Part shown: positions 1-64,000 of the stretch, one piece after another
How positions within the stretch are numbered: the stretch's first letter is position 1
Layout of the letters: each line of letters opens with the position of its first letter
DNA from: Deltaproteobacteria bacterium
GTDB lineage: Bacteria > Myxococcota_C > UBA6777
DNA: 64,000 bases
Assembly: GCA_002731275.1 (NCBI GenBank)
Contig: PCBK01000110.1
Location: forward strand, 1-64,000
Direction: 5' to 3'
Translations under genes and position numbers: made by a program
Notes under the pieces: model-generated
Told to the model about the DNA's origin: nothing
The model's database searches: none
Seen by the model: the letters and a program-made list of their open reading frames with translations, nothing else

Positions 1-58
1 TCAGTGGGTTTTTTGCGTCTTCACTTGCAATCATCCGCCTCAACAAACTCACCACCCT

Positions 59-345
59 GAGCCTTCGGCTCTTCCCTCCTCTCAAGCCTTTCAAGAGGAG
101 GGACCATTTACCCGATAGAAGCAAAGACAGTCTGAGAGGGTTCTTGCTTTCTACATCGCGCTCGAAGAGCGCAACACAGACGATGCGTAAGCATCGTGGG
201 GTCTGGGGGCATCGACCCCAGGCGGGTGTGGGTGGCAAACCCACTACGCCAAGCGGAGCGCGGCAGCTGTAGGGGCGAGTAGCAACTCGCCCAGAGAGAG
301 TGGCAACTCGTCCAGAGAGAGTATCGCAACTTGCCCTCACCTCCG
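59..345 (-). repeat. GC-rich palindrome cluster, diverged inverted copy of the dispersed repeat family
   Basis: The first 382 bases hold no gene I can support. They hold a run of inverted repeats: GAGCC-ttc-GGCTC (59-71), a 10-bp stem with an 11-base loop (73-103), ACGATGC-gtaa-GCATCGT near 180, GTGGGT/ACCCAC near 230, and GGGCGAGT-agca-ACTCGCCC (273-292). On the minus strand, the order of the last palindrome followed by a GCCGCGCTCCGCTT-like tract matches the units at 39840-40105, 47624-47951 and 49862-50152. I therefore read this as a decayed, inverted member of the same family. The region lies beyond the 3' end of the RNase Z-like gene and could also help terminate it. Confidence 0.5.
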
Positions 346-382
346 GCGACTTGCATGACAGTCAGTGGCAAGCAAAAAGCTA

Positions 383-1357
383 TCACTTGGAATGGGCTTG
401 GTGTAACTCTGGGAGCAGACTCTCAGCGTGTGCCCACACCATAACATTGTTGAGTCCATGTTCTTGTCGTTCCTGAGCAAAAAACGCAACGACCTCACGA
501 TCTGAGTGTCTCAAGCTAAAGTGTGTCAACATAAACAACGTCTCGGGATGTGCCTTCACGATGGGGCGCAATTGGCTCCACAAAGTATGGCCATTTTGTT
601 CGGCACGCTCGCGCTCCTGATCATCCAAAAACGTACACTCTGTCATGATCACTGGATAGCGGAACAACGAAGGTGTCGAATCAAACACATTTGCATGTGT
701 ATCCCCAAGAACAGCCAAGAGAGGCTGTGTATACGACTCTTTGGTCTCCACACCATCCTTATGAAGAGACGCCATCCACTGACCAAATTCCTTTTGCTTG
801 TTTTGTGCAAAAAGCTCATCCTTTTTGACTTGGAACTCTTCTTTGAGGCGTGTCTTCTGTTGTGAAAAACCAAATCCTACACACGGGACCTTGTGGATAC
901 ATTCAAAGACCTCGACCTCAATCTCTTTCTTCTTCCCGATCGAAAAAGTATCCCCACTCTTCACACCATGGATATGAATGCTATCCATCAGCTCCGGACG
1001 AAAGACAGCGTTGTGGTTCAACTCACGCTTCGCTCGGATATACGCATCCACATACGAAGCAGCGCGTTCAGGTGTGTAGATCGAAGCCCCACCGTCGCGA
1101 CTTGCGAGATACTCAATATCAGCCGAATGATCACTGTGTGTATGTGTAAGTAAGACGTGTTCGGGCTGTCGACCTTCACACAACGCGGCGTCAATACAAC
1201 AATTGAGCTGCGGGATGTGGAAAAATGTCTTGTCGTTGGAACGAGAGTAACCCGTGATCGTCCAGTCTGTCTGTGGGATCTTCCAGGTCTTCCATTGACG
1301 GAACGGATGTTTGTTGGTGAATAGTTGGAGCTCTTCTTGTCGTAACTTGTTGCTCAT
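383..1357 (-). CDS. RNase Z-like metallo-beta-lactamase-fold hydrolase
   Basis: A 324-residue protein of the metallo-beta-lactamase fold. The metal-site series fits the tRNA 3'-processing nuclease RNase Z branch: HxHxDH at residues 72-77 (within THTHSDH), His154 followed by VP, GDT at 218-220, TECTF at 239-243, and THFS at 278-281. RNase Z matures tRNA 3' ends in the cytoplasm, and many relatives are uncharacterised hydrolases, so the substrate is inferred. The start at 1357 is chosen because an AGAGGG ribosome-binding site lies upstream; the open frame extends 29 codons further without one. The length is close to that of short-form RNase Z. It is transcribed convergently with nothing visible, and the palindrome cluster lies downstream. 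Confidence 0.75.
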   Translation of the reverse strand: MSNKLRQEELQLFTNKHPFRQWKTWKIPQTDWTITGYSRSNDKTFFHIPQLNCCIDAALCEGRQPEHVLLTHTHSDHSADIEYLASRDGGASIYTPERAASYVDAYIRAKRELNHNAVFRPELMDSIHIHGVKSGDTFSIGKKKEIEVEVFECIHKVPCVGFGFSQQKTRLKEEFQVKKDELFAQNKQKEFGQWMASLHKDGVETKESYTQPLLAVLGDTHANVFDSTPSLFRYPVIMTECTFLDDQERERAEQNGHTLWSQLRPIVKAHPETLFMLTHFSLRHSDREVVAFFAQERQEHGLNNVMVWAHAESLLPELHQAHSK

Positions 1358-1516
1358 GATCAAACCCTCTGAGTATATGCTTGTGGGCCTTTTTTGCCCA
1401 CAAAGTTCGGTAGCATTGGGGAGTTGTATGGAGGAACCAAACAAACATCAACCAACGATCGCACTATAGCATACCCACACCCTGGACAGATCAGGTCCAC
1501 CCCCCAAAGATATCTT

Positions 1517-2209
1517 TCAAAAAATACCAGGAAGCAATCGAAACTTCGTCTTCCGCGTGAACTCTTTGTACCCAGGTAACTCTTCCTGGAGTGTTTGATC
1601 TTCGAGATATGTACGGACAATCATCGCAACAATCGCAAGGCCAGCCGGCACAAGTGACCAATGAGAACCCAACATCAATGGCAGCCCCAAGTATTCGAGA
1701 ATCATCCCGACGTACATAGGATGTCGCACCCACGCATAAGGCCCTGTCGTAACAACTTTGTGATCTCTATCCTCTTGTATACGAACAGTCTGTTCGAGGT
1801 GTTGATTGACCACCATCGACCACACGATCGGTATATTCCCCAACACAAACAATACCAGCCCCGGATAAAAGAGCCAGAAGGGAGCGTTCGTCCATTGGAA
1901 TCTCATATCAAGCCCAGCCACAACGGGGACTGTCAAAACCAAGAGGAGAAACACAGCACCAAAGATCTTGTCGAAGGTCTTGGTCCCCTCATGGGCCTTT
2001 GCGCGCTCTGCGATGACTTGAGGATTGAATGTGAAGACAACGAAGAAATTCACCAGAAAGCTCGCGATATAGAATCCCAGACACAACCACCCTCTCGGCC
2101 AATTCCATTGACCAGCGGAGAGCAACAAAATCCCTCCCCACACAGAGGTTGAAAGAAGGACCTGAAAAACACGCCTCAAAATCAGTTTGTTTTGTTTGTC
2201 ATCAGTCAT
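1517..2209 (-). CDS. ICMT/PEMT-type membrane methyltransferase (downstream copy)
   Basis: A 230-residue integral membrane protein with about five hydrophobic segments. Residues 156-166 carry the GPYxxVRHPMY signature of the isoprenylcysteine carboxyl methyltransferase / phospholipid N-methyltransferase superfamily, which contributes to the S-adenosylmethionine site. Bacterial members methylate lipids or small hydrophobic acceptors, and the substrate here is unknown. The start at 2209 follows GAGGTG; the frame is open upstream but runs into the neighbouring gene. It lies 19 bases after the stop of a second ICMT-type gene on the same strand, so the two are almost certainly one transcript. Confidence 0.8.
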   Translation of the reverse strand: MTDDKQNKLILRRVFQVLLSTSVWGGILLLSAGQWNWPRGWLCLGFYIASFLVNFFVVFTFNPQVIAERAKAHEGTKTFDKIFGAVFLLLVLTVPVVAGLDMRFQWTNAPFWLFYPGLVLFVLGNIPIVWSMVVNQHLEQTVRIQEDRDHKVVTTGPYAWVRHPMYVGMILEYLGLPLMLGSHWSLVPAGLAIVAMIVRTYLEDQTLQEELPGYKEFTRKTKFRLLPGIF

Positions 2210-2228
2210 GATGTTCGACACCTCATTT

Positions 2229-2822
2229 TTAGCCAAGTTTAGGGAAAAATGCGCCTGTCTCTTTGATATAGTCCCGATACTCATCACCAAATCTCTCGAT
2301 CAAACCCTGCTCCTCCAAAGGCAAACGGAGCACCAAAAAGATCCCCCCCGCAACCCATCCCACCAGCGTAAGCCAACACCCCGAAGCGATCGCGATGCCC
2401 AAAAACGTTGCCCCCGCAAATGTATACAATGGATGGCGAATCCAACGATACGGACCTGTCTTGATCAAATCATGCTCTCGCCTCGTCTTGACCGTGACTG
2501 TTAAATTCAGCCCGATATGTTTAAACATCCACATCACCAACGGTAAACTCGCCAAAGCCAACAATAACCCCGCCACCCTCACAACAAACGGAAGCGACCA
2601 ACGCCCCCACGCGATCATGTCACCCGCAAAAATATACGCCAACACCGAACCCCACAACAACAAACCTGCGATCCGCAACGGCACCAAAATCCACAAAGGC
2701 TCTCCCCCCAAATCCACATCCCCTTTCGCCTCACCACCTCCACTGCGAAACACAGAAGCAAGCGAGATCATGAAAAAAAACAACTGACCCACCAACAATC
2801 TCCACACCAACTCTGGTTCCAT
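2229..2822 (-). CDS. ICMT/PEMT-type membrane methyltransferase (upstream copy)
   Basis: A 197-residue membrane protein with GPYRWIRHPLY at residues 123-133, the cofactor-site signature of isoprenylcysteine carboxyl methyltransferase-like enzymes, near the end of a run of hydrophobic helices. The C-terminal stretch LPLEEQGLIERFGDEY is also typical of the family, which usually ends in an (E/D)xxL..rfGxeYxxY-type tail. The start at 2822 has an AAGGAG site seven bases upstream. It is the first gene of a two-gene unit with a diverged paralogue. The pair may form a duplicated or heteromeric methyltransferase, which is inference. The substrate is unknown. Confidence 0.82.
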   Translation of the reverse strand: MEPELVWRLLVGQLFFFMISLASVFRSGGGEAKGDVDLGGEPLWILVPLRIAGLLLWGSVLAYIFAGDMIAWGRWSLPFVVRVAGLLLALASLPLVMWMFKHIGLNLTVTVKTRREHDLIKTGPYRWIRHPLYTFAGATFLGIAIASGCWLTLVGWVAGGIFLVLRLPLEEQGLIERFGDEYRDYIKETGAFFPKLG

Positions 2823-2931
2823 CACACTCTCCTTTTTAATCAAAGTTCATTTTATTTTTAGCCACAGCTAAAAACATAAACAAGGAGAAAAAAATGTCAA
2901 GGAAATTCGCAAAGCAGAGAACGAGAAGGTG

Positions 2932-4254
2932 TCAAAAAGAGAGGGGGATATCGAGGGAGAGAGGGCGTGTGCGTGGTGAGAACAGAGTAGCTCTTCCGCT
3001 GACACTTTGTCCATCTTTGTTGTTGTAGGTTCGTGGTGTTTGCAAGAGTTTGAGTAAACAGTCTCCGATCGCCTTGTAGGCGTTGGTTTTCAGTGCTTTA
3101 TCTCCAGGCATGCCAGCGCGCTCGTATACCCTGAGGCCTTTCAACAGACCATCAGGGACAACATGAAGCTTCATATACAATCTCGCCTTTCTCCCGACAG
3201 GATGCTTTTGAAGCCGGAGTTCTTGCCAGAGCGAGAGATCCTTTTTCCAGAGTCCGAGCGCATGTGTGTCGAGACACTTGTGCCAATCTTGTGGGAGCAG
3301 GTCGATACTTGGATAGCGTAGGTGTAGCCATTCGAGGTAATCGTGGATGAGTAGATTTTTGTGTTCGGGTCTCTCTTCAGCCGCTTTGTGAGGGAGAATC
3401 AACATCGCGAAGCGTTCGGGGATAGGTCTAAGCAAAGGACGTTTTTTGGAGTCGACAAGATCAACTGTGGGACGGTGGGCTTGGTTCGGGGGTGGCATCT
3501 TACTCATCACATACGCCCCACCAAGGGAAAACAACAGCAGTCCGATGAGAGCGTATCGATCAAAAGCTGACACAGGCTGTGTGCGAAAGGCGAGCTCTTC
3601 GTCCAACTCTCCTTCATGCTCCTTGTCTTCGGAGTCCAATCGATATGCAAGGATTGCATGGAACAAGGCGCGCATCCAGTCCGACCGCAGTTGTAACAGC
3701 GCCTGTTTAAAGAACGCTCCTGACGCACGAGCAGCGATCGCAAGCATCAACCCTGCCATCGGACCGATCAGAAGAGCACCAATACCAACGAATTGTGCGA
3801 GTAGTCTGGACTTTTGATCGGCAGTCGCGGCGTCCAACGCAGAGAAGCCCACGATGAAACCAAAGACAACGACGATCGAACCGACCAATTGGGATGTCCA
3901 TGTGATAAAGCGTAAATGGCTGAGAGCACGAAACCCTGGAGAGATACGACCATCCACCAATCTCAAGAGATCCAAAGGTGGGCGTATTGGATGTCGTCCG
4001 TCAAGGACTTCGACAAAAACACCCTCCACAACACTTGCAGGTTTGAGAAGTTCGTCTCCTTCTTCATCGACGACTCTCCTCGCGACCTCCTCATAATCTT
4101 TTGTAGCCGCCACTTTCAAATCTCTTCGATACCGAAACAACAACACAAAGAGACGCATCCAACACGCAAACATCCACACAGCGAGCAACACAAAGAGCCA
4201 AAAGAAACTTCCTGTACCATTTCGAACCGTTGTAATGAAGTGAACGATGAACAT
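2932..4254 (-). CDS. Membrane protein with a MotA/TolQ/ExbB-like helical hairpin
   Basis: A 440-residue protein. One membrane helix lies near the N-terminus (about 15-40). A soluble segment follows, then two closely spaced helices (about 125-190) with small-residue-rich faces arranged as in MotA/TolQ/ExbB proton-channel subunits, including a second helix of the GxGALLIGPMAGLxLAI kind. A further helix near 255-275 precedes a basic C-terminal domain of about 165 residues with no motif I recognise. The MotA/TolQ link is a pattern match only, and no MotB/ExbD-like partner is adjacent. The start at 4254 is set by GAGGAG just upstream; two earlier in-frame ATGs lack such a site. It is divergent from the hydrolase gene at 4455. 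Confidence 0.6.
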   Translation of the reverse strand: MFIVHFITTVRNGTGSFFWLFVLLAVWMFACWMRLFVLLFRYRRDLKVAATKDYEEVARRVVDEEGDELLKPASVVEGVFVEVLDGRHPIRPPLDLLRLVDGRISPGFRALSHLRFITWTSQLVGSIVVVFGFIVGFSALDAATADQKSRLLAQFVGIGALLIGPMAGLMLAIAARASGAFFKQALLQLRSDWMRALFHAILAYRLDSEDKEHEGELDEELAFRTQPVSAFDRYALIGLLLFSLGGAYVMSKMPPPNQAHRPTVDLVDSKKRPLLRPIPERFAMLILPHKAAEERPEHKNLLIHDYLEWLHLRYPSIDLLPQDWHKCLDTHALGLWKKDLSLWQELRLQKHPVGRKARLYMKLHVVPDGLLKGLRVYERAGMPGDKALKTNAYKAIGDCLLKLLQTPRTYNNKDGQSVSGRATLFSPRTRPLSLDIPLSF

Positions 4255-4454
4255 GTTGACTCCTCTCTCTTGGACCATTGGCTTCAACAAGAAACGAACA
4301 GGAACGGTCATTGCAGATATACATACAACAACCCTTCAAAAGTGTTCACTATTCCAGATATACCATGAACACATCAAACAGATGGCACGACATCTACACC
4401 AAATTGCGCTATAGTCCGCTGGTACTCGATCAAAGATCCCACAGGAGAGATATC

Positions 4455-5972
4455 ATGAGATACATTGTATTGGTTGGACTCTGTATGTTTGGAGTCGTTC
4501 ACTCCCAAGCACATGCAGCGACGAAGACACTCCCTTCACAGCTCATCAAAAAGCTCCAATCACGACTGGAAACAGCACACAAGAATGGACAACTCGCAGG
4601 CACCTCCGTCGGTGTCGTATACAAAGGCAAACTCGTCTGGCAGTGGCACAAGAAACCAAAGGGCACAAAAGGCAGCAACCCAAACGCCAACACCTACTAC
4701 AGGATCGGTTCCATCTCGAAAGTCCTCACGACATCGCTGCTTGCGCAGATGTGGCAGCGTGGCGAAGTCACCCCTGACACCCCCGTCTCCACAACACTTC
4801 CGAAGGCAGTCAAGTTGCCATCCAAACCAGGTGGTTGGCCTTACATGACCTTCCATCACCTCGCGACGCACACCTCTGGCTTGGCCTCAATGCCCGCAAA
4901 CATTACTCCCAAAAAAGGCGATCCCTACAACGGCTACACGAAAAAACAACTCTTTTCAGGAATCCCCTACGAAAAACTTGTTCTCCCTATCGGCCGCAAA
5001 TACATGTATTCGAACCTGGGAATGGGGCTTCTGGGAGTCGCCCTCGCGCAAAAAGCCAATCGCAACTACGAAGCTCTCGTCAAAGAGCGCATCCTCCACC
5101 CCCTCGGGATGAACAATACTTTTATGACCCCCCAAAAGAGATATATCCCCCAAGGCTTCGCAGGGCCACAATGTCGCGTCCCAACGACTCCATGGAACTT
5201 TGGGGCGCTCGCACCTGCTGGGGGATGGATATCCAATCTCAACGACCTCGCGAAGTTCGTAAGCTTCCAGATGAAGAAAGATGCTAAAAGCCCCCTCACA
5301 AGCGCAACTCTTCGGGAGATGCAACGTATACGCCAGGTCATTGGTATCAGTAATGGCCGTATCATCGGAGGGATTGGTCTTGGTTGGACGATCTTCCCTG
5401 TCCAAGGGACCAAAGCCCGGCTCGTGATGCACAACGGAAAAGTGAGCGGTTCATACGGATTTGTAGGGTTCTCACCGGAGACACAGGTTGGCCTCATTAT
5501 GTTAAGTCACTGTACACAATCCCGCGACAAGATCGCAGTGACAGCTCTCAACAGCATGATTCGCCAACTCTCAGGAGCCAAAAAGCAAGCTCCCGTCGCG
5601 ACAAATACATCCCAACGAGCCTTCTTCAAACGATTTTGTGGTCTCTTCAAACAACAGGTCACACAAAAGGAGATCCAGGCTCTCTATCACAAAGCCTTTC
5701 TCAGCCAAATCCCCGCCACAAAACTCCAAAAACTCTTTGGCTTCTTCGCCAAAAAATACGGCACCTGTATAGCATCTCGCATCTTTAGACGCCCCCAACC
5801 CAATCGATGGATTGTTGGGTTCCAATTCAAAAAACACTACCGAACGGGGCTCCTCATCCAGCTCTCATCCACACCAACTCCTCAAGTCGTGTTGATGAAA
5901 TTTCTCATGCGTCCTCAAAAAATCCCAGGCACTCCCAAAGCCGCAACCAGCAGACCGACGACAAAACCATAA
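4455..5972 (+). CDS. Exported beta-lactamase-family serine hydrolase
   Basis: A 505-residue protein with a Sec signal peptide (about 1-21, ending AHA). The class C beta-lactamase / DD-peptidase / esterase fold is shown by S86-x-x-K89 in IGSISK, Y185-S-N187 in MYSNLG, and a third box HNGKVSGS in place of the KTG element. These residues form the acyl-serine active site. Family members include penicillin-binding peptidases, esterases and D-amino-acid amidases, so the substrate is open. About 125 residues follow the catalytic domain, ending in a Thr/Pro-rich tail with helical amphipathic character. The start follows AGGAGA; the longer upstream frame lacks a signal peptide. It acts in the periplasm or at the outer face. 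Confidence 0.82.
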   Translation: MRYIVLVGLCMFGVVHSQAHAATKTLPSQLIKKLQSRLETAHKNGQLAGTSVGVVYKGKLVWQWHKKPKGTKGSNPNANTYYRIGSISKVLTTSLLAQMWQRGEVTPDTPVSTTLPKAVKLPSKPGGWPYMTFHHLATHTSGLASMPANITPKKGDPYNGYTKKQLFSGIPYEKLVLPIGRKYMYSNLGMGLLGVALAQKANRNYEALVKERILHPLGMNNTFMTPQKRYIPQGFAGPQCRVPTTPWNFGALAPAGGWISNLNDLAKFVSFQMKKDAKSPLTSATLREMQRIRQVIGISNGRIIGGIGLGWTIFPVQGTKARLVMHNGKVSGSYGFVGFSPETQVGLIMLSHCTQSRDKIAVTALNSMIRQLSGAKKQAPVATNTSQRAFFKRFCGLFKQQVTQKEIQALYHKAFLSQIPATKLQKLFGFFAKKYGTCIASRIFRRPQPNRWIVGFQFKKHYRTGLLIQLSSTPTPQVVLMKFLMRPQKIPGTPKAATSRPTTKP

Positions 5973-6055
5973 GCCGATGCCATCGTCGATTGACTTCGCA
6001 AGAAAATGTCCTATATTTGAATAAGACTGACTTTTTCTCTTTCGGAGGTTATCGA

Positions 6056-8494
6056 ATGCGTGGTCATTTGCTTGTGTGCACCCTTTTGTCCCTCTACATA
6101 CTGTTTGGTACCCCCTCATGTACGCCTCCCATAAGCCCTACAGAGACACACGAACAAGAATCAGCTCGCCAGGAGATCTCCATCACAGATTCTTCAGAGA
6201 GGACAGATTCTTTGGATGCAGAAACCCTTCCCGAGCCTCCTCCTCAAGAGCAACTTGAGACGATCCAAAAGGAAGAAAAAACAGAGCCAGCCACACCCGA
6301 CAAACAAGAGCCCACTCCCGAAGAAACAACACCTGAACGGGAAGCCATGCCAGAGCCCCTCCCCGACAAGCCCAAACCATTTGGGTTGCTGAGCCGTCCG
6401 TCTCTCAAAACGTGTACATTCCCGGACGGTCCAGACAGTTTGTTACCTATGACCATCGAAGACGCGTTCCCCAAACTACCGAACTTTGCCTACCCACTCC
6501 AATTTGTCGTCCCGCCAGATAACAGCAACAGGATCTTTGTTGTCAGTCAGTACGGTTGGATCAAGATCTTCAAGAACGACCCGAACGCAACAAGCACAAC
6601 CTTCTTCCTCTCCATCGCCAACCGCATCGTACGGGGTGGAGAACTTGGTCTACTTGGTTTGGCCTTCCATCCACAATTTAAGACCAACGGTTATGTCTAC
6701 ATCAACTACACAGCAGGCAATCCTTTACGTACAGTTGTCTCCAGGATCACAGTCTCGAAGACCAACCCCGATGTCGCAGACATGTCGACAGAGCTTGTAT
6801 TGCTCGAACAAAATCAACCAGCGAGTAACCATAATGGCGGAATGATGGCCTTTGGTACAGATGGATACCTGTACATCTCTTTTGGAGATGGTGGAGGAAA
6901 AGGTGATCCAAACAAAAATGGGCAAAACCTGTCAACCATCCTTGGCTCGATCATCCGGATTGATGTGGACAAACAAGATCCAGGAATGAAGTACGCCATC
7001 CCCAAAGACAACCCCTTTTATCAAACAGCCGGAGCAAGAAAGGAAATTTGGGCTTATGGGCTTCGAAATGTTTGGCGCTTCTCTTTTGATCGACTCACAG
7101 GGACGATGTGGGCAGGCGATGTCGGTCAAATTGCCTATGAGGAAATTGACATCATCGTCAAAGGCGGCAACTACGGATGGAATGTGATGGAAGGTAACCA
7201 CTGTTACCCAGCCACAGCAGCATGCAACAAACAAGGATTCATACCACCTATCATTGATCACGGACGTGGTGAGGCCAAATCCATCACAGGTGGATATGTG
7301 TACAGAGGGACACGGCTTCCGACATTATACGGTGCATATATCTACGCAGACTTTGTCACAGGAAATATTTGGGCGCTCCGCTATGACGGAAAAAGCGTAA
7401 CGGATCACAAATTACTCACGAGTAGTAACAAGAAGATCGCCTCCTTTGGGGAGGATAGTACCGGTGAGTTGTATTTCACCTCTTTTGATGGACGTATTTA
7501 CCGACTCAAACCCCAAACCCCAGGAGGAAATCAAACGACGTTCCCCACAAAACTAAGCGACACCAAATGCTTTACGTCGCTCAAAACGATGCAACCTGTC
7601 ACAGGTTTGCTCCCATACAGTGTGAACACCCCCCTATGGTCCGATGGACTTCAAAAAGAGCGATGGTTTGGGATACCTGACACAACGAAGATAACATTCC
7701 ACCCAGACAAAGCGTGGGAGTTCCCAGACGGCTCTGTGATTATCAAGCATTTTTCAATGAACGCCATCAAAGGCGATCCAAGTACAAAAAGACATATCGA
7801 GACGAGATTCTTGCTCAAGGCCAAGGGCGATTGGCGAGGATATACGTACATGTGGAATGACGCCCAAACAGAAGCCTATTTACTCGATGGACGCGGAAAG
7901 ACGACCGTCTATCAAAAAGACACAAGCACCAACAGAACAGCCATCATCCAACATACAGTTCCCAGTCGCGCCGATTGTATGACATGCCACACCGCAGGTG
8001 CAGGGCGTGTCCTCGGTCTTGAGACAAGACAAATGAACCGAAGCCACCCATACACAAACGCAACGGACAACCAACTACGCACACTCGACCACATCGGAAT
8101 GTTTACACAGCCACTCGCCAACGCCAACACATATGAGGCGTTCCCCTCCATCCAGGACACAACCGTCTCCCTCGAAAAAAGAGCTCGCGCCTACCTCCAT
8201 AGCAATTGCGCGAACTGTCACCGTCCCCAAGTCTCAGGGACAGCCAAAATCGACTTGCGCGCGACGACACCTCTATCCCAAATGCAGGCTTGCAACACCA
8301 CTCCAGAGAAAGGTGATTTGGGCATCACAGGTGCCAAGCTGCTCATCCCAGGCAATCCAGTGCGTTCGTTAATTTACGTGCGCATGGCGATCCGCCAAGA
8401 AGGACAGATGCCACAGCTCGGTACGACGCTCGTCGACGCCGAAGCGAGCGCCCTCATTCGAGCCTGGATTCAAGGACTCAAGACCTGTCCCTGA
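6056..8494 (+). CDS. PQQ-type glucose/sorbosone dehydrogenase fused to a di-haem c domain (HNE_0200-type)
   Basis: An 812-residue exported protein. The signal segment ends near Cys22 and could be lipidated, although the lipobox TPSC is poor. Residues about 25-100 are a Pro/Glu/Thr-rich linker. Residues about 120-490 form the six-bladed quinoprotein sugar dehydrogenase domain, recognised by GGELGLLGLAFHP, the NHNGG box, SFGDGGGKGDP and WAYGLRNVWRFSFD. The last 300 residues match the layout of TIGR03806 (HNE_0200 family), with two haem-attachment motifs, CMTCH at 641-645 and CANCH at 718-722. The plausible role is sugar or alcohol oxidation in the periplasm with electrons passed from PQQ to c-type haem. 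The start at 6056 follows GGAGG. It converges on the GST gene 13 bases away. Confidence 0.85.
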   Translation: MRGHLLVCTLLSLYILFGTPSCTPPISPTETHEQESARQEISITDSSERTDSLDAETLPEPPPQEQLETIQKEEKTEPATPDKQEPTPEETTPEREAMPEPLPDKPKPFGLLSRPSLKTCTFPDGPDSLLPMTIEDAFPKLPNFAYPLQFVVPPDNSNRIFVVSQYGWIKIFKNDPNATSTTFFLSIANRIVRGGELGLLGLAFHPQFKTNGYVYINYTAGNPLRTVVSRITVSKTNPDVADMSTELVLLEQNQPASNHNGGMMAFGTDGYLYISFGDGGGKGDPNKNGQNLSTILGSIIRIDVDKQDPGMKYAIPKDNPFYQTAGARKEIWAYGLRNVWRFSFDRLTGTMWAGDVGQIAYEEIDIIVKGGNYGWNVMEGNHCYPATAACNKQGFIPPIIDHGRGEAKSITGGYVYRGTRLPTLYGAYIYADFVTGNIWALRYDGKSVTDHKLLTSSNKKIASFGEDSTGELYFTSFDGRIYRLKPQTPGGNQTTFPTKLSDTKCFTSLKTMQPVTGLLPYSVNTPLWSDGLQKERWFGIPDTTKITFHPDKAWEFPDGSVIIKHFSMNAIKGDPSTKRHIETRFLLKAKGDWRGYTYMWNDAQTEAYLLDGRGKTTVYQKDTSTNRTAIIQHTVPSRADCMTCHTAGAGRVLGLETRQMNRSHPYTNATDNQLRTLDHIGMFTQPLANANTYEAFPSIQDTTVSLEKRARAYLHSNCANCHRPQVSGTAKIDLRATTPLSQMQACNTTPEKGDLGITGAKLLIPGNPVRSLIYVRMAIRQEGQMPQLGTTLVDAEASALIRAWIQGLKTCP

Positions 8495-8507
8495 AACCAG
8501 CTCCCTT

Positions 8508-9248
8508 TCAACCCTCCCAATCGAGCTCTGGGTAGTACCGAAAAATACCATGTGTGTTGAACTCAATCCGTCGCTCTGACGAGAGATATGCTGCGATACC
8601 AGGACGTTGGCTGACAGCCTCACGAAGCGCGAGTAATCTTGGGATCTCCGGCGTGATGTGTGTAAATCCTTTGGGGAACGCATACGCAAGCCCAGAGAGC
8701 ACCTGGAACATCGCCAAATCGACATACGTGCAAGTCTCTCCCATGACATACGGCTGCCCCTGTCCGTCACCGACCAGGAGCGTCTCGAAATATTGCAAAA
8801 ACTTGGGCAGTCGATGTTCCAAAAAGAGCGCCGCGTGCTCTTTCGCGGCTTCCTTCTGATCTTCGTAGTAGAGCGCTTTGCTGATAGGATGGTGTGTATC
8901 GTGGATCTCGGAGACAAAGTCCATCAACGTCAACATCAATTGATTGGCCAAGAAAAAGGAGCGATCATCCTCTCCAACAAGACCATGTTGTTTGGCGAGA
9001 TACAAACAAATATTGGCGGTCTGAGAAAGCACCAGACCATCGATCTCCAGGATAGGTGGTGCGAGTGGCGTCCCTCCCTTCTCGGAGGCTTTCAACGCAT
9101 TCATAACAGCGGAGACGCCGCCGCCCTCTTCCTTCGGTCGCCTCGCGACATCTACATATGCAACGCCAGCATCTTCCAAACATAAACGCACAAACTCTCC
9201 ACGTCCTTGCAACACAGGCCAATAGACCAGTTTAACATCCAAACTCAT
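8508..9248 (-). CDS. Glutathione S-transferase family protein
   Basis: A 246-residue cytoplasmic protein with the two-domain GST layout. The N-terminal thioredoxin-like domain has VYWPVLQGRGEFVRL at its start, an active-site region resembling sigma/mu-type GSTs with Tyr near the N-terminus. The cis-Pro segment is PPILEIDGLVLSQTANI, where SQTANI provides the Ser/Thr contact to the glutathione gamma-glutamyl group. The helical C-terminal domain includes CTYVDLAMFQVL. It would conjugate glutathione to, or reduce, electrophiles. Start choice: of two adjacent ATGs (9251, 9248), the second gives the better seven-base spacing from AAGGAG. It is divergent from egtB across about 275 bases. Confidence 0.85.
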   Translation of the reverse strand: MSLDVKLVYWPVLQGRGEFVRLCLEDAGVAYVDVARRPKEEGGGVSAVMNALKASEKGGTPLAPPILEIDGLVLSQTANICLYLAKQHGLVGEDDRSFFLANQLMLTLMDFVSEIHDTHHPISKALYYEDQKEAAKEHAALFLEHRLPKFLQYFETLLVGDGQGQPYVMGETCTYVDLAMFQVLSGLAYAFPKGFTHITPEIPRLLALREAVSQRPGIAAYLSSERRIEFNTHGIFRYYPELDWEG

Positions 9249-9525
9249 CATCTCGCTCCTTTCCAAAACAGATCAAACAATTGAGTGCATTCACATGTTC
9301 TCGAAACCTTTGTACCACAGCCAACCCTCCTCCCACACCATGAATCGATTTTCAGACAACCCCCGAACTGCAAGAAAACCCATGAATACCGAGATATTCG
9401 ACAATACACATCAAGAGACGTTTGCAAAAATGTCACAACCCAACCATTGCAAAGATCAGTCATACAACCCACGATAGAGACACTGCTCGAAAAATCTTTC
9501 AATGTCCCAAAAAAGGGTGATCTAC

Positions 9526-10815
9526 ATGCGAACGCCAATCGCTCCCAATCAAAAATCTGCTTTTCAAGCCCGACTACTCGAAAGATACAAACAAGTGAGA
9601 GGCTTCTCAGAGCAGCTCACTTCCACACTCACAGCCGAAGATATGCTCGTCCAATCGATGCCCGATGTCAGCCCCACAAAATGGCATCTCGCACACACAA
9701 GTTGGTATTTTGAGACCTTCATTCTCAGCGAATGCTGGCCCGAGTATACCCCCTTTCACCCAGAATTTTGCTTCATCTTCAACTCCTACTACAACGCCGT
9801 GGGACCACAATACTCTCGACCTGCGCGAGGATTCTTGTCACGCCCTTCGCTTGAAGAAGTCCGCGCGTACCGCGCACACATCGATCGATGGATGATCGAG
9901 TTACTACAATCGGAGCTTGAGAGCCTATCCCCTGAGAGACTTGGCGTGTTGGAGTTAGGGCTTCACCACGAACAACAGCATCAAGAGTTGATGTTGACAG
10001 ACATCAAGCATGTCTTTGGACATCAGCCATTACAGCCATCATTCCATGAGAAAAAACATTCTCCTTCAGAAGCACCTCCTGCGCTGTCTTGGTCTTCTCA
10101 TGATGGAGGTGTTCACTGGCTCGGATTTGAGGGGGATACATTCGCATTTGACAACGAATCCCCTCGACATCAAGCATTCTTACAACCTTTCTCCCTCGCC
10201 TCACGGTTGATCACAGCCGGCGAATATATGGACTTCATCAATGATCGAGGATACCAACAATCCGCACATTGGCTCTCTGACGGGTGGGCGACACTGCAGC
10301 AGACAGAGTGGACTGCGCCGGAGTATTGGTTCAAAAGAGACGATGAATGGTGGCTCTACTCTCTCTCTGGTCCTCGTCCTGTTGATCCACACGAACCTGT
10401 CTGCCACGTGAGTTTTTACGAGGCCGATGCGTACGCCAGGTGGGCGGGAAAAAGGCTCCCAACAGAGGCAGAGTGGGAGCATATTGCATCCCAACACCCA
10501 TGTGAAGGACACTTTGCAGACGATGGTCACTTTCATCCACGTGGCGCATCAAGTGCTCCCCAACAGACAACACAGCAACTCTTTGGCGATGTATGGGAGT
10601 GGACTTCAAGCCCATACTCTCCCTACCCAGGCTATACACCTCCCTCTGGTGCAGTTGGCGAATACAACGGAAAGTTCATGTGTAACCAGATGGTCCTTCG
10701 TGGTGGTTCTTGCGCCACTTCACACGACCACATACGTCCGACCTACAGAAACTTCTTCCATCCCCCAGCCCGGTGGCAATTTTCAGGCATTCGTCTCGCG
10801 CAAGATGCTCACTAA
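9526..10815 (+). CDS. egtB: Ergothioneine biosynthesis sulfoxide synthase EgtB
   Basis: A 429-residue cytoplasmic non-haem iron enzyme that joins trimethylhistidine (hercynine) to a thiol donor with O2 to form the sulfoxide precursor of ergothioneine. The N-terminal DinB-like domain carries the iron ligands: His in WHLAHTSW (H54/H57) and HHEQQHQEL (147-155). The C-terminal formylglycine-generating-enzyme-like sulfatase-modifying fold shows RLPTEAEWE, FGDVWEWTSSPY and VLRGGSCAT. The start at 9526 is preferred because GGGTGA lies five bases upstream; an ATG at 9502 has no clear site and would add eight residues. egtD follows 65 bases later in the same direction. No egtA, egtC or egtE lies nearby. 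Confidence 0.92.
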   Translation: MRTPIAPNQKSAFQARLLERYKQVRGFSEQLTSTLTAEDMLVQSMPDVSPTKWHLAHTSWYFETFILSECWPEYTPFHPEFCFIFNSYYNAVGPQYSRPARGFLSRPSLEEVRAYRAHIDRWMIELLQSELESLSPERLGVLELGLHHEQQHQELMLTDIKHVFGHQPLQPSFHEKKHSPSEAPPALSWSSHDGGVHWLGFEGDTFAFDNESPRHQAFLQPFSLASRLITAGEYMDFINDRGYQQSAHWLSDGWATLQQTEWTAPEYWFKRDDEWWLYSLSGPRPVDPHEPVCHVSFYEADAYARWAGKRLPTEAEWEHIASQHPCEGHFADDGHFHPRGASSAPQQTTQQLFGDVWEWTSSPYSPYPGYTPPSGAVGEYNGKFMCNQMVLRGGSCATSHDHIRPTYRNFFHPPARWQFSGIRLAQDAH

Positions 10816-10880
10816 TCCACCACTTTGACCACCACATCAGCAAACTCTCTCCATCACCCACACCCAACGAGACCACCAAG

Positions 10881-11849
10881 ATGACACAAACATTTACATC
10901 GAAAGATAACATCCCCGATCACCAGGAGTTTTTGCAGGACGTGATTGCAGGACTCTCCGCCCCACAAAAGACACTCCCCTACAAATACTTTTATGACGAA
11001 AAAGGCTCTCAACTCTTCGACCAGATCTGCGAACTTGAGGAGTATTACCTCACACGCACTGAGCAACACATCCTGCAAGAACGTGGCGCGGAGATGGGCG
11101 AATGGATTGGTCCACATGCCTTGCTCTTTGAGCCTGGAGCGGGCAGCAGTGTGAAGGTCGAAACACTCTTCCCCCACTTACACACACCAGCAGCCTATGT
11201 CCCTGTCGACATCTCACGAGAACACCTACTTGCTTCGACGGAGAGGCTTCAAAAACGCTTTCCACACATACCGATCGTACCTGTCGTCGCAGATTATTCG
11301 AGCCCCTTCTCAACTCCATCCTTGGAGCAGACACCAAATCGAATCGTTGTCTTCTACCCAGGCTCGACCATCGGCAACTTCCCTCCAGAAGAAGCCGTCT
11401 CGTTTCTGAAGAGGCTGTCGAATTTTGTTGGACCTGGAGGTGGTCTTCTCATTGGCTTTGACGTCAAAAAGGACAAAGCACGCCTGGAAGCCGCGTACAA
11501 CGATAAGAAAGGCGTCACAGCAGCATTTCATATGAATTTGCTCGAACGCATCAATAGAGAACTACGCGCTAATATCGAGCTTACGCAATTTGCACATCAT
11601 GCCCCCTTCAACGAAGACAAAAGTCGCATCGAGATGCACCTCGTGAGCCGATGTCCCCAAAAAGTGTCCATTGCAGGGCGCACCTTCTCATTTGAGGAAG
11701 GTGAAACGATCTTCACAGAGTGCTCTTATAAACATACGCCAGAAAAACTTGCAGCCATCGCAGAAAAAGCAGGCTTTGTCCGAGATGTGTTTTGGACAGA
11801 TCAAGAAGAACTCTTTGGAGTCATGGCCCTCTCTATCCCCAACGAATAA
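10881..11849 (+). CDS. egtD: L-histidine N-alpha-methyltransferase EgtD
   Basis: A 322-residue S-adenosylmethionine-dependent enzyme that trimethylates histidine to hercynine, the step before EgtB. Recognised by the family N-terminal block YKYFYDEKGSQLFDQI, ELEEYYLTRTE, the cofactor-binding FEPGAGSSVK, the VPVDIS strand, and FYPGSTIGNF. It is about the usual family length. The start at 10881 is set by the match to the family N-terminus; a much longer upstream frame overlaps egtB and has no family similarity. The ribosome-binding site is weak, so translation could depend on the upstream gene. With egtB it forms the minimal bacterial ergothioneine pair, giving thiol antioxidant capacity in the cytoplasm. 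Confidence 0.93.
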   Translation: MTQTFTSKDNIPDHQEFLQDVIAGLSAPQKTLPYKYFYDEKGSQLFDQICELEEYYLTRTEQHILQERGAEMGEWIGPHALLFEPGAGSSVKVETLFPHLHTPAAYVPVDISREHLLASTERLQKRFPHIPIVPVVADYSSPFSTPSLEQTPNRIVVFYPGSTIGNFPPEEAVSFLKRLSNFVGPGGGLLIGFDVKKDKARLEAAYNDKKGVTAAFHMNLLERINRELRANIELTQFAHHAPFNEDKSRIEMHLVSRCPQKVSIAGRTFSFEEGETIFTECSYKHTPEKLAAIAEKAGFVRDVFWTDQEELFGVMALSIPNE

Positions 11850-11912
11850 GGTTTCACATTCTTCCAAAAGCAAGCGTACAAGACGTTCATTTTGAGGAAG
11901 AGTTGTATCAAA

Positions 11913-12716
11913 TCAAGTCACTTGGGCAGTGACATTGTCAGCGTATAGATACAACAATCCATCCCCTGATAATCCCAACGTTTCTCCACCTTGCATGATA
12001 AAACCACTTGGGTCCATCTCAGACTGAAGCGAACAAGGCATCCCGAGAATACGTGTGTAACCAAAGCTGTCGTGGTTTTGCAGCTCAGCAAACGTCTTCC
12101 ACTCGACGGGCGTGATCAGGATTTCTTTTTGAGCATATGCTTTGAGCGCGTTTGGATGTGTCCCTACACCGATCTCGTCAATTTGTTCTTGTGTGGAGAA
12201 CAAAACAGCCGTCGCATTGTAAGCATAGTCGATTCCGTACATATCGACATCATTTTCAGCAAACACTGAGACACTTCGGAAATCGGGGTAATGGGCTTGT
12301 AATGCAGGCATCGTCGACAAATCGAGAGAGAACAGGTGGCGTTTTTTGTCAGGCCAACGTTCTTCACCAAAACCAGGCGCTGGACCACCGACATAATTGT
12401 AGACCCCTTCGGTTGGAGCTTCCTTGCTGTAGTCCACGTCGTAAAAAGTTTTGGAGAGCGCATATAGCTCATCAAGTTCCTTCTCCTCATTGAGGAGCAT
12501 ATTGAGATACCCCTCGGACAAGATGGGGACGCTATTTTCGTAGGCTTTCGTCATTTTGGAGCCAGCTTTTGCACCAGCAACCAAAAAATCCGTTTTCTTG
12601 GACACACTGCTTGAAACAGCAATCCCCAATTTTTCAAGCCTTGCTTTGAGTTCTTTACGTGGTGCGCTCTTGAACTTTCCAGTGATCGCAGCCTTTTTTC
12701 CTTTGAGCTTTGTCAT
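11913..12716 (-). CDS. BRCT domain fused to a YwqG/DUF1963-like domain
   Basis: A 267-residue protein. Residues 1-75 form a BRCT domain like that of NAD-dependent DNA ligases: KLKGKKAAITGKF, the Lys-rich segment, then KKTDFLVAGAKAGSK, and a Tyr/Leu end. The rest resembles the YwqG/DUF1963 family, ending in GLSGDGLLYLYADN, the usual mWGDxGxLYF-type closing strand. BRCT domains bind DNA ends or phosphopeptides; the function of YwqG-like domains is largely unknown. The combination suggests recruitment of a YwqG-type module to a BRCT partner, which is inference. The start at 12716 follows AAAGGAAA. It lies 75 bases downstream of the DUF4241-pentapeptide gene on the same strand. Confidence 0.75.
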   Translation of the reverse strand: MTKLKGKKAAITGKFKSAPRKELKARLEKLGIAVSSSVSKKTDFLVAGAKAGSKMTKAYENSVPILSEGYLNMLLNEEKELDELYALSKTFYDVDYSKEAPTEGVYNYVGGPAPGFGEERWPDKKRHLFSLDLSTMPALQAHYPDFRSVSVFAENDVDMYGIDYAYNATAVLFSTQEQIDEIGVGTHPNALKAYAQKEILITPVEWKTFAELQNHDSFGYTRILGMPCSLQSEMDPSGFIMQGGETLGLSGDGLLYLYADNVTAQVT

Positions 12717-12791
12717 TCACGTTTCCTTTGTTTTGTGGTTCACTCCCATCATACACCCATCCGAGTGGTAAAGTGTCACACAACTTTCTTT

Positions 12792-14912
12792 TCAGGAAGA
12801 AAAAGGCGTCGTCTCAATATAATCACACTCTTCAAAAACAGCTCCTTCTCCTTGGCTTCCAGCGAGAGTGCAACGTTCAAAGGTACACTTGACAAAGGAC
12901 GTCTCGACAAAGCTAGCATCAGACAGATCACAGTCGACGAAGTGAACACCTTCGAAGCGCGCTCTCTCAAGATCAACGCCAGCAGCCAAACACTTCTTCC
13001 ACTGTCCCCCCTCCACAGCAGCATCCGAGAAATCCGCACCAGACAAACGACAATCTTCAAAGACACAACGTTCAAACGTCGTCTTCACAAGATTGCCGAA
13101 GGAGACATCACATGCGCGAATACGCATCTCGTGAAATGTGGAGAGTCCAAAGCGCGCAAGACGAAGATCAACCTGCTCAAGAGACAATCCATCGAGCACA
13201 CGAGCGTTGAGATCGAGTTGATGATATGTCTTGGGTAGTGGCGAAGAGAGGAACTGAAGCTCAAGCCCCTCATGCACAGTGATCCGCTCCCAAGATGGGG
13301 ACAAGGTGCCCATGTCTTCAGGAAGTCCCTTGAGAAAGTCTGTGTGCTTCTCGACCTCACCGTCCAAGTACACCTGCGTCACAGGAGGGTGTGTGTCACC
13401 AGGCCTTGGTGCAAGACATACTCCCCGCGCGATCGAAGACATTTGGTGTGCTTGCGCTGGCTCCGCGTGCATCACCTCTGCGAGAGACATCATCTTATTG
13501 GCGAGACCGATAAATGGGTCATTTGGCGAACAATACTCAGCTGCCCATAACAACGCCCCAGCGCCTCTCTCCTCATCGTGTAAAAATGCGTGCTTTGCGA
13601 GTGCATGAAAGAGCTCACCTGAAGCAGGATGAAAGGAGAGTCCCTCTACAAAACGACGAAGCCGTGCTTGAGACAAAGAAGCCAGATCGAGCTTCAAGGC
13701 AAGGGACAGCATCCTATCAAAGTCACCTGGAAGATCGTTCAAAAGCTCCGCTTGCAACGCACTCATTGCCTCACGCCCCTGCTCCTCCAAGCCGTCCAGT
13801 CGAAGGTAAGGCAATAGCCCTATTGAACGCTTTAAACGCAATGTTAGAGGTTGTTCAGGTGCTTCATCCAAAAGAAACCCTTCTATGACGTCATCTCCAG
13901 TGTACGTTCCGGTGGTCGAACAAGGAACCTCTTGCCCCTCAACATCTACCAAGGCAAACTCCTCTCCACCGATTTGTTGGTAGGAGATACCCCATTTGTA
14001 CCCTTCTGTTCCATCACTCTCGATCTCGGCAACAGTGAGGGCAATGGGACCATCTGGAGTATCGATCTCAACAGCTTCGCCGAGAGGTTGCCCCACAAAG
14101 CCGTCGATTTGATAGACGTTGTAAAGTGGAGAGACCGCGATCTGAAAATCCGTGACCAAGCAAAGACGCTTCCCATCCTCACCCATCCCCCAATAGCTGG
14201 GATACATACCATCCCCCCAACCGCTGTCAAAGATCACCACATTGGAACCGTCTGTATCGTTCAGCTCAATATTTTGGTAAAGCCCAACAAACCCAGAAGC
14301 GTAAAGATCATGTTGTTCAAGAGAGAGAGTCGCGTCACAAAAACAACTGCGTCCAGAGTCAACACCGTGTCCAAAAAATTGGTTGGAGGAAAGCTCGAAA
14401 GGATCTTGCTCATGTCTGTGGGCCATCTCCCAGCGCGTCACATCCCCTTCTTGGAAGGTGACTTTTGCGGCGGCGACTCTCCCCATCAAGACACTCACAT
14501 GCACAGGATAGCTCCCAGGTGCCACCTCACCAACGAGTGGACCTGCACCGCTGGTGGGATCACACACTTGAAGTTGCCCAGAAGTGAGCACAAGCATCCC
14601 AACCTCTTGGACTTGTGGGGACAGAGGCGTGTCCCCCTGGATGAGGGCATCGGACATAAACAGTGCGTCAAAATCAGCATGGCCACAACCAAAGTCTCGG
14701 ATACCATCTGCATCTTCGAGCCCCTCCGTCTCCATCACAAGGCTGAGCATCCCTGGCCCACTGAGCAGTGTTGAGAGCACTTCGGGATCGTGGTCTCCAC
14801 TCTTGACAACAGCCTGAAGCGCTTCATTGAAGATCTCCAACACCCGCTCAAGGGGGACACCAGTGTGTCGGCTTACATTTCGGGCCATTTTCTTAATGCG
14901 TTCGATATCCAT
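12792..14912 (-). CDS. DUF4241 domain fused to C-terminal pentapeptide repeats
   Basis: A 706-residue protein without signal peptide. Residues about 95-320 match DUF4241 by eye: MLVLTSGQLQVCDP, GSYPVHVSVL, AKVTF, GVDSGRSCFCDA, and the WGDGMYPSYWGM plus LVTDFQI ending. A middle region of about 250 residues is helical and acidic. The last roughly 170 residues contain pentapeptide-like repeats (A/C-x-F/L-x-x units such as FERCVFEDCRLSGADFSDA), which fold as a right-handed quadrilateral beta-helix and can mimic DNA or act as scaffolds. Start choice: of two adjacent ATGs (14915, 14912), the second is better placed after GAGGAG. It is probably cotranscribed with the BRCT-YwqG gene. The function is unknown. 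Confidence 0.75.
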   Translation of the reverse strand: MDIERIKKMARNVSRHTGVPLERVLEIFNEALQAVVKSGDHDPEVLSTLLSGPGMLSLVMETEGLEDADGIRDFGCGHADFDALFMSDALIQGDTPLSPQVQEVGMLVLTSGQLQVCDPTSGAGPLVGEVAPGSYPVHVSVLMGRVAAAKVTFQEGDVTRWEMAHRHEQDPFELSSNQFFGHGVDSGRSCFCDATLSLEQHDLYASGFVGLYQNIELNDTDGSNVVIFDSGWGDGMYPSYWGMGEDGKRLCLVTDFQIAVSPLYNVYQIDGFVGQPLGEAVEIDTPDGPIALTVAEIESDGTEGYKWGISYQQIGGEEFALVDVEGQEVPCSTTGTYTGDDVIEGFLLDEAPEQPLTLRLKRSIGLLPYLRLDGLEEQGREAMSALQAELLNDLPGDFDRMLSLALKLDLASLSQARLRRFVEGLSFHPASGELFHALAKHAFLHDEERGAGALLWAAEYCSPNDPFIGLANKMMSLAEVMHAEPAQAHQMSSIARGVCLAPRPGDTHPPVTQVYLDGEVEKHTDFLKGLPEDMGTLSPSWERITVHEGLELQFLSSPLPKTYHQLDLNARVLDGLSLEQVDLRLARFGLSTFHEMRIRACDVSFGNLVKTTFERCVFEDCRLSGADFSDAAVEGGQWKKCLAAGVDLERARFEGVHFVDCDLSDASFVETSFVKCTFERCTLAGSQGEGAVFEECDYIETTPFSS

Positions 14913-15167
14913 CATGACTCCTCAATTCGTACAAATAGGCCAAAGTCTCTTCGACGTGCTCATGGTTGTCTACCAGACAACGCATGACTTGTGAACCCTG
15001 GAGGATGTATAGAACACATCAACGTCTCATTGTGACATTGGGAAAGGAAGTAAGCGCATGAGTATGACGTTACATTTTCTTCGGTAGGATTGGGCCTGGT
15101 GTCTGACCTCAATATAGTATGTCCTTGTCGCGAGAGGACCACGAACGCTCGCCAGCGCTCTAACTGC

Positions 15168-15290
15168 TTAGGGGATCGTAAAGCCGAGCAACTTGGCCCA
15201 CAGTTGACAACGAGCGAGACGCACGCCTTTCTTTTCGGACACAGGAGCATCCAAAAGCAGAGTCGGATCGTTTGTCGAATCATACGCAGT
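15168..15290 (-). pseudogene. Detached C-terminal coding tail of the carboxylesterase, behind an in-frame TGA
   Basis: Reading straight through the TGA at 15291-15293 gives 40 further in-frame codons ending in TAA at 15168-15170. The decoded tail begins TAYDSTNDPTLLLD and continues into VRLARCQLWAKLL. This is what type B carboxylesterases carry at their C-terminus, where a WPxYdp...lxld block is followed by a Cys-containing FW helix. The stop sits where the family has Trp, so a TGG-to-TGA change is the simple explanation. The tail is intact and shows no frameshift, so the event is recent, a sequencing error, or read through. Confidence 0.75.
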
Positions 15291-17000
15291 TCACAGTGTC
15301 GGCACCTTGCCAGTGTTTGGACTGCCTGTCTTCGCGAGGTTAGACCAGTACAACATCATCGTATCGGCCAGTGTAAGATCATCTTGCACAGGTGTGTAGA
15401 GAGGGACATCTACCAACGTGCGGAAGACATACCCCAACTCAACCCCATGCCTTGCGGGAGCTTCGCCGTTAGGCAGCTTGGCGCGGCGCTGGAAGAAGTA
15501 CCGCCAGACTTTGGACGTTTGCGTCTTGCTCGCAGTCGCCACAGTGAGGATCGCCGAGCAGGTAAACAAAGCATCCGTGAAGAGATCGACCGCTGCGGCT
15601 CTTGGAGTAGGGTAATTGTTTACATCATACTCTTTCAAGAGCGTCTGTAGATCAGCCGCTGAGAGCTGAGGATAAGCGGCTTTCACGATCGCTTCGTACG
15701 CAGCTGGAGTATTGACAGGGGTCGTTAAAAACAAGTCCATCTCTTCGAGATTGCTTCCTACAATAAGTGGAACATCGTTGTGTGTTCCTGTCCCAATCGC
15801 AACAAGTGGTGAGCTTTTGAGAACATGTCCATCGATCACAGGACCAAAACTTTCGAGCAAAGCGTTGCTATTTCCAACCCGCGCAGGGCCAAGAGAGACA
15901 CTTCCAGGCATCTCCTTCAACAGCGTCGTCACGTCCAGCCCACGCAAACAAGCCAACGTATCACTTTTCCCCTTACAAGAGGTCTTTGCGATCCTTTGCG
16001 CACCGATGTTTTCGGCTTCTTTTAATGTTGTTGACCCTGTACATACACCGCTTTGCATCAACGCCGCGTGAAACAACCCCTTGGAGAGTGGAGAGGCCAC
16101 ATGAACACATGTATTCACGGCACCAGCAGATTCTCCAAAAATCATCACCTTATCAGCATCCCCACCAAAGGCTTTGATGTTCTCCTTTACCCATTTTAAC
16201 GCGGCAATCTGATCGAGAATACCATAATTCCCTGCGCTACCGTCAGGTGACTCCTTTGTAAGCGCGCTCGACGCAAAGAAACCAAGAGGGCCGAGGCGAT
16301 AGTTGACAGTCACAACAACAACACCAGTGCGTTCAGCCAAGTATTGGCCGTTGTAAAGCAGCTTGCCATTGGGGAGCGCTTGTGTAGAAGAACCCCCAAT
16401 GTTCCCGCCTCCGTGGATAAAAAACATGACAGGGAGAGGCGAAGCAGACGTCGCGCTCGCCGGTGCCCAAATATTCAAGCTCAGGCAATCCTCATCACCG
16501 ATGACCTGACCATTTGCAGCAACCACCTGGGGACATTGTGCCCCGTAAGAGGTCGCTTGTCGAACATCACTCCAGCAAGAAGGCGCAACAGGCGGCTTCC
16601 ACCGTAAAGCTCCTTTAGGCGCCTTGGCAAATCGTATCCCTTTGAACACGCGAACATTTCCAACCTTGCTTCCCACAAGCCAGCCATATTCAGTCCGGAT
16701 GGCCTCTGGATCGCTCACTTGAGAAGGAATGTTACACGCAGTAGCGTCCGGTTGATATTCCACACGCTCTTCTGTCGTGTTGGTATCCTCCAACGTCTTC
16801 TCAGGAACTTGCTCTTGCTGTACGTCCGCGACAGTTTCACCTGCAGCATCAACAGTCTCTCGATTGCTTTCCGTTACAGTTTCACCTGTTACAGATTCTT
16901 CCGTACGCTCCTTTGTCACCTCTGATGGTGCGCAAGCGTGTACAAGCGCAAAGACACTACAAAATAGAAGAAATGCATATGTGGGCATTCGATTTTTCAA
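15291..17000 (-). CDS. Type B carboxylesterase lipoprotein, interrupted near its C-terminus
   Basis: As annotated, 569 residues. The preferred start is TTG at 17000, seven bases after GGGAGGT, giving MKNR plus a hydrophobic segment and lipobox HAC (Cys23); an ATG at 16988 is too far from the site. A Thr/Glu/Val-rich linker (24-85) leads to the esterase domain. The nucleophile elbow is GESAG (289-293), the oxyanion segment is HGGGNIGG, and the His region is RHGVELGYVF. The family hydrolyses carboxylic esters. An in-frame TGA stands where Trp is expected, leaving 40 matching codons downstream. Whether the truncated product folds is doubtful. It is divergent from the lipoprotein gene at 17294. 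Confidence 0.8.
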   Translation of the reverse strand: MKNRMPTYAFLLFCSVFALVHACAPSEVTKERTEESVTGETVTESNRETVDAAGETVADVQQEQVPEKTLEDTNTTEERVEYQPDATACNIPSQVSDPEAIRTEYGWLVGSKVGNVRVFKGIRFAKAPKGALRWKPPVAPSCWSDVRQATSYGAQCPQVVAANGQVIGDEDCLSLNIWAPASATSASPLPVMFFIHGGGNIGGSSTQALPNGKLLYNGQYLAERTGVVVVTVNYRLGPLGFFASSALTKESPDGSAGNYGILDQIAALKWVKENIKAFGGDADKVMIFGESAGAVNTCVHVASPLSKGLFHAALMQSGVCTGSTTLKEAENIGAQRIAKTSCKGKSDTLACLRGLDVTTLLKEMPGSVSLGPARVGNSNALLESFGPVIDGHVLKSSPLVAIGTGTHNDVPLIVGSNLEEMDLFLTTPVNTPAAYEAIVKAAYPQLSAADLQTLLKEYDVNNYPTPRAAAVDLFTDALFTCSAILTVATASKTQTSKVWRYFFQRRAKLPNGEAPARHGVELGYVFRTLVDVPLYTPVQDDLTLADTMMLYWSNLAKTGSPNTGKVPTL

Positions 17001-17293
17001 GATAGACCTCCCTGGAGCATGAGAATGTGCAGGCATCTTCAATGACCCAACGTTCTCACAATATCATTGAACAAAAAACTTCAATATCATTACCGGGATG
17101 CGCTGACAAGGGTGTTCATGTTCAAAAAAACATGAGACCCAACGACACAAAGCGAGTCCAAAGAAGTGCGCAGGACGCGCATAACACGGGGCTCACAGCT
17201 GACGAGCAGAGAGATCTAAAAGTGAGCGAAACAGACGCCCCTTCAGGCTCGTCAAATGACCATGACGACACACACATGCAACAGGAGATGATC

Positions 17294-18664
17294 ATGAATT
17301 CCCCACGTATGGCCTCACTGCTCATACCACTCGTATGTATCAGCTTACTTAGCACACACTGTCAATGTTCTCCAGGAGTCACGAACTCCACAGAGGAAAC
17401 AACAAGTCAGTCAGAAATGTCAAAAGAGGCCTCACAAGAAGCACCCAAAGAGCAAGTGAGTCTCCCAGAGGAATCCAACTCCACAACAGAACAGATCACG
17501 GAGACTCAAGAGCCACCGATCGAAGCAGAACAAGATGCAGCGCCACCAGAGACTGGAAACGAGCCTATTAAAGAACAAGTCACCCAAGACACAGCACCTC
17601 CCCAGCGTAAAGTCATCCGAGGTCGGTTTGAGTCTGGTTCACCAGTCCGCCAATGTGGTGATCTGGTCACATGGAATGCTCCCGACGGTCTGTTACTGCG
17701 CGCTCCTATGAATTTGTGTGGTGATGACATCGCAGCCCTTGCGGCGACTATCAAGAAGAACCTCGACGCGATCGAGGCCAAAGGCGGACGCGCGCTTGTC
17801 ATGTTGATCCAGGGCATCAATCTCCCACCATCGTGGCTCACTCGTTGTAAGACATGGAAACTTCAAGATGGTCGTTTCTCTGGAGACATCTGTTTACCTT
17901 GGGACACGAATTATCAAAAAGATCTCAAAACAGCGCTCACAACCCATCTCGCTCCTGTGATCAATGGACATAAAGCTGTCGCAGGGGTGTACTTTACGAT
18001 CACCACAATGACCAATGGCGCGGAGCTGCACTTTCGAGCAGATCGCTCAACGTTCCCATACCCTGGCGATAAGATCTTCCATCAATCGTATTTTGATATC
18101 ATGAAGCTCTACCAGGACACCTTTGACGCGCCTATCCTCTTCGAAGCAGGACACTGCCTCTGGTCACGTACACAGGTTGACTGTGATCTTCCTCTCGCGT
18201 TGTATCGATACAGTCGCGACACTTTTGGACACAACAACACTGGCATCGCGCTGTGGAACTGTGCCGAGCGTTTTTGGGCAGGGACAGGCGCAGGCACCGA
18301 AACATTTGGCGTCAAAAAGCTCATCGAAGAGGCCAGCAAAGATGGGGTCTCTATCGGCTGCCAGACAGTTGGTAACTTCACAGCGCAGCCCTGCCGCTTC
18401 TCCGATCCGGATGTTGGCAATTACGGCGCTTCAGTCCAAGGAACACCGAGTCAATGCCAAACAGATGATCCCAATTTTAACCCAGCACAGGCCTGTATCG
18501 ACACGATGAAATGGTTCGCAGGCAAGCAAAGCCAGGCTCAGCAAACAGTCAACGTCAAAGGTACATGGTTGGAAAACTGGACAAAAGAGTACAGCAAGGC
18601 TGGCGTGTACAATACGAGTAACGCGTGTAAACAAGAGATCGATGCCTTCGCGTACACTCCTTGA
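17294..18664 (+). CDS. Exported protein of unknown function, possible TIM-barrel hydrolase
   Basis: A 456-residue secreted protein, probably a lipoprotein, with a signal segment ending THCQC near residues 23-25. Residues about 26-105 are a Glu/Thr/Gln-rich linker like that of the neighbouring esterase. The rest has alternating strands and helices with carbohydrate-enzyme flavour: MLIQGINLPPSW, GVYFTITTMTNGAELHF, DAPILFEAGHCLW and NNTGIALWNCAERFW. This could be a glycoside-hydrolase-like TIM barrel with Glu/Asp catalytic residues, but I recognise no family and the call is weak. Several Cys could form disulfides. The start at 17294 has AGGAG six bases upstream; the frame stays open for 89 codons further upstream. 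Confidence 0.6.
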   Translation: MNSPRMASLLIPLVCISLLSTHCQCSPGVTNSTEETTSQSEMSKEASQEAPKEQVSLPEESNSTTEQITETQEPPIEAEQDAAPPETGNEPIKEQVTQDTAPPQRKVIRGRFESGSPVRQCGDLVTWNAPDGLLLRAPMNLCGDDIAALAATIKKNLDAIEAKGGRALVMLIQGINLPPSWLTRCKTWKLQDGRFSGDICLPWDTNYQKDLKTALTTHLAPVINGHKAVAGVYFTITTMTNGAELHFRADRSTFPYPGDKIFHQSYFDIMKLYQDTFDAPILFEAGHCLWSRTQVDCDLPLALYRYSRDTFGHNNTGIALWNCAERFWAGTGAGTETFGVKKLIEEASKDGVSIGCQTVGNFTAQPCRFSDPDVGNYGASVQGTPSQCQTDDPNFNPAQACIDTMKWFAGKQSQAQQTVNVKGTWLENWTKEYSKAGVYNTSNACKQEIDAFAYTP

Positions 18665-18685
18665 CCCCTCCTTCCAAATCATTTT

Positions 18686-19060
18686 TGAAAAAATTGTGAA
18701 CCTCTTTTGAGGTCATTGCGTATGACTATGCAAAGACGAGAGAAGTAAGTCTCAAAAGACTCTCCTTCACCGCCTAATGATGGTGGTCATAGATATAATC
18801 AGCTCAATGAAGTTACAGTCGAGCGAAGACTGTGTACTTGAGCGGGTGTTTCAGCCTCATTCGATACTCGCAATTCCGAGCCACTGGCAGAAACATCTTC
18901 GGGTGCTGAGCCGAAAGCAGCTATACTCAACCATTATTATATTTGTGACTGCCGCCCTTCTATACTCGTAGACAGTCAACAAACACTGACTACGTTCCAT
19001 ATACAATCAAATTTTTTGGTACAAAAACACCCCTTCATTGCCTGAAGGGGTGTTTTTGTA
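18686..19060 (+). ncRNA. Candidate structured RNA upstream of the Ro60-like gene
   Basis: A 375-base stretch without a supportable gene that ends in a strong intrinsic terminator 18 bases before the Ro60-like gene. Successive stems can be read: ACCTC-TTTT-GAGGT near 18700; TTGCGTA-tgac-TATGCAA (18716-18733); GAGA, a seven-base bulge, then GTCT-CAAA-AGAC and TCTC (18738-18764); CCGCC/GGTGG near 18775; ACAGTC-gagcgaa-GACTGT (18815-18833); and CGGGTGT/ATACTCG near 18843-18870. Bacterial Ro proteins are often encoded beside the Y RNA they bind, so a Y-RNA-like transcript is the leading idea. I could not identify a convincing tRNA-like T-arm or a promoter. It could instead be a 5' leader with attenuator. 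This is inference. Confidence 0.3.
19020..19060 (+). terminator. Strong intrinsic (bidirectional) terminator
   Basis: An 18-bp perfect stem (19020-19037 with 19043-19060) with loop TTGCC. The stem is GC-rich in the middle (CACCCC/GGGGTG) and flanked by A- and T-rich arms, so it could terminate on either strand. The upstream coding gene ends about 355 bases before it, which is why I suspect a separate RNA ends here. Confidence 0.85.
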
Positions 19061-19078
19061 TGAGACGGTGGTATCATC

Positions 19079-20920
19079 ATGGACGTCAAACAACTCTTCC
19101 TCCGAGAAGCCAAACTGATCGAGCACTATCGTGCACAGACGGATCAATATGCCGAATACACAGGGATGTTGCTCTTGCTTTTACAACAAGGTGTCTCGTT
19201 GAGTCATGCCACCAAAGCTCGTGTCCTCGCAGCATGTTGGGCACGTCGTGATTTTGAGATCGCCAGCTACTTATTGGACCATGAAACATGGTCTCTTCCA
19301 GAGGTCGTCAAGGCGCTCAAATATCTCGACGCAGGACGACAGATCAGAGCGCTCCAAAAACGCATCACACGTCTGACGGCACAAGGATCTGCCAAACCTT
19401 CGACAATTGGACAGCTTCGTTCGACGATTCAGGATTTACAAAAAGAAGAGCAGCTCGGAAGCCTCTCCGGTGCGCTCGCCAAAAGACTCAAGCGTTGGAT
19501 CAATCGTATTCCCAAGGAAAAGCTCTCTTTCTACGCCCTGAGTATGCCACCAGAGCCCTGGCGAGAATTAGCCGACTTGATTCACTTGCGCGCAGATGAT
19601 TTTCAGCTCGATTGGTTCCTTCCCGTCGTCTTCGGTCAAGATCCACCAGCTGAGAGCATGGCCGCAGCCTGCCTCAACGCGACACAAAGCGATCTGCCAG
19701 AGCTGATCAACAAGTGGCACGCTCCCTATTCTTTTATTCGTCGGTCCTTTACAACACCTATCCGCGAAGCTCTACGAGGGAGAATCGCCCAATACGAAAC
19801 ACTCGATACCCTGCTTTGGTACTACGAAGAGTTAGCATGCTATGAAGTGGATAAACACATCCATGACCGACTGACGTCTGGCGAAGCTCCAACGTTTGGA
19901 TACGGAATGCTCGTCGAGCGGTTGCTTTTGTTTGAAAAGATGGGAGCATCTTTTTACAAAGCGCTCGTCCCCATCGCGGAGCGCAGACTGAAAGAGATCA
20001 AGCTCCCACTTGAATCACCTGTTGTTGTGCTCGGTGATGCGTCATCGAGTATGAATGTCGCGATCCGCGTCTCGACCATTATCGGTTCGATGCTCGCGAC
20101 CTTAACAGGGGCTAAGATCCGCTTCTTCAATCACGAGTTGATGTCATGGGACAGAAAGAACTCCTTTCAACCAACCAGTCTTCACGACCTGATGGGGATT
20201 GTGAAGCAGGTCAAAGCCTCTGGGATGACATCACCTGCTGCAAGTTTATGGCCATCTCTTCGTAATAGAGAGCTTGTCAAACACTTTGTCATCGTGACAG
20301 ATGAAGAAGAAAACAAGGTCGCACCGGCCAAACACAAAAAGGACAGGTTGTACTTTGCGCCTATGCTCAAACGCTATCGTGAAGAGGTCTATCCTGCCAA
20401 GGTGACGTTTATTTCGTTCTTACAAGATCCACAAAAACCAGGGCATATGACACCACAGCTCAAAGAGAAAAGTATCCCCTTCTTGCAATTTACAATGAAT
20501 GGTCTGCGCCCAGACCTCAAAAAACTCGACGCACTGCTCGGATTGTTGGCCTCTGAGAGTACCTTCTTCCAAGAACATGCGTTGTTGCTGGCTGACGAAA
20601 TCCATACACATGGTCTTCCTCATGTACTCGAACAAATCGATGAAAAGACCAAGCGAGATGAAAAGGATATCCTGCTCGCACAGCTACATGCGCTCCGCGA
20701 TCTGGCGTATGCCCAAACACAAGACAAGCAAGCGCTCATCCAAATCATCGGAAAATTGAGACATCTCTCTCAGCTCCTCCAACTCGATGAAGTCCACCAA
20801 ACAATGACGAAGCTGCTCGCGTTGATGATGGAACAAGACGAATCCACTGGACTTCCCAAACGTGTCTTCAGGAGACTGATCGAAGACATCGAACACACAG
20901 AGTTCCTCATTCAAATGTAG
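19079..20920 (+). CDS. Ro60/TROVE-like vWA-domain protein (putative RNA-binding)
   Basis: A 613-residue cytoplasmic protein. The first about 310 residues are helical, HEAT-like, as in the TROVE ring of Ro60/Rsr. Residues about 313-480 form a von Willebrand A domain with a full MIDAS: D320-x-S322-x-S324 (LGDASSSM), T384 (SGMTS) and D408 (IVTDEEEN). The spacing and the FFNH, MTSPAASLWP and VTDEE blocks resemble the Ro60 vWA domain (GGTDCALP and VFTDNE). A helical tail of about 110 residues follows. Ro proteins bind Y RNAs and misfolded RNAs. The assignment to TROVE rather than another HEAT-vWA family is not certain. It is followed after seven bases by a kinase gene. Confidence 0.6.
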   Translation: MDVKQLFLREAKLIEHYRAQTDQYAEYTGMLLLLLQQGVSLSHATKARVLAACWARRDFEIASYLLDHETWSLPEVVKALKYLDAGRQIRALQKRITRLTAQGSAKPSTIGQLRSTIQDLQKEEQLGSLSGALAKRLKRWINRIPKEKLSFYALSMPPEPWRELADLIHLRADDFQLDWFLPVVFGQDPPAESMAAACLNATQSDLPELINKWHAPYSFIRRSFTTPIREALRGRIAQYETLDTLLWYYEELACYEVDKHIHDRLTSGEAPTFGYGMLVERLLLFEKMGASFYKALVPIAERRLKEIKLPLESPVVVLGDASSSMNVAIRVSTIIGSMLATLTGAKIRFFNHELMSWDRKNSFQPTSLHDLMGIVKQVKASGMTSPAASLWPSLRNRELVKHFVIVTDEEENKVAPAKHKKDRLYFAPMLKRYREEVYPAKVTFISFLQDPQKPGHMTPQLKEKSIPFLQFTMNGLRPDLKKLDALLGLLASESTFFQEHALLLADEIHTHGLPHVLEQIDEKTKRDEKDILLAQLHALRDLAYAQTQDKQALIQIIGKLRHLSQLLQLDEVHQTMTKLLALMMEQDESTGLPKRVFRRLIEDIEHTEFLIQM

Positions 20921-20927
20921 GATAGTG

Positions 20928-22469
20928 ATGTACCACAAACCACCTTCCCCTCTCCCTCTCGGACATGTCATTCGAGAACGCTATGAAGTCAAAGCGCTCC
21001 TTGGTCAAGGCGGAATGGGCTCAGTCTATCACGTCTACGATCGACTCAGACGACGAGATGTCGCGCTCAAAAAACTTCATCCTCACTTGGGAGAAGACAC
21101 CTCAACACAGCTTCTTCGAGAACTCTCTCTACAAGAACGCGTCCCCCACATCGGCATCACAAGAACATACGATGCAGATATCGACCCGGAGACAGGGGGA
21201 CTCTTTTTCACGATGGCGTTGATCAAAGGCCCATCTCTCGAAGACCTTCTCCAATGTCTATACCAGCACAATCAACACCCAGCTCTGGATATGGAAAGAC
21301 TGCAAAGGTTGATGACATCCTTGCTAGACATCTTCAAAGCCATCCACTCACAAGGAATTATCCACGGGGACATCAAGCCTTCACACATTCTTTTTGCCCC
21401 AAAGGAACCAAAGAACCCAGCCCCCTTACAAATGCCGACAACCACAACACAATGTCTAGCTTGGATGGATGAACAACCCAAGCTCATCGACTTTGGTCTT
21501 GCACGTCCCGTTGCCATCTCGCTTTTCCCAACAGGCGGAGCAGGAACACCCCCCAGTATGGCACCAGAACAATGGCAGTCGAAGACCGCGCTCACTGCCG
21601 CAACAGACATCTATGCGTTAGGACTGATCTTGTACAGACTCGTTACAGGCGCACCACATATAGGGGGACAATTACCCACTCCCTCCGCTTGGTTACAGAC
21701 ACATGGCCATACGACATTCCCGCAACCACAGCAGGAAAAAATCGATACGCTCATAACACAGTGCCTTGCGTACCGTACAGAAGATCGATTTCAAGACGCA
21801 TCAGCTCTGCAACAAGCGCTACAAAAGACGATCACTCCGCGGACATACGAAGAGACTCCCATCTCGTCCCCCAAACACGATGAAGCATCACACAGCGCTC
21901 CGCTTAGAGCTGTCGAACCACAAAACCGTTCGATCGAATGGTCTGACCCCCCCATCAGTATACAAGAACTGGAAGCCCTCTCAAAAGCTCCACAACTACG
22001 TCACCTGAGCATATGCCGTACAGCGCTCCAAGATCATCATCTCGTGTATCTATCGTCTCTAACAATGTTGGAGACGTTGCGACTGGCTGGAAATCAACTG
22101 ACAGGGAAAGGGCTACAGTATCTACAGGGTCTCACAAAATTGAGGATGCTCTCTCTGGCAGACAACCCACTCCAAACTGACACGCTTGCGTCCATTCAGC
22201 GTATACAGAGTTTGAAGTGGTTGTCACTGCGAGGTTGTTCGGTCAACACAGACATCTTCTTGTACATACAATCTCTGCCATCACTGACAACCCTTCATCT
22301 ATCAGAGAACCCCATCGGGAACGAAGCGATTGCGTGGCTTGCTCAAATGAAGTCATTACGCGAATTGTCCCTTCATCATACACACATCACCAAGGAAGGC
22401 ATCACTCAACTCGAATCCTCGCATCCCTCCTGTACGATATCTTACTCATCCGTCAACAAATTCTCGTAA
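20928..22469 (+). CDS. Hanks-type Ser/Thr protein kinase with C-terminal leucine-rich repeats
   Basis: A 513-residue cytoplasmic kinase. The glycine loop is GQGGMGSVY (26-34), the ATP lysine is K48 in VALKK, the catalytic loop is HGDIKPSH (146-153), DFG is at 188-190 and MAPE at 211-214. HGD replaces HRD, and the metal-binding Asn that normally follows KPx is His153. After a linker (about 300-345), about six 24-residue leucine-rich repeats fill 350-505, of the LxxLxLxxNxL type. There is no membrane helix. The start at 20928 or the GTG at 20925 lies just after the Ro60-like gene, so the two are coupled and the kinase may act on, or with, that RNP (inference). The 3' end overlaps the convergent metallopeptidase-like gene by 28 bases. 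Confidence 0.85.
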   Translation: MYHKPPSPLPLGHVIRERYEVKALLGQGGMGSVYHVYDRLRRRDVALKKLHPHLGEDTSTQLLRELSLQERVPHIGITRTYDADIDPETGGLFFTMALIKGPSLEDLLQCLYQHNQHPALDMERLQRLMTSLLDIFKAIHSQGIIHGDIKPSHILFAPKEPKNPAPLQMPTTTTQCLAWMDEQPKLIDFGLARPVAISLFPTGGAGTPPSMAPEQWQSKTALTAATDIYALGLILYRLVTGAPHIGGQLPTPSAWLQTHGHTTFPQPQQEKIDTLITQCLAYRTEDRFQDASALQQALQKTITPRTYEETPISSPKHDEASHSAPLRAVEPQNRSIEWSDPPISIQELEALSKAPQLRHLSICRTALQDHHLVYLSSLTMLETLRLAGNQLTGKGLQYLQGLTKLRMLSLADNPLQTDTLASIQRIQSLKWLSLRGCSVNTDIFLYIQSLPSLTTLHLSENPIGNEAIAWLAQMKSLRELSLHHTHITKEGITQLESSHPSCTISYSSVNKFS

Positions 22470-23107
22470 GAGCGGCGCATTGTCGTCATCTCAAAAGCAT
22501 ACTGATTGGCAAATTCCTCCTTTTGTTTGAGATTGGCTTTCGACCAGTGCCGAAAATACCAGTCAATATGATGCCCAACCTCATGGTACAGAAGCTGCTC
22601 CACATAGAAGTCCTTGAGCGCTTTCTCTTCGAAGACGACGTACCATCCATGCTCATCACATTCAACCTGCTCAGTGTAAGGAGCGTACATCTGCAACTTT
22701 CCTTGTGTTGGCTTTCGGCTCCCAAGATACAAACGCATATCGATCGGTGCAGGGTACAGCACGATCAACCGAACGCCACTGCCGCAGATAAACTCGGCGA
22801 GTGGGTACTCTCCTTTTTGATACCCGGTCTTCTTCGCACGTTTGAGCCAGACGTGTGTGATACCGTCCACATCCAACTCTGGAAGTTGCGCAAGCTCTGA
22901 CTCGATCTCTTCGACTGAGAGCGGGAAAAAGAAGTCACGAGAGGGATTGTCCACAAGAAAGATAGGACACTCATCGGCGTCGGTTGGTCTCTCTATAGAG
23001 TGCGCACGTGCCCATATTCGATCGGCTATTTTGAGACGTGAGCGTCCACCATACACATCACCAAACTTCCGATTTCTTTTCCACGCTGTTTGCTTTTTCT
23101 TTCGCAT
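22442..23107 (-). CDS. Small HExxH metallopeptidase-like protein
   Basis: A 221-residue protein without signal peptide. YHEVGHHIDWYF near residues 170-181 is a zinc HExxH motif, and a further acidic/His-poor helix (EEFANQYAFEM) about 20 residues on could supply the third ligand through Glu, as in gluzincin-type folds. The N-terminal part is basic (RKKKQTAWKRNRKFG) and may contact nucleic acid. I recognise no named family. The start at 23107 follows GGAGG by five bases; GTG at 23113 is an alternative. The last 28 bases overlap the end of the kinase gene on the other strand, so read-through from either side would give antisense RNA. Confidence 0.7.
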   Translation of the reverse strand: MRKKKQTAWKRNRKFGDVYGGRSRLKIADRIWARAHSIERPTDADECPIFLVDNPSRDFFFPLSVEEIESELAQLPELDVDGITHVWLKRAKKTGYQKGEYPLAEFICGSGVRLIVLYPAPIDMRLYLGSRKPTQGKLQMYAPYTEQVECDEHGWYVVFEEKALKDFYVEQLLYHEVGHHIDWYFRHWSKANLKQKEEFANQYAFEMTTMRRSYENLLTDE

Positions 23108-23197
23108 ATACACCTCCGCAAGACAAAATGAAAGCTGACAAAGTATACAGTGTCAGTTCCAAAGAGAACGTTCACGCAAAACTGATCCACACCACCG

Positions 23198-23226
23198 TTG
23201 ACACCAAGAATTAATCCACATATCCT
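23198..23226 (+). promoter_or_regulatory. Sigma-70-type promoter for the first Cys-rich/NHL lipoprotein
   Basis: TTGACA (23198-23203), a 17-base spacer, then TATCCT (23221-23226), about 40 bases before the start codon. The same layout, TTGACAcc with a 17-base spacer, precedes the tandem paralogue at 28202-28230, which supports both. Confidence 0.5.
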
Positions 23227-23266
23227 CACTTTGTCACAACTCACTTGAAAATCCACGAGGAGAAAC

Positions 23267-26200
23267 ATGTTTCCGCCTTTACAACCTCATCGAATCCTCC
23301 AGTTCTTGCTCCTTTGTGGTGTTTTTCTGACAGGATGTCCAGACGATCCAACGACATTCAAAAATGTTTGCCAATCCTGTGAAGACCGCTGTCTCAAACT
23401 CAGCGAGACCGAATACAAGTGCGTCGCCTGTCTCACGGACCAACAATGCCAAACCCCCTCCAGTCCCGACAAAAAGTGCAATGAACAGTTCGAATGTGTC
23501 TGTGGCTCCGACAAAGACTGCTCTGACGGACAAAAGTGTGACCAAACCACAGGACAATGCACCGGATGCACCGACGACAAAGACTGCACAAACGCCAGCG
23601 CTCCCATCTGTTCTGCCGGTGTATGTGTCGCTTGCAAAGCCTCAGACAAACGCGACTGTGTCATCACAGATCCCACCTTCTGCGCAAAAGGTGCACAAGC
23701 ATGCGGCGCTGACGGACAGTGGAAAAATTGCCAGATCGTCAGCAAGAAATCCTGTCAAGCGAGTGAGTTCTGTCGAGAGGGCGAATGTCTCTGTCGCACC
23801 GAGCTTACACGATGTGGACAGCTCTGTCTGAACACGCGAAATGACCCAAACCACTGTGGAAAATGTGACAACAAATGTCCCGACAAAACCTTCTGTGCGG
23901 CTGGAAACTGTGTCAGCGAGTGCCCAGCTGATACGCCTGTCCAGTGTGGACGCTCGTGTGTGAATATCTCCAGGGATCTCTTTCACTGTGGTAGTTGCGG
24001 AAACACGTGTAAAGATGGCAAAGAGTGTCGTGGAGGTTTCTGCGTCTGTCCAGAGGGACAAATCGAGTGCAACAACCAATGTATCGATCCAGCGCACAAC
24101 ACAACACATTGTGGACAATGTGGACGGACTTGCCCATCTGGTCAGCAATGTATAAGCGGTGCGTGCCTGTCCAGGTGCCCCAAAAGTTCACCAACCCAAT
24201 GTTATGGTGGATGCTTTGATACAAAAAGAAGCCGTCAACATTGCGGAAAGTGTGGACAAGCCTGTCGAGTCGACCAAGCCTGTCAAACCGGACAATGTAA
24301 GTGTCCCGAAGGTAGACAAGAGTGTAATGGTGCATGTGTCGATGTCACCACACACTATAGCCACTGTGGAAAATGTGGACAGGCCTGCAAAAAAGGCGAA
24401 CTTTGCGCCAACGGCCAATGTGTCAAAAGCTGCCCTTCGAGGACACCGAAGGCGTGCTATGGAGGATGCTTCGAGACACTCTCAAACACACAACACTGTG
24501 GAGAATGTGGAAACACATGTCTTTCAGGAGAGTTATGTGACAGTGGACAGTGTGTATGTCCTGATAACAAAGACCGTTGTGGAAATCGCTGCGTCCAGCT
24601 CAATGAAAATCGTTTGCATTGTGGACTTTGTAACCAATCGTGCAAAGAAAATGAGATCTGCGCCCAAGGACAGTGTGTATTATATTGCCCAAAACCAACA
24701 ACGCTTTGTGATGGTGGATGTATTGACACAAAAACCAACGTCAATCACTGTGGAGCATGTGGTCAAGTTTGCCCCTCCACACAGGTCTGCCAAAACGGAA
24801 CATGTGTCTGCAACACCACCAAAGAACTCTGCGAAGGACAATGTGTCTCCCTTGACACCTCTAACGAACACTGTGGAAGCTGTGGCAATGCCTGCGCTGA
24901 AATCGAAGGTTGCACCTCTGGGGTATGTGTCTACCAAGGTTGCCTGGCCGGAAAGACCGAGTGCGGTAAAGACTGCGCAGACATACAATCCGATAATCGA
25001 CACTGTGGAGGATGCAATAACGCCTGCCCTCAAAACGAGATCTGCAATGCTGGAGTATGCATCAAAGCCCTCTGTCAGGATGGACAGACACGGAGCTGTT
25101 ACGAGGCATTCGCCTCCACGAAGAACAAGGGAGTATGCACATCAGGGACACAAGTGTGTGCTCTTGGTCGGTGGGGAGCATGTATTGGCCAGGTCATCCC
25201 ACAACCTGAAGCTTGCAACCAAAAAGATGATGATTGCGACGGTGTTGTCGACGAAGACTGTGACCAACATGGAACCTGGACGCTCACAACCTTCGCAGGA
25301 CTTCGAAGCAATTATCAGGACGGACCTGCACGTCAGGCCCGATTCAATAGACCTTCAGATGTCGTACAGACCTCTTCTGGTGATATCTACATCACAGACA
25401 CAAAAAACCACCGAATCCGCAAAATAGACACAAACAACAACGTGACAACTTTCGCGGGCAGTGGTGTCGCTGGGTTTCAAGATGGAAAAGGTACAAGCGC
25501 ACAATTTAATACTCCCAACGGTATCACCATAGACGCGGCCGGAAATCTGTACGTCGCGGATACTGAAAACAACCGTATCCGTAAGATAGATCCTTCCGGA
25601 AATGTCACCACAATCGCAGGCAGTACTTCAGGATTTGTCGATGGACGAGGAACAAACGCAACATTCTTCAGACCCCGCAACCTCGCAGTTGACACCAACA
25701 ACAACATCTACGTTTCAGACACACAGAATCACGCCATTCGCAAAATAGACACCTCCGGAAATGTCACAACGATCGCAGGCAACGGAAGCATAGGGTTCAC
25801 AAATGGCAAGGGAGCAACAGCCTCTTTCAACACACCACAAGGCATTGTCGTCAACGCGAGCGGTGGAATCTACGTCGCAGATACCCGAAATCATGCGATC
25901 CGTTATATCGATCCACAGGGAGTAACGTCGACTTACAGTGGTACAGGAATGTCTGGGTTCAAAAATGGTGGACGTCAACAAGCCATCTGGAATAACGTCA
26001 CTGACCTCTCTATCGACTCGTCAGGGAACCTATTCGCCGCCGATAGCAGAAACCAATGTGTACGCAAAATCGACGCATCAGGTGTCGTCACAACCTTCTC
26101 TGGAAGCCGCAACAAAGGATACAAAGACAGTGGCAAGGACAAGGCTGAGTTCCGCGTACCTGTTGGTATCCACGTCAAAAAGGATGGCGGGGTACTGGTC

Positions 26201-28159
26201 GCAGATACACTCAACCATCTCATTCGGTTAGTCGCAAAGGACGGAAGTGTCACGACCACAGCAGGATATCTACAAGGCGTACAAAATGGCCAGGCTGAAC
26301 AAGTGCTTTTTCACGAACCTACCGGGCTGACTTTCGACAAAAATGATCACCTGATCGTCACAGATAGAAGAAATGACCTCATACGCAAAGTCACTCCAGA
26401 TGGGACCACCACGACCCTTATCAATGTAGGAACACCCAATCAGGCAGATGATCCTGTAGGAGTTGTCGTCGATACACTCGGAAATATTTACTTCACCACT
26501 CTGTTTACCAACCAAATCCACAGGCTCGACTTGGCAGGTCTGCTTACAACATTTGCAGGCTCAACACAAGCAACCAACGGCAAAACAGACGCTCAAGGAA
26601 CACAGGCTCGGTTTTTTCACCCTGCAGGAATGGGTATTCACACTGACAACCAAATCTACGTCGCGGACAAAAACAACCACTGTATCCGCAAAATAGATCC
26701 CCAAGGTAATGTCACAACCATCGCAGGTAGCACAAAGGGTTTTCAGGATGGTCAAGGTACAAGCGCAAAATTCAACAACCCTATAGGCGTCACCTTAGAC
26801 ACTCTTGGACATATTTACATTGCAGACACGGAAAACCACAACATCCGCCAAATTGATCCACAAGGCAACGTCATCACTTTCGCTGGCAGCACAAAAGGCT
26901 ACAAAGATGCCAAGGGCGCAAACGCACAATTTAGTTTTCCGTACGCGCTTCACCTTTCGCAACAATATCTCTTTGTCGCCGACACAAACAACCATGTCAT
27001 CCGTCAAATTGACATCAACGGTCATGTCAAGACGATCGCAGGTGTCAACACCGCAGGCTTCCTCGATGGACCTGCCACAAAGGCCATGCTCGACTCACCT
27101 GTCGGTATCACCTCCGACAAACAAGGTCGTCTCTACATCTCAGAGGCCGGTAACCACCGCATACGAAGGCTTACACAATTTACATTCCCACACGTCACAA
27201 CCTTTGTAGGGAACCGCACAAAAGGAAACAAAGACGGCAGAGGTGAAACAGCTTCATTCCACAACACAAACGATATCATCTCAGCTCCTGATGGTGGGTA
27301 CTATGTCTCGGATACCAAAAACCATCTCATCCGAAAAATCAGCGCATTCGGTCAAGTGATCACGTTTGCAGGAGACGGCACGTCGGGCTTCAAAGACGGT
27401 AAAGGTGTGGCCGCTCAATTCGACAACCCAAAAGGCCTTGCCCTCGACAGCACAGGACAGCTTTACGTCGCGGATGCACATAATCATCGCATCCGAAAAA
27501 TCGACCCACAAGGCAACGTCACAACCTTCGCCGGTGATGGCACAAAGGGCACACAAGATGGACAGGCATTATCCACACAATTCGACACACCACGGGGGCT
27601 TGCCTTTGACAGTGTAGGCAATTTGTATGTCACGGACTCCCAAAACCATCGCGTCCGAAAAATCGACACACAGGGTAACGTCACGACTTTCGCTGGAAGT
27701 GGCCAGGGCTTCAAGGATGGACAGGGTACACAGGCCCAGTTTGACCGACCTTGGGGAATTGTTCTCGATGACAAAGGAAATGTGTACATCGCTGACATGT
27801 CAAACCATCGCATCCGAAAAATCGACCCACAAGGCAACGTCACAACCTTGGCAGGCTCAGGCGCAGCAGGGTTCAAAGATGACAAAGGCTCACAAGCTCA
27901 ATTGAACAGCCCACAAGATCTCGCGATGGATGCTTCTGGCAACCTGTACGTCACGGACACAGAGAACCACGCGATACGTAAAATCGACGCACAGGGAAAC
28001 GTCACAACGATCGCAGGTATAGGCTCTCCAGGACATAGAGACGGCCTGCTTTCGAGCGCAATGTTTGATACCCCCTCTGGACTCTTGCTCCAACAAAAGA
28101 CACTCTTCGTCACACAGAGGGGAGAATCACAATACATCCGTCGCATCAGTCTCCCCTGA
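23267..28159 (+). CDS. Giant lipoprotein: ten Cys-rich CGxCG modules, MopE motif, 18 NHL-type repeats
   Basis: A 1630-residue surface lipoprotein with lipobox LTGC (Cys24) followed by PDD. An N-terminal Cys block (about 30-190) precedes ten modules that each close with an HCGxCxxxC motif (about 195-590) and resemble Stig1-type repeats of myxobacterial proteins. One Asp-rich DDDCDGVVDEDC motif (MopE/PF11617-like metal binding) comes next. The last about 950 residues hold 18 units of about 53 residues reading roughly 'NxVTTxAGxxxxGFxDG...AxFxxPxGI...GxLYVADTxNHxIRKID', an NHL/beta-propeller pattern; 18 would make three six-bladed propellers. Unit 8 is degenerate. Surface binding or adhesion is likely (inference). 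GAGGAG precedes the start. Its first about 250 codons are nearly identical to the paralogue at 28271. Confidence 0.85.
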   Translation: MFPPLQPHRILQFLLLCGVFLTGCPDDPTTFKNVCQSCEDRCLKLSETEYKCVACLTDQQCQTPSSPDKKCNEQFECVCGSDKDCSDGQKCDQTTGQCTGCTDDKDCTNASAPICSAGVCVACKASDKRDCVITDPTFCAKGAQACGADGQWKNCQIVSKKSCQASEFCREGECLCRTELTRCGQLCLNTRNDPNHCGKCDNKCPDKTFCAAGNCVSECPADTPVQCGRSCVNISRDLFHCGSCGNTCKDGKECRGGFCVCPEGQIECNNQCIDPAHNTTHCGQCGRTCPSGQQCISGACLSRCPKSSPTQCYGGCFDTKRSRQHCGKCGQACRVDQACQTGQCKCPEGRQECNGACVDVTTHYSHCGKCGQACKKGELCANGQCVKSCPSRTPKACYGGCFETLSNTQHCGECGNTCLSGELCDSGQCVCPDNKDRCGNRCVQLNENRLHCGLCNQSCKENEICAQGQCVLYCPKPTTLCDGGCIDTKTNVNHCGACGQVCPSTQVCQNGTCVCNTTKELCEGQCVSLDTSNEHCGSCGNACAEIEGCTSGVCVYQGCLAGKTECGKDCADIQSDNRHCGGCNNACPQNEICNAGVCIKALCQDGQTRSCYEAFASTKNKGVCTSGTQVCALGRWGACIGQVIPQPEACNQKDDDCDGVVDEDCDQHGTWTLTTFAGLRSNYQDGPARQARFNRPSDVVQTSSGDIYITDTKNHRIRKIDTNNNVTTFAGSGVAGFQDGKGTSAQFNTPNGITIDAAGNLYVADTENNRIRKIDPSGNVTTIAGSTSGFVDGRGTNATFFRPRNLAVDTNNNIYVSDTQNHAIRKIDTSGNVTTIAGNGSIGFTNGKGATASFNTPQGIVVNASGGIYVADTRNHAIRYIDPQGVTSTYSGTGMSGFKNGGRQQAIWNNVTDLSIDSSGNLFAADSRNQCVRKIDASGVVTTFSGSRNKGYKDSGKDKAEFRVPVGIHVKKDGGVLVADTLNHLIRLVAKDGSVTTTAGYLQGVQNGQAEQVLFHEPTGLTFDKNDHLIVTDRRNDLIRKVTPDGTTTTLINVGTPNQADDPVGVVVDTLGNIYFTTLFTNQIHRLDLAGLLTTFAGSTQATNGKTDAQGTQARFFHPAGMGIHTDNQIYVADKNNHCIRKIDPQGNVTTIAGSTKGFQDGQGTSAKFNNPIGVTLDTLGHIYIADTENHNIRQIDPQGNVITFAGSTKGYKDAKGANAQFSFPYALHLSQQYLFVADTNNHVIRQIDINGHVKTIAGVNTAGFLDGPATKAMLDSPVGITSDKQGRLYISEAGNHRIRRLTQFTFPHVTTFVGNRTKGNKDGRGETASFHNTNDIISAPDGGYYVSDTKNHLIRKISAFGQVITFAGDGTSGFKDGKGVAAQFDNPKGLALDSTGQLYVADAHNHRIRKIDPQGNVTTFAGDGTKGTQDGQALSTQFDTPRGLAFDSVGNLYVTDSQNHRVRKIDTQGNVTTFAGSGQGFKDGQGTQAQFDRPWGIVLDDKGNVYIADMSNHRIRKIDPQGNVTTLAGSGAAGFKDDKGSQAQLNSPQDLAMDASGNLYVTDTENHAIRKIDAQGNVTTIAGIGSPGHRDGLLSSAMFDTPSGLLLQQKTLFVTQRGESQYIRRISLP

Positions 28160-28201
28160 GCCCCTCATCCCCTCGTCAACTTGAAAGAATCTGTGGTTCC
28201 A

Positions 28202-28230
28202 TTGACACCACCCACCAAACAGTCTACCAT
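28202..28230 (+). promoter_or_regulatory. Sigma-70-type promoter for the second Cys-rich/NHL lipoprotein
   Basis: TTGACA (28202-28207), a 17-base spacer, then TACCAT (28225-28230), about 40 bases before the start codon. It matches the arrangement upstream of the first paralogue. Confidence 0.45.
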
Positions 28231-28270
28231 CACATTTTATCTTGTAAATTCGGACATCTGAGAGGATCAA

Positions 28271-31200
28271 ATGAGCACGCAAAGCTCCCCACACAGTGTA
28301 TACTATCTCAAACTTCTTCTGGCCTTATGCGGCCTTCTCTTGACAGGGTGTCCAGACGATCCAACGACTTATAAAAATGTCTGCCAATCCTGTGAAGACC
28401 GCTGTCTCAAACTCAGCGAGACCGAGTACAAGTGCGTCACCTGTCTCACGGACCAGCAATGCCAAACCCCCTCCAGTCCCGATAAAAAGTGTAATGCACA
28501 GTTCGAATGTGTCTGTGGCTCCGACAAAGACTGCTCTGACGGACAAAAGTGTGACCAAACCACTGGACAATGCACCGGATGTACCGACGACAAAGACTGC
28601 ACAAACGCCAGCGCCCCCATCTGTTCCTCCGGTGTATGTGTCGCTTGCAAAACCTCAGACAAACGCGATTGTGTCATCACAGATCCCACCTTCTGCGCAA
28701 AAGGTGCACAAACATGCGGCGCTGACGGACAGTGGAAAAATTGTCAGATCGTCAGCAAGAAATCCTGTCAAGCGAGTGAGTTCTGTCGAGAAGGAGAATG
28801 TCTCTGTCGTACCGAGCTTACACGATGCGGACAGCTCTGTCTCAACACGCGAAATGACCCAAATCACTGTGGAAAATGTGACAACAAATGTCCCGACAAG
28901 ACCTTCTGTGCGGCTGGAAGTTGTGTCAGTGAGTGCCCCGCAGAGACGCCAACAGAGTGTGGTCGCTCGTGTGCAAACGTGTCCAGAGACCTCTTTCACT
29001 GTGGTAGCTGCGGCAATACGTGTAAAGATGGCAAGGAATGTCGTGGGGGCACATGTGTCTGTCCTGAAGGACAAATCGAATGTAACAACCAATGTATCGA
29101 CCCTACATATAACACAGCACACTGTGGAAGCTGTGGAAACACTTGCAAATCCGGGCAGGTGTGCGCAGCTGGCGCTTGCCTATCGAGCTGCCCAAAAAAT
29201 ACACCAAAGACCTGCTATGGTGGGTGCTTTGATACACAAAGAAGTCGTCAACATTGCGGACAGTGTGGACAAGCCTGTCGAGTCGACCAAACCTGTCAGG
29301 CCGGACAATGTAAATGCCCCGAAGGTAAACAGGAATGTAACGGCGCGTGCGTCGATGTGACCGTCCATCCAGGACACTGTGGCAAGTGCGCAAATGCATG
29401 TAAAGAGGGTCAACAATGTACCCAAGGAAGCTGCGTGGGCGTTTGTCCTTCGACCACCTCAACGCTCTGTTATGGAGGATGTTTTAGTACAAAGAACAGC
29501 ACACAACACTGCGGGAAGTGCGGAAATACATGCCAAAATCAACAGGTCTGTACAGAGAGCAAGTGCGCTTGTCTGCAAGGGGAATCATTTTGTGGTAACA
29601 AGTGCGTCAACGTCCTCTCAAATCGCCTTCATTGCGGCCAGTGTGACAATCGATGTCCAGCCGGAGAAGTATGCGCAGGTGGCAAATGTACACGCACTTG
29701 TTCGTCCTCAACGCTCCTCTGTGATGGTGGATGTGTCGATGTGAAAAAATCCTTCCAACACTGTGGTGCCTGTGGCAACAGATGCCAGCCAGGAGAGCTT
29801 TGTCAACAAGGTGTATGCTCTTGTAACACAGGGCTGCAACTGTGCGAGGGAGAGTGTGTCGATCTGGCCAATTCCTCCAAACACTGCGGTCGGTGTGGAC
29901 TGACCTGCGCAGAAGTCGAAGCATGCGCCTCGGGCCTATGTGTGTACCAGGGTTGTGCAGACAAAACAGATTGCGACAAACGATGTGTGGATACAAAAAC
30001 CGATGAGAGCAACTGCGGAAAGTGCGGAACAGTATGCAAAAGCGAAGAGTTATGCCTCGAAGGTGTCTGTCGTATCCCCTGTACAAACGGAGACACAAGA
30101 GCTTGCTACACAGGTCCAGCAGCCACCCAGGGTGTCGGAACCTGCCAAGACGGCACACAGAGCTGTGTCAACCAGATCTGGAATACATGTCAAGGCGACA
30201 CGCTGCCACAAACTGAGACGTGCAACAATCTCGACGATGATTGCAACGGACAAATAGACGACAACCTCGCTCGCTCTTGCGGCATCGGCGAATGTAGAGG
30301 CAGTGAGATCTGCAACGCAGGAACGTGGGCCGCTTGCAACGGCAAAAAGCCCGCCAATGAAGTCTGTGATAACAAAGATAACAACTGCGATGGAAAGGTC
30401 GACGAAGGGCTCTCATGTACCCTCTCTTGGTCCGTCAGTACCTTTGCAGGGACGACAGATGGATACGCAGATGGGGACAAACTCCAAGCACAATTTAGTA
30501 GTCCAATCCGCACACTCATCGACACTCAAGGCAACACCTTCATCTCCGACGTTGGAAATCATCGCATACGTATGATTGACGCCAAAGGAGTTGTCACGAC
30601 GTTCGCAGGAACCGGGACAAAAGGTACGGTAAATGGGGGCAAAGCGACCGCACAATTTAGCTCACCAGCCGGGATCGCCTGGGGTCCACAAAGCCAAGGG
30701 ATCTTCATGTTTGTCGCGGACTTTGACGGTGATAAGATCCGCAAAATTGCATACACCAACGGCGCGATCAATGTCACAACACTCGCCGGGAGTGGTGCAG
30801 GTGGATTCAAAGATGGCGCTGCAGGTGTCGCCGAATTTAACGAACCAGCAGGCATCGCCTTTGATGGTATGTCCAATCTTTACGTCGCGGATTCCAAAAA
30901 TCACGCCATTCGCAAAGTGGATCTACAAGGAAACGTCACCACAGTCGTAGGAACAGGTAGCGCAGGGTTCGTCAACGGTAACGGCACAAGCGCGCAGCTC
31001 AACACGCCCTCTGATGTGGCCTTGGATCCGAACGGAAACCTCCTCATCGTCGACGCTCTCAACCATTGTATTCGCATACTTGACGTCAACACAGGCAACG
31101 TCTCGACCTTTGCGGGAACAGGCGCACAAGGCTCATTTGATGGACCCAAAGCCCAGGCTCAATTTTCCGGCCCCTTCGCGATAGCGTTTGATGGACAAGG

Positions 31201-31429
31201 CAACCTGTTTGTTGTCGAAGCTGTTGGACATAGAGTCCGCATGATCGATCCAAAAGGAAACGTGACGACGATCGCAGGGAGTACACAGGGTTTCTCGGAT
31301 GGTAATAACCCTCTCTTCGCGCAATTTGACACCCCCTCAGGTATTCATGTAGATAGCAACGGAGACCTTTATATCGCCGATCAAGCCAACCACAAGATCC
31401 GTCTCGTCAAAAGGACCGTCGCCCCATGA
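28271..31429 (+). CDS. Lipoprotein paralogue: ten Cys-rich modules, two MopE motifs, six NHL-type repeats
   Basis: A 1052-residue lipoprotein (lipobox LTGC, Cys27, then PDD). The layout is that of the preceding gene: N-terminal Cys block, ten HCGxC-type modules (the last reads NCGKC), then Asp-rich metal-binding motifs, here two (NLDDDCNGQIDD and NKDNNCDGKVDE), then only six NHL-type units, enough for one six-bladed propeller. The first about 250 codons are close to identical at DNA level to the upstream gene, while the propeller part has diverged, so duplication with later gene conversion of the 5' part is likely. The stop overlaps the start of the pseudouridine synthase gene (ATGA). It is probably exposed at the cell surface. 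Confidence 0.85.
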   Translation: MSTQSSPHSVYYLKLLLALCGLLLTGCPDDPTTYKNVCQSCEDRCLKLSETEYKCVTCLTDQQCQTPSSPDKKCNAQFECVCGSDKDCSDGQKCDQTTGQCTGCTDDKDCTNASAPICSSGVCVACKTSDKRDCVITDPTFCAKGAQTCGADGQWKNCQIVSKKSCQASEFCREGECLCRTELTRCGQLCLNTRNDPNHCGKCDNKCPDKTFCAAGSCVSECPAETPTECGRSCANVSRDLFHCGSCGNTCKDGKECRGGTCVCPEGQIECNNQCIDPTYNTAHCGSCGNTCKSGQVCAAGACLSSCPKNTPKTCYGGCFDTQRSRQHCGQCGQACRVDQTCQAGQCKCPEGKQECNGACVDVTVHPGHCGKCANACKEGQQCTQGSCVGVCPSTTSTLCYGGCFSTKNSTQHCGKCGNTCQNQQVCTESKCACLQGESFCGNKCVNVLSNRLHCGQCDNRCPAGEVCAGGKCTRTCSSSTLLCDGGCVDVKKSFQHCGACGNRCQPGELCQQGVCSCNTGLQLCEGECVDLANSSKHCGRCGLTCAEVEACASGLCVYQGCADKTDCDKRCVDTKTDESNCGKCGTVCKSEELCLEGVCRIPCTNGDTRACYTGPAATQGVGTCQDGTQSCVNQIWNTCQGDTLPQTETCNNLDDDCNGQIDDNLARSCGIGECRGSEICNAGTWAACNGKKPANEVCDNKDNNCDGKVDEGLSCTLSWSVSTFAGTTDGYADGDKLQAQFSSPIRTLIDTQGNTFISDVGNHRIRMIDAKGVVTTFAGTGTKGTVNGGKATAQFSSPAGIAWGPQSQGIFMFVADFDGDKIRKIAYTNGAINVTTLAGSGAGGFKDGAAGVAEFNEPAGIAFDGMSNLYVADSKNHAIRKVDLQGNVTTVVGTGSAGFVNGNGTSAQLNTPSDVALDPNGNLLIVDALNHCIRILDVNTGNVSTFAGTGAQGSFDGPKAQAQFSGPFAIAFDGQGNLFVVEAVGHRVRMIDPKGNVTTIAGSTQGFSDGNNPLFAQFDTPSGIHVDSNGDLYIADQANHKIRLVKRTVAP

Positions 31430-32079
31430 ACCAACCTGTTTTGCTCGAACAAAAAGATGATGTCTGGGTCTTTTACAAACCTTCAGGGATGGCCGTCCAC
31501 CCCACGAATGATCCGGACATCCCAGACTTGATGAGCTGGATTGAGGCCAATGGGTATGCGAAGATGGCCCCCATTCATCGGCTCGACCGCGCGACCTCTG
31601 GGCTTGTGTTGTGCTCTCCTTCCGCAGACGTCAGAGGTGCATTTGGGAAGTGGTTTACAGAGTCATTGGTGGAGAAAGAGTACAGAGCCCTGGTGTACGG
31701 TGTGACGAGACCAAAAGGGGTGATCAACCGACCGCTCTTCGATCGTCGGCGAAGAAAATCACTGAAAGCCAAGACACACTACAAACAACTCTCTTGCGAT
31801 GCGGGATTTTCCTACCTGAGTGTCAAACCCACGACAGGGCGAAAACACCAGATCCGCCAGCACTTTCAAGGTATCGGGCACGCGCTTGTTGGTGACCAAC
31901 GCTACAAACCCAAAAAGTTTCGCGCAGTACCAGGCTTCCCCGGTCGCTTATGGCTCCACGCACATACTCTTGTCCTCCCCAATGGCTGGACACTCACAGC
32001 TTCCCTGCCAGAAGAATTAACCACCCACCTCGCCGTACTACATGAGATAGAACAACGAACCAAAGAAGACGAAACATGA
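31426..32079 (+). CDS. RluA-family pseudouridine synthase
   Basis: A 217-residue enzyme that converts uridine to pseudouridine in RNA. The catalytic motif HRLDRATSG (51-59, nucleophile Asp54), the preceding FYKPSGMAVHP block, and the LSVKPTTGRKHQIRQHF block match the RluA/TruC branch. There is no S4 domain at the N-terminus, so TruC-like (tRNA U65) is possible, though the exact target cannot be read. The start overlaps the stop of the lipoprotein gene by four bases and the stop overlaps the next start by four, so it is translated from a polycistronic message with functionally unrelated neighbours. Confidence 0.88.
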   Translation: MNQPVLLEQKDDVWVFYKPSGMAVHPTNDPDIPDLMSWIEANGYAKMAPIHRLDRATSGLVLCSPSADVRGAFGKWFTESLVEKEYRALVYGVTRPKGVINRPLFDRRRRKSLKAKTHYKQLSCDAGFSYLSVKPTTGRKHQIRQHFQGIGHALVGDQRYKPKKFRAVPGFPGRLWLHAHTLVLPNGWTLTASLPEELTTHLAVLHEIEQRTKEDET

Positions 32080-32552
32080 ACACACTCTACTTTGCAGACG
32101 TCGCGATCAGACCCTCCTTCTTTTTCACCTCATCACTGTTGATTGCATACCATCTCATCGTACCCATCGGTGCAGCCATTGCTTTTAAGACAGGAAAAGC
32201 GCTGCGTGTGTGGTCCCTCTTGTGTGCCCCACTGGTCGTGCTATACGCTTATCTCACAGCGACAGAGCCAACCTCAAGCGCAGCTCCCTTTGCCGGACTC
32301 TTCTACTTCGCGCTCGCGATGGTCGCCTACCAACTGACCTCCGTCCCTCCAGCCCCTATCAGCTTGCTGCCAGGTCCCGCTCCAGAAGATCAAGAGACAC
32401 AAGGCGCAGTTGAAGTACAAGAAGAAAGATCTTTGAAAGACTTGTGGTTTGGGGATATCGGAGCATACCCTTGGGGTGTTGTGGGCTTGATCTTTGCTGT
32501 TATCTTCGTCTTATTGTGGGTGGGATCGGCATTTGCTCAAGCGTGGGGGTGA
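32076..32552 (+). CDS. Small multi-pass membrane protein, unknown function
   Basis: A 158-residue inner-membrane protein with about four hydrophobic helices (about 14-36, 43-62, 69-87 and 134-155) and a polar Glu/Pro/Gln-rich loop (about 92-125) between helices three and four. I recognise no family. Its ATG overlaps the stop of the pseudouridine synthase gene. Its 3' end overlaps the convergent 108-residue gene by 16 bases. Confidence 0.7.
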   Translation: MNTLYFADVAIRPSFFFTSSLLIAYHLIVPIGAAIAFKTGKALRVWSLLCAPLVVLYAYLTATEPTSSAAPFAGLFYFALAMVAYQLTSVPPAPISLLPGPAPEDQETQGAVEVQEERSLKDLWFGDIGAYPWGVVGLIFAVIFVLLWVGSAFAQAWG

Positions 32553-32863
32553 GATAAGAAACAGATGTCTAACTCATGCAACATCGACACACAGGCGATT
32601 TCACTCGCAGAGAGCTTCACATCGTCGAAGTGTTTATGTTCACCATTGGCTCCATAGCGCGTCACTGCGATAGTGTGTGAAGTCTTCTGTTCACGCAAAA
32701 GCTCTTTTGCCCAAAACACATCACGTAAACAGACTTTCTCCCCACCAAATGTCCCTCTTTGAAAGAGCTCAAAGTCCTTACGCAGCAAACGACCTCGAAA
32801 GGATGATGAGTGTTCGCCTCTTTTGGTCTCGATCTCAACCCAGATCATCTCGTCATTTTTCAT
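32537..32863 (-). CDS. Small cytoplasmic protein, unknown function
   Basis: A 108-residue protein, mixed charge, no signal or membrane segment. The start at 32863 has AGGAG seven bases upstream; the frame is open for 136 codons further but that extension crosses the divergent gene at 33053 and has no ribosome-binding site. I see no known domain. It may be a small beta-rich protein, given the alternating pattern at the N-terminus (MIWVEIETKRGE). It is divergent from the DUF3137-like gene. Confidence 0.6.
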   Translation of the reverse strand: MKNDEMIWVEIETKRGEHSSSFRGRLLRKDFELFQRGTFGGEKVCLRDVFWAKELLREQKTSHTIAVTRYGANGEHKHFDDVKLSASEIACVSMLHELDICFLSHPHA

Positions 32864-33052
32864 CGATCTTCTCCTATTCATCAACCACGACGAACGTGGC
32901 GACCAGGACATCCTTGTCCGCCTGAAGTACCTTTGTCTGAATGTGAAAGACGGCTTTGTATAGCAGATCCTTGATATGATTCCAAGAACTATGTAATCTG
33001 TGCCACATTGGATGACTTTTCGTCCCAAAAGAACACAATACGAGGCACAACG

Positions 33053-33655
33053 ATGAGTTTTTTCGGTCCATCCAAAGAAGAGATCTGGTCTGATGTCGCA
33101 CACGAACTTGGTGGAGAGTTTAAAGATGGCGGTTTTTGGGGCAAAGACGTCCTCACATACCAACACGGCAATTGGGAGATTCTGCTCGACACCTATACAG
33201 AAAAAATCGGCGAAGTCTGCTACTCCTACACCCGCGTTCGGGCTCCCTTCGTCAACAGAGACGGATTGCAATTTACGATCTTCAACGAGGGCATCTTTTC
33301 ACCGGTTTGGAAGTTCCTTGGGGCGCAAGATATCGAAATCGGCGACCCCGACTTCGACCAAAAATTTATGATCCAGGGAAATGACCCCCATCAAATTGAG
33401 CAACTCTTTCTGGATCAACACATTCAAGGCCTTCTGATCGCCATGCCGAATACTCGCTTTGAGATCCGAGATGATGAAGGCTTCTTTGGCCCACACTTTG
33501 ACGTGGGTGTGGATGAGCTCTATCTCGCCACATCAGGCATCGTCAAAGACCAAGAGATCCTCAAGTCACTGATCGAGCTCTTCGCACGTACAATCAACAA
33601 ACTCGTAGACATCGGCTCTATAGAGATCGCTCAAGCCAACATCATCCTTCGATAG
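33053..33655 (+). CDS. DUF3137-like protein, unknown function
   Basis: A 200-residue soluble acidic protein. The segment GDPDFDQKFMIQGNDP followed by a helix, then RFEIRDDEGFFG, is reminiscent of DUF3137 proteins, which carry a 'dpxFdkxFxVxgdd' core after membrane helices; here the membrane part is absent. The N-terminal stretch WSDVAHELGGEFKDGGFWGKD recurs in stand-alone relatives. The start is taken at 33053 (MSFFG), where the preceding sequence CGAGGCACAACG offers a weak site. Its function is not known and no operon partner is evident. Confidence 0.6.
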   Translation: MSFFGPSKEEIWSDVAHELGGEFKDGGFWGKDVLTYQHGNWEILLDTYTEKIGEVCYSYTRVRAPFVNRDGLQFTIFNEGIFSPVWKFLGAQDIEIGDPDFDQKFMIQGNDPHQIEQLFLDQHIQGLLIAMPNTRFEIRDDEGFFGPHFDVGVDELYLATSGIVKDQEILKSLIELFARTINKLVDIGSIEIAQANIILR

Positions 33656-33817
33656 ACAGGGTCTTCTGCCTTTGCTCGTATAGAAGACACCTGCGCTAGC
33701 TCCTCTTGCATCTCCTTCCTCCCATCCCCATCGTACATTAAGGGAAAAGAACATCACTCCGTTTTGACTCACAAACGGCTCTCAAGCGCTCAACAAATAA
33801 AAGAGGAGAAGGCACAC

Positions 33818-34810
33818 ATGGAGGCACACACTGCACCCAAAAAAGGTCCCGTGCTGTTAACAGGCGCAACAGGCTTTGTCGGCAGACATCTCTACCCAAT
33901 CCTTCAGTCCGAAGGGTACGATGTCATCTGCGCAACTCGCTCCGTTGAAAAAGCACGGCAAACGTACCCTTCGAGGCAATGGGTAGAGCTGGACATCGAA
34001 CGTCCTGAGACTCTACGCCCGGCCCTTACGGGGATCAAGGCTGCGTTCTTTTTGATCCACGGCATGTCAGACGATGGTGATTACGAGCGTAGAGAGCGTG
34101 AATCCGCAAACAACTTCATCCAGGCAGCCGAAGATTGTGGTGTCGAACGCATCGTCTACCTCGGTGGCGTCCTCCCCAAAGGTAAACTCTCCAAACACTT
34201 GCGTAGCCGTAAAGTGACAGGCGAAATCCTCCGCAGTGGAAATGTCTCAACCATCGAGCTGCGCGCAGGTATGATTATCGGTGCCGGCAGCGAAAGCTGG
34301 AACATCATCCGCGATCTAACCGCCCGACTACCCGCCATGCTGCTCCCACGGTGGCTCTCCTATCGCTCTGAACCAATCAGCATCGATGACGTGGTCACAG
34401 CCCTTCTCCACGCACTCGAATTATCACAAAAGAACTCCGCATGGTACGACATCCCTGGCCCCGAACAGATGACAGGGAAAGAACTTATCTTGCGTGTATC
34501 TCGCCTCCGTGGGGTCGCACCACTCACTGTCAGCGTCCCCATCCTCTCCCCCAAACTCTCAAGCTATTGGTTAAGGTTCGTCACAAGAGCCGACTTCAAG
34601 GTCGCCAAAGAGCTCGTCCTGGGCTTTACAGGCGATCTTGTCGCGAGCGGAGATGTCTTTTGGGATATCCTCCCTGGATACCAACTCACAGCATTTGATG
34701 AGGCCGCAAAGATCGCCCTCGAAGAGAGTCGCGCACAGCTCTCTCCTAACGAACGTATGATCGAATCCATCCTTCGTAAACTCAGCAGAAAGTCAGAGGC
34801 CTCTTCATGA
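33818..34810 (+). CDS. NAD(P)-binding atypical short-chain dehydrogenase / NmrA-like protein
   Basis: A 330-residue Rossmann-fold protein. LLTGATGFVGRHL near the N-terminus is the dinucleotide-binding TGxxGxxG motif; VKxATR-like and ELDIERPETL follow. There is no YxxxK active site, which places it with the atypical SDRs (NmrA-like or complex-I 39-kDa-like), often used for redox sensing or polyketide/quinone chemistry. The C-terminal 100 residues are a substrate-domain extension. The start at 33818 follows GAGGAG; earlier frame codons lack one. The stop overlaps the start of the CPBP gene by four bases. Confidence 0.8.
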   Translation: MEAHTAPKKGPVLLTGATGFVGRHLYPILQSEGYDVICATRSVEKARQTYPSRQWVELDIERPETLRPALTGIKAAFFLIHGMSDDGDYERRERESANNFIQAAEDCGVERIVYLGGVLPKGKLSKHLRSRKVTGEILRSGNVSTIELRAGMIIGAGSESWNIIRDLTARLPAMLLPRWLSYRSEPISIDDVVTALLHALELSQKNSAWYDIPGPEQMTGKELILRVSRLRGVAPLTVSVPILSPKLSSYWLRFVTRADFKVAKELVLGFTGDLVASGDVFWDILPGYQLTAFDEAAKIALEESRAQLSPNERMIESILRKLSRKSEASS

Positions 34811-35490
34811 CCCACACCACCTCCCAAAGGAGGCTCGTTCCCTCGTACACAGCGCTCATCTTCCTGTTCCTCGTCTCCGCAGGATGGTTTACGGTTGTCT
34901 ACACAAACCAACTCAAAAGTGTCCTTCAGCCACTTGGTCTGTACGCTCTTGTTGCCATGCTCATCGCGTTCATATGGGAACGACCAGTGTGGAGAGATGC
35001 CTACATCCCCACCCTCAAGTCGATCATCTTGGGAGTCATCTTTGGTCTCATCATGGCGGCCGCGACGTATCTTGCGTACAACATCTTCATCATCCTCTTT
35101 CCCTCGGCAAAACCAGAAGTCATGCTTCTGTACAAGCAACTTCATCTGCCCCCTGGCCCCACCAGACATCTACATTGGTTCATCATCGTGATTATCGCCG
35201 AAGAAATTCTTTGGCGGGGGCTCTTGTTCTCGACACTCCCACTCCACAAAGACAATCTTCGTACAGGCTGGCAAACACAGCTCGGTTGGCTGACCTTTGC
35301 CAGCCTGTTATACGCTCTCGCACAAATGGGACAGGGTTCACTCCTTCTTGGTCTTGTCGCCCTTGTATGTGGGATGACGTGGGGTATCATCAGATTGTGG
35401 AGCCAGAATCTCATCACCCCTATCCTCACACACCTCGTGTGGGATATCATCGTCTTGCTCCTCTTTCCTCTCGAACAACTCACACCCTAA
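34807..35490 (+). CDS. CPBP/CAAX-type intramembrane protein, one motif His replaced
   Basis: A 227-residue membrane protein with about seven helices. Motif 1 of the CPBP (Abi, type II CAAX protease) family is present as EEILWR (E132, E133, R137), and the last motif as HLVWD. The middle FxxxH motif reads YALAQ, so the usual metal-binding or catalytic His is Gln. The protein may therefore be inactive as a protease or have altered chemistry. Family members cleave prenylated or other membrane substrates or act in self-immunity. It is translationally coupled to the preceding NAD(P)-binding gene, and its end overlaps the convergent HEAT-repeat gene by four bases. Confidence 0.78.
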   Translation: MTHTTSQRRLVPSYTALIFLFLVSAGWFTVVYTNQLKSVLQPLGLYALVAMLIAFIWERPVWRDAYIPTLKSIILGVIFGLIMAAATYLAYNIFIILFPSAKPEVMLLYKQLHLPPGPTRHLHWFIIVIIAEEILWRGLLFSTLPLHKDNLRTGWQTQLGWLTFASLLYALAQMGQGSLLLGLVALVCGMTWGIIRLWSQNLITPILTHLVWDIIVLLLFPLEQLTP

Positions 35491-38400
35491 GGTTGTTGGT
35501 CGGCCTCATCGACGGACAGCTCATCCAGAAAAGACTCATAGAACCTCCGGACATCTGGCCTCGCACGTCTCATCTCGTGACGCACCATGGGGACAATCTC
35601 ATCCCCCCATGCCAACAATAAATGCCTCGCTGTTTGTTGGATCTTTCGTTGTTTGTGTTGCATGTTCTTCAACAAGAGCGGAAAGGCAGGCTCATAACGA
35701 CGATGCCCAAGTGTCCTCATCAACGAACAGATCACATCCTTTCGCGTCTCCATCCGCAGCGCTTGTGTCGCCGCCTCAAGAACACGCTCTCGACTCGCAT
35801 GCTTACGCAAAGCCCGAAGCGCCGCCGAACGCACTTGGGGACGTGGATCTGTGACAAACGTCGCGAGCACATCGACACCCCGTTCACCATGCCGACCCAA
35901 CGCATGAATACCACGAACAGCCAGTCCCTGTTCGACACTCTTTTCACGGATCAACGTCGCAAGCCCATCGACACTTTTACCTTCGATTGGATCGACAAAA
36001 TCATCTTCCAAAGATGGCTCTTCTTCTTCATTTGAGGCTGGCAACGTCGTCAGTGAACGTAACTCTTCAGGCGCGTGGCGTTCGACTTCATCAAGTAAGC
36101 AACGAATGGCATAAGAGCCATCCAACGCCAACAATCGAATCGCTTGATAATGGCCTTTGGATATGCATTCTGCACATAGCGGCAACAGGACTTCTTGTGG
36201 AAGCATCCGAAGATAAGGCGCGATTTCGACGTTCCCTTCCAACCACACACCTAACCACTCTTTCGCAAACTGACGCTTTAATGTCTTCGGTATATGAGGT
36301 AAAAAGAACTCCGCAGCCTCCCACTTTGACGGTTCAGCAGGCCACTCTTTCACACAATCAGTGAGCTTCAACAGCGGCCCCCTCCGCAAGTCGATTTCAC
36401 CATTGAGATACAACGTCAAAAGACTCTCCCAAACATCCCTCGTCTCAGGCCAAGACAGCAACTGCTCCGCAGCATGTGAACGTTCCTGAAAAGCTCCCTC
36501 ACGAAGCAACTTCACCATCCGATCATATCGTTCCTTACGAGAGACGTCCCCTCCCCCTGAGCTGTCGACAAACGGCGTAACCACAGCCACACCGAGAGGA
36601 CGTAGCTCTGCAGTGTGTTCGAGCCACTCACTCGCACGCGCTTCCTCCCAGCGATACCACGACTCCGCCTCCTCTCGAAGCGCTGTCAGGGATTCGTCTT
36701 CACCTCGTCGCTCCGCAGGGATCGAGAACGCCTTCGACAACAAAGCGAATGTCTCATGTGCAACGTCCGGCGCCAACCGACATGTCGCAAGACATACACG
36801 TAGATCGGACAACTCGATGACCCCCCCTAATGACTGGAGTAATTCATATCGTTGAAGGCCTGTCATATCACCAGAGACAGGTAGCGAACGCAGGAGACGG
36901 AGTCCCTTATTTCTCAGCGGCAAGGGGAGCTTGTCATCGGCCAAACACCTCCGCAGAAAGGAGAAGATAACCTCTAGTGAGAGGTCTTCTCGGTACAACG
37001 AGACGATGTCGAGAAGTCCTTCGAAGAGGTCTTTGTGACGTGGTTTTGCAAGCGAAAGAAGCAGCTCTGCACGCTTTTGAGAAGGTTCATCTCTCAACCA
37101 CGCGAGCCACTGGACAAATTGTTCGCGAATCAGCGCGTCAATGTTCCCCTTGTGTGTGGTCTCTTTCTCTCGAAGCTCAAGCAGTTCTCTCGCGGCCTCC
37201 GGCGAAAACCCATCAAGGCGCATCGTACGTGTGGGATCATCCAGGTCGACCTGTGGTAACAACCGCGCACGGTAAAGTTGCCTTTGTAACTCCACATGTG
37301 AAGCATCGGAAAGTCTCACATACCCCTGCAAACAATCCTCTACCAGCTCATCACAGCTCCCTTTGTGAGCCAATCTCATGATGGCACTCGTCCGTAACGC
37401 CCCATCCATCGCCTGCGCAAGGAGGTCCCTTCGGCGTGGTGTGGTCTCCTCACAATAAGCCTTCAGTAAGACAGCCCCGTAGGCTTCTCCAGCCGACTGC
37501 TCTAGAGCCAATTTGAGCAGGGAACGAAAAGAAACGTTGTCATGGTAAGCCAGCCAAAAGACGAGAGACTCGACGGATTGACCCGAACCGACTTCAGCCA
37601 GAGCGATGGCGGCTTCTTTCTTCACTGCCATGGATGGGTGTTGTAGGGCTTGTGTTGCGTAAGATTCAGCCCACCGGGCTTGAAAGACACCAAGCGCTCG
37701 CAACGCTTGCGTGACGATTCGGGGTTCAGTGTCTTGTGTCAGTTGACAGAGAGAGAGCTCAAGCCCGCGTGCTTCTTCGCCACCTTCGATAATCGCCTCA
37801 AGCGCTGCCCGCTGGACGTTTGTGTGAGAATGACGCCAATACGGTTCGATCAAGCGCAACACCACACCAGTCGGCTGATGACGAACAAAGACTTCGAGGA
37901 GCGCGACAGTCATCGCCGCAGAAGGCTGTTCATACAACCAATCGAGCACAAACAACCACAGTAGATCTTTGCCCGTCTCTGGACTCTCATGATGCCAACG
38001 TCTCACAGACCAACCATTCTGAATGAGTGAACGACCATACCGAAAGATCATCTGTTCAAGCTCAGGGATACACACACGCTTGATAGAAAAATCTCCCTCC
38101 AAGGCTTTCTTGACGTAAGACGCAAAGATACCCCGAAATAACGTCTCTACTTCCTTGAGATAGTGTCTTTCGCCTGACTTACAAAACACACGAAGGCGCT
38201 CCATCGGCGTGATCTTGTCGTCTTCGTGCTCCTCCCAAGATTGTTCTAAGACAGCCTGCGCAACTTCGTCTCTTCGCGCTTGTGGAAGGAATGGACGAAA
38301 CAACCCCATCTCCGTCGGACCAAATCGCTCAATCCAACCCCGATACAGTTGTCCTCGGTCCTCACAAAGAGACCAGAGAGTCGACATTCCAAGCCTGCGA

Positions 38401-39725
38401 AGTGAACGAGGTCGTGTCTCTTCGTCGATATAATGCTTGAGTAATGTCGCGCTCTCCTCACCTCCTTTCAGACGTAAGAGCAACATCACCTCACGCGGCA
38501 GCTCGTCCAGCCACTTTGTGCACGTTGAGACGTCGACAAAGAATGGGTGACGAGCTGCCACATCCAAAAAAGCCTTTGCGAGTTCAACATCGCAGATAGA
38601 TGACAGAGAGTTTGCGAGAAAAGATGGGATCGAGGCATCGATCTGTTCGGTGAGTAAAGCAACTCGACGTTTCCAGCGAGGATCATGGAGGGGAAGAGTC
38701 ATCAGCTCCTCAAGGGCTGCCTTTCTCGCGATATACATCACGCGGTTCCACGCCTCCGGCTCCCAAAGCGTATAGAGGTCGAAGAACGTGAGCATATCCG
38801 TCAGGTGTTCCTCTCGTAAAAACACGCCATGACGATGCGCTTCAAGCAAGAAGGATTTCGCCGCAGCCGCGTACACAAGGGGTTCATCAAGCGCCAGTGT
38901 GAGCACAAAAGAGAGGTCTTCATCTTGGGCAAAGGCACCCGCGGAGCGCACGACACAAGCGCGTACCACGTCATCTACATCATCGTACATGACCTCCCTC
39001 AGTAAGGAGCCAAGCCGCAACGCACAGCACACCTGAACAGCAGCCTCTACGACCTTCTGCGAGGGATCTGAGAGCGCAGTCTTCAACACACTGTCACGGA
39101 GCTTTTGGGCCTTAGTAGAGAGACCAACAAGCCATCCCCTTGAGAGCAATGAGATAGCTCTTTTTCGGATGGAGACCTTCTCATCTGTCAGCAAGGGTGT
39201 CAGACACGCAAACGCTTCATCGACGTGTATCCCCAAGCCAATGACAGCCTCTTCCAGTTGTTCGAGGGCGAACACACGCAGACGGGGTTCATCTGCCCTG
39301 ACACAGCGTAACAGGATGGCTTCAGGCGCAAAAACAGACGCAATGGACCAACCTGTGACAACCCGTAGCAGGGTTTGCTCTTCCCAGGTCTCCAATGTCT
39401 CCAGATCCACTTTTGTCAACAACAACCGGAGCCATCGGAGCCGAAGTGCCCAAGGCAAAGAATCAATGTCTTCTGGGATCTGTAGTTGATTGGGTGGACA
39501 CACCTCCGCAACCTGTACCAACGCCAGATTGACCTCCGAAGAGAGGCGTCCAATCGATGATGGGATGGTGTCAACGATTGTCTCCAGTAATTCGGGTTGG
39601 TGGCATTGAGGGATCAACAGACGAAGCGCTTCGAGCTGTTCAAGCGCTTCATCATCCGGAGTGTTCGATAGCTTTGAGAGTGTATGGAGTAGGGGCTGAA
39701 GCTGTGTGGATATTGGTGTATGCAT
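35487..39725 (-). CDS. Very large HEAT-repeat protein
   Basis: A 1412-residue soluble protein built almost entirely of helical repeats. Repeats are clearest at the C-terminus (about 1270-1400), for example VLATFVTDPRPQVRSAALRAL and LLLKNMQHKQRKIQQTARHLL, and in the N-terminal 250 residues (VFALEQLEEAVIGL and VRACVVRSAGAFA). These are HEAT/Armadillo-type units that build elongated protein-binding scaffolds. No catalytic motif, signal peptide or membrane helix is seen. The start at 39725 has GAGG nine bases upstream. It stands alone, with the palindromic repeat region on one side and a convergent gene on the other. A role as scaffold is inferred from architecture only. Confidence 0.75.
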   Translation of the reverse strand: MHTPISTQLQPLLHTLSKLSNTPDDEALEQLEALRLLIPQCHQPELLETIVDTIPSSIGRLSSEVNLALVQVAEVCPPNQLQIPEDIDSLPWALRLRWLRLLLTKVDLETLETWEEQTLLRVVTGWSIASVFAPEAILLRCVRADEPRLRVFALEQLEEAVIGLGIHVDEAFACLTPLLTDEKVSIRKRAISLLSRGWLVGLSTKAQKLRDSVLKTALSDPSQKVVEAAVQVCCALRLGSLLREVMYDDVDDVVRACVVRSAGAFAQDEDLSFVLTLALDEPLVYAAAAKSFLLEAHRHGVFLREEHLTDMLTFFDLYTLWEPEAWNRVMYIARKAALEELMTLPLHDPRWKRRVALLTEQIDASIPSFLANSLSSICDVELAKAFLDVAARHPFFVDVSTCTKWLDELPREVMLLLRLKGGEESATLLKHYIDEETRPRSLRRLGMSTLWSLCEDRGQLYRGWIERFGPTEMGLFRPFLPQARRDEVAQAVLEQSWEEHEDDKITPMERLRVFCKSGERHYLKEVETLFRGIFASYVKKALEGDFSIKRVCIPELEQMIFRYGRSLIQNGWSVRRWHHESPETGKDLLWLFVLDWLYEQPSAAMTVALLEVFVRHQPTGVVLRLIEPYWRHSHTNVQRAALEAIIEGGEEARGLELSLCQLTQDTEPRIVTQALRALGVFQARWAESYATQALQHPSMAVKKEAAIALAEVGSGQSVESLVFWLAYHDNVSFRSLLKLALEQSAGEAYGAVLLKAYCEETTPRRRDLLAQAMDGALRTSAIMRLAHKGSCDELVEDCLQGYVRLSDASHVELQRQLYRARLLPQVDLDDPTRTMRLDGFSPEAARELLELREKETTHKGNIDALIREQFVQWLAWLRDEPSQKRAELLLSLAKPRHKDLFEGLLDIVSLYREDLSLEVIFSFLRRCLADDKLPLPLRNKGLRLLRSLPVSGDMTGLQRYELLQSLGGVIELSDLRVCLATCRLAPDVAHETFALLSKAFSIPAERRGEDESLTALREEAESWYRWEEARASEWLEHTAELRPLGVAVVTPFVDSSGGGDVSRKERYDRMVKLLREGAFQERSHAAEQLLSWPETRDVWESLLTLYLNGEIDLRRGPLLKLTDCVKEWPAEPSKWEAAEFFLPHIPKTLKRQFAKEWLGVWLEGNVEIAPYLRMLPQEVLLPLCAECISKGHYQAIRLLALDGSYAIRCLLDEVERHAPEELRSLTTLPASNEEEEPSLEDDFVDPIEGKSVDGLATLIREKSVEQGLAVRGIHALGRHGERGVDVLATFVTDPRPQVRSAALRALRKHASRERVLEAATQALRMETRKDVICSLMRTLGHRRYEPAFPLLLKNMQHKQRKIQQTARHLLLAWGDEIVPMVRHEMRRARPDVRRFYESFLDELSVDEADQQP

Positions 39726-39839
39726 TCTTGAACCTCATGTGTACAGGAAGGGCTTTGCAGGTGAGTGTCCTTCACATAAGGACATTGTACACGCTCTTAT
39801 TGTTCGGAAAAACTTATCTGGCTGCTTTCTTTTTGGGGA

Positions 39840-40105
39840 TGATTTTTTTGGGCGATCCCTTATATACGGGCGAGTTTCCACTCGCCCTTACTGCCGCGCT
39901 TCGCTTGCCCTTGCTTTGGGCAAGTTGCCACTTGCCCCTTCTTCTCTTCTGCCGCGCTTCGCTTGCCCCTGCTTTGGGCAAGTTGCCACTTGCCCCTTCT
40001 TCTCTTCTGCCGCGCTTCGCTTGCCCCTTCTAACGGGGATGCACGGGCATCCCCTGGCGCGCTTCGCTTGCCTTCCCCTCCTGATGACGCCTTCGGCGTG
40101 TGGAT
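39840..40105 (+). repeat. Mosaic palindromic repeat array, locus 2
   Basis: The 538-base gap between the HEAT gene and the efflux operon is filled largely by palindromes: GGGCGAGT-ttcc-ACTCGCCC (39868-39887), GGGCAAGT-tgcc-ACTTGCCC (39918-39937 and 39976-39995), GGGGATGC-acgg-GCATCCCC (40035-40054), and ACGCC-ttc-GGCGT (40087-40099). Two 58-base units (starting near 39891 and 39949) are nearly identical. The roughly 75-base right end is shared with the arrays at 47624 and 49862. I see no gene in the gap. Confidence 0.85.
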
Positions 40106-40263
40106 GATGAAATGCAATCCCCAAGGTCTTTGGCCTTTCAAAAAGCAATCCGATGAGGGAAAAATAAGACAGTAAAAACAAGCTCCTTCAACATTGCGCT
40201 TGACCTTGTACCTCACTACAGGGTTACGCTCTGTGGTGGATATGAACAGGATTGGATCAACAC

Positions 40264-40590
40264 ATGCGCTTCATCAAACAAATCATCATTCGACTTATCG
40301 CGATCGGCTTTTTGATACAAAGCCTCGGCGCATTGTGTGATGATTGTATGTTCACACCTGTCACCGCATCTTGCCAACACGTCTCCCCAGATCTAGGGCA
40401 AGAACACTCACACTCTCCAGACGCACCCGAGCCATGCACAAGCAGCCTTTGCAGTCTTTGCGGCTGCGCCATCCCCTGCTCCTCTTGTGCGTCCTCACAT
40501 CCAATACAACCCACACCACCTCCCCCCTTTGTCAACTCGCTATACAAAGATGCCCCCACAAACTCACTCTTCCGACCTCCCCAAGTATAA
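40264..40590 (+). CDS. Small exported Cys/His-rich protein leading the metal-efflux operon
   Basis: A 108-residue protein with a hydrophobic N-terminus (FIKQIIIRLIAIGFLIQSLGALC), either a signal peptide or a single anchor. The mature part contains CDDC, HSHS and CSLCGCAIPCSSC, giving many thiol and imidazole ligands suited to soft metals. It precedes the CusC-like gene by about 140 bases in the same direction, as small Cys/His-rich exported proteins often do in heavy-metal loci. The ribosome-binding site is poor; TTG at 40252 is an alternative start. Metal binding is inferred from composition and context. Confidence 0.6.
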   Translation: MRFIKQIIIRLIAIGFLIQSLGALCDDCMFTPVTASCQHVSPDLGQEHSHSPDAPEPCTSSLCSLCGCAIPCSSCASSHPIQPTPPPPFVNSLYKDAPTNSLFRPPQV

Positions 40591-40733
40591 GAGCATAGGT
40601 TCTCCCACAAAACATCCACAAAACCCTCTCAGCCCGAGCAAGAACTCGTAGTTCTACCACTGCTTGACGTTCACCCCACAGCAGTCGTGGGGATAGAGAG
40701 GGTCCACATGCTCTTTACAAAAAGGAGTTGCAC

Positions 40734-42032
40734 ATGTGTATGCACACTCATCGGGTTGTATGGATCGCCCTATCTATCCTATCGACCACATCGTTCGCAC
40801 AGGCGAATGAACATCATCGCTCAAGCACACTCTCGTATCGACAAGATATCATACGATTCGCCCTAAAGAACAACCGCGCACTGCAGGTCTTTGAGACCCA
40901 AATCCAACAAGCAGATGCACGACGAAAAGGCACCAAGATCTTTCCGACAAACCCCGTCCTCTCAGGTGGTGGAGGAACACAAACACCAGCGTCAGGAACG
41001 ACATCTCTCCTTCCACGTGTCGAAGCCAATCTCTCGTGGGCCTTTCCCATCGGTGGACGATGGAACAAGGCACAAACCCTCGCGACACAGCGACTCACAT
41101 GGATGAAGCAGCAACGCACGTGGAGAAGGCTTCAGCTCTCACTCAATGTCCATCTCATGCTCAATCGTATCGCGATCAACTGGCACATACGCCAAAAAAG
41201 ACAGGCGATGGTGTCATTCTTCCAAACCTTAGAGCGCTACACAAAGCAAAGACTCCAACATGGCGACGCCATCCAATTGGATCTACAGCTCGCACAAAAC
41301 GCACGACTCCAAGCAGAACAAGCAGCTTTGCTCGCAACACTTCGCCACAAACAACTGCGCCAAACACTCAAACAACTGATCGGATGGGACGCCACAAAGC
41401 CGCTCACCTGGAACATTCGGCAGATCCCCACGCCGCAAAAGCTGCCACCTCTCAAAACATTATTACAACGCATCAACAAACGACACCCTCTCCTCATGCT
41501 CGCCCACAGCACAATCGTACAGGCGAAGGCATCACTCGGACTCTCAAAATCCCGCGCGATCCCCGATCTAACGGTCTCACTCGGATACGCACTAGAAGAC
41601 AACAACCACGTCTTTCGAGGAGGACTCTCCATCCCATTGCCGCTCTTTTGGCGAAACCAAGGGAACATCGGACAGGCACATGCGCGCATCAGGCAAGCCA
41701 CACTCTCCCTAAAAAGACAACAATTCATTCTCCAACAACAGCTCAAACAGAGCTACATGCGCTACTCCATGAACAAACGAATGAACCGCCTCTTTCAAAA
41801 ACGCCTGCAGACCACCAAGAGCAACGAGAAGCTACTCAAGGGCGGAATCAAACAGGGCGGAATCTCCATCATGAAGCTGCTCACGACACAAAAAAGCATC
41901 CTGCAAAACCACTTGCAGTCACTTAAGAATATGCAAAAAACACACGACAACTACATCAAACTTCATCAGGCAACAGGCACACTGCCAAGGTACAAGTCCA
42001 CCCAAAAAAACAAGCCTGAAGGGGAGCAATAA
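40734..42032 (+). CDS. Outer-membrane efflux protein of the TolC/CusC-CzcC family
   Basis: A 432-residue exported protein with a signal peptide ending FAQA. It has the two long amphipathic helical hairpins of the TolC fold, with the typical duplicated pattern: an N-terminal half starting LSYRQDIIRFALKNNRALQ and a C-terminal half starting LKTLLQRINKRHPLL. It would form the outer-membrane channel for the adaptor and pump encoded next. The start at 40734 is set by AAGGAG six bases upstream; TTG at 40728 and ATG at 40740 are possible. It is unusually rich in Arg, Lys and Gln. The adaptor gene begins two bases after its stop. Confidence 0.85.
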   Translation: MCMHTHRVVWIALSILSTTSFAQANEHHRSSTLSYRQDIIRFALKNNRALQVFETQIQQADARRKGTKIFPTNPVLSGGGGTQTPASGTTSLLPRVEANLSWAFPIGGRWNKAQTLATQRLTWMKQQRTWRRLQLSLNVHLMLNRIAINWHIRQKRQAMVSFFQTLERYTKQRLQHGDAIQLDLQLAQNARLQAEQAALLATLRHKQLRQTLKQLIGWDATKPLTWNIRQIPTPQKLPPLKTLLQRINKRHPLLMLAHSTIVQAKASLGLSKSRAIPDLTVSLGYALEDNNHVFRGGLSIPLPLFWRNQGNIGQAHARIRQATLSLKRQQFILQQQLKQSYMRYSMNKRMNRLFQKRLQTTKSNEKLLKGGIKQGGISIMKLLTTQKSILQNHLQSLKNMQKTHDNYIKLHQATGTLPRYKSTQKNKPEGEQ

Positions 42033-42034
42033 AG

Positions 42035-43288
42035 ATGCAACCTCAAAACATAACGCTTACATCGACAAAATACACACTCCGGCACCTGCTTCTGTTTCTC
42101 TTCGCATGTGTCGGTATCTTCGCGCTCGCTGGATGTGAAGAACGTAATAATGACCACGACCACAAAACACACAAAGAAGACAAACACGAAGAGAAAGGTC
42201 ACGACGAACACAAAGGCGAGATCACTCTCCACAAGGAGGCGTTGAAACAGATCGCCCTGACCACCTATACCTTGCGCGCCAAAAGCAACCCAACCCAAGA
42301 GGTCGCGGCAGTAGGAAGGATTAGCCTTCCACCTTCCACACTCAGTCAGGTCGGCTCTCGTGTCGAAGGTCGCCTGCTCAAGTGGTACGTCAAGCTCGGA
42401 CAAAAGGTGAAGAAGGGACAGTCCCTCGCCCTCCTCGACAGCCCAACAGCGGGCCGCGCAAGAGCCACTTACTTGCGCGCCAAAGCGCTGTACAAGTTGA
42501 CGGATACGGAGTACCAACGCACGACGCGCCTAAAGAAAATCGGCCTCGCCTCATCACGACAACGACTCGCCGCAAGAATGGCACGGGAAAAAGCACGCAT
42601 CAACGTCCGCTCAGCACAAACACAACTCCATATCCTCGGCATCGCGACACCGACCAACACGACACAAAAGATCTCTGGACGCTTTATCCTCCGCGCACCC
42701 AAAGCCGGTGAAATCTCCAGACTCAACAAAACACTCGGCGCATGGGTTCATCCACAACATACACTCCTCCACATCGAAGATCGACGAAAGGTGTGGGCCT
42801 TACTCGAAGTCTATGCTCGCGATGTCCCTTACATTCACGTCGGACAATCAGTGCATATCTATGGACCCGGCATCCAATCTCACCGCAAAGGTCGTGTCGA
42901 GTATCTCTCCAGTCGATTCGACAGAGGTGCACGTACACTTGAAGCGCGTGTCTCTCTTCCCAACCCAAAAGGGACACTACGCCCCAACCAATTTGTCTAC
43001 GCACTTATCGATGGAAATGAAAAGAAAACGACCTCAAACACCAAACAACTTCTGCTCCCAGAAGACGCCATCCAGCGACTTGGACAAAGACATATTGCCT
43101 TTATCGTAGGGGATGAACTAGGCCACTTCACAGCCAAAACAGTCGTGACTGTCGAAGCACCAGGAGGTCAGGTCCGCGTCCTGTATGGACTCAAAGAGGG
43201 CGATAAAGTCGTCGTCAAAGGTTCATTCATACTCAAATCAGAGCTGCTACGTTCCTCCCTGGAAGGTGGTCATGGACACGCCCACTGA
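42035..43288 (+). CDS. RND efflux periplasmic adaptor, CusB/CzcB-like, with His-rich N-terminus
   Basis: A 417-residue membrane-fusion protein and probable lipoprotein (lipobox LAGC, Cys34). Residues about 37-62 are packed with His, Asp, Glu and Lys (DHDHKTHKEDKHEEK), a likely metal-binding tail; the C-terminus ends GGHGHAH. The barrel-sandwich region (SRVEGRLLKWYVKLGQKVKKGQ), a helical hairpin and the beta-barrel region follow the usual order. It links the outer-membrane channel to the pump and may deliver metal. GGGGAG overlaps the end of the upstream gene; spacing and strand show one operon. The metal identity (Cu/Ag versus Co/Zn/Cd) cannot be read with confidence. Confidence 0.87.
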   Translation: MQPQNITLTSTKYTLRHLLLFLFACVGIFALAGCEERNNDHDHKTHKEDKHEEKGHDEHKGEITLHKEALKQIALTTYTLRAKSNPTQEVAAVGRISLPPSTLSQVGSRVEGRLLKWYVKLGQKVKKGQSLALLDSPTAGRARATYLRAKALYKLTDTEYQRTTRLKKIGLASSRQRLAARMAREKARINVRSAQTQLHILGIATPTNTTQKISGRFILRAPKAGEISRLNKTLGAWVHPQHTLLHIEDRRKVWALLEVYARDVPYIHVGQSVHIYGPGIQSHRKGRVEYLSSRFDRGARTLEARVSLPNPKGTLRPNQFVYALIDGNEKKTTSNTKQLLLPEDAIQRLGQRHIAFIVGDELGHFTAKTVVTVEAPGGQVRVLYGLKEGDKVVVKGSFILKSELLRSSLEGGHGHAH

Positions 43289-43300
43289 CAGGAGAGAATC

Positions 43301-46300
43301 ATGCTGAATACATTGATCGATAGTGCTCTTGAACACCGTCTCCTCGTCCTGATCTTTACGGGACTGATCATCGTCGGTGGCTGGCAATCATTTCAACAAC
43401 TTCCTGTCGACGCAGTCCCCGACCTGACGAACGCTCAAGTGCAGGTCTTAACAAAACTTCCAGGACTCGCGCCCACAGAGGTCGAAAAATTCGTCACATT
43501 CCCCATTGAGCAAGCGATGTCAGGGATCCCAAAGCTCCAACAGTTGCGCTCAATGAGTCAGTTTGGTCTGTCCTTTGTCACCATCGTCTTCGAAGAAGGA
43601 ACGGATATCGACTGGGCACGAATCCAAGTCTCACAACGTCTCGCGGTCGCAAGAGAGGATATCCCCAAAGGCTTGGGGACACCACTGATGGGACCGATGA
43701 CGACAGGGCTTGGAGAGATCTTTCAGTTCGAGTTAAAGAGCAAAACCCACTCCCCCATGCAGCTACGAAGCATCCTCGATTGGTACGTCGCCCCACCCTT
43801 GCGGCTCGTCAAAGGCGTCGTCGAGGTCAATTCATTTGGAGGCAAACTGAAGACCTTTGAGATCCAGCTCGATGCGCGAAAACTCCAACAGTACAAGCTC
43901 TCCGTTGAAGAGGTCTACAACGCCCTCAGTCGAGGCCACCTCAACGTTGGAGGCGGGTATATTACCAAAGCAGGTGAGCAGTATATCGTCCGTGGCGAAG
44001 GACTACTCAAGACACGCGAAGATATCGAAGCCATCCCGATCAAGACCGCTGCCCATGGCACCCCTGTCTACATCAGGAACATCGCGAATGTGCGCTTTGC
44101 CCCGATGATTCGGCAGGGAGCCGTCACACGAGATGGCCGTGGTGAGGCGGTCACAGCGACCATCATGATGCTACAAGGTGCCAACGCCGCCGATGTCATC
44201 CAGCGCGTTAAGAAGACCCTCAAGACCCTCAAAACAGGACTCCCGAAAGGTGTCACTGTCGACGTCTTTTACGACCGCTCTGCGTTGGTCAAGAGAACAT
44301 TGCGCACGGTCGGCTATAACCTCCTTGAAGGCGGCTTGCTCGTCATCATCATTCTCTTTTTGTTACTCGGTGATCTGCGAGGGGGTGTTCTCGTCGCGAT
44401 GACGATCCCATTGTCGATGCTCTTCGCGTTTATTTGTATGAGATGGACAGGGATGAGCGGGAATATGATGAGCCTCGGTGCGATCGACTTTGGCATCATC
44501 GTGGATAGCTCCGTTGTGGTGATTGAACACATTGTCTTGGTCTTTGGTACAGCCCACGTCATCGAAGGCACACGGACAGATCGTGTCAAAGCTGCTGCCC
44601 ACGAAGTCGCACGCCCTATCATCTTCTCAGTCATGATTATCATGATCGTGTACCTCCCCATCCTCACCTTACAGGGGACTGAAGGAAAACTCTTTCGCCC
44701 GATGGCCTGGGTCTTACTCTTCGCCCTTGCGGGTGCCTTACTCTTCAGCCTGACGCTGATGCCTGTGCTCGCGACCTACGTGTTTCCAGATACAATCGAA
44801 AGTCAAGAGACGTTCTTGATGCGCTTTTTCCGCTGGCTCTACACGCCTCTTTTGTCGTTGGTCCTGCGCTTTCGCATCGTCACAATGGCAGGTGCTGTGG
44901 TTGTCTTTTTCGTGAGCGTTTGGGTTGTGTCTGGGATGGGTGCCAACTTTATGCCCAAACTCGATGAAGGGATGATCGCGATGCAGGCGAACCGATTGCC
45001 TTCTGTCTCTCTCGAAGAATCGATCCGCCACACGACTCGTATTGAGCGCGTTTTAAAGCAGCTCCCGGAGATCACCTCTGTGATCTCCAAAACCGGTCGG
45101 GCAGAGGTCGCAACGGACCCAATGGGGGTGTTCTTCTCGGATATCTATATTACCTTGAAGCCAAAGGCACAATGGCGATCCGGGTTGACAAACGAGACAC
45201 TCGTCAAAGAGATGCAAGCGCTCCTCAAACGACAAAGTCCAGCCAACAATTACTCATTCAGCCAACCCATCGCCTTGCGCACAGCCGAATTGCTCTCTGG
45301 TGTACGTGCAGACGTCGCCCTCAAAATCTTTGGGGATGACCTCAAACAACTGCCAAAGAGCGCAAACGCGATCGCCTCCATTCTACGTAAGATCCCAGGC
45401 GCAGGTGATGTCCTCGTCGAACCGAGTATCGGGCTTCCATACCTTCGCATTGTGCTCAACAGAAAAGAGATCTCCAGACATGGGCTCTCGGACAAACAGG
45501 TTCTCGATACCATCGAGGCCATTGGAGGTAAGACCGTTGGGATGATCTTCGAAAAAGAGAAGCGTTTTGCGTTGCGTGTACGATTTCAAAAGCGGGATAG
45601 AGAGCGTTTGGCCGCGATTCGCCGCCTTCCAATCAAGACGGCGAGTGGCCAATCTTTGCCACTTGGTCAGCTCGCCCACATCTGGTTTGAAGACGGCCCT
45701 CTCCAGATCCAGCGAGAACAAGGACGTCGGCGCGTGACCATCCAGCTCAATGTGCGCGGTCGGGATCTGGCGTCTTTCATCGCAGAAGCCAAAACGCGCG
45801 TCAACAAAGCCATTCAAGAGAAAACCATCTCCTTCCCAGAGGGTGGATTTCTTACTTGGGGAGGACAATTTGAACAGCTTGAGAGTGCCTCTAAGAGGCT
45901 CTTGTTTGTCGTCCCTCTCGCACTTTTGTTGATCTTTGTCTTGTTACAAATGACCTTCAACTCCGTGCGTATGAGTATGTTGATCTACCTAAATGTACCA
46001 TTCGCAGTAAGCGGTGGGATCTTCGCGTTGTGGATACGAGGGATGGCCCTCAGTATCAGCGCAGCCGTCGGATTTATTGCCCTATCAGGAATCGCCGTCA
46101 TGAACGGTGTCTTGCTGATCAGCGCGATCCGCCAAAGACAATCCACAGGAGAGCGACAAACAGAGGCGATCAAAGAAGGCGCGATGTTGCGGTTGCGTCC
46201 TGTGTTGATGACAGCTCTCACGGACGCCATTGGCTTTGTCCCGATGGCGCTCTCAGCCTCAGCCGGCGCAGAAGTCCAGCGCCCACTCGCGACCGTTGTC

Positions 46301-46408
46301 ATTGGAGGGATCTTCACATCAACCATCCTCACATTGCTCGTGCTGCCAGCCGTTTACAGCAAGTGGGGTCTACAAACGGACACTGACACATCGAGGAGCA
46401 CACAATGA
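43301..46408 (+). CDS. Heavy-metal efflux RND pump, CusA/CzcA-like
   Basis: A 1035-residue inner-membrane pump with 12 helices and two large periplasmic loops. Heavy-metal RND hallmarks are the N-terminal LPVDAVPDLTNAQVQV and ARIQVSQRL blocks and the helix-4 proton-relay motif DFGIIVD (Asp396, Asp402), followed by a conserved Glu. It exports divalent or monovalent metal ions against the proton gradient through the CusB-like adaptor and TolC-like channel. AGGAGAGAATC places the start. Within its 3' end lies GAGGAG, which serves a 33-codon frame overlapping its stop. It is about the usual length for the family. Confidence 0.92.
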   Translation: MLNTLIDSALEHRLLVLIFTGLIIVGGWQSFQQLPVDAVPDLTNAQVQVLTKLPGLAPTEVEKFVTFPIEQAMSGIPKLQQLRSMSQFGLSFVTIVFEEGTDIDWARIQVSQRLAVAREDIPKGLGTPLMGPMTTGLGEIFQFELKSKTHSPMQLRSILDWYVAPPLRLVKGVVEVNSFGGKLKTFEIQLDARKLQQYKLSVEEVYNALSRGHLNVGGGYITKAGEQYIVRGEGLLKTREDIEAIPIKTAAHGTPVYIRNIANVRFAPMIRQGAVTRDGRGEAVTATIMMLQGANAADVIQRVKKTLKTLKTGLPKGVTVDVFYDRSALVKRTLRTVGYNLLEGGLLVIIILFLLLGDLRGGVLVAMTIPLSMLFAFICMRWTGMSGNMMSLGAIDFGIIVDSSVVVIEHIVLVFGTAHVIEGTRTDRVKAAAHEVARPIIFSVMIIMIVYLPILTLQGTEGKLFRPMAWVLLFALAGALLFSLTLMPVLATYVFPDTIESQETFLMRFFRWLYTPLLSLVLRFRIVTMAGAVVVFFVSVWVVSGMGANFMPKLDEGMIAMQANRLPSVSLEESIRHTTRIERVLKQLPEITSVISKTGRAEVATDPMGVFFSDIYITLKPKAQWRSGLTNETLVKEMQALLKRQSPANNYSFSQPIALRTAELLSGVRADVALKIFGDDLKQLPKSANAIASILRKIPGAGDVLVEPSIGLPYLRIVLNRKEISRHGLSDKQVLDTIEAIGGKTVGMIFEKEKRFALRVRFQKRDRERLAAIRRLPIKTASGQSLPLGQLAHIWFEDGPLQIQREQGRRRVTIQLNVRGRDLASFIAEAKTRVNKAIQEKTISFPEGGFLTWGGQFEQLESASKRLLFVVPLALLLIFVLLQMTFNSVRMSMLIYLNVPFAVSGGIFALWIRGMALSISAAVGFIALSGIAVMNGVLLISAIRQRQSTGERQTEAIKEGAMLRLRPVLMTALTDAIGFVPMALSASAGAEVQRPLATVVIGGIFTSTILTLLVLPAVYSKWGLQTDTDTSRSTQ

Positions 46409-46506
46409 GAAGTCTATTGATGTACATTTTGCCTGTGTATTATGGGGTGTATTTGTTCTTTGTCTTCTTCTTACCCACCTATTTTTCAGGAGCAGCCTTA
46501 CTTTGA
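46405..46506 (+). CDS. 33-residue hydrophobic peptide coupled to the RND pump gene
   Basis: A short open frame whose ATG overlaps the pump's TGA (ATGA) and has a near-ideal GAGGAG six bases upstream. The product, beginning MRSLLMYILPVYYGVYLFF, is one strongly hydrophobic helix with an aromatic end. Two readings are possible: a genuine small subunit of the efflux pump, or the remnant N-terminus of an ICMT-type methyltransferase, whose first helix can look similar. Its last nine bases overlap the convergent reductase gene at 46498. Expression would depend on translational coupling. Confidence 0.5.
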   Translation: MRSLLMYILPVYYGVYLFFVFFLPTYFSGAALL

Positions 46507-47532
46507 AATCCCCAGCGCGAGGATACTGTCAGCGGTCGCTTTGATCGCCTCTTCAGGGAGGCGTGGTGTCCAGCCCAAGACCTCTTTGGCTTTTGTATGA
46601 TCGTATTCGCGCTTGACGCCCAGCTCCGTCAACACCATCCGGGTCTCTTGGTCGAAGAGCGCCATCAATCGAACAAAGATATTAGGCACCTCAAATGTCG
46701 GGAACTTCTTCTTGTAGGTGGGATAGGCACCACGTAGATACTTCGCGACCTCGATCGCCCAACGGAACCCACTATCCGCAAGAAAGCGCTGACCAGGCGC
46801 ATCAGGTGACGTCATCGCCCGGATATGCAGGTCTGCAACATCTCGCACGTCGACGATCCCAAAGCCGAGCTTTGGTGCTGCCGGAAAATCACCATCAAAC
46901 ATCTTCTTCACCAACAACGAAGATGTCCCGTAATCCTCCTCCAATAGCGGCCCAAGGACAAGTGTGGGCAAAATGGTCACAAATTCGAGCTTTGATTGAC
47001 TCACCTCTAACGCATCCCACGCGGCTTTCTCTGCGAGCATTTTGCTACGAATATAGGCCGTTGTGTCCTTCAAGTCTTTGGGGTTGGTCCAATCTTTCTC
47101 CGTAAAGAGTCGACTCTTTTCCTCGTGACCATATGCGACAGCCGCAGCTGACGAGGTCATCACCATGCGTTTGACGTTGTGTCGTTCAGCAGCCTTGAGA
47201 ACGTTGAGCGCACCATCTCGTGCAGGGACGATCAACTCCTGGTCATCTTTTGGGTTAGCCCGTGGCAATGGAGAGGCGATGTGAAGGACATAATCAACCC
47301 CCTCCATCGCCGCATCCCAGGATTCAGGTTGAGTGAGCTCGGCCTGTGCAAAAGAGAGTAACTCCGTCCCAACGGATTTTCCGATGACTTCCTTGATCGA
47401 TTCACTGCGCGAAAGCTTTCGCATCGTCCCACGAACCTGATACCCTTGCCGCAATAACTCGACTGCAATGTGTGAACCAATAAAACCTGTTACACCTGTG
47501 ACCAAAACCAATGTATCCGCGGGATTCGACAT
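46498..47532 (-). CDS. NAD-dependent epimerase / dihydroflavonol-4-reductase-like extended SDR
   Basis: A 344-residue Rossmann-fold oxidoreductase. VTGVTGFIGSHI near residue 11 is the extended-SDR TGxxGxxG motif, HIASPLP the NAD-binding block, and YIRSK near 165 the YxxxK catalytic pair, with Ser in MTSSAAAVAYG upstream. The layout is that of dihydroflavonol reductases and related 3-beta-hydroxysteroid or aldehyde reductases, which reduce ketones or aldehydes with NAD(P)H. The start at 47532 has GAGGAG seven bases upstream; TTG at 47535 is less likely. It stands alone, converging on the efflux operon. Confidence 0.85.
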   Translation of the reverse strand: MSNPADTLVLVTGVTGFIGSHIAVELLRQGYQVRGTMRKLSRSESIKEVIGKSVGTELLSFAQAELTQPESWDAAMEGVDYVLHIASPLPRANPKDDQELIVPARDGALNVLKAAERHNVKRMVMTSSAAAVAYGHEEKSRLFTEKDWTNPKDLKDTTAYIRSKMLAEKAAWDALEVSQSKLEFVTILPTLVLGPLLEEDYGTSSLLVKKMFDGDFPAAPKLGFGIVDVRDVADLHIRAMTSPDAPGQRFLADSGFRWAIEVAKYLRGAYPTYKKKFPTFEVPNIFVRLMALFDQETRMVLTELGVKREYDHTKAKEVLGWTPRLPEEAIKATADSILALGISK

Positions 47533-47623
47533 CAACTCACTCCTCTCTGTTCACAAACACTGCCACAAAAATCATGCAGGAACCTAACCACCCCTATACG
47601 CCTTTGTCAACTCAACCCACCAC

Positions 47624-47951
47624 TTTTTTGGGCAAGTTGCCACTTGCCCCTTCTTCTGCCGCGCTTTTTTTGGGCAAGTTACCACTTGCCCCTTCTAACG
47701 GGGATGCGCGGGCATCCCCTGGCTCGCTTTTTTGGGCAAGTTTCCACTTGCCCCTTCTAACGGGGATGCGCAGACACCCCCTGGCGCGCTTTTTGGGCAA
47801 GTTGCCACTTGCCCCTTCTTCTGGATCGTTTTTTTGGGCAAGTTTCCACTTGCCCCTTCTAACGGGGATGCACGGGCATCCCCTGGCGCGCTCCGCTTGC
47901 CTTCCCCTCCTGTTGACGCCTTCGGCGTATACTGCCGCACTTCGTTTGCCC
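47624..47951 (+). repeat. Mosaic palindromic repeat array, locus 3
   Basis: Fills most of the gap between the reductase and PHA synthase genes. GGGCAAGT-type palindromes occur at 47630-47649, 47672-47691, 47734-47753, 47795-47814 and 47836-47855, with loop variants tgcc, tacc and ttcc. GGGGATGC-type palindromes sit at 47700-47719 and 47864-47883, plus a broken one near 47762. The array ends with ACGCC-ttc-GGCGT (47916-47928). Units are separated by CCTTCTTCTGCCGCGCTTT-like or CCTTCTAAC linkers, so two unit types alternate. I see no gene here; the open frame through it is a consequence of the repeats. Confidence 0.88.
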
Positions 47952-48068
47952 TTTTGGTACAGGTTGTTAGATGAATTCCCAATGTTCTCCGAAAATGCAG
48001 CAACACCTCGACAAAATACCACCCATTGTATATACCATCTCAACATATACCCACAAAAGGAGCATGGG

Positions 48069-49856
48069 ATGAGTACAACACAAGAAGAGAAAGACAATCC
48101 GCTTGTACAGCGCACCCTCGGTAGCCTCTTCCAGAAGGTCAAGTCCTCTGGTGCCAAATGGCTCCCAACAGCCCTCTCGACGATTCCAAAAGATCCAGAG
48201 GCGATGATGCAATTTTGGGCGCAAGTCTGGACAAGACCTGCGCTGCTCACACAATTCTGGCTGGAGTTTGCCTCAGCCTACCAATACGAACAACTCCAAT
48301 GGTGGGAGCAAGTCCTCAAACTCAACGATAAAGACGATGAACACGCTCACAAAAAACAAGATCGACGCTTTCGACACAAAGCCTGGAAAAAGAGTCCCAC
48401 CTTCGACTTTATCAAACGCTCCTACCTCGTAACAGCCGAACTATACATTAAGATTGCGGAGACAACACCTCTTCAAGGAGAAGCCAAAGAGAAGGTCCAG
48501 TTCTACACCCAGTCTTTTGTCGACGCGATGTCTCCCTCTAACTTCATCCTGACCAACCCAGAAGTCATCCAAGAAGCCGTCAACACCAAAGGCAAGAGTC
48601 TGCTTCGGGGATTTCAGAATTTGTTGAGCGATGTCAAACAACGACGCATCACGCTCACCAACGAAGAGGCTTTTCACGTCGGCGACAATCTCGCGACAAC
48701 ACCCGGTGCTGTGGTCTTTCAAAACCGCCTCTTTCAGCTCATCCAGTACAATCCCACAACCGAGCAGGTCCACGAACGCCCACTGTTGATCATCCCACCT
48801 TGTATCAACAAATACTACGTGCTCGATCTCAAGGAGAGCAATTCATACGTCAAGTGGGCGACGGAGCAAGGCCACACGGTCTTCATTATGTCCTGGGTGA
48901 ATGCAACAAAAGACCTCAAGGACGCAGGTTGGGATGAATTTGTGACAGAAGGTGTGTGTAAGGCGATCGAGGTGACAAAGGATATCTGTTCACAAGAGAC
49001 GATCAACGCGGTCTCGTGGTGTGTAGGCGGGACACTGACGGCGACAGCGCTTGCCTGGATGGCCAAAAGAGGAGAGAAGCCACTGGAGTCGATCACCTTC
49101 TTGACGACGTTGTTGGACTTTTCGGATCCAGGACAGGTCGATGTCTTTTTGACCCCCGAAGAAGTCAGCAAACGCGCCAAAAAAGTCGCAAAAGACGGTG
49201 TGTTCTCAGGCAAGCAGATGGCGATGGGCTTTAACATGCTCAGAGCAAACGACCTGATTTGGTCCTACGTCGTGAACAATTATCTCTTGGGTAAGACCCC
49301 TCCTCCTTTTGACCTCTTGTACTGGAACTCCGATCCCACGAATCTTCCGGCCAAGATGTACAATTCGTATATCCAAACATTGTATTTGAAGAACAAGCTG
49401 ATCAAGGGAGCCTTCAAGGTGAAGGGCGAGGTCATCAAGTTAGCGGATATAGAGACACCATGTTACTTTTTCTCGGCGATCAATGACCACATCGCCCCCT
49501 GGAAAACGACCTATACAGGTGCGCTTGAGTTATCTGGCCCAAAGACGTTCGTGCTGGGGCAGAGCGGACACATTGCAGGCGTGGTCAACCATCCATCCAA
49601 AAACAAACGAGGGTATTGGACACAAGAGAAGTTGGCGAAGACACCTGATATATGGTTTGAGCAGACGACAGCCCATGAGGGAAGCTGGTGGCCTCACTGG
49701 AACGATTGGGTGCGTTCATTTACAGGAGAAAGTATCCCAGCGCGTAATGTCCTGGGCACAGAAAAGTATCCCCCACTCGAAGACGCACCAGGAACCTACG
49801 TCCGTGTCAATTGCGATGGTGTTGTCGAAACATCAGAAGCTACAAAAGAACGCTGA
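48069..49856 (+). CDS. phaC: Class I polyhydroxyalkanoate synthase
   Basis: A 595-residue alpha/beta-hydrolase-type polymerase that builds polyhydroxyalkanoate from (R)-3-hydroxyacyl-CoA on storage granules. The nucleophile box is S316-W-C318-V-G320, followed by GTL; the catalytic Asp lies in INDHIAPW and the His in SGHIAGVVNHP. Other family blocks are LIIPPCINKYYVLDL, FIMSWVN and YWNSDPTNLPA. Length and N-terminal domain fit class I. The first position of the GxCxG box is Ser rather than Gly. The start at 48069 has AAGGAG six bases upstream. There is no phaA, phaB or phasin gene beside it, and it sits between two same-direction palindromic repeat arrays. Confidence 0.92.
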   Translation: MSTTQEEKDNPLVQRTLGSLFQKVKSSGAKWLPTALSTIPKDPEAMMQFWAQVWTRPALLTQFWLEFASAYQYEQLQWWEQVLKLNDKDDEHAHKKQDRRFRHKAWKKSPTFDFIKRSYLVTAELYIKIAETTPLQGEAKEKVQFYTQSFVDAMSPSNFILTNPEVIQEAVNTKGKSLLRGFQNLLSDVKQRRITLTNEEAFHVGDNLATTPGAVVFQNRLFQLIQYNPTTEQVHERPLLIIPPCINKYYVLDLKESNSYVKWATEQGHTVFIMSWVNATKDLKDAGWDEFVTEGVCKAIEVTKDICSQETINAVSWCVGGTLTATALAWMAKRGEKPLESITFLTTLLDFSDPGQVDVFLTPEEVSKRAKKVAKDGVFSGKQMAMGFNMLRANDLIWSYVVNNYLLGKTPPPFDLLYWNSDPTNLPAKMYNSYIQTLYLKNKLIKGAFKVKGEVIKLADIETPCYFFSAINDHIAPWKTTYTGALELSGPKTFVLGQSGHIAGVVNHPSKNKRGYWTQEKLAKTPDIWFEQTTAHEGSWWPHWNDWVRSFTGESIPARNVLGTEKYPPLEDAPGTYVRVNCDGVVETSEATKER

Positions 49857-49861
49857 CTCCC

Positions 49862-50152
49862 TTTTTTGGGATGTCTTTTTTGGGCCACTTGCCACTTGCC
49901 CTTATATACAGGCGAGTTGCCACTCGCCCCTTCTTCTCTTCTGCCACGCTTTGCTTGCCCCTGCTTTGGGCAAGCTTCCACTTGCCCCTTCTTCTGCCGC
50001 GCTTTTTTGGGCAAGTTGCCACTTGCCCCTTCTTCTGCCGCGCTTTTTTGGGCAAGTTGCCACTTGCCCCTTCTTCTAACGGGGATGCACGGGCATCCCC
50101 TGGCGCGCTTCGCTTGCCTTCCCTTCCTGTTGACGCCTTCGGCGTGGTTGAC
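49862..50152 (+). repeat. Mosaic palindromic repeat array, locus 4
   Basis: Lies between phaC and the Cys-rich lipoprotein gene. It contains GGCGAGT-tgcc-ACTCGCC (49911-49928), GGGCAAGC-ttcc-ACTTGCCC with one mismatch (49968-49987), two perfect GGGCAAGT-type palindromes (50009-50028, 50050-50069), GGGGATGC-acgg-GCATCCCC (50081-50100) and ACGCC-ttc-GGCGT (50133-50145). The left end shares CCCTTATATAC followed by the GGCGAGT palindrome with locus 2. No gene is seen in the rest of the gap up to 50343. Confidence 0.88.
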
Positions 50153-50343
50153 GTATCCGTGCGAAACAAAACATCATTGGCAAATTTGACGGATTTTTTT
50201 GTTTTTCAGGCAACCCTTATGCCAAAGCAAAAGTCTCTTACAATGGAACAGGCAAAACTGTTTCCATTTGTTCGGTAAAAAGTCCGCAACGAACAGAATG
50301 GATTTGGCCTTTGTAACCAAATCACAATGAAAGGAAGAATGTC

Positions 50344-50793
50344 ATGCAGACGTTGAAAAAAGCTGGAATGTTGATCATTGTATCGTTGATTTTGGGACTC
50401 GCGTTTGGTGCGGGTTGTGGTGACAACAAAACAACCAACGAAAAAACGACCACTGAGAAAAGCACAACAGATGGTGGCTCAAGCACCCCTGATACCACTT
50501 CAAATACTCCTGATACCACTTCAAATACCGAGAAGGAGGAGAACGAAGCCTGTACGGCTGGCAATTGCACACAGACTTGCGCTGAGAACACGAGCTGTAA
50601 CCGAACGTGCGAGGGCGGCGGTTGTAAACAAACCTGTCCCAAGGGTGGGACTTGTAACTTTACTTGTACTGGAGGGAATTGCGAACAAACTTGCGGTGCA
50701 GACTCTACGAGTTGTCAGTTCACTTGTACAACTGGAGATTGCACCCAAGAGTGTAACAGTGTGTGTGTCTGTGTAGCTGGTGTGTGTACCTGA
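50344..50793 (+). CDS. Small Cys/Thr-rich lipoprotein
   Basis: A 149-residue exported lipoprotein with lipobox FGAGC (Cys near residue 25). Residues about 28-65 are a Thr/Ser/Glu linker containing a duplicated DTTSNTPDTTSNT element. The last 80 residues hold about 20 Cys in a repeating C-x2..4-C pattern (NCTQTCAENTSCNRTC and similar), suggesting a disulfide-knotted, low-complexity ladder. No named family is recognised. AAAGGAAG precedes the start. It sits alone between a palindromic repeat array and a convergent gene. A surface or periplasmic structural role is possible but only inferred. Confidence 0.75.
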   Translation: MQTLKKAGMLIIVSLILGLAFGAGCGDNKTTNEKTTTEKSTTDGGSSTPDTTSNTPDTTSNTEKEENEACTAGNCTQTCAENTSCNRTCEGGGCKQTCPKGGTCNFTCTGGNCEQTCGADSTSCQFTCTTGDCTQECNSVCVCVAGVCT

Positions 50794-50964
50794 TTCCCTC
50801 CTCGATTCTCCCACTCTCCCCAAAAAACCTCTTCTCAAACTCAAAAAGATGTCAGAATGTTGTCAGACTGTTCTCTGGAGTTTGCAAGTCAAAAAGAAAT
50901 GTAGAGGGGGTCCTTAGCAGAGGAAGTATATCCTTGTAGCTTGTTGGCACCCCAAATAGGCTTT

Positions 50965-51687
50965 TTACAAGCACGAATCAGATGTCCCACGCACAGCAGG
51001 ACCACAGTTTGGTGGCAAATTTGCAATCACGAGGCTCACTGACTCGCTCGCATCGCCCTTTCCCAGAAGCTCTCCATTGTGTGTACGTACATCATATGAG
51101 CCGTCCAACAAAGGTTCGACAAAGGGAATATCAGTTGTGTACGGATAGCCAGTGCATCGGCTCAAGCAAAATCTGTTCATGCTCGTGTAGGGGAACAACA
51201 GCCTCAACTGGGTGTGCTTTGCAGCCTCCTCAACAAAGGGGAACAATGCAGGGGAGGATTTGTCCATCGTGTCCAGATACATCGTCCACTGGGCTTCGAC
51301 CTCTTTGCCTTCGTCGTAGATCCGAGCTTTTTCTTGTAGCTCTACAAACGAAAGCTGTTGGAGTTGATCAAGGTCGCAGTGTTGAAAAACCCAGCGTTCA
51401 ATGGCCATCACTGTATCTTCAAGGCTCGAAGTTTGGCCATTTGCAAAGGCAACACCATCGCGCCAAAAATCAGACAGAAACAGTCTCTCCTCCAAAGCCA
51501 TAGAGACCTGGCAAGAGTAGTTTTCATACTGGATGTAGCTGTAGGCCGAGGGTTGAACCCCCTCAGGAAAAGGAGACACGGACAACAAAGAGTTGGATGG
51601 TTGGAGTCGGTTGCTGATCGCAGAATGAAGTCCCCCAACGGACGAAGTATCCAGATACAAATCAACATCATTACTTGAACTGCTCAC
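50965..51687 (-). CDS. DUF6193-like protein, unknown function
   Basis: A 240-residue soluble protein. The C-terminal block FPYTSMNRFCLSRCTGYPYTTDIPFVEPL with the following DGSYDV resembles the DUF6193 family, whose members end with an 'fPfTSh..l.FSrctgyPy..d.P' core; the role is not established. The start is taken at GTG 51687, which has AAGGAG eight bases upstream. The frame stays open 44 codons further but those codons are Cys/Arg-rich and lack a ribosome-binding site. It follows the Rpn-type gene on the same strand after 332 bases. Confidence 0.6.
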   Translation of the reverse strand: MSSSSNDVDLYLDTSSVGGLHSAISNRLQPSNSLLSVSPFPEGVQPSAYSYIQYENYSCQVSMALEERLFLSDFWRDGVAFANGQTSSLEDTVMAIERWVFQHCDLDQLQQLSFVELQEKARIYDEGKEVEAQWTMYLDTMDKSSPALFPFVEEAAKHTQLRLLFPYTSMNRFCLSRCTGYPYTTDIPFVEPLLDGSYDVRTHNGELLGKGDASESVSLVIANLPPNCGPAVRGTSDSCL

Positions 51688-52019
51688 CTCGTGCTCTCCT
51701 TCTCTTTTTGTGTTTACAATACCGAAATCTATTGGTCTTCTCAACACCGACTTTGGTCTTTCATCTTCGTTGTCACTTCTCTGGGGGACAATGATTCCGC
51801 AACAGCATCTGCTCAACATAACCGTTCAGGGGGTGGGCAAGAGAGAATCAACTGCCGAATATATCCGGAACAAATACCATAAGCATGTTCCTTTGGAGTT
51901 TTCCCACTGCTTGATTCTGGACGCTTGTTGAGGGAGTTGCTTCGGGTGAGGAAAATCGACGTTTGGAGTTGTGAGGGGTTTTGGGGTCTTCCAAGCAAAA
52001 AAGTCGTTTGGAAAAAGCC
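51688..52019. other. Intergenic stretch between the Rpn-type and DUF6193-like genes
   Basis: Gap of 332 bases. I see no gene, strong hairpin or repeat of the palindrome family. The bases next to 51687 stay in frame with the downstream gene up to 51819 but lack initiation signals. Confidence 0.5.
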
Positions 52020-53027
52020 TTAGTCTTTGAGTTGTTCGATGTCTTGGAGAGAGATGTTGAGGATGTCAGAGATTTGTTGGGCTGGTACGTTGGCCTCAAG
52101 CATCAGCTTTGCGCTTTTCAACAGACCAATTTGCTCGCCTGTTTGGATGCCTTTCTCCAGACCTGCCTGTTCGCCCTCGACTCGGCCTTGTTCGAGACCT
52201 TTCTCAAGACCAGCTTGTTCACCTTTTTCAAAACCGGCTTGCTCACCCTCGGCTCGACCTTGTTCAAGTCCTTCCTGTAGGCCTTCTTTGAAGGAGGCAG
52301 AAAAACCAGTGAGCCAACGGCGGATGGCGTTGATACGATCTTCGACTTCCCAGCGAAATTCCTCATTGGCACCGAGTCTTTCGAGTTCCTGGTATGCGTC
52401 TTGAAATTCGGGATGTTGTTCTTCCCATTTTTTGATGATGTCTTTGTCCAATTTCGTACCCTCCTTGAACAGGCACAACCACTTGTCGAGCAAAGTATGT
52501 GCATTTTCTGGTGTCGTGTCAAAGCCCGCCAAACTGATGAAGTGGATCGCCATCCCGTCTGTCAATGGAAAATGCTGTTTTTGTTCGAGCAACAAAAAGC
52601 AGTGGTGATATCCTGGCTTGTCCTTGAACATCGCGAAGTTCGTGATCACGATCGAGTACACAGGTTGTAACTTGTCGTACTTTTCGCCACTTTCGAGCTG
52701 TGAAGCCGACAAGCGCGACCAATAGTACAAGACTCGCTCCGCGAAGAACTTCTCGTTGGCGACCTGGACTTCGACGTGATAGAGCTTTCCCTTTTTGTCG
52801 CGGACTTTGAGATCCATCACTGGATGTTTGTCGGTCCTCCATTCGATCTGCGATTCTGGATTCAGAATGTCGATCTCGTCGATTGGTGCAGCCCCCTCTG
52901 GGATGAGTACCGCATCCAATAAACTTCGGAGCAATCGTTTGTTGCGCTCATCCCCGAAGATGCGCTTGAACACGATATCAATGCATGGTGTCAGTATAAT
53001 GGACTTGTTTTGCTGTTCTTCTATCAT
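52020..53027 (-). CDS. Rpn/PD-(D/E)XK family nuclease (recombination-promoting type)
   Basis: A 335-residue protein of the Rpn/transposase_31 type. It opens with the family block ILTPCIDIVFKRIFGDERN, and the PD-(D/E)XK catalytic core is read as Asp72 in VMDLKVRD with E86-x-Q88 in YHVEVQV. Family members are Mg-dependent DNA endonucleases that promote RecA-independent recombination; some behave as horizontally spread toxins or defence genes. Residues about 250-305 are a string of EGEQAG/EKGLEQG-type units, coded by near-repeats at 52130-52280, as is common and variable in this family. A short helical tail follows. ATG 53027 is the family start; the preceding bases show only a weak GGGGGA site. 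Confidence 0.85.
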   Translation of the reverse strand: MIEEQQNKSIILTPCIDIVFKRIFGDERNKRLLRSLLDAVLIPEGAAPIDEIDILNPESQIEWRTDKHPVMDLKVRDKKGKLYHVEVQVANEKFFAERVLYYWSRLSASQLESGEKYDKLQPVYSIVITNFAMFKDKPGYHHCFLLLEQKQHFPLTDGMAIHFISLAGFDTTPENAHTLLDKWLCLFKEGTKLDKDIIKKWEEQHPEFQDAYQELERLGANEEFRWEVEDRINAIRRWLTGFSASFKEGLQEGLEQGRAEGEQAGFEKGEQAGLEKGLEQGRVEGEQAGLEKGIQTGEQIGLLKSAKLMLEANVPAQQISDILNISLQDIEQLKD

Positions 53028-53481
53028 GAAGAATCCCCCATCGCTCGGTCTCTACGAAAAGAAAATAGTCGAAAGGCACAAACAAGGAAGACGAATATCC
53101 GCTTTCTTGTCGTTGTAACCGAATGTTTGATATGAAAAGAGAGGTGTGTTTTCCCCTTGTTTTGTTTGTCCCCAGCGTCGCCTTTTGCGACGAACATCAA
53201 TGTGTGCCCTGTTTCTACCTTCGTCAAGGCCAAAAAAGCAGGAAAAAGAAGTGCTCAACTTGTTCTTCACAGCGTGGAAACTTATCACCAAAAAGACCGC
53301 TCCTAAAAAAGAAAGTCTACAGCGACAAGCATGAAAGAGTCGTATGTCGAGATATGACATGCCGGGCATTCAGGATGTGCACTGCCGATGCACATACAAA
53401 CACACGTCGACAAAGTACGGCAGGTAGCAAGCCGCACGTCATATTTCGATAGAAGGAACACCATCTCCAAGGGAGGAAATG
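53028..53481. other. Divergent intergenic region with palindromes
   Basis: A 454-base gap between divergently transcribed genes, so it must hold promoters for both. Visible inverted repeats are CGTCGC-cttt(t)-GCGACG near 53176, ATGCC-G-GGCAT (53359-53369), and ATGTGCA-ctgccga-TGCACAT (53375-53395). The last two sit about 90-120 bases upstream of the gene at 53482 and could be operator sites. An open frame of about 109 codons from 53123 has no ribosome-binding site and an odd composition, so I do not call it. Confidence 0.4.
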
Positions 53482-54198
53482 ATGCGATTGATGAGAATGT
53501 CAATGATTTACTTGTACGCAATGCTGGCCATCACAGGAGCATTCCTGGGCTTAACAGGGCTGTTCCAATGGAAGTTTGGACTCCTCCCAAGCTGGCTGTT
53601 TATCTCGTCGGCGTGGTCCCTTCCTGTCGCAATTGCCTCACTCCTGATCACACTGTTCGCGACCTACATGTACCAACGCGAAAAGAAGCAATTCCGAGCC
53701 TTCGACTTTGAACAACGCAAAAAAGAACGCAGCGAAATCCTCCTCGAATGGGCCGACAAAAAGAACCACTATATCCTTACATATAGTGGACTGTTTACAC
53801 CACACGCAGGGATCCTGTTCAATACCAAACAAGGCCTCCAGGGTGTCGATTTTATCGAAAAAAAGAGCTTGCTTGTCCTGAGCTTTGGCAAAGAGAACCC
53901 CAAACAAGTCCAATTCCTGATCCCCTCCACAACTCACAAGTACATCCCCAACGCCATCACCCGCTTGTGTGGTCGATACAGCCTCACCATCCCACAACAC
54001 ATCTCAGAAAAACACAAAAACATCCAGGCACACGTAGCACAACAACAAAAACCCATGAGCCTGCCACAACTTCAAACACTCGTGCTCAAACAACAACAGA
54101 TCATCCTCTCACTCGAATCACGACTCAAAAAACTCGAACAGCTCACAACCACACCACAAACACCACACAAAACCACCGCACCTTCTCGCCCAAATTGA
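53482..54198 (+). CDS. Two-helix membrane protein with coiled-coil tail, unknown function
   Basis: A 238-residue protein. Two membrane helices (about 7-27 and 38-60) are followed by a cytoplasmic domain of about 115 residues that looks beta-rich, with KNHYILTYSGLFTPHAGILF and a cluster around LSFGKENPKQVQFLIPSTTHKY. A C-terminal coiled coil (about 190-225, LQTLVLKQQQIILSLESRLKKLEQL) precedes a Thr/Pro-rich end. The fold of the middle domain could be PH-like (bacterial-PH), which is a weak suggestion. The start is the second of two adjacent ATGs, better spaced after GGGAGG. Confidence 0.7.
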   Translation: MRLMRMSMIYLYAMLAITGAFLGLTGLFQWKFGLLPSWLFISSAWSLPVAIASLLITLFATYMYQREKKQFRAFDFEQRKKERSEILLEWADKKNHYILTYSGLFTPHAGILFNTKQGLQGVDFIEKKSLLVLSFGKENPKQVQFLIPSTTHKYIPNAITRLCGRYSLTIPQHISEKHKNIQAHVAQQQKPMSLPQLQTLVLKQQQIILSLESRLKKLEQLTTTPQTPHKTTAPSRPN

Positions 54199-54280
54199 CC
54201 CACAAACACACTTCCAGTATGCTCCCCCAAACCATGCCATGAAGGCTATTGCAATCCCCCATACAAAAGGAAGTGTACAC

Positions 54281-55105
54281 GTGGCACAATCAAATCCCCA
54301 AACAATCTTGATCACCGGCGCAAGCACTGGTATTGGCTATGACGCCGCCAAACAGCTCGGGCAGATGGGCATGCATGTCATCGCTGGCGCACGCAAAGAC
54401 AGCGACATCGAACGACTCAATGCCCTCGATAACGTCACTGGTATCCGCCTCGACGTCACCAAACAAGAAGACAGAGACGAAGCCATCAAACACATCGAAG
54501 CCCTCGGAAATGGTCTTGATGTATTGATCAATAACGCTGGCATCGCCGTCGGTGCACCGATCATGGACGTCAGTGGCGACGATCTGCGTTGGCAATTCGA
54601 GGTGAATGTGTTCTGTCTCGTCGAGCTGACACAAGCGTGCTTCCCCTTCCTGCTCAAGAACAAAGGGCGTGTGATCAATATCAGCTCAATGGCCGGACGT
54701 ATGGTCATGCCATTCATGGCTCCCTATGCAATGAGCAAGTTCGCCGTCGAAGCCTTTACAGATGGTCTGCGTCGGGAACTTCGTCCCTTTGGACTCAAAG
54801 TCGTCGCGATCCAACCAGGCCCCATCAAAACCGCGATTTGGGACAAAACAGACCCCGAAACCTTACAGTACGCAGGCTCTCCCTTCGAAGACCGAGCGAG
54901 ACGAGCTGGCAAAATGTTGATCAAGGCTGGTCAAGAACAAAGCCTCCCCGTCGAGACTGTCACCCGTGTGATCAAACACGCGATCACCTCACGCTCACCA
55001 AAGACACGCTATATCGTGACGAAAGGTAAGTGGTTCCGCCTCTTCCTCAACAGCCTCCCAGACAAATGGATCGACGCTGTCCTCACACGGATCTTTCCAG
55101 AATAA
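54281..55105 (+). CDS. Short-chain dehydrogenase/reductase
   Basis: A 274-residue classical SDR. It carries LITGASTGIG at the NAD(P) site, NNAG in the LINNAGIAVG block, the catalytic Ser in NISSMAG, and Y-x-x-x-K in PYAMSK. The C-terminal part (KWFRLFLNSLPDKWIDAVLTRIF) resembles the membrane-associating end of retinol-dehydrogenase/17-beta-HSD-like SDRs, so a lipophilic alcohol or ketone substrate is plausible. The start is taken at GTG 54281 with GGAAG seven bases upstream; an ATG at 54239 adds 14 residues with no site. The gap to the next gene on the same strand is 81 bases. Confidence 0.87.
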   Translation: MAQSNPQTILITGASTGIGYDAAKQLGQMGMHVIAGARKDSDIERLNALDNVTGIRLDVTKQEDRDEAIKHIEALGNGLDVLINNAGIAVGAPIMDVSGDDLRWQFEVNVFCLVELTQACFPFLLKNKGRVINISSMAGRMVMPFMAPYAMSKFAVEAFTDGLRRELRPFGLKVVAIQPGPIKTAIWDKTDPETLQYAGSPFEDRARRAGKMLIKAGQEQSLPVETVTRVIKHAITSRSPKTRYIVTKGKWFRLFLNSLPDKWIDAVLTRIFPE

Positions 55106-55186
55106 ACCAACCACATTGACATCATAAAAGGACACTGTGTATCTTTCGGAGCGCCCTTTTCGACCCACACAAAAAGGAAGATACAC

Positions 55187-56182
55187 ATGAGAAAAAACGA
55201 ACCTAGCTCATCTCCTGAAGTCGCAGCCCTCGTGTACGGCAACATCGCCGTCCGCATCCTCGGTATCATTATGATCCTCGGAGGCCTTTGGGGTGCCTGG
55301 AAAGTCGGCTCCACCATCTACTCACTCTTCAAAGAACCCAAACAAGTTAAAGCATTCGCGAAAGCCATCGAACACGAAACTGAGATCAATAAAGGCATCC
55401 ACGCCTTCATGCTTGAATTCAGCGACGTCGCCCAAAAATACAGAAATATCAAATATCTGACACACCAAGATGAACTGCGCTGGAAGTACGCTCATGAACG
55501 CTACAAGTTGGCGTACAAACAAACCAAATACGTTTACAATCCCCCTCTTCCCAAAAGACCCGTAAAAGAGGAACGAAAACAGGATGTCAAACGCGAAGCG
55601 AAACAAGAGACAAAACAAGAGACCAAAGCAAAGCCATCGCCAAAAACCCTCCTCGGCACACTCAAAAAGGCGGAGACCAAAGCCCCAGCCATGACCGCCG
55701 AAGAGAAAGGCAAGCAGATGGTCGAAAAGCTCCTCGCGGCAGCCAAACAAATCACAAAAGATATCAAACAAAAACAAGCTACAAAGCAAGCCAAGCCCAA
55801 AAAGGCTGCAACACAAGCCAAAAAAACACAGAAGCAGGTCCAAAAGGTCGCGTTTGTCGCAAAGCCCCCTCCATTTAAAGCACCTCCCTTTGCAGGTATG
55901 AAGGTCATCAAAATTGAGAGACAACGACTCAAACCCATCGACTTTGCCTACTTCTTCGCGTGGATGATCTCCCTCATCATCCTCTTCGCCCTCGCTCGAC
56001 TCGCCCTCGCCATCATCAAAGCAGGTGGACAGCTCGCCATCACAGGATTTAGCAGGGATAAACTCGTCAAAGAGATCGCACAAGAACTACGTACCCAAAT
56101 CGCACTCGATACAGCCCGAGGCGAAGATGGCTACAGTGAATTAAAAGACGCCTTTGATGATCTCAAAAGCAAACACTCCTGA
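55187..56182 (+). CDS. Membrane protein with long Lys/Gln/Ala-rich middle, unknown function
   Basis: A 331-residue protein with one membrane helix near 20-42 and another near 258-280. Between them lies about 200 residues: first a helical domain (45-115), then a strongly basic Lys/Gln/Thr/Ala low-complexity stretch (about 120-235, KQETKQETKAK-like). After the second helix is a short amphipathic C-terminal segment. The basic middle could bind nucleic acid, teichoic-like polymer or membrane if cytoplasmic or periplasmic; topology is not resolved. AAGGAAG lies eight bases before the start. No family is recognised. Confidence 0.7.
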   Translation: MRKNEPSSSPEVAALVYGNIAVRILGIIMILGGLWGAWKVGSTIYSLFKEPKQVKAFAKAIEHETEINKGIHAFMLEFSDVAQKYRNIKYLTHQDELRWKYAHERYKLAYKQTKYVYNPPLPKRPVKEERKQDVKREAKQETKQETKAKPSPKTLLGTLKKAETKAPAMTAEEKGKQMVEKLLAAAKQITKDIKQKQATKQAKPKKAATQAKKTQKQVQKVAFVAKPPPFKAPPFAGMKVIKIERQRLKPIDFAYFFAWMISLIILFALARLALAIIKAGGQLAITGFSRDKLVKEIAQELRTQIALDTARGEDGYSELKDAFDDLKSKHS

Positions 56183-56570
56183 AAACACATCTGAAAACAC
56201 ATCCCCTTCAGTCATCGATCAATGACTGACTTGTCTTTGATTGTACACTTTCAAGTCATCGATCGAACACTCCGCCTCTTCCCGTGTCATGTACAATCCA
56301 ACCAATCGACTGTTACGAAAAGAGAAAAGATGTACACGGCATCATGGTACGCATCTTGATATATGGCAGGGTCCACACACTATGATCTTGCTTCTGGATA
56401 GGCAAGACAGGGTTCTTGTGTGTTCAAGACGAACGCAAAACCACACGCAACTCCATCCTCATCGGATCGTGAAGTGCGATATCTCCCAAGAGCCTTGCAG
56501 TACGTATCATTATCACAATGGACCATGTCAACGTACTTGTCTTGCCTATCCCTAAGCAGCTTTTTTCCCC
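56183..56570. other. Convergent intergenic region with short palindrome and direct repeat
   Basis: A 388-base gap between convergent genes. CAGTCAT-cgatca-ATGACTG (56209-56228) follows the end of the upstream gene and is followed by a partly T-rich tract, so it may be a weak terminator. AGTCATCGATC recurs near 56253. I see no gene that I can support in the remainder. Confidence 0.45.
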
Positions 56571-58238
56571 TCACGTCTCGGACTGCTCTTCCTCCTGCCC
56601 AAGCGCAAACTGTACAGCATCCTCAACATTCATAAAGAAGTGCTGTGGGGTCAGTTTATCCCACAGACCAGAGGCTTTCATCACATTGAGCACCGGCATT
56701 TTCACACTCGCAAAGATCAACCGGATCCCACGCTTGCTGTAATCATCGGCGATATCGTGAAGAGCCGCGTCCGCGCTGCTATCGAGCTGTGTCATACTGC
56801 ACGCCTCGATAATGACTGTATGTAGCGGTGGGTTCGCTTCGTTCTCCAGTGTCTTCAAGAGGTCTTTCAAAAAGGTCACGTTCCCAAAGTAGAACTGTGC
56901 ATCAAACCGCAAGATGACCATTCCAGGATAGGGGCTCGCGTCTTCGTAATTGCGAACGTTCCGAAAGTCAACACTGTCTCCAACACGTCCCAAGACAGCG
57001 ACATGAGGCCGCGTCGAGCGATACAAAAAGAGGGCCAACGAACACCCGACACCGATCAAGATCCCCGGCTCGATCCCAACAACCAACGTCGCGACAAATG
57101 TAATGATCAACAGCCACATATCGGCGATCTTCACCTTGTACAGATGCTTGACAATCTGCACATCAATCAACCCAAAGACCGCAGTCATAATGATCGCCGC
57201 CAACGCCGCTTTGGGCATATAGTAGAATGTCTTTGTCAAGAACGCCAACGTCAAACCTATCCACGTCGCGGCGATCATCAACGTGTACGGAGACGTCGAC
57301 CCTGCGCTCGCGTGGACAGCCGAACGGGAGAAGCTCGCGCTCACAGGAAACCCCTGGCTGATCGCAGCCGCGAAGTTCGACGCCCCAATCGCCAACAGCT
57401 CGCGATTGGCAGAGATGTCGTAGCGATTGCGATTGGCGAAGGTCTTGGCGATCGAGATAATCGTCAAGTATCCGACAAATGCGATAACAAAGGCTGTTGG
57501 GAGTAGGCCCCAAAATGTCTTCCAATCCAGTCGAGGGACGGAGATGGTCGGAAAACCAACAGGGATCTTCCCGAGAATCGCGACCTTCTGTGCGTCGAGA
57601 CCAAGCCCCCATACGATGATCGTCGCGAGCAGTGTGACCGCCAACGCCCTTGGAAACATCTTGTTCATCTTCTTGAGGACGGTCAGCAAGATGATGCTCC
57701 CAATCCCGATGAGCGCTGTGTAGATATTGGTCTGTGGGAGATGCTTGATCGTCTGCCACAAGAGCTCATAAAAGTACGCGCTCTTTGGGGCTGAATAGCC
57801 GAACAGATGCCTCATCTGACTGAAGCCGATGATCAACGCCGCGGCCGAGGTAAATCCACTGATGACAGGACGTGAGAGGAAGTTGACGAGAAAACCAAAG
57901 CGCAACATCCCCAAAATCAACTGGATCGCCGCAACTTGGAGGGTCAAAATCGCCGCAATAATGGCGTAATTCCCTTTGGTCACAAAGGCCAAACCACTCA
58001 ACGTCGTCCCAACGATCAACGTATCGAGCGCGCCGGGTCCTACAGCCAACTCACGGGAGCGACCGATCAGGGCGTACACAAACAACGGCAATAACGAAGC
58101 ATACAGACCATGGATGGGGTCCATTCCAGCGACCAACGCGTATGCCATCCCTTGCGGAATCAACATCACGGCGGTCGTCGTCCCTGCGATGAGATTTTGC
58201 GTGAGTAACTTTCGCTTATCTTGGGTTTCAGTCGTCAT
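56571..58238 (-). CDS. SulP-family anion transporter with STAS domain
   Basis: A 555-residue inner-membrane transporter of the SLC26/SulP family, which carries sulfate, bicarbonate or other anions. The N-terminal signature is TTAVMLIPQGMAYALVAGMDPIHGLYASLLP, and GFTSAAALIIGFSQ lies in the central helices; about 12-14 helices fill residues 10-420. The C-terminal STAS domain (about 430-550) includes VVIIEA-like ACSMTQLDSSADAAL, the loop that in anti-sigma antagonists carries the phospho-Ser. The start at 58238 follows a GGAGAG-type site. No carbonic anhydrase or sulfur-assimilation gene lies nearby, so the substrate is open. Confidence 0.9.
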   Translation of the reverse strand: MTTETQDKRKLLTQNLIAGTTTAVMLIPQGMAYALVAGMDPIHGLYASLLPLFVYALIGRSRELAVGPGALDTLIVGTTLSGLAFVTKGNYAIIAAILTLQVAAIQLILGMLRFGFLVNFLSRPVISGFTSAAALIIGFSQMRHLFGYSAPKSAYFYELLWQTIKHLPQTNIYTALIGIGSIILLTVLKKMNKMFPRALAVTLLATIIVWGLGLDAQKVAILGKIPVGFPTISVPRLDWKTFWGLLPTAFVIAFVGYLTIISIAKTFANRNRYDISANRELLAIGASNFAAAISQGFPVSASFSRSAVHASAGSTSPYTLMIAATWIGLTLAFLTKTFYYMPKAALAAIIMTAVFGLIDVQIVKHLYKVKIADMWLLIITFVATLVVGIEPGILIGVGCSLALFLYRSTRPHVAVLGRVGDSVDFRNVRNYEDASPYPGMVILRFDAQFYFGNVTFLKDLLKTLENEANPPLHTVIIEACSMTQLDSSADAALHDIADDYSKRGIRLIFASVKMPVLNVMKASGLWDKLTPQHFFMNVEDAVQFALGQEEEQSET

Positions 58239-58449
58239 GAATCAGACTCTCCGCTCCTCTTTTCGAGACAATACAACGACGATATCCTTCACTTATGGAT
58301 ACAACGTCGACGAAAACTGCCAACAAGATGCCCTCATACACACCTTTTGTCCAGCCTCACACATGGGAAAAGCCTTGGTCACATCGCTTGCAGATCGAGG
58401 ATGAATTGGCTATGCTCTGCAACCAAACCACTTATAATGAGGTACTTTC

Positions 58450-59187
58450 ATGAACGAAGCTCACTACCCAACGCAGGCGAAAATAGAAGAATCGCTCAGG
58501 TTGTGCATCATCGCGCTCCTGATCTCGTTGGTGCCCAAACTCTCCTATCTCCTCTTCAATGTTGTTGAGCTCATACACACTCTTCAGCTCCCACTTTTGG
58601 AGTCAGCGTTTCGTCTCATTCCAATGAGTCCATTTTATTTCTTCATGCGTAACAACTTCTTTTTGTATGGGGCTTCTGCGTTCCTCTTTGCGCTCGCGGC
58701 CTTGTTGCTTCAGCAAGAAACCTCTCCCTCTCGGACAAAAACACTCCTTCAAGTCGCGCTCGTAAGCTTTTTACTCTCGGGGTTATTAACACTTGTAGGT
58801 CATTTTCTCCCGACGGTTCTACGCAACAGTATCCGTATCTTTTTGCTCCCAACGATTCTCTACGTCGTCGCCTACGGTAGCTTCTACCAGGCTTACACGG
58901 AGATGTCGGGTCGAGGAGATAACGTAAAGGTGTGGCTGCTTGGCGCATTGATCTGGGAAGTCAGTGTTGTACGTATCTTCATCATGCTCCCATCCATCTC
59001 GGGTATCATGACGCTGCGATATCTTGTGATTGTATCTTCGGTCTTCGCTGGCTTGGTCGTCATCCTTCTCCTCCTAGCGCTCTTTCTCACCCACTCTGCC
59101 AATAAGGCTCCCAAGAAAAACACCCCTCCAGTCACACCACAAGAAGACTTACAAGACTCCCTCAAAGATCTGCTCAAAAAGAAGTAA
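58450..59187 (+). CDS. Multi-pass membrane protein, unknown function
   Basis: A 245-residue inner-membrane protein with about six helices (about 17-37, 65-88, 97-118, 126-146, 160-180 and 188-213) and a polar Lys/Pro/Asp C-terminal tail of about 30 residues ending LKDLLKKK. I recognise no family. A weak TGAGG site lies nine bases before the start. It is divergent from the SulP gene over 211 bases, and nothing shows that the two work together. Confidence 0.7.
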   Translation: MNEAHYPTQAKIEESLRLCIIALLISLVPKLSYLLFNVVELIHTLQLPLLESAFRLIPMSPFYFFMRNNFFLYGASAFLFALAALLLQQETSPSRTKTLLQVALVSFLLSGLLTLVGHFLPTVLRNSIRIFLLPTILYVVAYGSFYQAYTEMSGRGDNVKVWLLGALIWEVSVVRIFIMLPSISGIMTLRYLVIVSSVFAGLVVILLLLALFLTHSANKAPKKNTPPVTPQEDLQDSLKDLLKKK

Positions 59188-59381
59188 ACAAGCGCACTTC
59201 CAGGGCATCCAAAAGAAAGCCTCCTGCACCCTCTCCAAATAGTCCGATACCCCAAAAGATCTCACCTTCCCTTACGGACAGTGCAGTCCACAAAGATCCA
59301 CATACAACGCATGGTCGCAGGACTTGCAATTTGGTGAAAAGGCACTATAATCCCCCCCCATCAATCACACAAGGAGACGGG

Positions 59382-60005
59382 ATGTTACACCAGCTCAAAG
59401 CGATGACAATGGGCGAGCCAAATGAGGCGCTGCTCAAAGAATTGATAGACCAACAGGTCCCTTTACCGATCGCCCTTTCACGTATTGCGGCGCTACACAC
59501 AGCGTCAACCGAGGTGCATGAACCTCTTCGTGGCGAGGTCGTCTTCGCAGATGAGCACTACTTCCCTCACCCCCTTGATGTCGAGCCTTTGTTGCTGTTC
59601 TTCTTGCAGCAACTTCACGGCCTTTGGGAGTCCTCCACCTCCATCGAAGATGACCTTCACATCGCGACCTTTGCGATGTTTGGTGTCCTCGCCATCCATC
59701 CCTTTACGAATGGAAATGGCCGCACCTCACAAGATTTTGCACAATATCTTTTGATGAGACGATGGGAGCTTGACGCCCCACCACTTCAGCTCCCGAAAGA
59801 AGCATACAACCGTCTGGCACATGCCTTTGCCAACCAAACAGTACACTGTGACGGACAATCCCCCGAGGCTTTTTACGCGCTTCGTCAATCACTCTCCGAG
59901 CTGTTCGACAAGACGACACTTGCCTCGCTCAAACAAAATGATTCATTTGCCCTCGTGGCAGATTATCTCAAACAAACCATATATATCGAAACAGACGAAG
60001 ATTAA
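59382..60005 (+). CDS. Fic-domain protein (putative AMP transferase)
   Basis: A 207-residue protein with the complete Fic motif HPFTNGNGRT (106-115), the catalytic His and the phosphate-anchor Gly-Asn-Gly-Arg. Fic enzymes transfer AMP or another nucleotide to target hydroxyls. The N-terminal helices (residues 1-100) do not show the inhibitory (S/T)xxxE(G/N) motif that I could recognise. The start at 59382 follows AAGGAG by five bases. A 210-residue protein of unknown function is encoded 17 bases downstream in the same direction and could be its substrate, regulator or simply a neighbour. Confidence 0.85.
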   Translation: MLHQLKAMTMGEPNEALLKELIDQQVPLPIALSRIAALHTASTEVHEPLRGEVVFADEHYFPHPLDVEPLLLFFLQQLHGLWESSTSIEDDLHIATFAMFGVLAIHPFTNGNGRTSQDFAQYLLMRRWELDAPPLQLPKEAYNRLAHAFANQTVHCDGQSPEAFYALRQSLSELFDKTTLASLKQNDSFALVADYLKQTIYIETDED

Positions 60006-60022
60006 CACAAAGGGAGGCACAC

Positions 60023-60655
60023 ATGCCTAGTATTCCCAAGCTCAACAACATCGCGCAAAGTATCATCTCCGGTGAACGCCCACTCGACGAAGCTGCCGCA
60101 AACGAATTGATCCAATCCGCGGTCTCTGATGGACGCATTCACAAAGATGAAGAGCTCAAACTCCTCGAACAAGTCGAAGCAAGTGCTCCCAAAGGCAGCG
60201 TGTTTGGCCGCGAGTTGCTCAAAGAGTTCATCGAAGGCGGTGAAAACCGCATTCGCTCCAAGCACTCCAAGCAAAAAACATCATCTTACCCGGCGACTCG
60301 CTTCTACAACACCTGGATGCGCTCCTTCAACCCCTTCTTGCCGACCTACGAAGTCCCCAAACCTTCTTATGCAAGCACTGAAAAAGGTGGTCCAGGCAAT
60401 TACACAAGAGATCTCGCCACACAGACCGAACAAAACGCTGTCCGCAACCTCACCAACGAGAGAGTCCTCGAAGATCTCGTGATGAAGTTCGAAGGCGCCT
60501 CCACCAAACAATTCGGCTGGACCCGCACAGCGCACGTCCCCAACGACGATGTCTATCAGGTCTACCTCAACGAGGTCAAAGGCCAACCCATCAACGAATA
60601 CAATCCCCTTGAGGCCGTCGAGAACTACCTCAAAGCCAACTACACAGAGAAGTAG
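60023..60655 (+). CDS. Protein of unknown function in the Fic operon
   Basis: A 210-residue soluble protein with no signal or membrane segment. The first 70 residues are helical and EF-hand- or EsxA-like in character (ELIQSAVSDGRIHKDEELKLLEQVEA), including a DGRIHKDE loop that could bind a cation. The remainder contains aromatic and Pro-rich stretches (FYNTWMRSFNPFLPTYE). No named family is recognised. GGGAGG precedes the start by four to five bases. The gap after the Fic gene is only 17 bases, so they share a transcript. Confidence 0.65.
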   Translation: MPSIPKLNNIAQSIISGERPLDEAAANELIQSAVSDGRIHKDEELKLLEQVEASAPKGSVFGRELLKEFIEGGENRIRSKHSKQKTSSYPATRFYNTWMRSFNPFLPTYEVPKPSYASTEKGGPGNYTRDLATQTEQNAVRNLTNERVLEDLVMKFEGASTKQFGWTRTAHVPNDDVYQVYLNEVKGQPINEYNPLEAVENYLKANYTEK

Positions 60656-60759
60656 CTCCCCCCTCGACACATGACCTCCCCCTTCTCTCCTCACAAACAA
60701 CGCCTAAGATCGATATAAACCCATAGCGTCCGTAACGATCACATCAAAGGGATGATGAT

Positions 60760-61641
60760 ATGCTAGAGAGCCTTCTTCGAGAATTGCCCAAAACATTTGA
60801 CACTTCGGACATCAAGCAACACTTGCTGTTACGTGCAGGAATACAGCGCTCCCTTGGGCAAAGTCTCCTCCTCCAAACAGACACTTTGCACCTCTTCTCT
60901 CGTGAATCGCAACTCAAACCATTTGTCGAAATACCACTCTCTCGCACCAAACGACCCACACTCAAAGAAGACACATTCAAGACACTCCTCCTTTTGACCA
61001 AGCAAGATGGGAGCACGCTACAGCTCGAAGTCTCCAGCTTTGAAAAAGATGACTGTCAGACATTCTTGCAACAGCTCACACAGCCATCCAAGTCTTCAAC
61101 ACCGGACACCACAGCTTCGACAGAAGAACGTCCCACCAATCATACAGAAGAAGCTCCCCCTGTCCCACCTCGCATTGAAACGACGAAGAGTCTCGATGAG
61201 ACCTCTGATACAGACACGGATATCTTGATCGAGCAGATCCGTACTCGACTCGAACGAGACGAAAAGATCCAGGCCGTCAAAGACGCCCGCGACGCGACAG
61301 GGATGTCTCTCAAAGAGGCAAAAGAGTTTGTTGACATGGTGGAAGCGGAGAGTCACGAGGATAGAGCAGCTTCCAAAGATATGCACAGGCAAGTTGCGCA
61401 ATATCTGCAAGCAGGACAGATGATCCAAGCAGTCAAATATGTCCGCGAACAGACAGGGCTCGGTCTCAAAGAGGCGAAAGAGTTTGTGGACACTGTCGAT
61501 TGGGCGCAATCACACTCTTCAACAGAGCAAGAAACTCCATCCACAGAAGAAGAGAAAGCGAAGCCAACGGTCACACTTATCGTGTGGGTCATTCTACTCA
61601 TTGTATTTTTTGCGATATACAAGTATCTCGTGCCAAACTGA
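60760..61641 (+). CDS. Membrane-anchored protein with two L7/L12 C-terminal-like modules
   Basis: A 293-residue protein. Residues 1-105 are a beta/alpha domain with no recognised motif; 110-150 is a Thr/Ser/Pro/Glu linker. Two similar modules then follow: residues about 157-195 (IQAVKDARDATGMSLKEAKEFVD) and 210-246 (IQAVKYVREQTGLGLKEAKEFVDT). These match the helix-turn-helix core of the ribosomal protein L7/L12 C-terminal domain, which recruits translation factors. A single membrane helix (about 271-288) anchors the C-terminus. GGGATGATGAT precedes the start. The role could be capture of ribosome-associated factors at the membrane, which is speculation. Confidence 0.75.
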   Translation: MLESLLRELPKTFDTSDIKQHLLLRAGIQRSLGQSLLLQTDTLHLFSRESQLKPFVEIPLSRTKRPTLKEDTFKTLLLLTKQDGSTLQLEVSSFEKDDCQTFLQQLTQPSKSSTPDTTASTEERPTNHTEEAPPVPPRIETTKSLDETSDTDTDILIEQIRTRLERDEKIQAVKDARDATGMSLKEAKEFVDMVEAESHEDRAASKDMHRQVAQYLQAGQMIQAVKYVREQTGLGLKEAKEFVDTVDWAQSHSSTEQETPSTEEEKAKPTVTLIVWVILLIVFFAIYKYLVPN

Positions 61642-61865
61642 GTCTCTAACAAAGTCCCACCAACATCACACCCCAACACATCTCCGGACATCCCCCAACA
61701 AGAGACGAGCAGTCTGTGAGCTACGTGCTCTCTCGTTCAGACCCTACAGATGGGGGAAAATCCTTTTCTTTTCTTGTACTGAGATGAGACCTGGGCTATC
61801 TTGAGAGGGTCATAGGTGTTGTAACTCAAGGCTACCCCAAGAAAAAAAGGGAATGTTTGGTGCGT

Positions 61866-64000
61866 ATGAATATAAGACATCATGTATATCTGCTGGGCAT
61901 CGTTTGTCGATGCGTGATCGTCATCAGTATGTTTCTGAACGTGCAAGGTTGCGGAGAGACGACGTTACGGGATGATTGTGCGTCCTGCCCTGAGCGTTGT
62001 TTACAAGGCTTGGGTGACGAACGTTCCCGTTGTGTCGCCTGCCTCACAGATGAACAGTGTAGAAGCTCAGACCGCCCAACTCGCATCTGCACCCAAGAAT
62101 TTCAATGTATCTGCAACAGCGCCCAAGACTGTCCATCAGGCAAACAATGTGCGGGGGAAAACGGATGTGTTGACTGTATCGTCGACAAGGATTGTCAAAA
62201 TCCCTCCACTCCATTCTGTATAGAAAACTTTTGCCAAGGTTGCCGCCCAGGAGACAGCCGGCAGTGTGTCATCGATGACGACACAGGTTGTGCGAAGGGT
62301 ACACAAACTTGCGGCAACGATGGCCGGTGGAATGTCTGTGATGTCCCCAACAAAAAGCCCTGTGGGTCAGGACAGTTTTGCCGCGATGGGAAGTGCGCTT
62401 GCGACCCTGGCTTATCAGCCTGTTCGGATGGATGTTATGCATTACAAACAGATCCAAAACACTGTGGTGCCTGTGGCAATGTGTGTCCTCAAGGGACCTT
62501 CTGTGCTGCAGGCGCTTGTGTAAGTCAGTGTCCGGTCCAAACACCCACGACATGTGGACAATCCTGCGTCGACACCAACACAAACGCCCACCATTGTGGT
62601 GCCTGTGGAAAAACCTGCAAACCCGGTCAGCGATGCAATGGTGGCTCATGTACCTGCCCCACAGGGCAGAGATTGTGTGATGAGCGCTGTATCGATCCAA
62701 TGAATCACAACAAACACTGTGGTCGCTGCTTCAAAAGCTGTGGGGATGGGAAAGTCTGTGCAACAGGTGCGTGCCTGAGTACATGCCCTCCTTCGACATC
62801 TACGCTTTGTTATGGCGGATGTGTCGACACAATGAACAATGAGGAGCACTGTGGAAGTTGTGGCAACGCATGTCTAGAAGGTCAGGTCTGCCGCGAAGGC
62901 AGGTGTACATGTCCAACAGGACAACAAAAGTGCGGTGCAGGCTGTGTCGACATCGAATCAAATCGCGAACATTGCGGCTCATGTGGCAAAGCCTGCAAAG
63001 ACGGTCAGAGCTGTGCGGGTGGATTCTGTGTCGCTTCCTGCCCCAAGCCCACACCAGATGTGTGCCTTGGTGGGTGTTTTGACACAATGAGCAGCCCCAT
63101 GCATTGCGGTTCGTGTGGAAATCGCTGCAAGACATTGATGCAATGTACACAGGGTACATGTAAGTGTCCGTCCAACTCGACACTCTGTGATGGTTCATGT
63201 GTGGACACACAACAACACCGTCTCCACTGTGGTGCCTGTCATACCCCTTGCGCAGATGGAAAACGATGTGCAGCAGGAAAGTGTGTCGACAATTGCCCAA
63301 CGACAAATCCAACAGCCTGTTACGGCGGATGTGTCGATCTGCAAACGGACAACTTCCACTGTGGTCGTTGTGGAAACCGCTGCACAGGGCAAACACAATG
63401 TGTCCAAGGAACATGTCAGTGTCCATCGGGGACAACACTTTGTGGCGGTGTCTGTGTCGATACCAAACAAACATCCGCCCACTGCGGCCAGTGCAACAAC
63501 CAATGTGCACAAGGCCAAAGCTGCCAAAACGGTGTTTGTGTCTGCCCTTCAGGGCTCGAAGTATGTGAAGGATTGTGTGTCGACACAAAGAGCTCATCCA
63601 ACCACTGTGGTCGATGTGATCATGCTTGCGCCACAGGAGAGAGTTGCCTTGATGGTCTCTGCCAGAGCCAAGGTTGCCAAAATGGTGCAACACAAAACTG
63701 CCCCCCGCAAGGTTGCAGCAAAGGCACAAATGGAACAATCACATGCACAGGTGTTTGCAAATATGGCACACAGACCTGTCAGAATGGGACGTGGGGAGCA
63801 TGTGTTGGCGCGGTCGCTCCCAGTAAAGAGGTTTGCGACAGCAAAGACAACGACTGCGATGGACAGATCGATGAAGATGGTGTGTGCATGTGTGGTGCCA
63901 GTAACCCGATCAGGGCGTGCTACACGGGACCAGCCGGAACACGTGGTGTAGGTGAATGCAAAGATGGTGTAGAAGCATGTGACCTCGGAAAATGGAGCGG
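61866..64000 (+). CDS. Third Cys-rich/MopE lipoprotein paralogue, 3' end outside the window
   Basis: Open through the end of the window: at least 711 codons. A hydrophobic N-terminus with lipobox VQGC precedes an N-terminal Cys block paralogous to the other two (CASCPERCLQG, then CVACLTDEQC). Ten HCGxCxxxC modules follow, then at least one Asp-rich metal-binding motif (SKDNDCDGQIDED) and the ACYTGPAGTRGVGECKDG block also present before the propeller in the second paralogue. NHL-type repeats are therefore expected beyond position 64000. Sequence identity to the tandem pair is clearly lower. The start is ATG 61866; TTG 61857 sits better after AAGGG and would add three residues. Confidence 0.8.
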   Translation, partial: MNIRHHVYLLGIVCRCVIVISMFLNVQGCGETTLRDDCASCPERCLQGLGDERSRCVACLTDEQCRSSDRPTRICTQEFQCICNSAQDCPSGKQCAGENGCVDCIVDKDCQNPSTPFCIENFCQGCRPGDSRQCVIDDDTGCAKGTQTCGNDGRWNVCDVPNKKPCGSGQFCRDGKCACDPGLSACSDGCYALQTDPKHCGACGNVCPQGTFCAAGACVSQCPVQTPTTCGQSCVDTNTNAHHCGACGKTCKPGQRCNGGSCTCPTGQRLCDERCIDPMNHNKHCGRCFKSCGDGKVCATGACLSTCPPSTSTLCYGGCVDTMNNEEHCGSCGNACLEGQVCREGRCTCPTGQQKCGAGCVDIESNREHCGSCGKACKDGQSCAGGFCVASCPKPTPDVCLGGCFDTMSSPMHCGSCGNRCKTLMQCTQGTCKCPSNSTLCDGSCVDTQQHRLHCGACHTPCADGKRCAAGKCVDNCPTTNPTACYGGCVDLQTDNFHCGRCGNRCTGQTQCVQGTCQCPSGTTLCGGVCVDTKQTSAHCGQCNNQCAQGQSCQNGVCVCPSGLEVCEGLCVDTKSSSNHCGRCDHACATGESCLDGLCQSQGCQNGATQNCPPQGCSKGTNGTITCTGVCKYGTQTCQNGTWGACVGAVAPSKEVCDSKDNDCDGQIDEDGVCMCGASNPIRACYTGPAGTRGVGECKDGVEACDLGKWS

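What the first reader, a model, noticed from the sequence alone, without database searches (positions are those of the whole stretch)
18686..22469. Possible Ro60/Y-RNA-like RNP locus coupled to a leucine-rich-repeat kinase
Seen: a 375-base non-coding stretch full of consecutive stem-loops ends in a strong terminator just before a HEAT-vWA protein whose MIDAS residues (D320, S322, S324, T384, D408) and flanking blocks resemble Ro60. Seven bases later comes a Hanks kinase with leucine-rich repeats. Established: bacterial Ro (Rsr) genes often sit beside their Y RNA gene. Inference: this may be an Ro-type RNA-binding particle with its own kinase, an arrangement I do not know from described Rsr loci.
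Basis: partly seen in the sequence, partly recalled or inferred. Interest (0 to 1): 0.78.

Follow-up and report, generated by a model that had tools for sequence, protein, structure and literature searches.

The report
Divergent bacterial Ro60-like gene with kinase
This bacterial locus encodes a very divergent relative of the RNA-binding protein Ro60, in an apparent operon with a protein kinase and just downstream of a structured RNA that sits where related loci carry their Y RNA but does not look like a Y RNA.

Summary
The 613-aa protein (19079-20920) has all five MIDAS residues at the stated positions. It has no Pfam hit of its own, but it is a divergent member of a TROVE/Ro60-like family: a family HMM finds it at E 2e-17, and its predicted fold matches Ro60/Rsr over residues 8-498 (Z 14.8; unrelated vWA proteins reach 10.6 on the vWA domain alone). 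A Hanks kinase with leucine-rich repeats starts 4 nt downstream. The 18665-19060 stretch is a real structured stretch: its 19-bp helix (5 G-U pairs, + strand only) is the longest non-terminator helix in the 64-kb window and is absent from ten shuffles. It is not a recognisable Y RNA (no Rfam YrlA hit, no tRNA-like arms, no hit to a model of the relatives' Ro-binding stem), and it has no homologue in the collections searched. Still, it lies where relatives carry their Y RNA: structured RNA, terminator, then the Ro-like gene. The paralogue locus in the same genome carries three tandem Y RNA-like RNAs with complete tRNA cloverleafs, next to a different kinase. Verdict: a Ro60-like protein, yes; an upstream structured RNA, yes; a Y RNA, not shown; coupling to the kinase, an inference. 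New variant of a known kind.

The parts
18781..18954 (+). structured RNA domain: 19-bp closing helix 18781-18799/18936-18954 (5 G-U pairs, no mismatch) enclosing a multi-branched loop of hairpins (18802-18843, 18844-18898 and smaller ones)
   Evidence: pair probabilities mostly near 1; longest non-terminator helix in the window; none >= 18 bp in 10 shuffles; minus strand z only -1.7
18665..19018 (+). whole non-coding stretch between the upstream lipoprotein-like gene and the terminator; further hairpins at 18700-18713, 18716-18733 and about 18965-18990
   Evidence: no homologue in own genome, 4 family genomes or phages; one weak 43-nt plasmid match, E 0.4
18836..18845 (+). ACTTGAGCGG, a match to ACTTGNNCRG found upstream of several relatives (3' strand of their Y RNA Ro-binding stem); possibly chance
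   Evidence: about 1% chance in a stretch of this length (inference); not supported by the covariance model
19019..19061 (+). intrinsic terminator, 18-19 bp stem plus U-tract, ending about 18 nt before the Ro-like ATG
19079..20920 (+). divergent Ro60-like protein: alpha-solenoid (about 1-306), vWA with intact MIDAS D320 S322 S324 T384 D408 (about 311-490), helical C-terminal extension (about 495-613)
20925..22469 (+). Hanks-type Ser/Thr kinase (residues 20-297) with C-terminal leucine-rich repeats (about 350-490); same strand, 4-7 nt after the Ro-like stop codon

Best explanation
The locus is a duplicated, fast-evolving Ro60-type module. The 613-aa protein forms a Ro60-like ring: a helical-repeat solenoid closed by a vWA domain with a working-looking metal site. 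As in Ro60/Rsr, it most likely holds structured or damaged RNA. (Shown: homology and predicted fold. Inferred: RNA binding.) The structured RNA upstream, ended by its own terminator, occupies the place where relatives keep their Y RNA genes and is most likely a separate small RNA that partners or regulates this protein, having lost or never had the tRNA-like module. (Inferred from position and structure only.) The kinase is probably co-transcribed with the Ro-like gene, and I infer that it phosphorylates the Ro-like protein or a partner held by its vWA domain, tying RNA handling to a signal sensed through the leucine-rich repeats. My estimates: protein assignment about 0.9, partner-RNA reading about 0.4, kinase acting on the Ro-like protein about 0.4.
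For: Family HMM hit E 2.3e-17, and phmmer finds relatives at E down to 3e-12. hhalign to the family 98.5%; family to TROVE 98.2%, E 3e-14, with the HEAT part alone 89.8%, E 1.8e-6. PDB TROVE entries hit at 3.4e-4. Best fold matches are TROVE 9kop and Ro60 2i91, with VIA Z 14.8 over 417-426 residues against 10.6 or less for vWA-only matches. MIDAS invariant. Exceptional + strand RNA helix. Relatives have Y RNAs upstream on the same strand: YrlA hits in L065, L066 and L026, a partial weak hit in L044, and three Y RNA-like units in the same genome's paralogue locus. Terminator-like hairpins lie between Y RNA and ATG in L052 and L039 (read from sequence). The kinase follows after 4 nt. A SHOCT-kinase gene is conserved beside the paralogous Y RNA locus in two genera.
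Against: The window's HEAT part matches the family only weakly by sequence (6.9% probability, although in the right register and better than shuffles). The fold model is medium confidence (pLDDT 62) and was built with Ro-like relatives in its alignment. The RNA shows no Y RNA signature and has no homologue, so covariation could not be tested. The kinase is one of many similar ones in the genome, and neither gene has an ortholog in the four family genomes. No sigma-70-like promoter was found upstream of the RNA.
Confidence: 0.45

Rival explanations
1. The structured stretch is a cis-acting leader of the Ro-like/kinase mRNA: the terminator 18 nt before the ATG is an attenuator, and upstream hairpins decide between termination and read-through.
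For: Terminator-to-ATG spacing is typical of attenuators. Segment 18887-18899 could pair over 13 positions with the terminator's 3' strand and 18844-18851 over 8 with its 5' strand; in the fold these two segments pair with each other, so the pairings would be mutually exclusive.
Against: Such complementarity arises by chance at the percent level (inference). The antiterminator would be far weaker than the 18-bp terminator. No Rfam leader fits. No homologues to show conserved alternative pairing.
Confidence: 0.25
2. The stretch is the long 3' untranslated region of the upstream lipoprotein-like gene (17027-18664), ended by the terminator; the Ro-like gene has its own promoter near the terminator.
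For: Same strand, and no closer + strand terminator after 18664 was found. Simplest transcript map.
Against: Does not explain the exceptional 19-bp helix with five G-U pairs. 3' UTRs of this length and structure are unusual (general knowledge).
Confidence: 0.25
3. A genuine but degenerate Y RNA: the hairpin 18802-18843 with ACUUGAGCGG is the Ro-binding stem.
For: ACTTGNNCRG motif shared with relatives; an 18-nt near-match of 18878-18895 to the D-arm junction of the L066 YrlA, p about 0.045 over the set tested.
Against: No YrlA hit; the covariance model of the relatives' Ro-stem does not pick it; no T-arm; the 5' side of the internal loop differs.
Confidence: 0.08
4. The protein is an unrelated helical vWA protein whose domain order converged on Ro60.
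For: No direct Pfam hit; helical part only weakly similar by sequence.
Against: vWA belongs to the Ro-like family at 98.6%; conserved F185, P189, P190, P216, E240 in the helical part align with the family; Ro60 is the best full-length fold match.
Confidence: 0.07

Closest known systems
Ro60 / Rsr (TROVE domain plus vWA_Ro60, PF05731 / PF25045)
   Same: Helical-repeat solenoid followed by a vWA domain with intact MIDAS; best full-length fold match; detectable profile homology through intermediates
   Different: Below every Pfam threshold; about 23% identity even to the paralogue in its own genome; extra helical C-terminus; no recognisable Y RNA; kinase in the apparent operon
Paralogue Ro-like protein of the same genome (L045:7936-9858) and its MAG orthologs
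   Same: Same vWA family; structured RNA upstream; Ser/Thr kinase gene nearby
   Different: Those carry an EF-Tu domain III-like C-terminus and tandem Y RNA-like RNAs with a full tRNA cloverleaf; their kinase is of the SHOCT/FGE type, not LRR
YrlA bacterial Y RNA (RF02553)
   Same: Position immediately upstream of a Ro-like gene
   Different: No tRNA-like T-arm, acceptor hairpin or D-arm; a 19-bp closing helix instead; no Rfam match
Hanks-type kinase with leucine-rich repeats
   Same: Pkinase plus LRR domains; G-loop, HGD and DFG motifs present in the sequence
   Different: No ortholog in the four family genomes; directly follows a Ro-like gene

Membership tests
Ro60/Rsr (TROVE) | Direct match to TROVE PF05731 or vWA_Ro60 PF25045 | tested here: not met
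   no family at E 1; no TROVE in the genome
Ro60/Rsr (TROVE) | Homology to TROVE proteins through a profile of intermediates | tested here: met
Ro60/Rsr (TROVE) | HEAT-type solenoid closed by a vWA domain | tested here: met
   predicted model only, medium confidence
Ro60/Rsr (TROVE) | Intact MIDAS (DxSxS, T, D) | tested here: met
   residues 320, 322, 324, 384, 408
Ro60/Rsr (TROVE) | Binds Y RNA or misfolded RNA | not testable with these tools
   needs biochemistry
Bacterial Y RNA (YrlA) | Covariance-model match | tested here: not met
   no YrlA hit even at E 10 in 501 bases
Bacterial Y RNA (YrlA) | tRNA-like module (T-arm, D-arm) | tested here: not met
   (no tRNA); no T-arm sequence seen in 18665-19078
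Bacterial Y RNA (YrlA) | Ro-binding stem with the conserved internal loop of the relatives | tested here: inconclusive
   motif ACTTGNNCRG present but model R1 gives no hit; R1 has low power, missing some of its own training loci
cis-regulatory attenuator | Terminator just before the start codon plus a competing antiterminator | tested here: inconclusive
   terminator met; complementarity at 18887-18899 and 18844-18851, conservation not testable

The most novel reading that the evidence does not exclude
A Ro60-type RNP in which the Y RNA has been replaced by a new, unrelated structured RNA and the particle is controlled by a dedicated leucine-rich-repeat kinase encoded in the same operon.
Probability: 0.2. 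Interest if true: 0.75.

Novelty: new variant of a known kind. Interest (0 to 1): 0.55.

Why it matters
Ro60 particles are RNA quality-control machines found from phages to humans. How they are regulated and which RNAs they accept is still open. A Ro60-like protein in an apparent operon with its own kinase, beside a non-canonical RNA, in a genome that also holds a Ro-like locus with Y RNA-like RNAs carrying complete tRNA cloverleafs, would give two natural variants for testing what the RNA and signalling parts contribute. It also shows that standard domain models miss a whole branch of Ro-like proteins, including members on large viral contigs.

Tried and rejected
(1) Direct Pfam and NCBIfam scans of the window protein: nothing. 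(2) Single-sequence structure prediction: poor, pLDDT 42. (3) Window protein in viral contigs, and window RNA in phages and plasmids: no useful match. (4) MITE or DNA palindrome: rejected because the long helix needs five G-U pairs that exist only in + strand RNA, and there is no second copy in the genome. (5) A 64-aa ORF (18777-18974) across the RNA domain: no start-site signal seen and the length is expected by chance; not pursued. (6) Rfam hits ohsC, MIR1222, rli38 and others at 18985-19061: all rest on the terminator hairpin and lie far below their gathering scores. (7) Covariance model R1 from trimmed Y RNA stems: no hit in the window, but low power. (8) Pattern search for cloverleaf Y RNAs in viral contigs: the ten hits lack the Ro-stem motif. 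(9) First z-score scan timed out and was replaced by a smaller control.

Full report
Observation. The kinase begins 4 nt (GTG) or 7 nt (ATG) after the Ro-like stop codon. Pfam confirms Pkinase and LRR in the second protein and nothing in the first.

What the protein is. Direct searches fail, and TROVE is absent from the whole genome. A protein search finds one paralogue in the same genome and relatives in two family genomes. From these, more members were found: a tandem pair in a third family genome, Planctomycetota, Armatimonadota and Myxococcota MAGs, and eight large viral contigs. The paralogues score against vWA_Ro60 just under its cut-off (E 9e-6 to 5e-5). The family profile matches a set of true TROVE proteins over solenoid plus vWA (hhalign 98.2%, E 3e-14; HEAT part alone 89.8%) and PDB TROVE entries (E 3.4e-4). 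The window protein matches the family at hhalign 98.5% over 290 columns and HMM E 2.3e-17. Split apart, its vWA is clearly of this family (98.6%) while the solenoid alone is weak (6.9%, but in register and better than shuffles). An AlphaFold2 model from a 13-sequence alignment (pLDDT 62) has 9kop TROVE and 2i91 Ro60 as its only Foldseek hits below 0.001. The ten best VIA-align rows are all Ro60, Rsr or TROVE, Z 11.4-14.8 over 372-426 residues, above vWA-only matches at 10.6 or less. So this is a divergent Ro60-like protein with a helical C-terminal extension.

What the RNA is. 18665-19014 folds better than all shuffles (z -4.8), but so do some arbitrary segments of this window. The decisive feature is one helix: 18781-18799 with 18936-18954, 19 consecutive pairs, five of them G-U, equal in length to the terminator and longer than any other helix in 64 kb; ten shuffled copies contain none of 18 or more. 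The G-U pairs mean that the helix exists only as + strand RNA, against a DNA palindrome. The stretch has no copy elsewhere in the genome and no homologue in four family genomes or phages, and only a weak 43-nt plasmid match, so covariation could not be tested.

Is it a Y RNA? Upstream of relatives I found the motif ACTTGNNCRG, which reads like the 3' strand of the Y RNA Ro-binding stem, together with tRNA-like arms. Rfam YrlA matches, below its gathering score but significant, sit beside TROVE/Ro-like genes in L065, L066, L026, L029 and L030, and a partial weak one in L044. In the paralogue locus of the same genome three tandem RNAs fold into a Ro-type stem, an internal loop with AACUUG or AACUC, an inner helix and a complete tRNA cloverleaf. 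Two MAGs have the same kind of RNAs, and the alignment of seven units has 21 of 38 pairs with compensatory changes. The window RNA has none of this except one copy of the motif; it gives no YrlA hit and no hit with a model of the relatives' Ro-stem (low power). What it shares is position: structured RNA, terminator, about 20 nt, Ro-like start codon, as in L052 and L039 (read from sequence).

Kinase. The window kinase has no ortholog in the family genomes and many paralogues in its own, so adjacency alone is weak evidence. In favour of a link, a different kinase gene (SHOCT, Pkinase, FGE-sulfatase domains) is conserved at 42% identity beside the paralogous Y RNA locus in two genera.

Mechanism. 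Shown: homology, predicted fold, intact metal site, gene order, RNA helix. Inferred: that the protein binds RNA, that the upstream RNA is its partner or regulator, and that the kinase phosphorylates the particle. Rivals for the RNA are an attenuator leader (mutually exclusive pairings exist) and a plain 3' UTR.

Literature. Jumbo-phage TROVE proteins are described as RNA-repair platforms with a tRNA-like RNA (PMC7824862). In the open library searched I saw no description of a Ro-like gene in an operon with a Hanks/LRR kinase, nor of Y RNAs with a complete normal-order cloverleaf. Most specialist Ro papers are not in that library, so this is not proof of novelty.

Noticed in passing
L045:9859-10400 (-), same genome; also L040:3280-3600 and L046:4438-4750: Tandem Y RNA-like RNAs whose tRNA-like module is a complete, normal-order tRNA cloverleaf with an invariant acceptor (GUGUACAAAU...UUUGUAA) and varying anticodon arms, set in a Ro-type stem; 21 of 38 pairs show compensatory changes over 7 units. 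ARAGORN calls them tRNA-Lys, -Asp, -Pro, -Asn, -Ile.
   Followed up: partly
L045:7936-9858, L040:7392-9356, L041:7416-9356: The Ro-like proteins of these loci end in an EF-Tu domain III-like domain (PF03143, E 8e-7 in the own-genome copy); relatives without that domain (L044) have YrlA-like permuted tRNA modules instead.
   Followed up: partly
L045:10492-12918 and L046:1635-4280: A SHOCT-Pkinase-FGE-sulfatase protein is conserved (42% identity) beside the Y RNA-like array in two genera.
   Followed up: partly
L044:5800-11430 (G003): Two Ro-like genes flank another vWA gene, followed by an unknown protein and a ThiF/E1-like protein; YrlA-like RNAs precede both Ro-like genes.
   Followed up: no
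L051-L058 (IMG/VR contigs, 52-470 kb) and phage record LR756511.1: Large viral contigs encode members of this Ro-like family, several inside tRNA gene clusters.
   Followed up: partly
window 39891-40044, 47656-47819, 49937-50077: Dispersed arrays of 41-62 bp tandem repeats sharing a core close to GGGCAAGTTGCCACTTGCCCCTTCT.
   Followed up: no
window 23267-28159 and 28271-31429: Two adjacent, very similar large cysteine-rich, NHL-repeat-like lipoproteins, apparently a tandem duplication (read from sequence).
   Followed up: no

Follow-up and report, generated by a model that had tools for sequence, protein, structure and literature searches.

The GTAG-superfamily REPs, together with a REP-associated tyrosine transposase (RAYT, or TnpA-REP) in REPtrons, are high-copy extragenic palindromes that carry a tetranucleotide head on one strand, prefer gene 3' ends, preserve pairing among variants and have a RAYT-like gene beside their own palindrome cluster. 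BIMEs of E. coli and Stenotrophomonas are palindrome/linker mosaics with polymorphic unit number, and CGTC-tagged REPs are REP-like palindromes without the canonical GTAG head. BOX elements of Streptococcus pneumoniae are modular (A-Bn-C), the middle unit being the variable one; to our knowledge, a chain of hairpins and a RAYT are not part of them. The arrays that we describe here resemble GTAG REPs in all the properties just listed, BIMEs in being mosaics whose unit number may be polymorphic, CGTC-tagged REPs in the absence of a canonical head and BOX elements, going by descriptions of their layout, in being modular. Sequence words from the arrays were not found in print, and there was nothing on REPs or RAYTs in Myxococcota, Myxococcales or Deltaproteobacteria among the literature matches listed. 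We conclude that the arrays probably represent a family of REP/BIME-like elements in an uncultured Myxococcota-like bacterium, in which a 20-bp palindrome (F) is the REP and an open reading frame on contig C107 is a candidate REP-associated tyrosine transposase.

The window, i.e., the whole 64,000-nucleotide stretch of DNA analysed, belongs to contig C99 of a 10.75-Mb, 200-contig MAG (G000). Its three arrays lie where the original prediction had placed them, and each contains all of the parts named there, i.e., GGGCAAGT/ACTTGCCC, GGGGATGC/GCATCCCC and a closing ACGCC-TTC-GGCGT. They are assembled from F palindromes, GGGC(A/G)AGT-NNNN-ACT(T/C)GCCC, linker hairpins (L, CGCGCTTCGCTTG) and a closing tail (C), in which GGGGATGC..GCATCCCC is followed by an L-type linker and then by ACGCC-TTC-GGCGT. 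A form of F that lacks the closing arm is termed h. In a second type of tail (T), the order is GTGGG..CCCAC, ACCCGC, a GGGG..CCCC hairpin, ACCCC, an ACGATGC..GCATCGT hairpin and a terminal hairpin. T and C tails were scored with models R1 and R2, respectively. The features are as follows:

39868–39887, + strand: array 1, F palindrome, GGGCGAGT/ACTCGCCC variant with both arms altered (direct reading)
39918–39937, + strand: array 1, F palindrome GGGCAAGT/ACTTGCCC (direct reading)
39976–39995, + strand: array 1, F palindrome (direct reading)
40010–40105, + strand: array 1, C tail, with GGGGATGC-ACGG-GCATCCCC at 40035–40054, the CGCGCTTCGCTTG linker, and ACGCC-TTC-GGCGT at 40087–40099 (R2, 114.6 bits, top match in the genome)
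47630–47855, + strand: array 2, five F palindromes starting at 47630, 47672, 47734, 47795 and 47836 (direct reading)
47630–47855, + strand: array 2, two C hairpins among the F palindromes, intact at 47700–47719 and decayed at 47762–47781 (direct reading and R2)
47839–47934, + strand: array 2, C tail, hairpin at 47864–47883 and terminal hairpin at 47916–47928 (R2, 109.8 bits)
49882–50069, + strand: array 3, F palindromes at 49882–49901 (decayed), 49911–49928 (7-bp GGCGAGT/ACTCGCC) and 49968–49987 (direct reading)
49882–50069, + strand: array 3, intact F palindromes at 50009–50028 and 50050–50069 (direct reading)
50053–50151, + strand: array 3, C tail, hairpin at 50081–50100 and terminal hairpin at 50133–50145 (R2, 101.7 bits)
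159–244, − strand: reversed array, T tail, three modelled hairpins and a terminal hairpin (R1, 102.8 bits)
245–292, − strand: reversed array, linker hairpin and F at 273–292 (direct reading)

The paired change to GGGCGAGT/ACTCGCCC had been claimed for two copies: it is perfect at 39868–39887, but the copy at 49911–49928 has only 7 bp, having lost the outer G-C pair. The inverted relative reported at 59–345 proved to be the same system reversed (T tail, L and F), with a further hairpin at its far end.

About 200 short hairpin clusters, made from the same few parts in a nearly constant order, are scattered through the MAG. The F pattern GGGCRAGTNNCNACTYGCCC, with up to one mismatch, gave 166 forward matches genome-wide versus 0 for a reversed-pattern control, and a single match in total in four relatives (the comparison set being five genomes of the host phylum, all of one family); exact F gave 73 matches per strand. 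F thus corresponds to what is called a REP in being an extragenic palindrome within 20–40 nt, with more than about 100 copies. At E ≤ 0.1 there were at least 131 T tails and at least 91 C tails in the same genome, counts that may be lower bounds because scoring covered the top 150 candidates of each genome. Copies are therefore not limited to the window, and the family is dispersed as originally proposed. Against 290 genomes, model R1 gave matches in G000, in two sister genomes, Myxococcota MAG.451 (G002) and KLAP109 (G004), and one weak match in G052. Pattern scans for F or T cores of viral and genome collections, from which the source genome may be absent, and blastn searches of plasmids and phages with our own arrays as query, yielded nothing useful. 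In an 864-kb sample, hairpins of at least 8 bp were in modest excess (93 versus 43 in one Markov control), and there were four clusters of three or more hairpins versus none in the control. The arrays are sparse, since three of these four large clusters were the window's own.

To describe module order we used 121 arrays in loci around matches, or 119 after removal of two on redundant contigs. F or h was present in 64 of the 119, L in 94, T in 81 and C in 29, with T and C together in 3. Of the 53 arrays that held both F/h and a tail, 47 had every F/h unit on the 5' side of the first tail. The six exceptions include window array 2, in which two F-C blocks stand in tandem; L came before the tail in 77 of 83. 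Whereas REPs alternate in orientation in BIMEs, units here run head-to-tail in one order of module types, and orientation was mixed in only 1 of the 121 arrays. A tail occurred without F-type units in 54 of 119 arrays, and T occurred alone in 23, indicating that tails can spread without F.

None of the 121 arrays lay within a called gene, genes having been called by a simple codon-score script rather than a trained gene finder. When an upstream gene was present within 600 bp (93 arrays) it was co-oriented with the array in 64 cases (two-sided p = 0.0004), at a median distance of 64.5 bp; downstream genes had no orientation bias (42 versus 31, p = 0.24). Sites between convergent genes outnumbered those between divergent genes (31 versus 12, p = 0.005), a gene-end placement that matches the one given for REPs in passages of Di Nocera et al. 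(PMC3733652). At unidirectional sites, there were 31 sense and 18 antisense arrays (p = 0.09). Within the window, arrays 1 and 2 have divergent neighbours: array 1 is flanked by a HEAT-repeat ORF and an efflux operon, array 2 by an NAD-epimerase ORF and one with PhaC domains. Given these divergent neighbours and the weak sense bias at unidirectional sites, we rejected the idea of a strict 3'-UTR element.

A RAYT-type (Y1 HuH) transposase gene, the check suggested in the original prediction, has a candidate in this genome. Searching with PF01797 detected four genes, all of IS200/IS605 type or partial: one scored 149.9 bits as an IS200/IS605 TnpA in NCBIfam, the next was its near copy, the third, on the other strand, was similar to an IS200/IS605 gene, and the fourth matched with 83.1 bits over the C-terminal part. 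Inspection by eye showed no F, L, T or C motif where the sequence common to the two IS605 copies stops. The conclusion from PF01797 that the genome lacked a RAYT was overturned by the NCBIfam RAYT model, which found a divergent RAYT-like gene missed by PF01797 on C107 (24894–25412; 10895–11413 of locus L041). Its 173-residue product matched REP_Tyr_transpos with 55.4 bits (E = 6e-15), under the curated cut-off of 80, and did not match IS200. Judged by sequence, the protein keeps the HuH and tyrosine motifs (HFH in MPDHFHALV and NYY in RNYYDSIV), which align with those of RAYT-like proteins of G002, G004 and Leptolinea.

The ATG of the C107 gene is 24 bp past the last of ten F-like palindromes, which form an upstream cluster with units in both orientations. 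With no more than 166 F sites across the 10.75 Mb, we estimate at about 0.003 the probability that an F falls within 100 bp of any particular gene start. F copies were confined to the 5' side, with none found 3' of the gene in the flank examined. The RAYT-like genes of G002, G004 and a Leptolinea plasmid each adjoin palindromes of their own, GTAG-headed or inverted, several having GTAG. AlphaFold2 run on the single C107 protein sequence gave a pLDDT of 40.9, while a PDB sequence search with this protein, and a search of viral contigs for RAYTs, produced nothing useful. A RAYT-like Y1 HuH gene beside an F cluster, together with high-copy extragenic palindromes in mosaic arrays, agrees with the REP/BIME-like character first ascribed to the family.

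On the REP strand, the heads of F (n = 126) were GTAA in 73, GAAG in 11, GCAG in 10, GCAA in 8 and GTAG in 3. GT(A/G)G, which serves as a criterion for REPs, is therefore not the usual head of F, although the window copy at 273–292 is preceded on the + strand, here the REP strand, by GTAG at 269–272. Because GTAA predominates and GTAG is rare, we term F REP-like rather than a canonical GTAG REP. According to passages of PMC8266576, any departure from GTAG is unacceptable to E. coli TnpA-REP, which counts against the REP reading of F; other RAYTs are laxer. Unlike the situation with CGTC-tagged REPs, CGTC was absent among the 12 commonest F heads listed, and a RAYT-like gene adjoins F. Other differences from GTAG REPtrons are the score of the RAYT below its cut-off, the palindromes on the 5' side only of the gene, and the joining of F to a long, fixed, multi-hairpin tail. 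F is best interpreted as a REP that is read on the complement of the array strand in the three window arrays; it then consists of a GTAA (rarely GTAG) head, an 8-bp stem and a 4-nt loop. The family looks like a new REP branch, set apart by the head, the head-to-tail arrangement of units and a fixed tail of several hairpins; REP/RAYT-like systems would then extend to a deep, barely sampled Myxococcota-like lineage, in the form of an ordered composite with a non-canonical head.

Four alignments of tail copies were made. A1 is a sequence-only MAFFT alignment of 25 of 29 T copies, which left out the strongly deviating copies L036:1682, L049:5384, L053:8258 and L094:10483, and in which the row-picking pattern fixes part of the conserved sequence; A2 consists of all 11 C copies obtained with a strict regular expression. 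A3 (131 T) and A4 (66 C) follow the structure of the model, so that pairing is favoured in them. In A1, 98.7% of cells were paired, 7 of 19 pairs had changes on both sides, and covariation was 0.257 versus 0.129 when shuffled. Pairing was 97.6% in A3, with both sides changed in 14 of 19 pairs (226 cells), and 97.3% in A4, with both sides changed in all 19 (251 cells), where cells are sequences rather than events. One-sided changes were rare, and far outnumbered by two-sided changes, in both T and C. Arm changes were thus paired in the aligned copies, and the earlier view that the hairpin is kept while its sequence varies was borne out. Preserved pairing among REP variants is noted in parts of PMC2817692, and template switching is described in parts of PMC8794818 as a known route to simultaneous change of both arms.

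On the array strand, imperfect pairs in T comprised 25 G-U and 24 A-C; in C there were 10 and 21, leaving aside one fixed G-U pair of 61 cells (71 and 21 with it), and in F copies with one mismatch 6 and 15. The sum, 41 G-U versus 60 A-C, leans slightly towards the REP strand, opposite to the array strand. Selection on an array-strand RNA would be expected to raise G-U above A-C; the lack of such an excess fits pairing that is kept at the DNA level, and it looks to be maintained as DNA rather than RNA. The arrays provide a data set for testing whether compensatory stem changes prove RNA function. Pairing is near perfect, yet the mismatch spectrum has no array-strand RNA preference, which is relevant to the interpretation of covariation in searches for new RNAs. 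A known Rfam RNA was rejected as an identity for the arrays, there being no match at gathering in the window, and in five element-bearing loci at E ≤ 1 just three matches, all far under their own gathering scores.

Two of three pairs of near-identical contigs, all within the one MAG, had indels inside arrays only. C102 and C195 had 2 mismatches over 10,775 aligned bases and a sole indel of 60 bp (by eye, three 20-bp units), and C135 and C198 had no mismatches over 4,593 aligned bases and a sole indel of 52 bp (by eye, two 26-bp units); both indels were inside arrays. C50 and C197 were identical across 7.5 kb, including the array. No insertion event was seen, and the paired contigs may be strain variants or assembly alternatives. 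For BIMEs, array length polymorphism is recorded in parts of PMC2817692.

Mobilisation in trans, one of the earlier suggestions, is plausible. The transposase would recognise the F hairpin in single-stranded DNA, F would have spread to gene ends along with the neighbouring linker and tail hairpins, and units could be gained or lost locally by slippage or unequal exchange at hairpins. We propose that the stems keep their perfect pairing because it is the hairpin in DNA form that is recognised or copied (by single-stranded DNA recognition and/or template-switch correction), rather than by selection on RNA. If the arrays instead acted as RNA hairpins in 3'-UTRs, ending transcription or shielding the ends of mRNAs, the paired changes would reflect selection on RNA. 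The co-orientation and short distance of upstream genes fit such a role, and eight F hairpins in the window, each followed by CTTCTTCT, do resemble weak terminators, passing a lax terminator scan that gave 24 sites versus 12.5 ± 3.1 in shuffles. However, F is followed genome-wide by TTAC in 73 of 126 copies rather than by a T run, broken pairs are without G-U bias on the array strand, and the modest sense preference, the divergent neighbours of two of the three window arrays and the Rfam result in the window all point the same way. We consider the RNA explanation improbable, and the original prediction's use as RNA hairpins is not upheld. Equally, the indels confined to arrays, and the excess of two-sided stem changes, which template switching can produce (passages of PMC8794818), might suggest passive satellites that arise and stay palindromic through replication slippage and template-switch mutation only, with no transposase. 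Slippage would leave unexplained both the dispersal to more than 100 sites in one fixed order and the RAYT-like gene beside an F cluster, and we regard this account as very improbable.

The tail itself (T or C) might be the real, MITE-like mobile element, with F and L merely accumulating on its 5' side. Consistent with this, T can occur alone; adjacent T pairs within 700 bp faced each other in 13 of 19 cases and never faced apart; and the cores between facing pairs were homologous, T pairs forming the inverted ends of some composites. The sister genomes G002 and G004 have more than 100 copies of another element, whose architecture matches that of the tail (g3; H1 GTGGGG..CCCCAC, an ACCCC spacer, H2 and ACCCC), detected weakly by R1 (E about 1e-3). 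With up to two mismatches and both strands summed, GGGGTTTNACCCCACACCCCACAAGGG occurred 120 times in G002 and 134 times in G004, in elements of layout H1-ACCC-H2-ACCCC. These elements are often framed by GGACTTACGCAGTT inverted ends (128 in G002, 132 in G004, none in the other three of the five phylum genomes). Unlike our arrays, they lack F, L and C, are framed by inverted ends and close with a stem followed by a T run. Against the tail as the mobile unit, the terminal inverted repeat had no match on either strand of G000, no candidate transposase was linked to T, and C tails obey the same syntax without T-like sequence; this too seems an improbable explanation. The MITE-like label does not seem to suit F. 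In the sister genus, the related element does have terminal inverted repeats.

In addition to the preferred reading of F as the REP of a REP/BIME-like family, it is conceivable, if rather unlikely, that the tail represents a type of mobile hairpin chain found across phyla, [hairpin]-ACCCN-[hairpin]-ACCC(C), with stems swapped as whole palindromes at the DNA level. Such a chain would have been combined with REP/RAYT here and, in the sister genus, enclosed in elements with inverted ends. The general pattern GGGGYTYNRCCCCNNACCCC, applied to 386 genomes, gave 115 matches in G002 and 124 in G004 (both strands), single matches in three others and none in G000. Two exact copies of a 29-base core of the tail element were present in a goat-rectum Clostridia MAG, and close versions in two gut-type plasmid records of uncultured bacteria and in five human gut phage scaffolds. 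Two of the gut phage scaffolds, compared at this place, differ by paired changes in a third hairpin.

The T tail, one of the two multi-hairpin tails of the hairpin family, was also found in pairs facing each other across a homologous core:

L053, 7844-8359 and 10028-10523: facing T tails
L117, L048, L120, L133 and L134: facing T tails

The core of these units spans a few hundred bases, for a total of about 0.5-0.6 kb, and they are possibly composite elements, with T serving as their inverted ends. The other multi-hairpin tail, C, appears to be split on contig C83 by a group II intron, with partial C matches flanking the intron on both sides:

L046 (C83), about 12200-14094: group II intron matching RF02001, RF01998 and RF00029

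This intron was the sole match to RF00029 in the genome.

Additional dispersed hairpin families are probable, given two words that each had nine copies in a repeat-enriched sample of 406 kb:

Window, about 70-110, plus other sampled loci: GAAAGGCTTGAGAGGAGGGA and GGGTCGGGCCTTGTGTCCGA, two more recurring words

Elements of the hairpin family also lay within a few hundred bases of the ends of long CRISPR-like arrays, one of the three matching CRISPR-DR7 (Rfam):

L151 (C47:18043-29724), 52-3210: long CRISPR-like array
L151, about 4770-9166: long CRISPR-like array
L161 (C100:20179-33243), from about 9247: long CRISPR-like array

The sister-genus type of chain (two to three hairpins with ACCCC spacers) occurred, unchanged or in closely similar form, in other phyla and in mobile DNA:

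L230, L252: hairpin chain, Clostridia MAG RGIG3115
L291: hairpin chain, plasmid HG796363
L292, L293: hairpin chain, gut phage scaffolds

In the RAYT-like ORF of Myxococcota MAG.451 (L294), a long GQAQI-type repeat insertion separates the two catalytic motifs.

Within the window, two further features were recorded:

23267-31429: two large neighbouring ORFs rich in direct repeats
52020-53027: PD-(D/E)XK recombination-promoting nuclease/putative transposase (PF12784)

The direct repeats comprise a period of about 160 nt and Cys-rich units, and the first 300 nt of the two ORFs are 93% alike. The PF12784 ORF lies about 2 kb from the third hairpin array.
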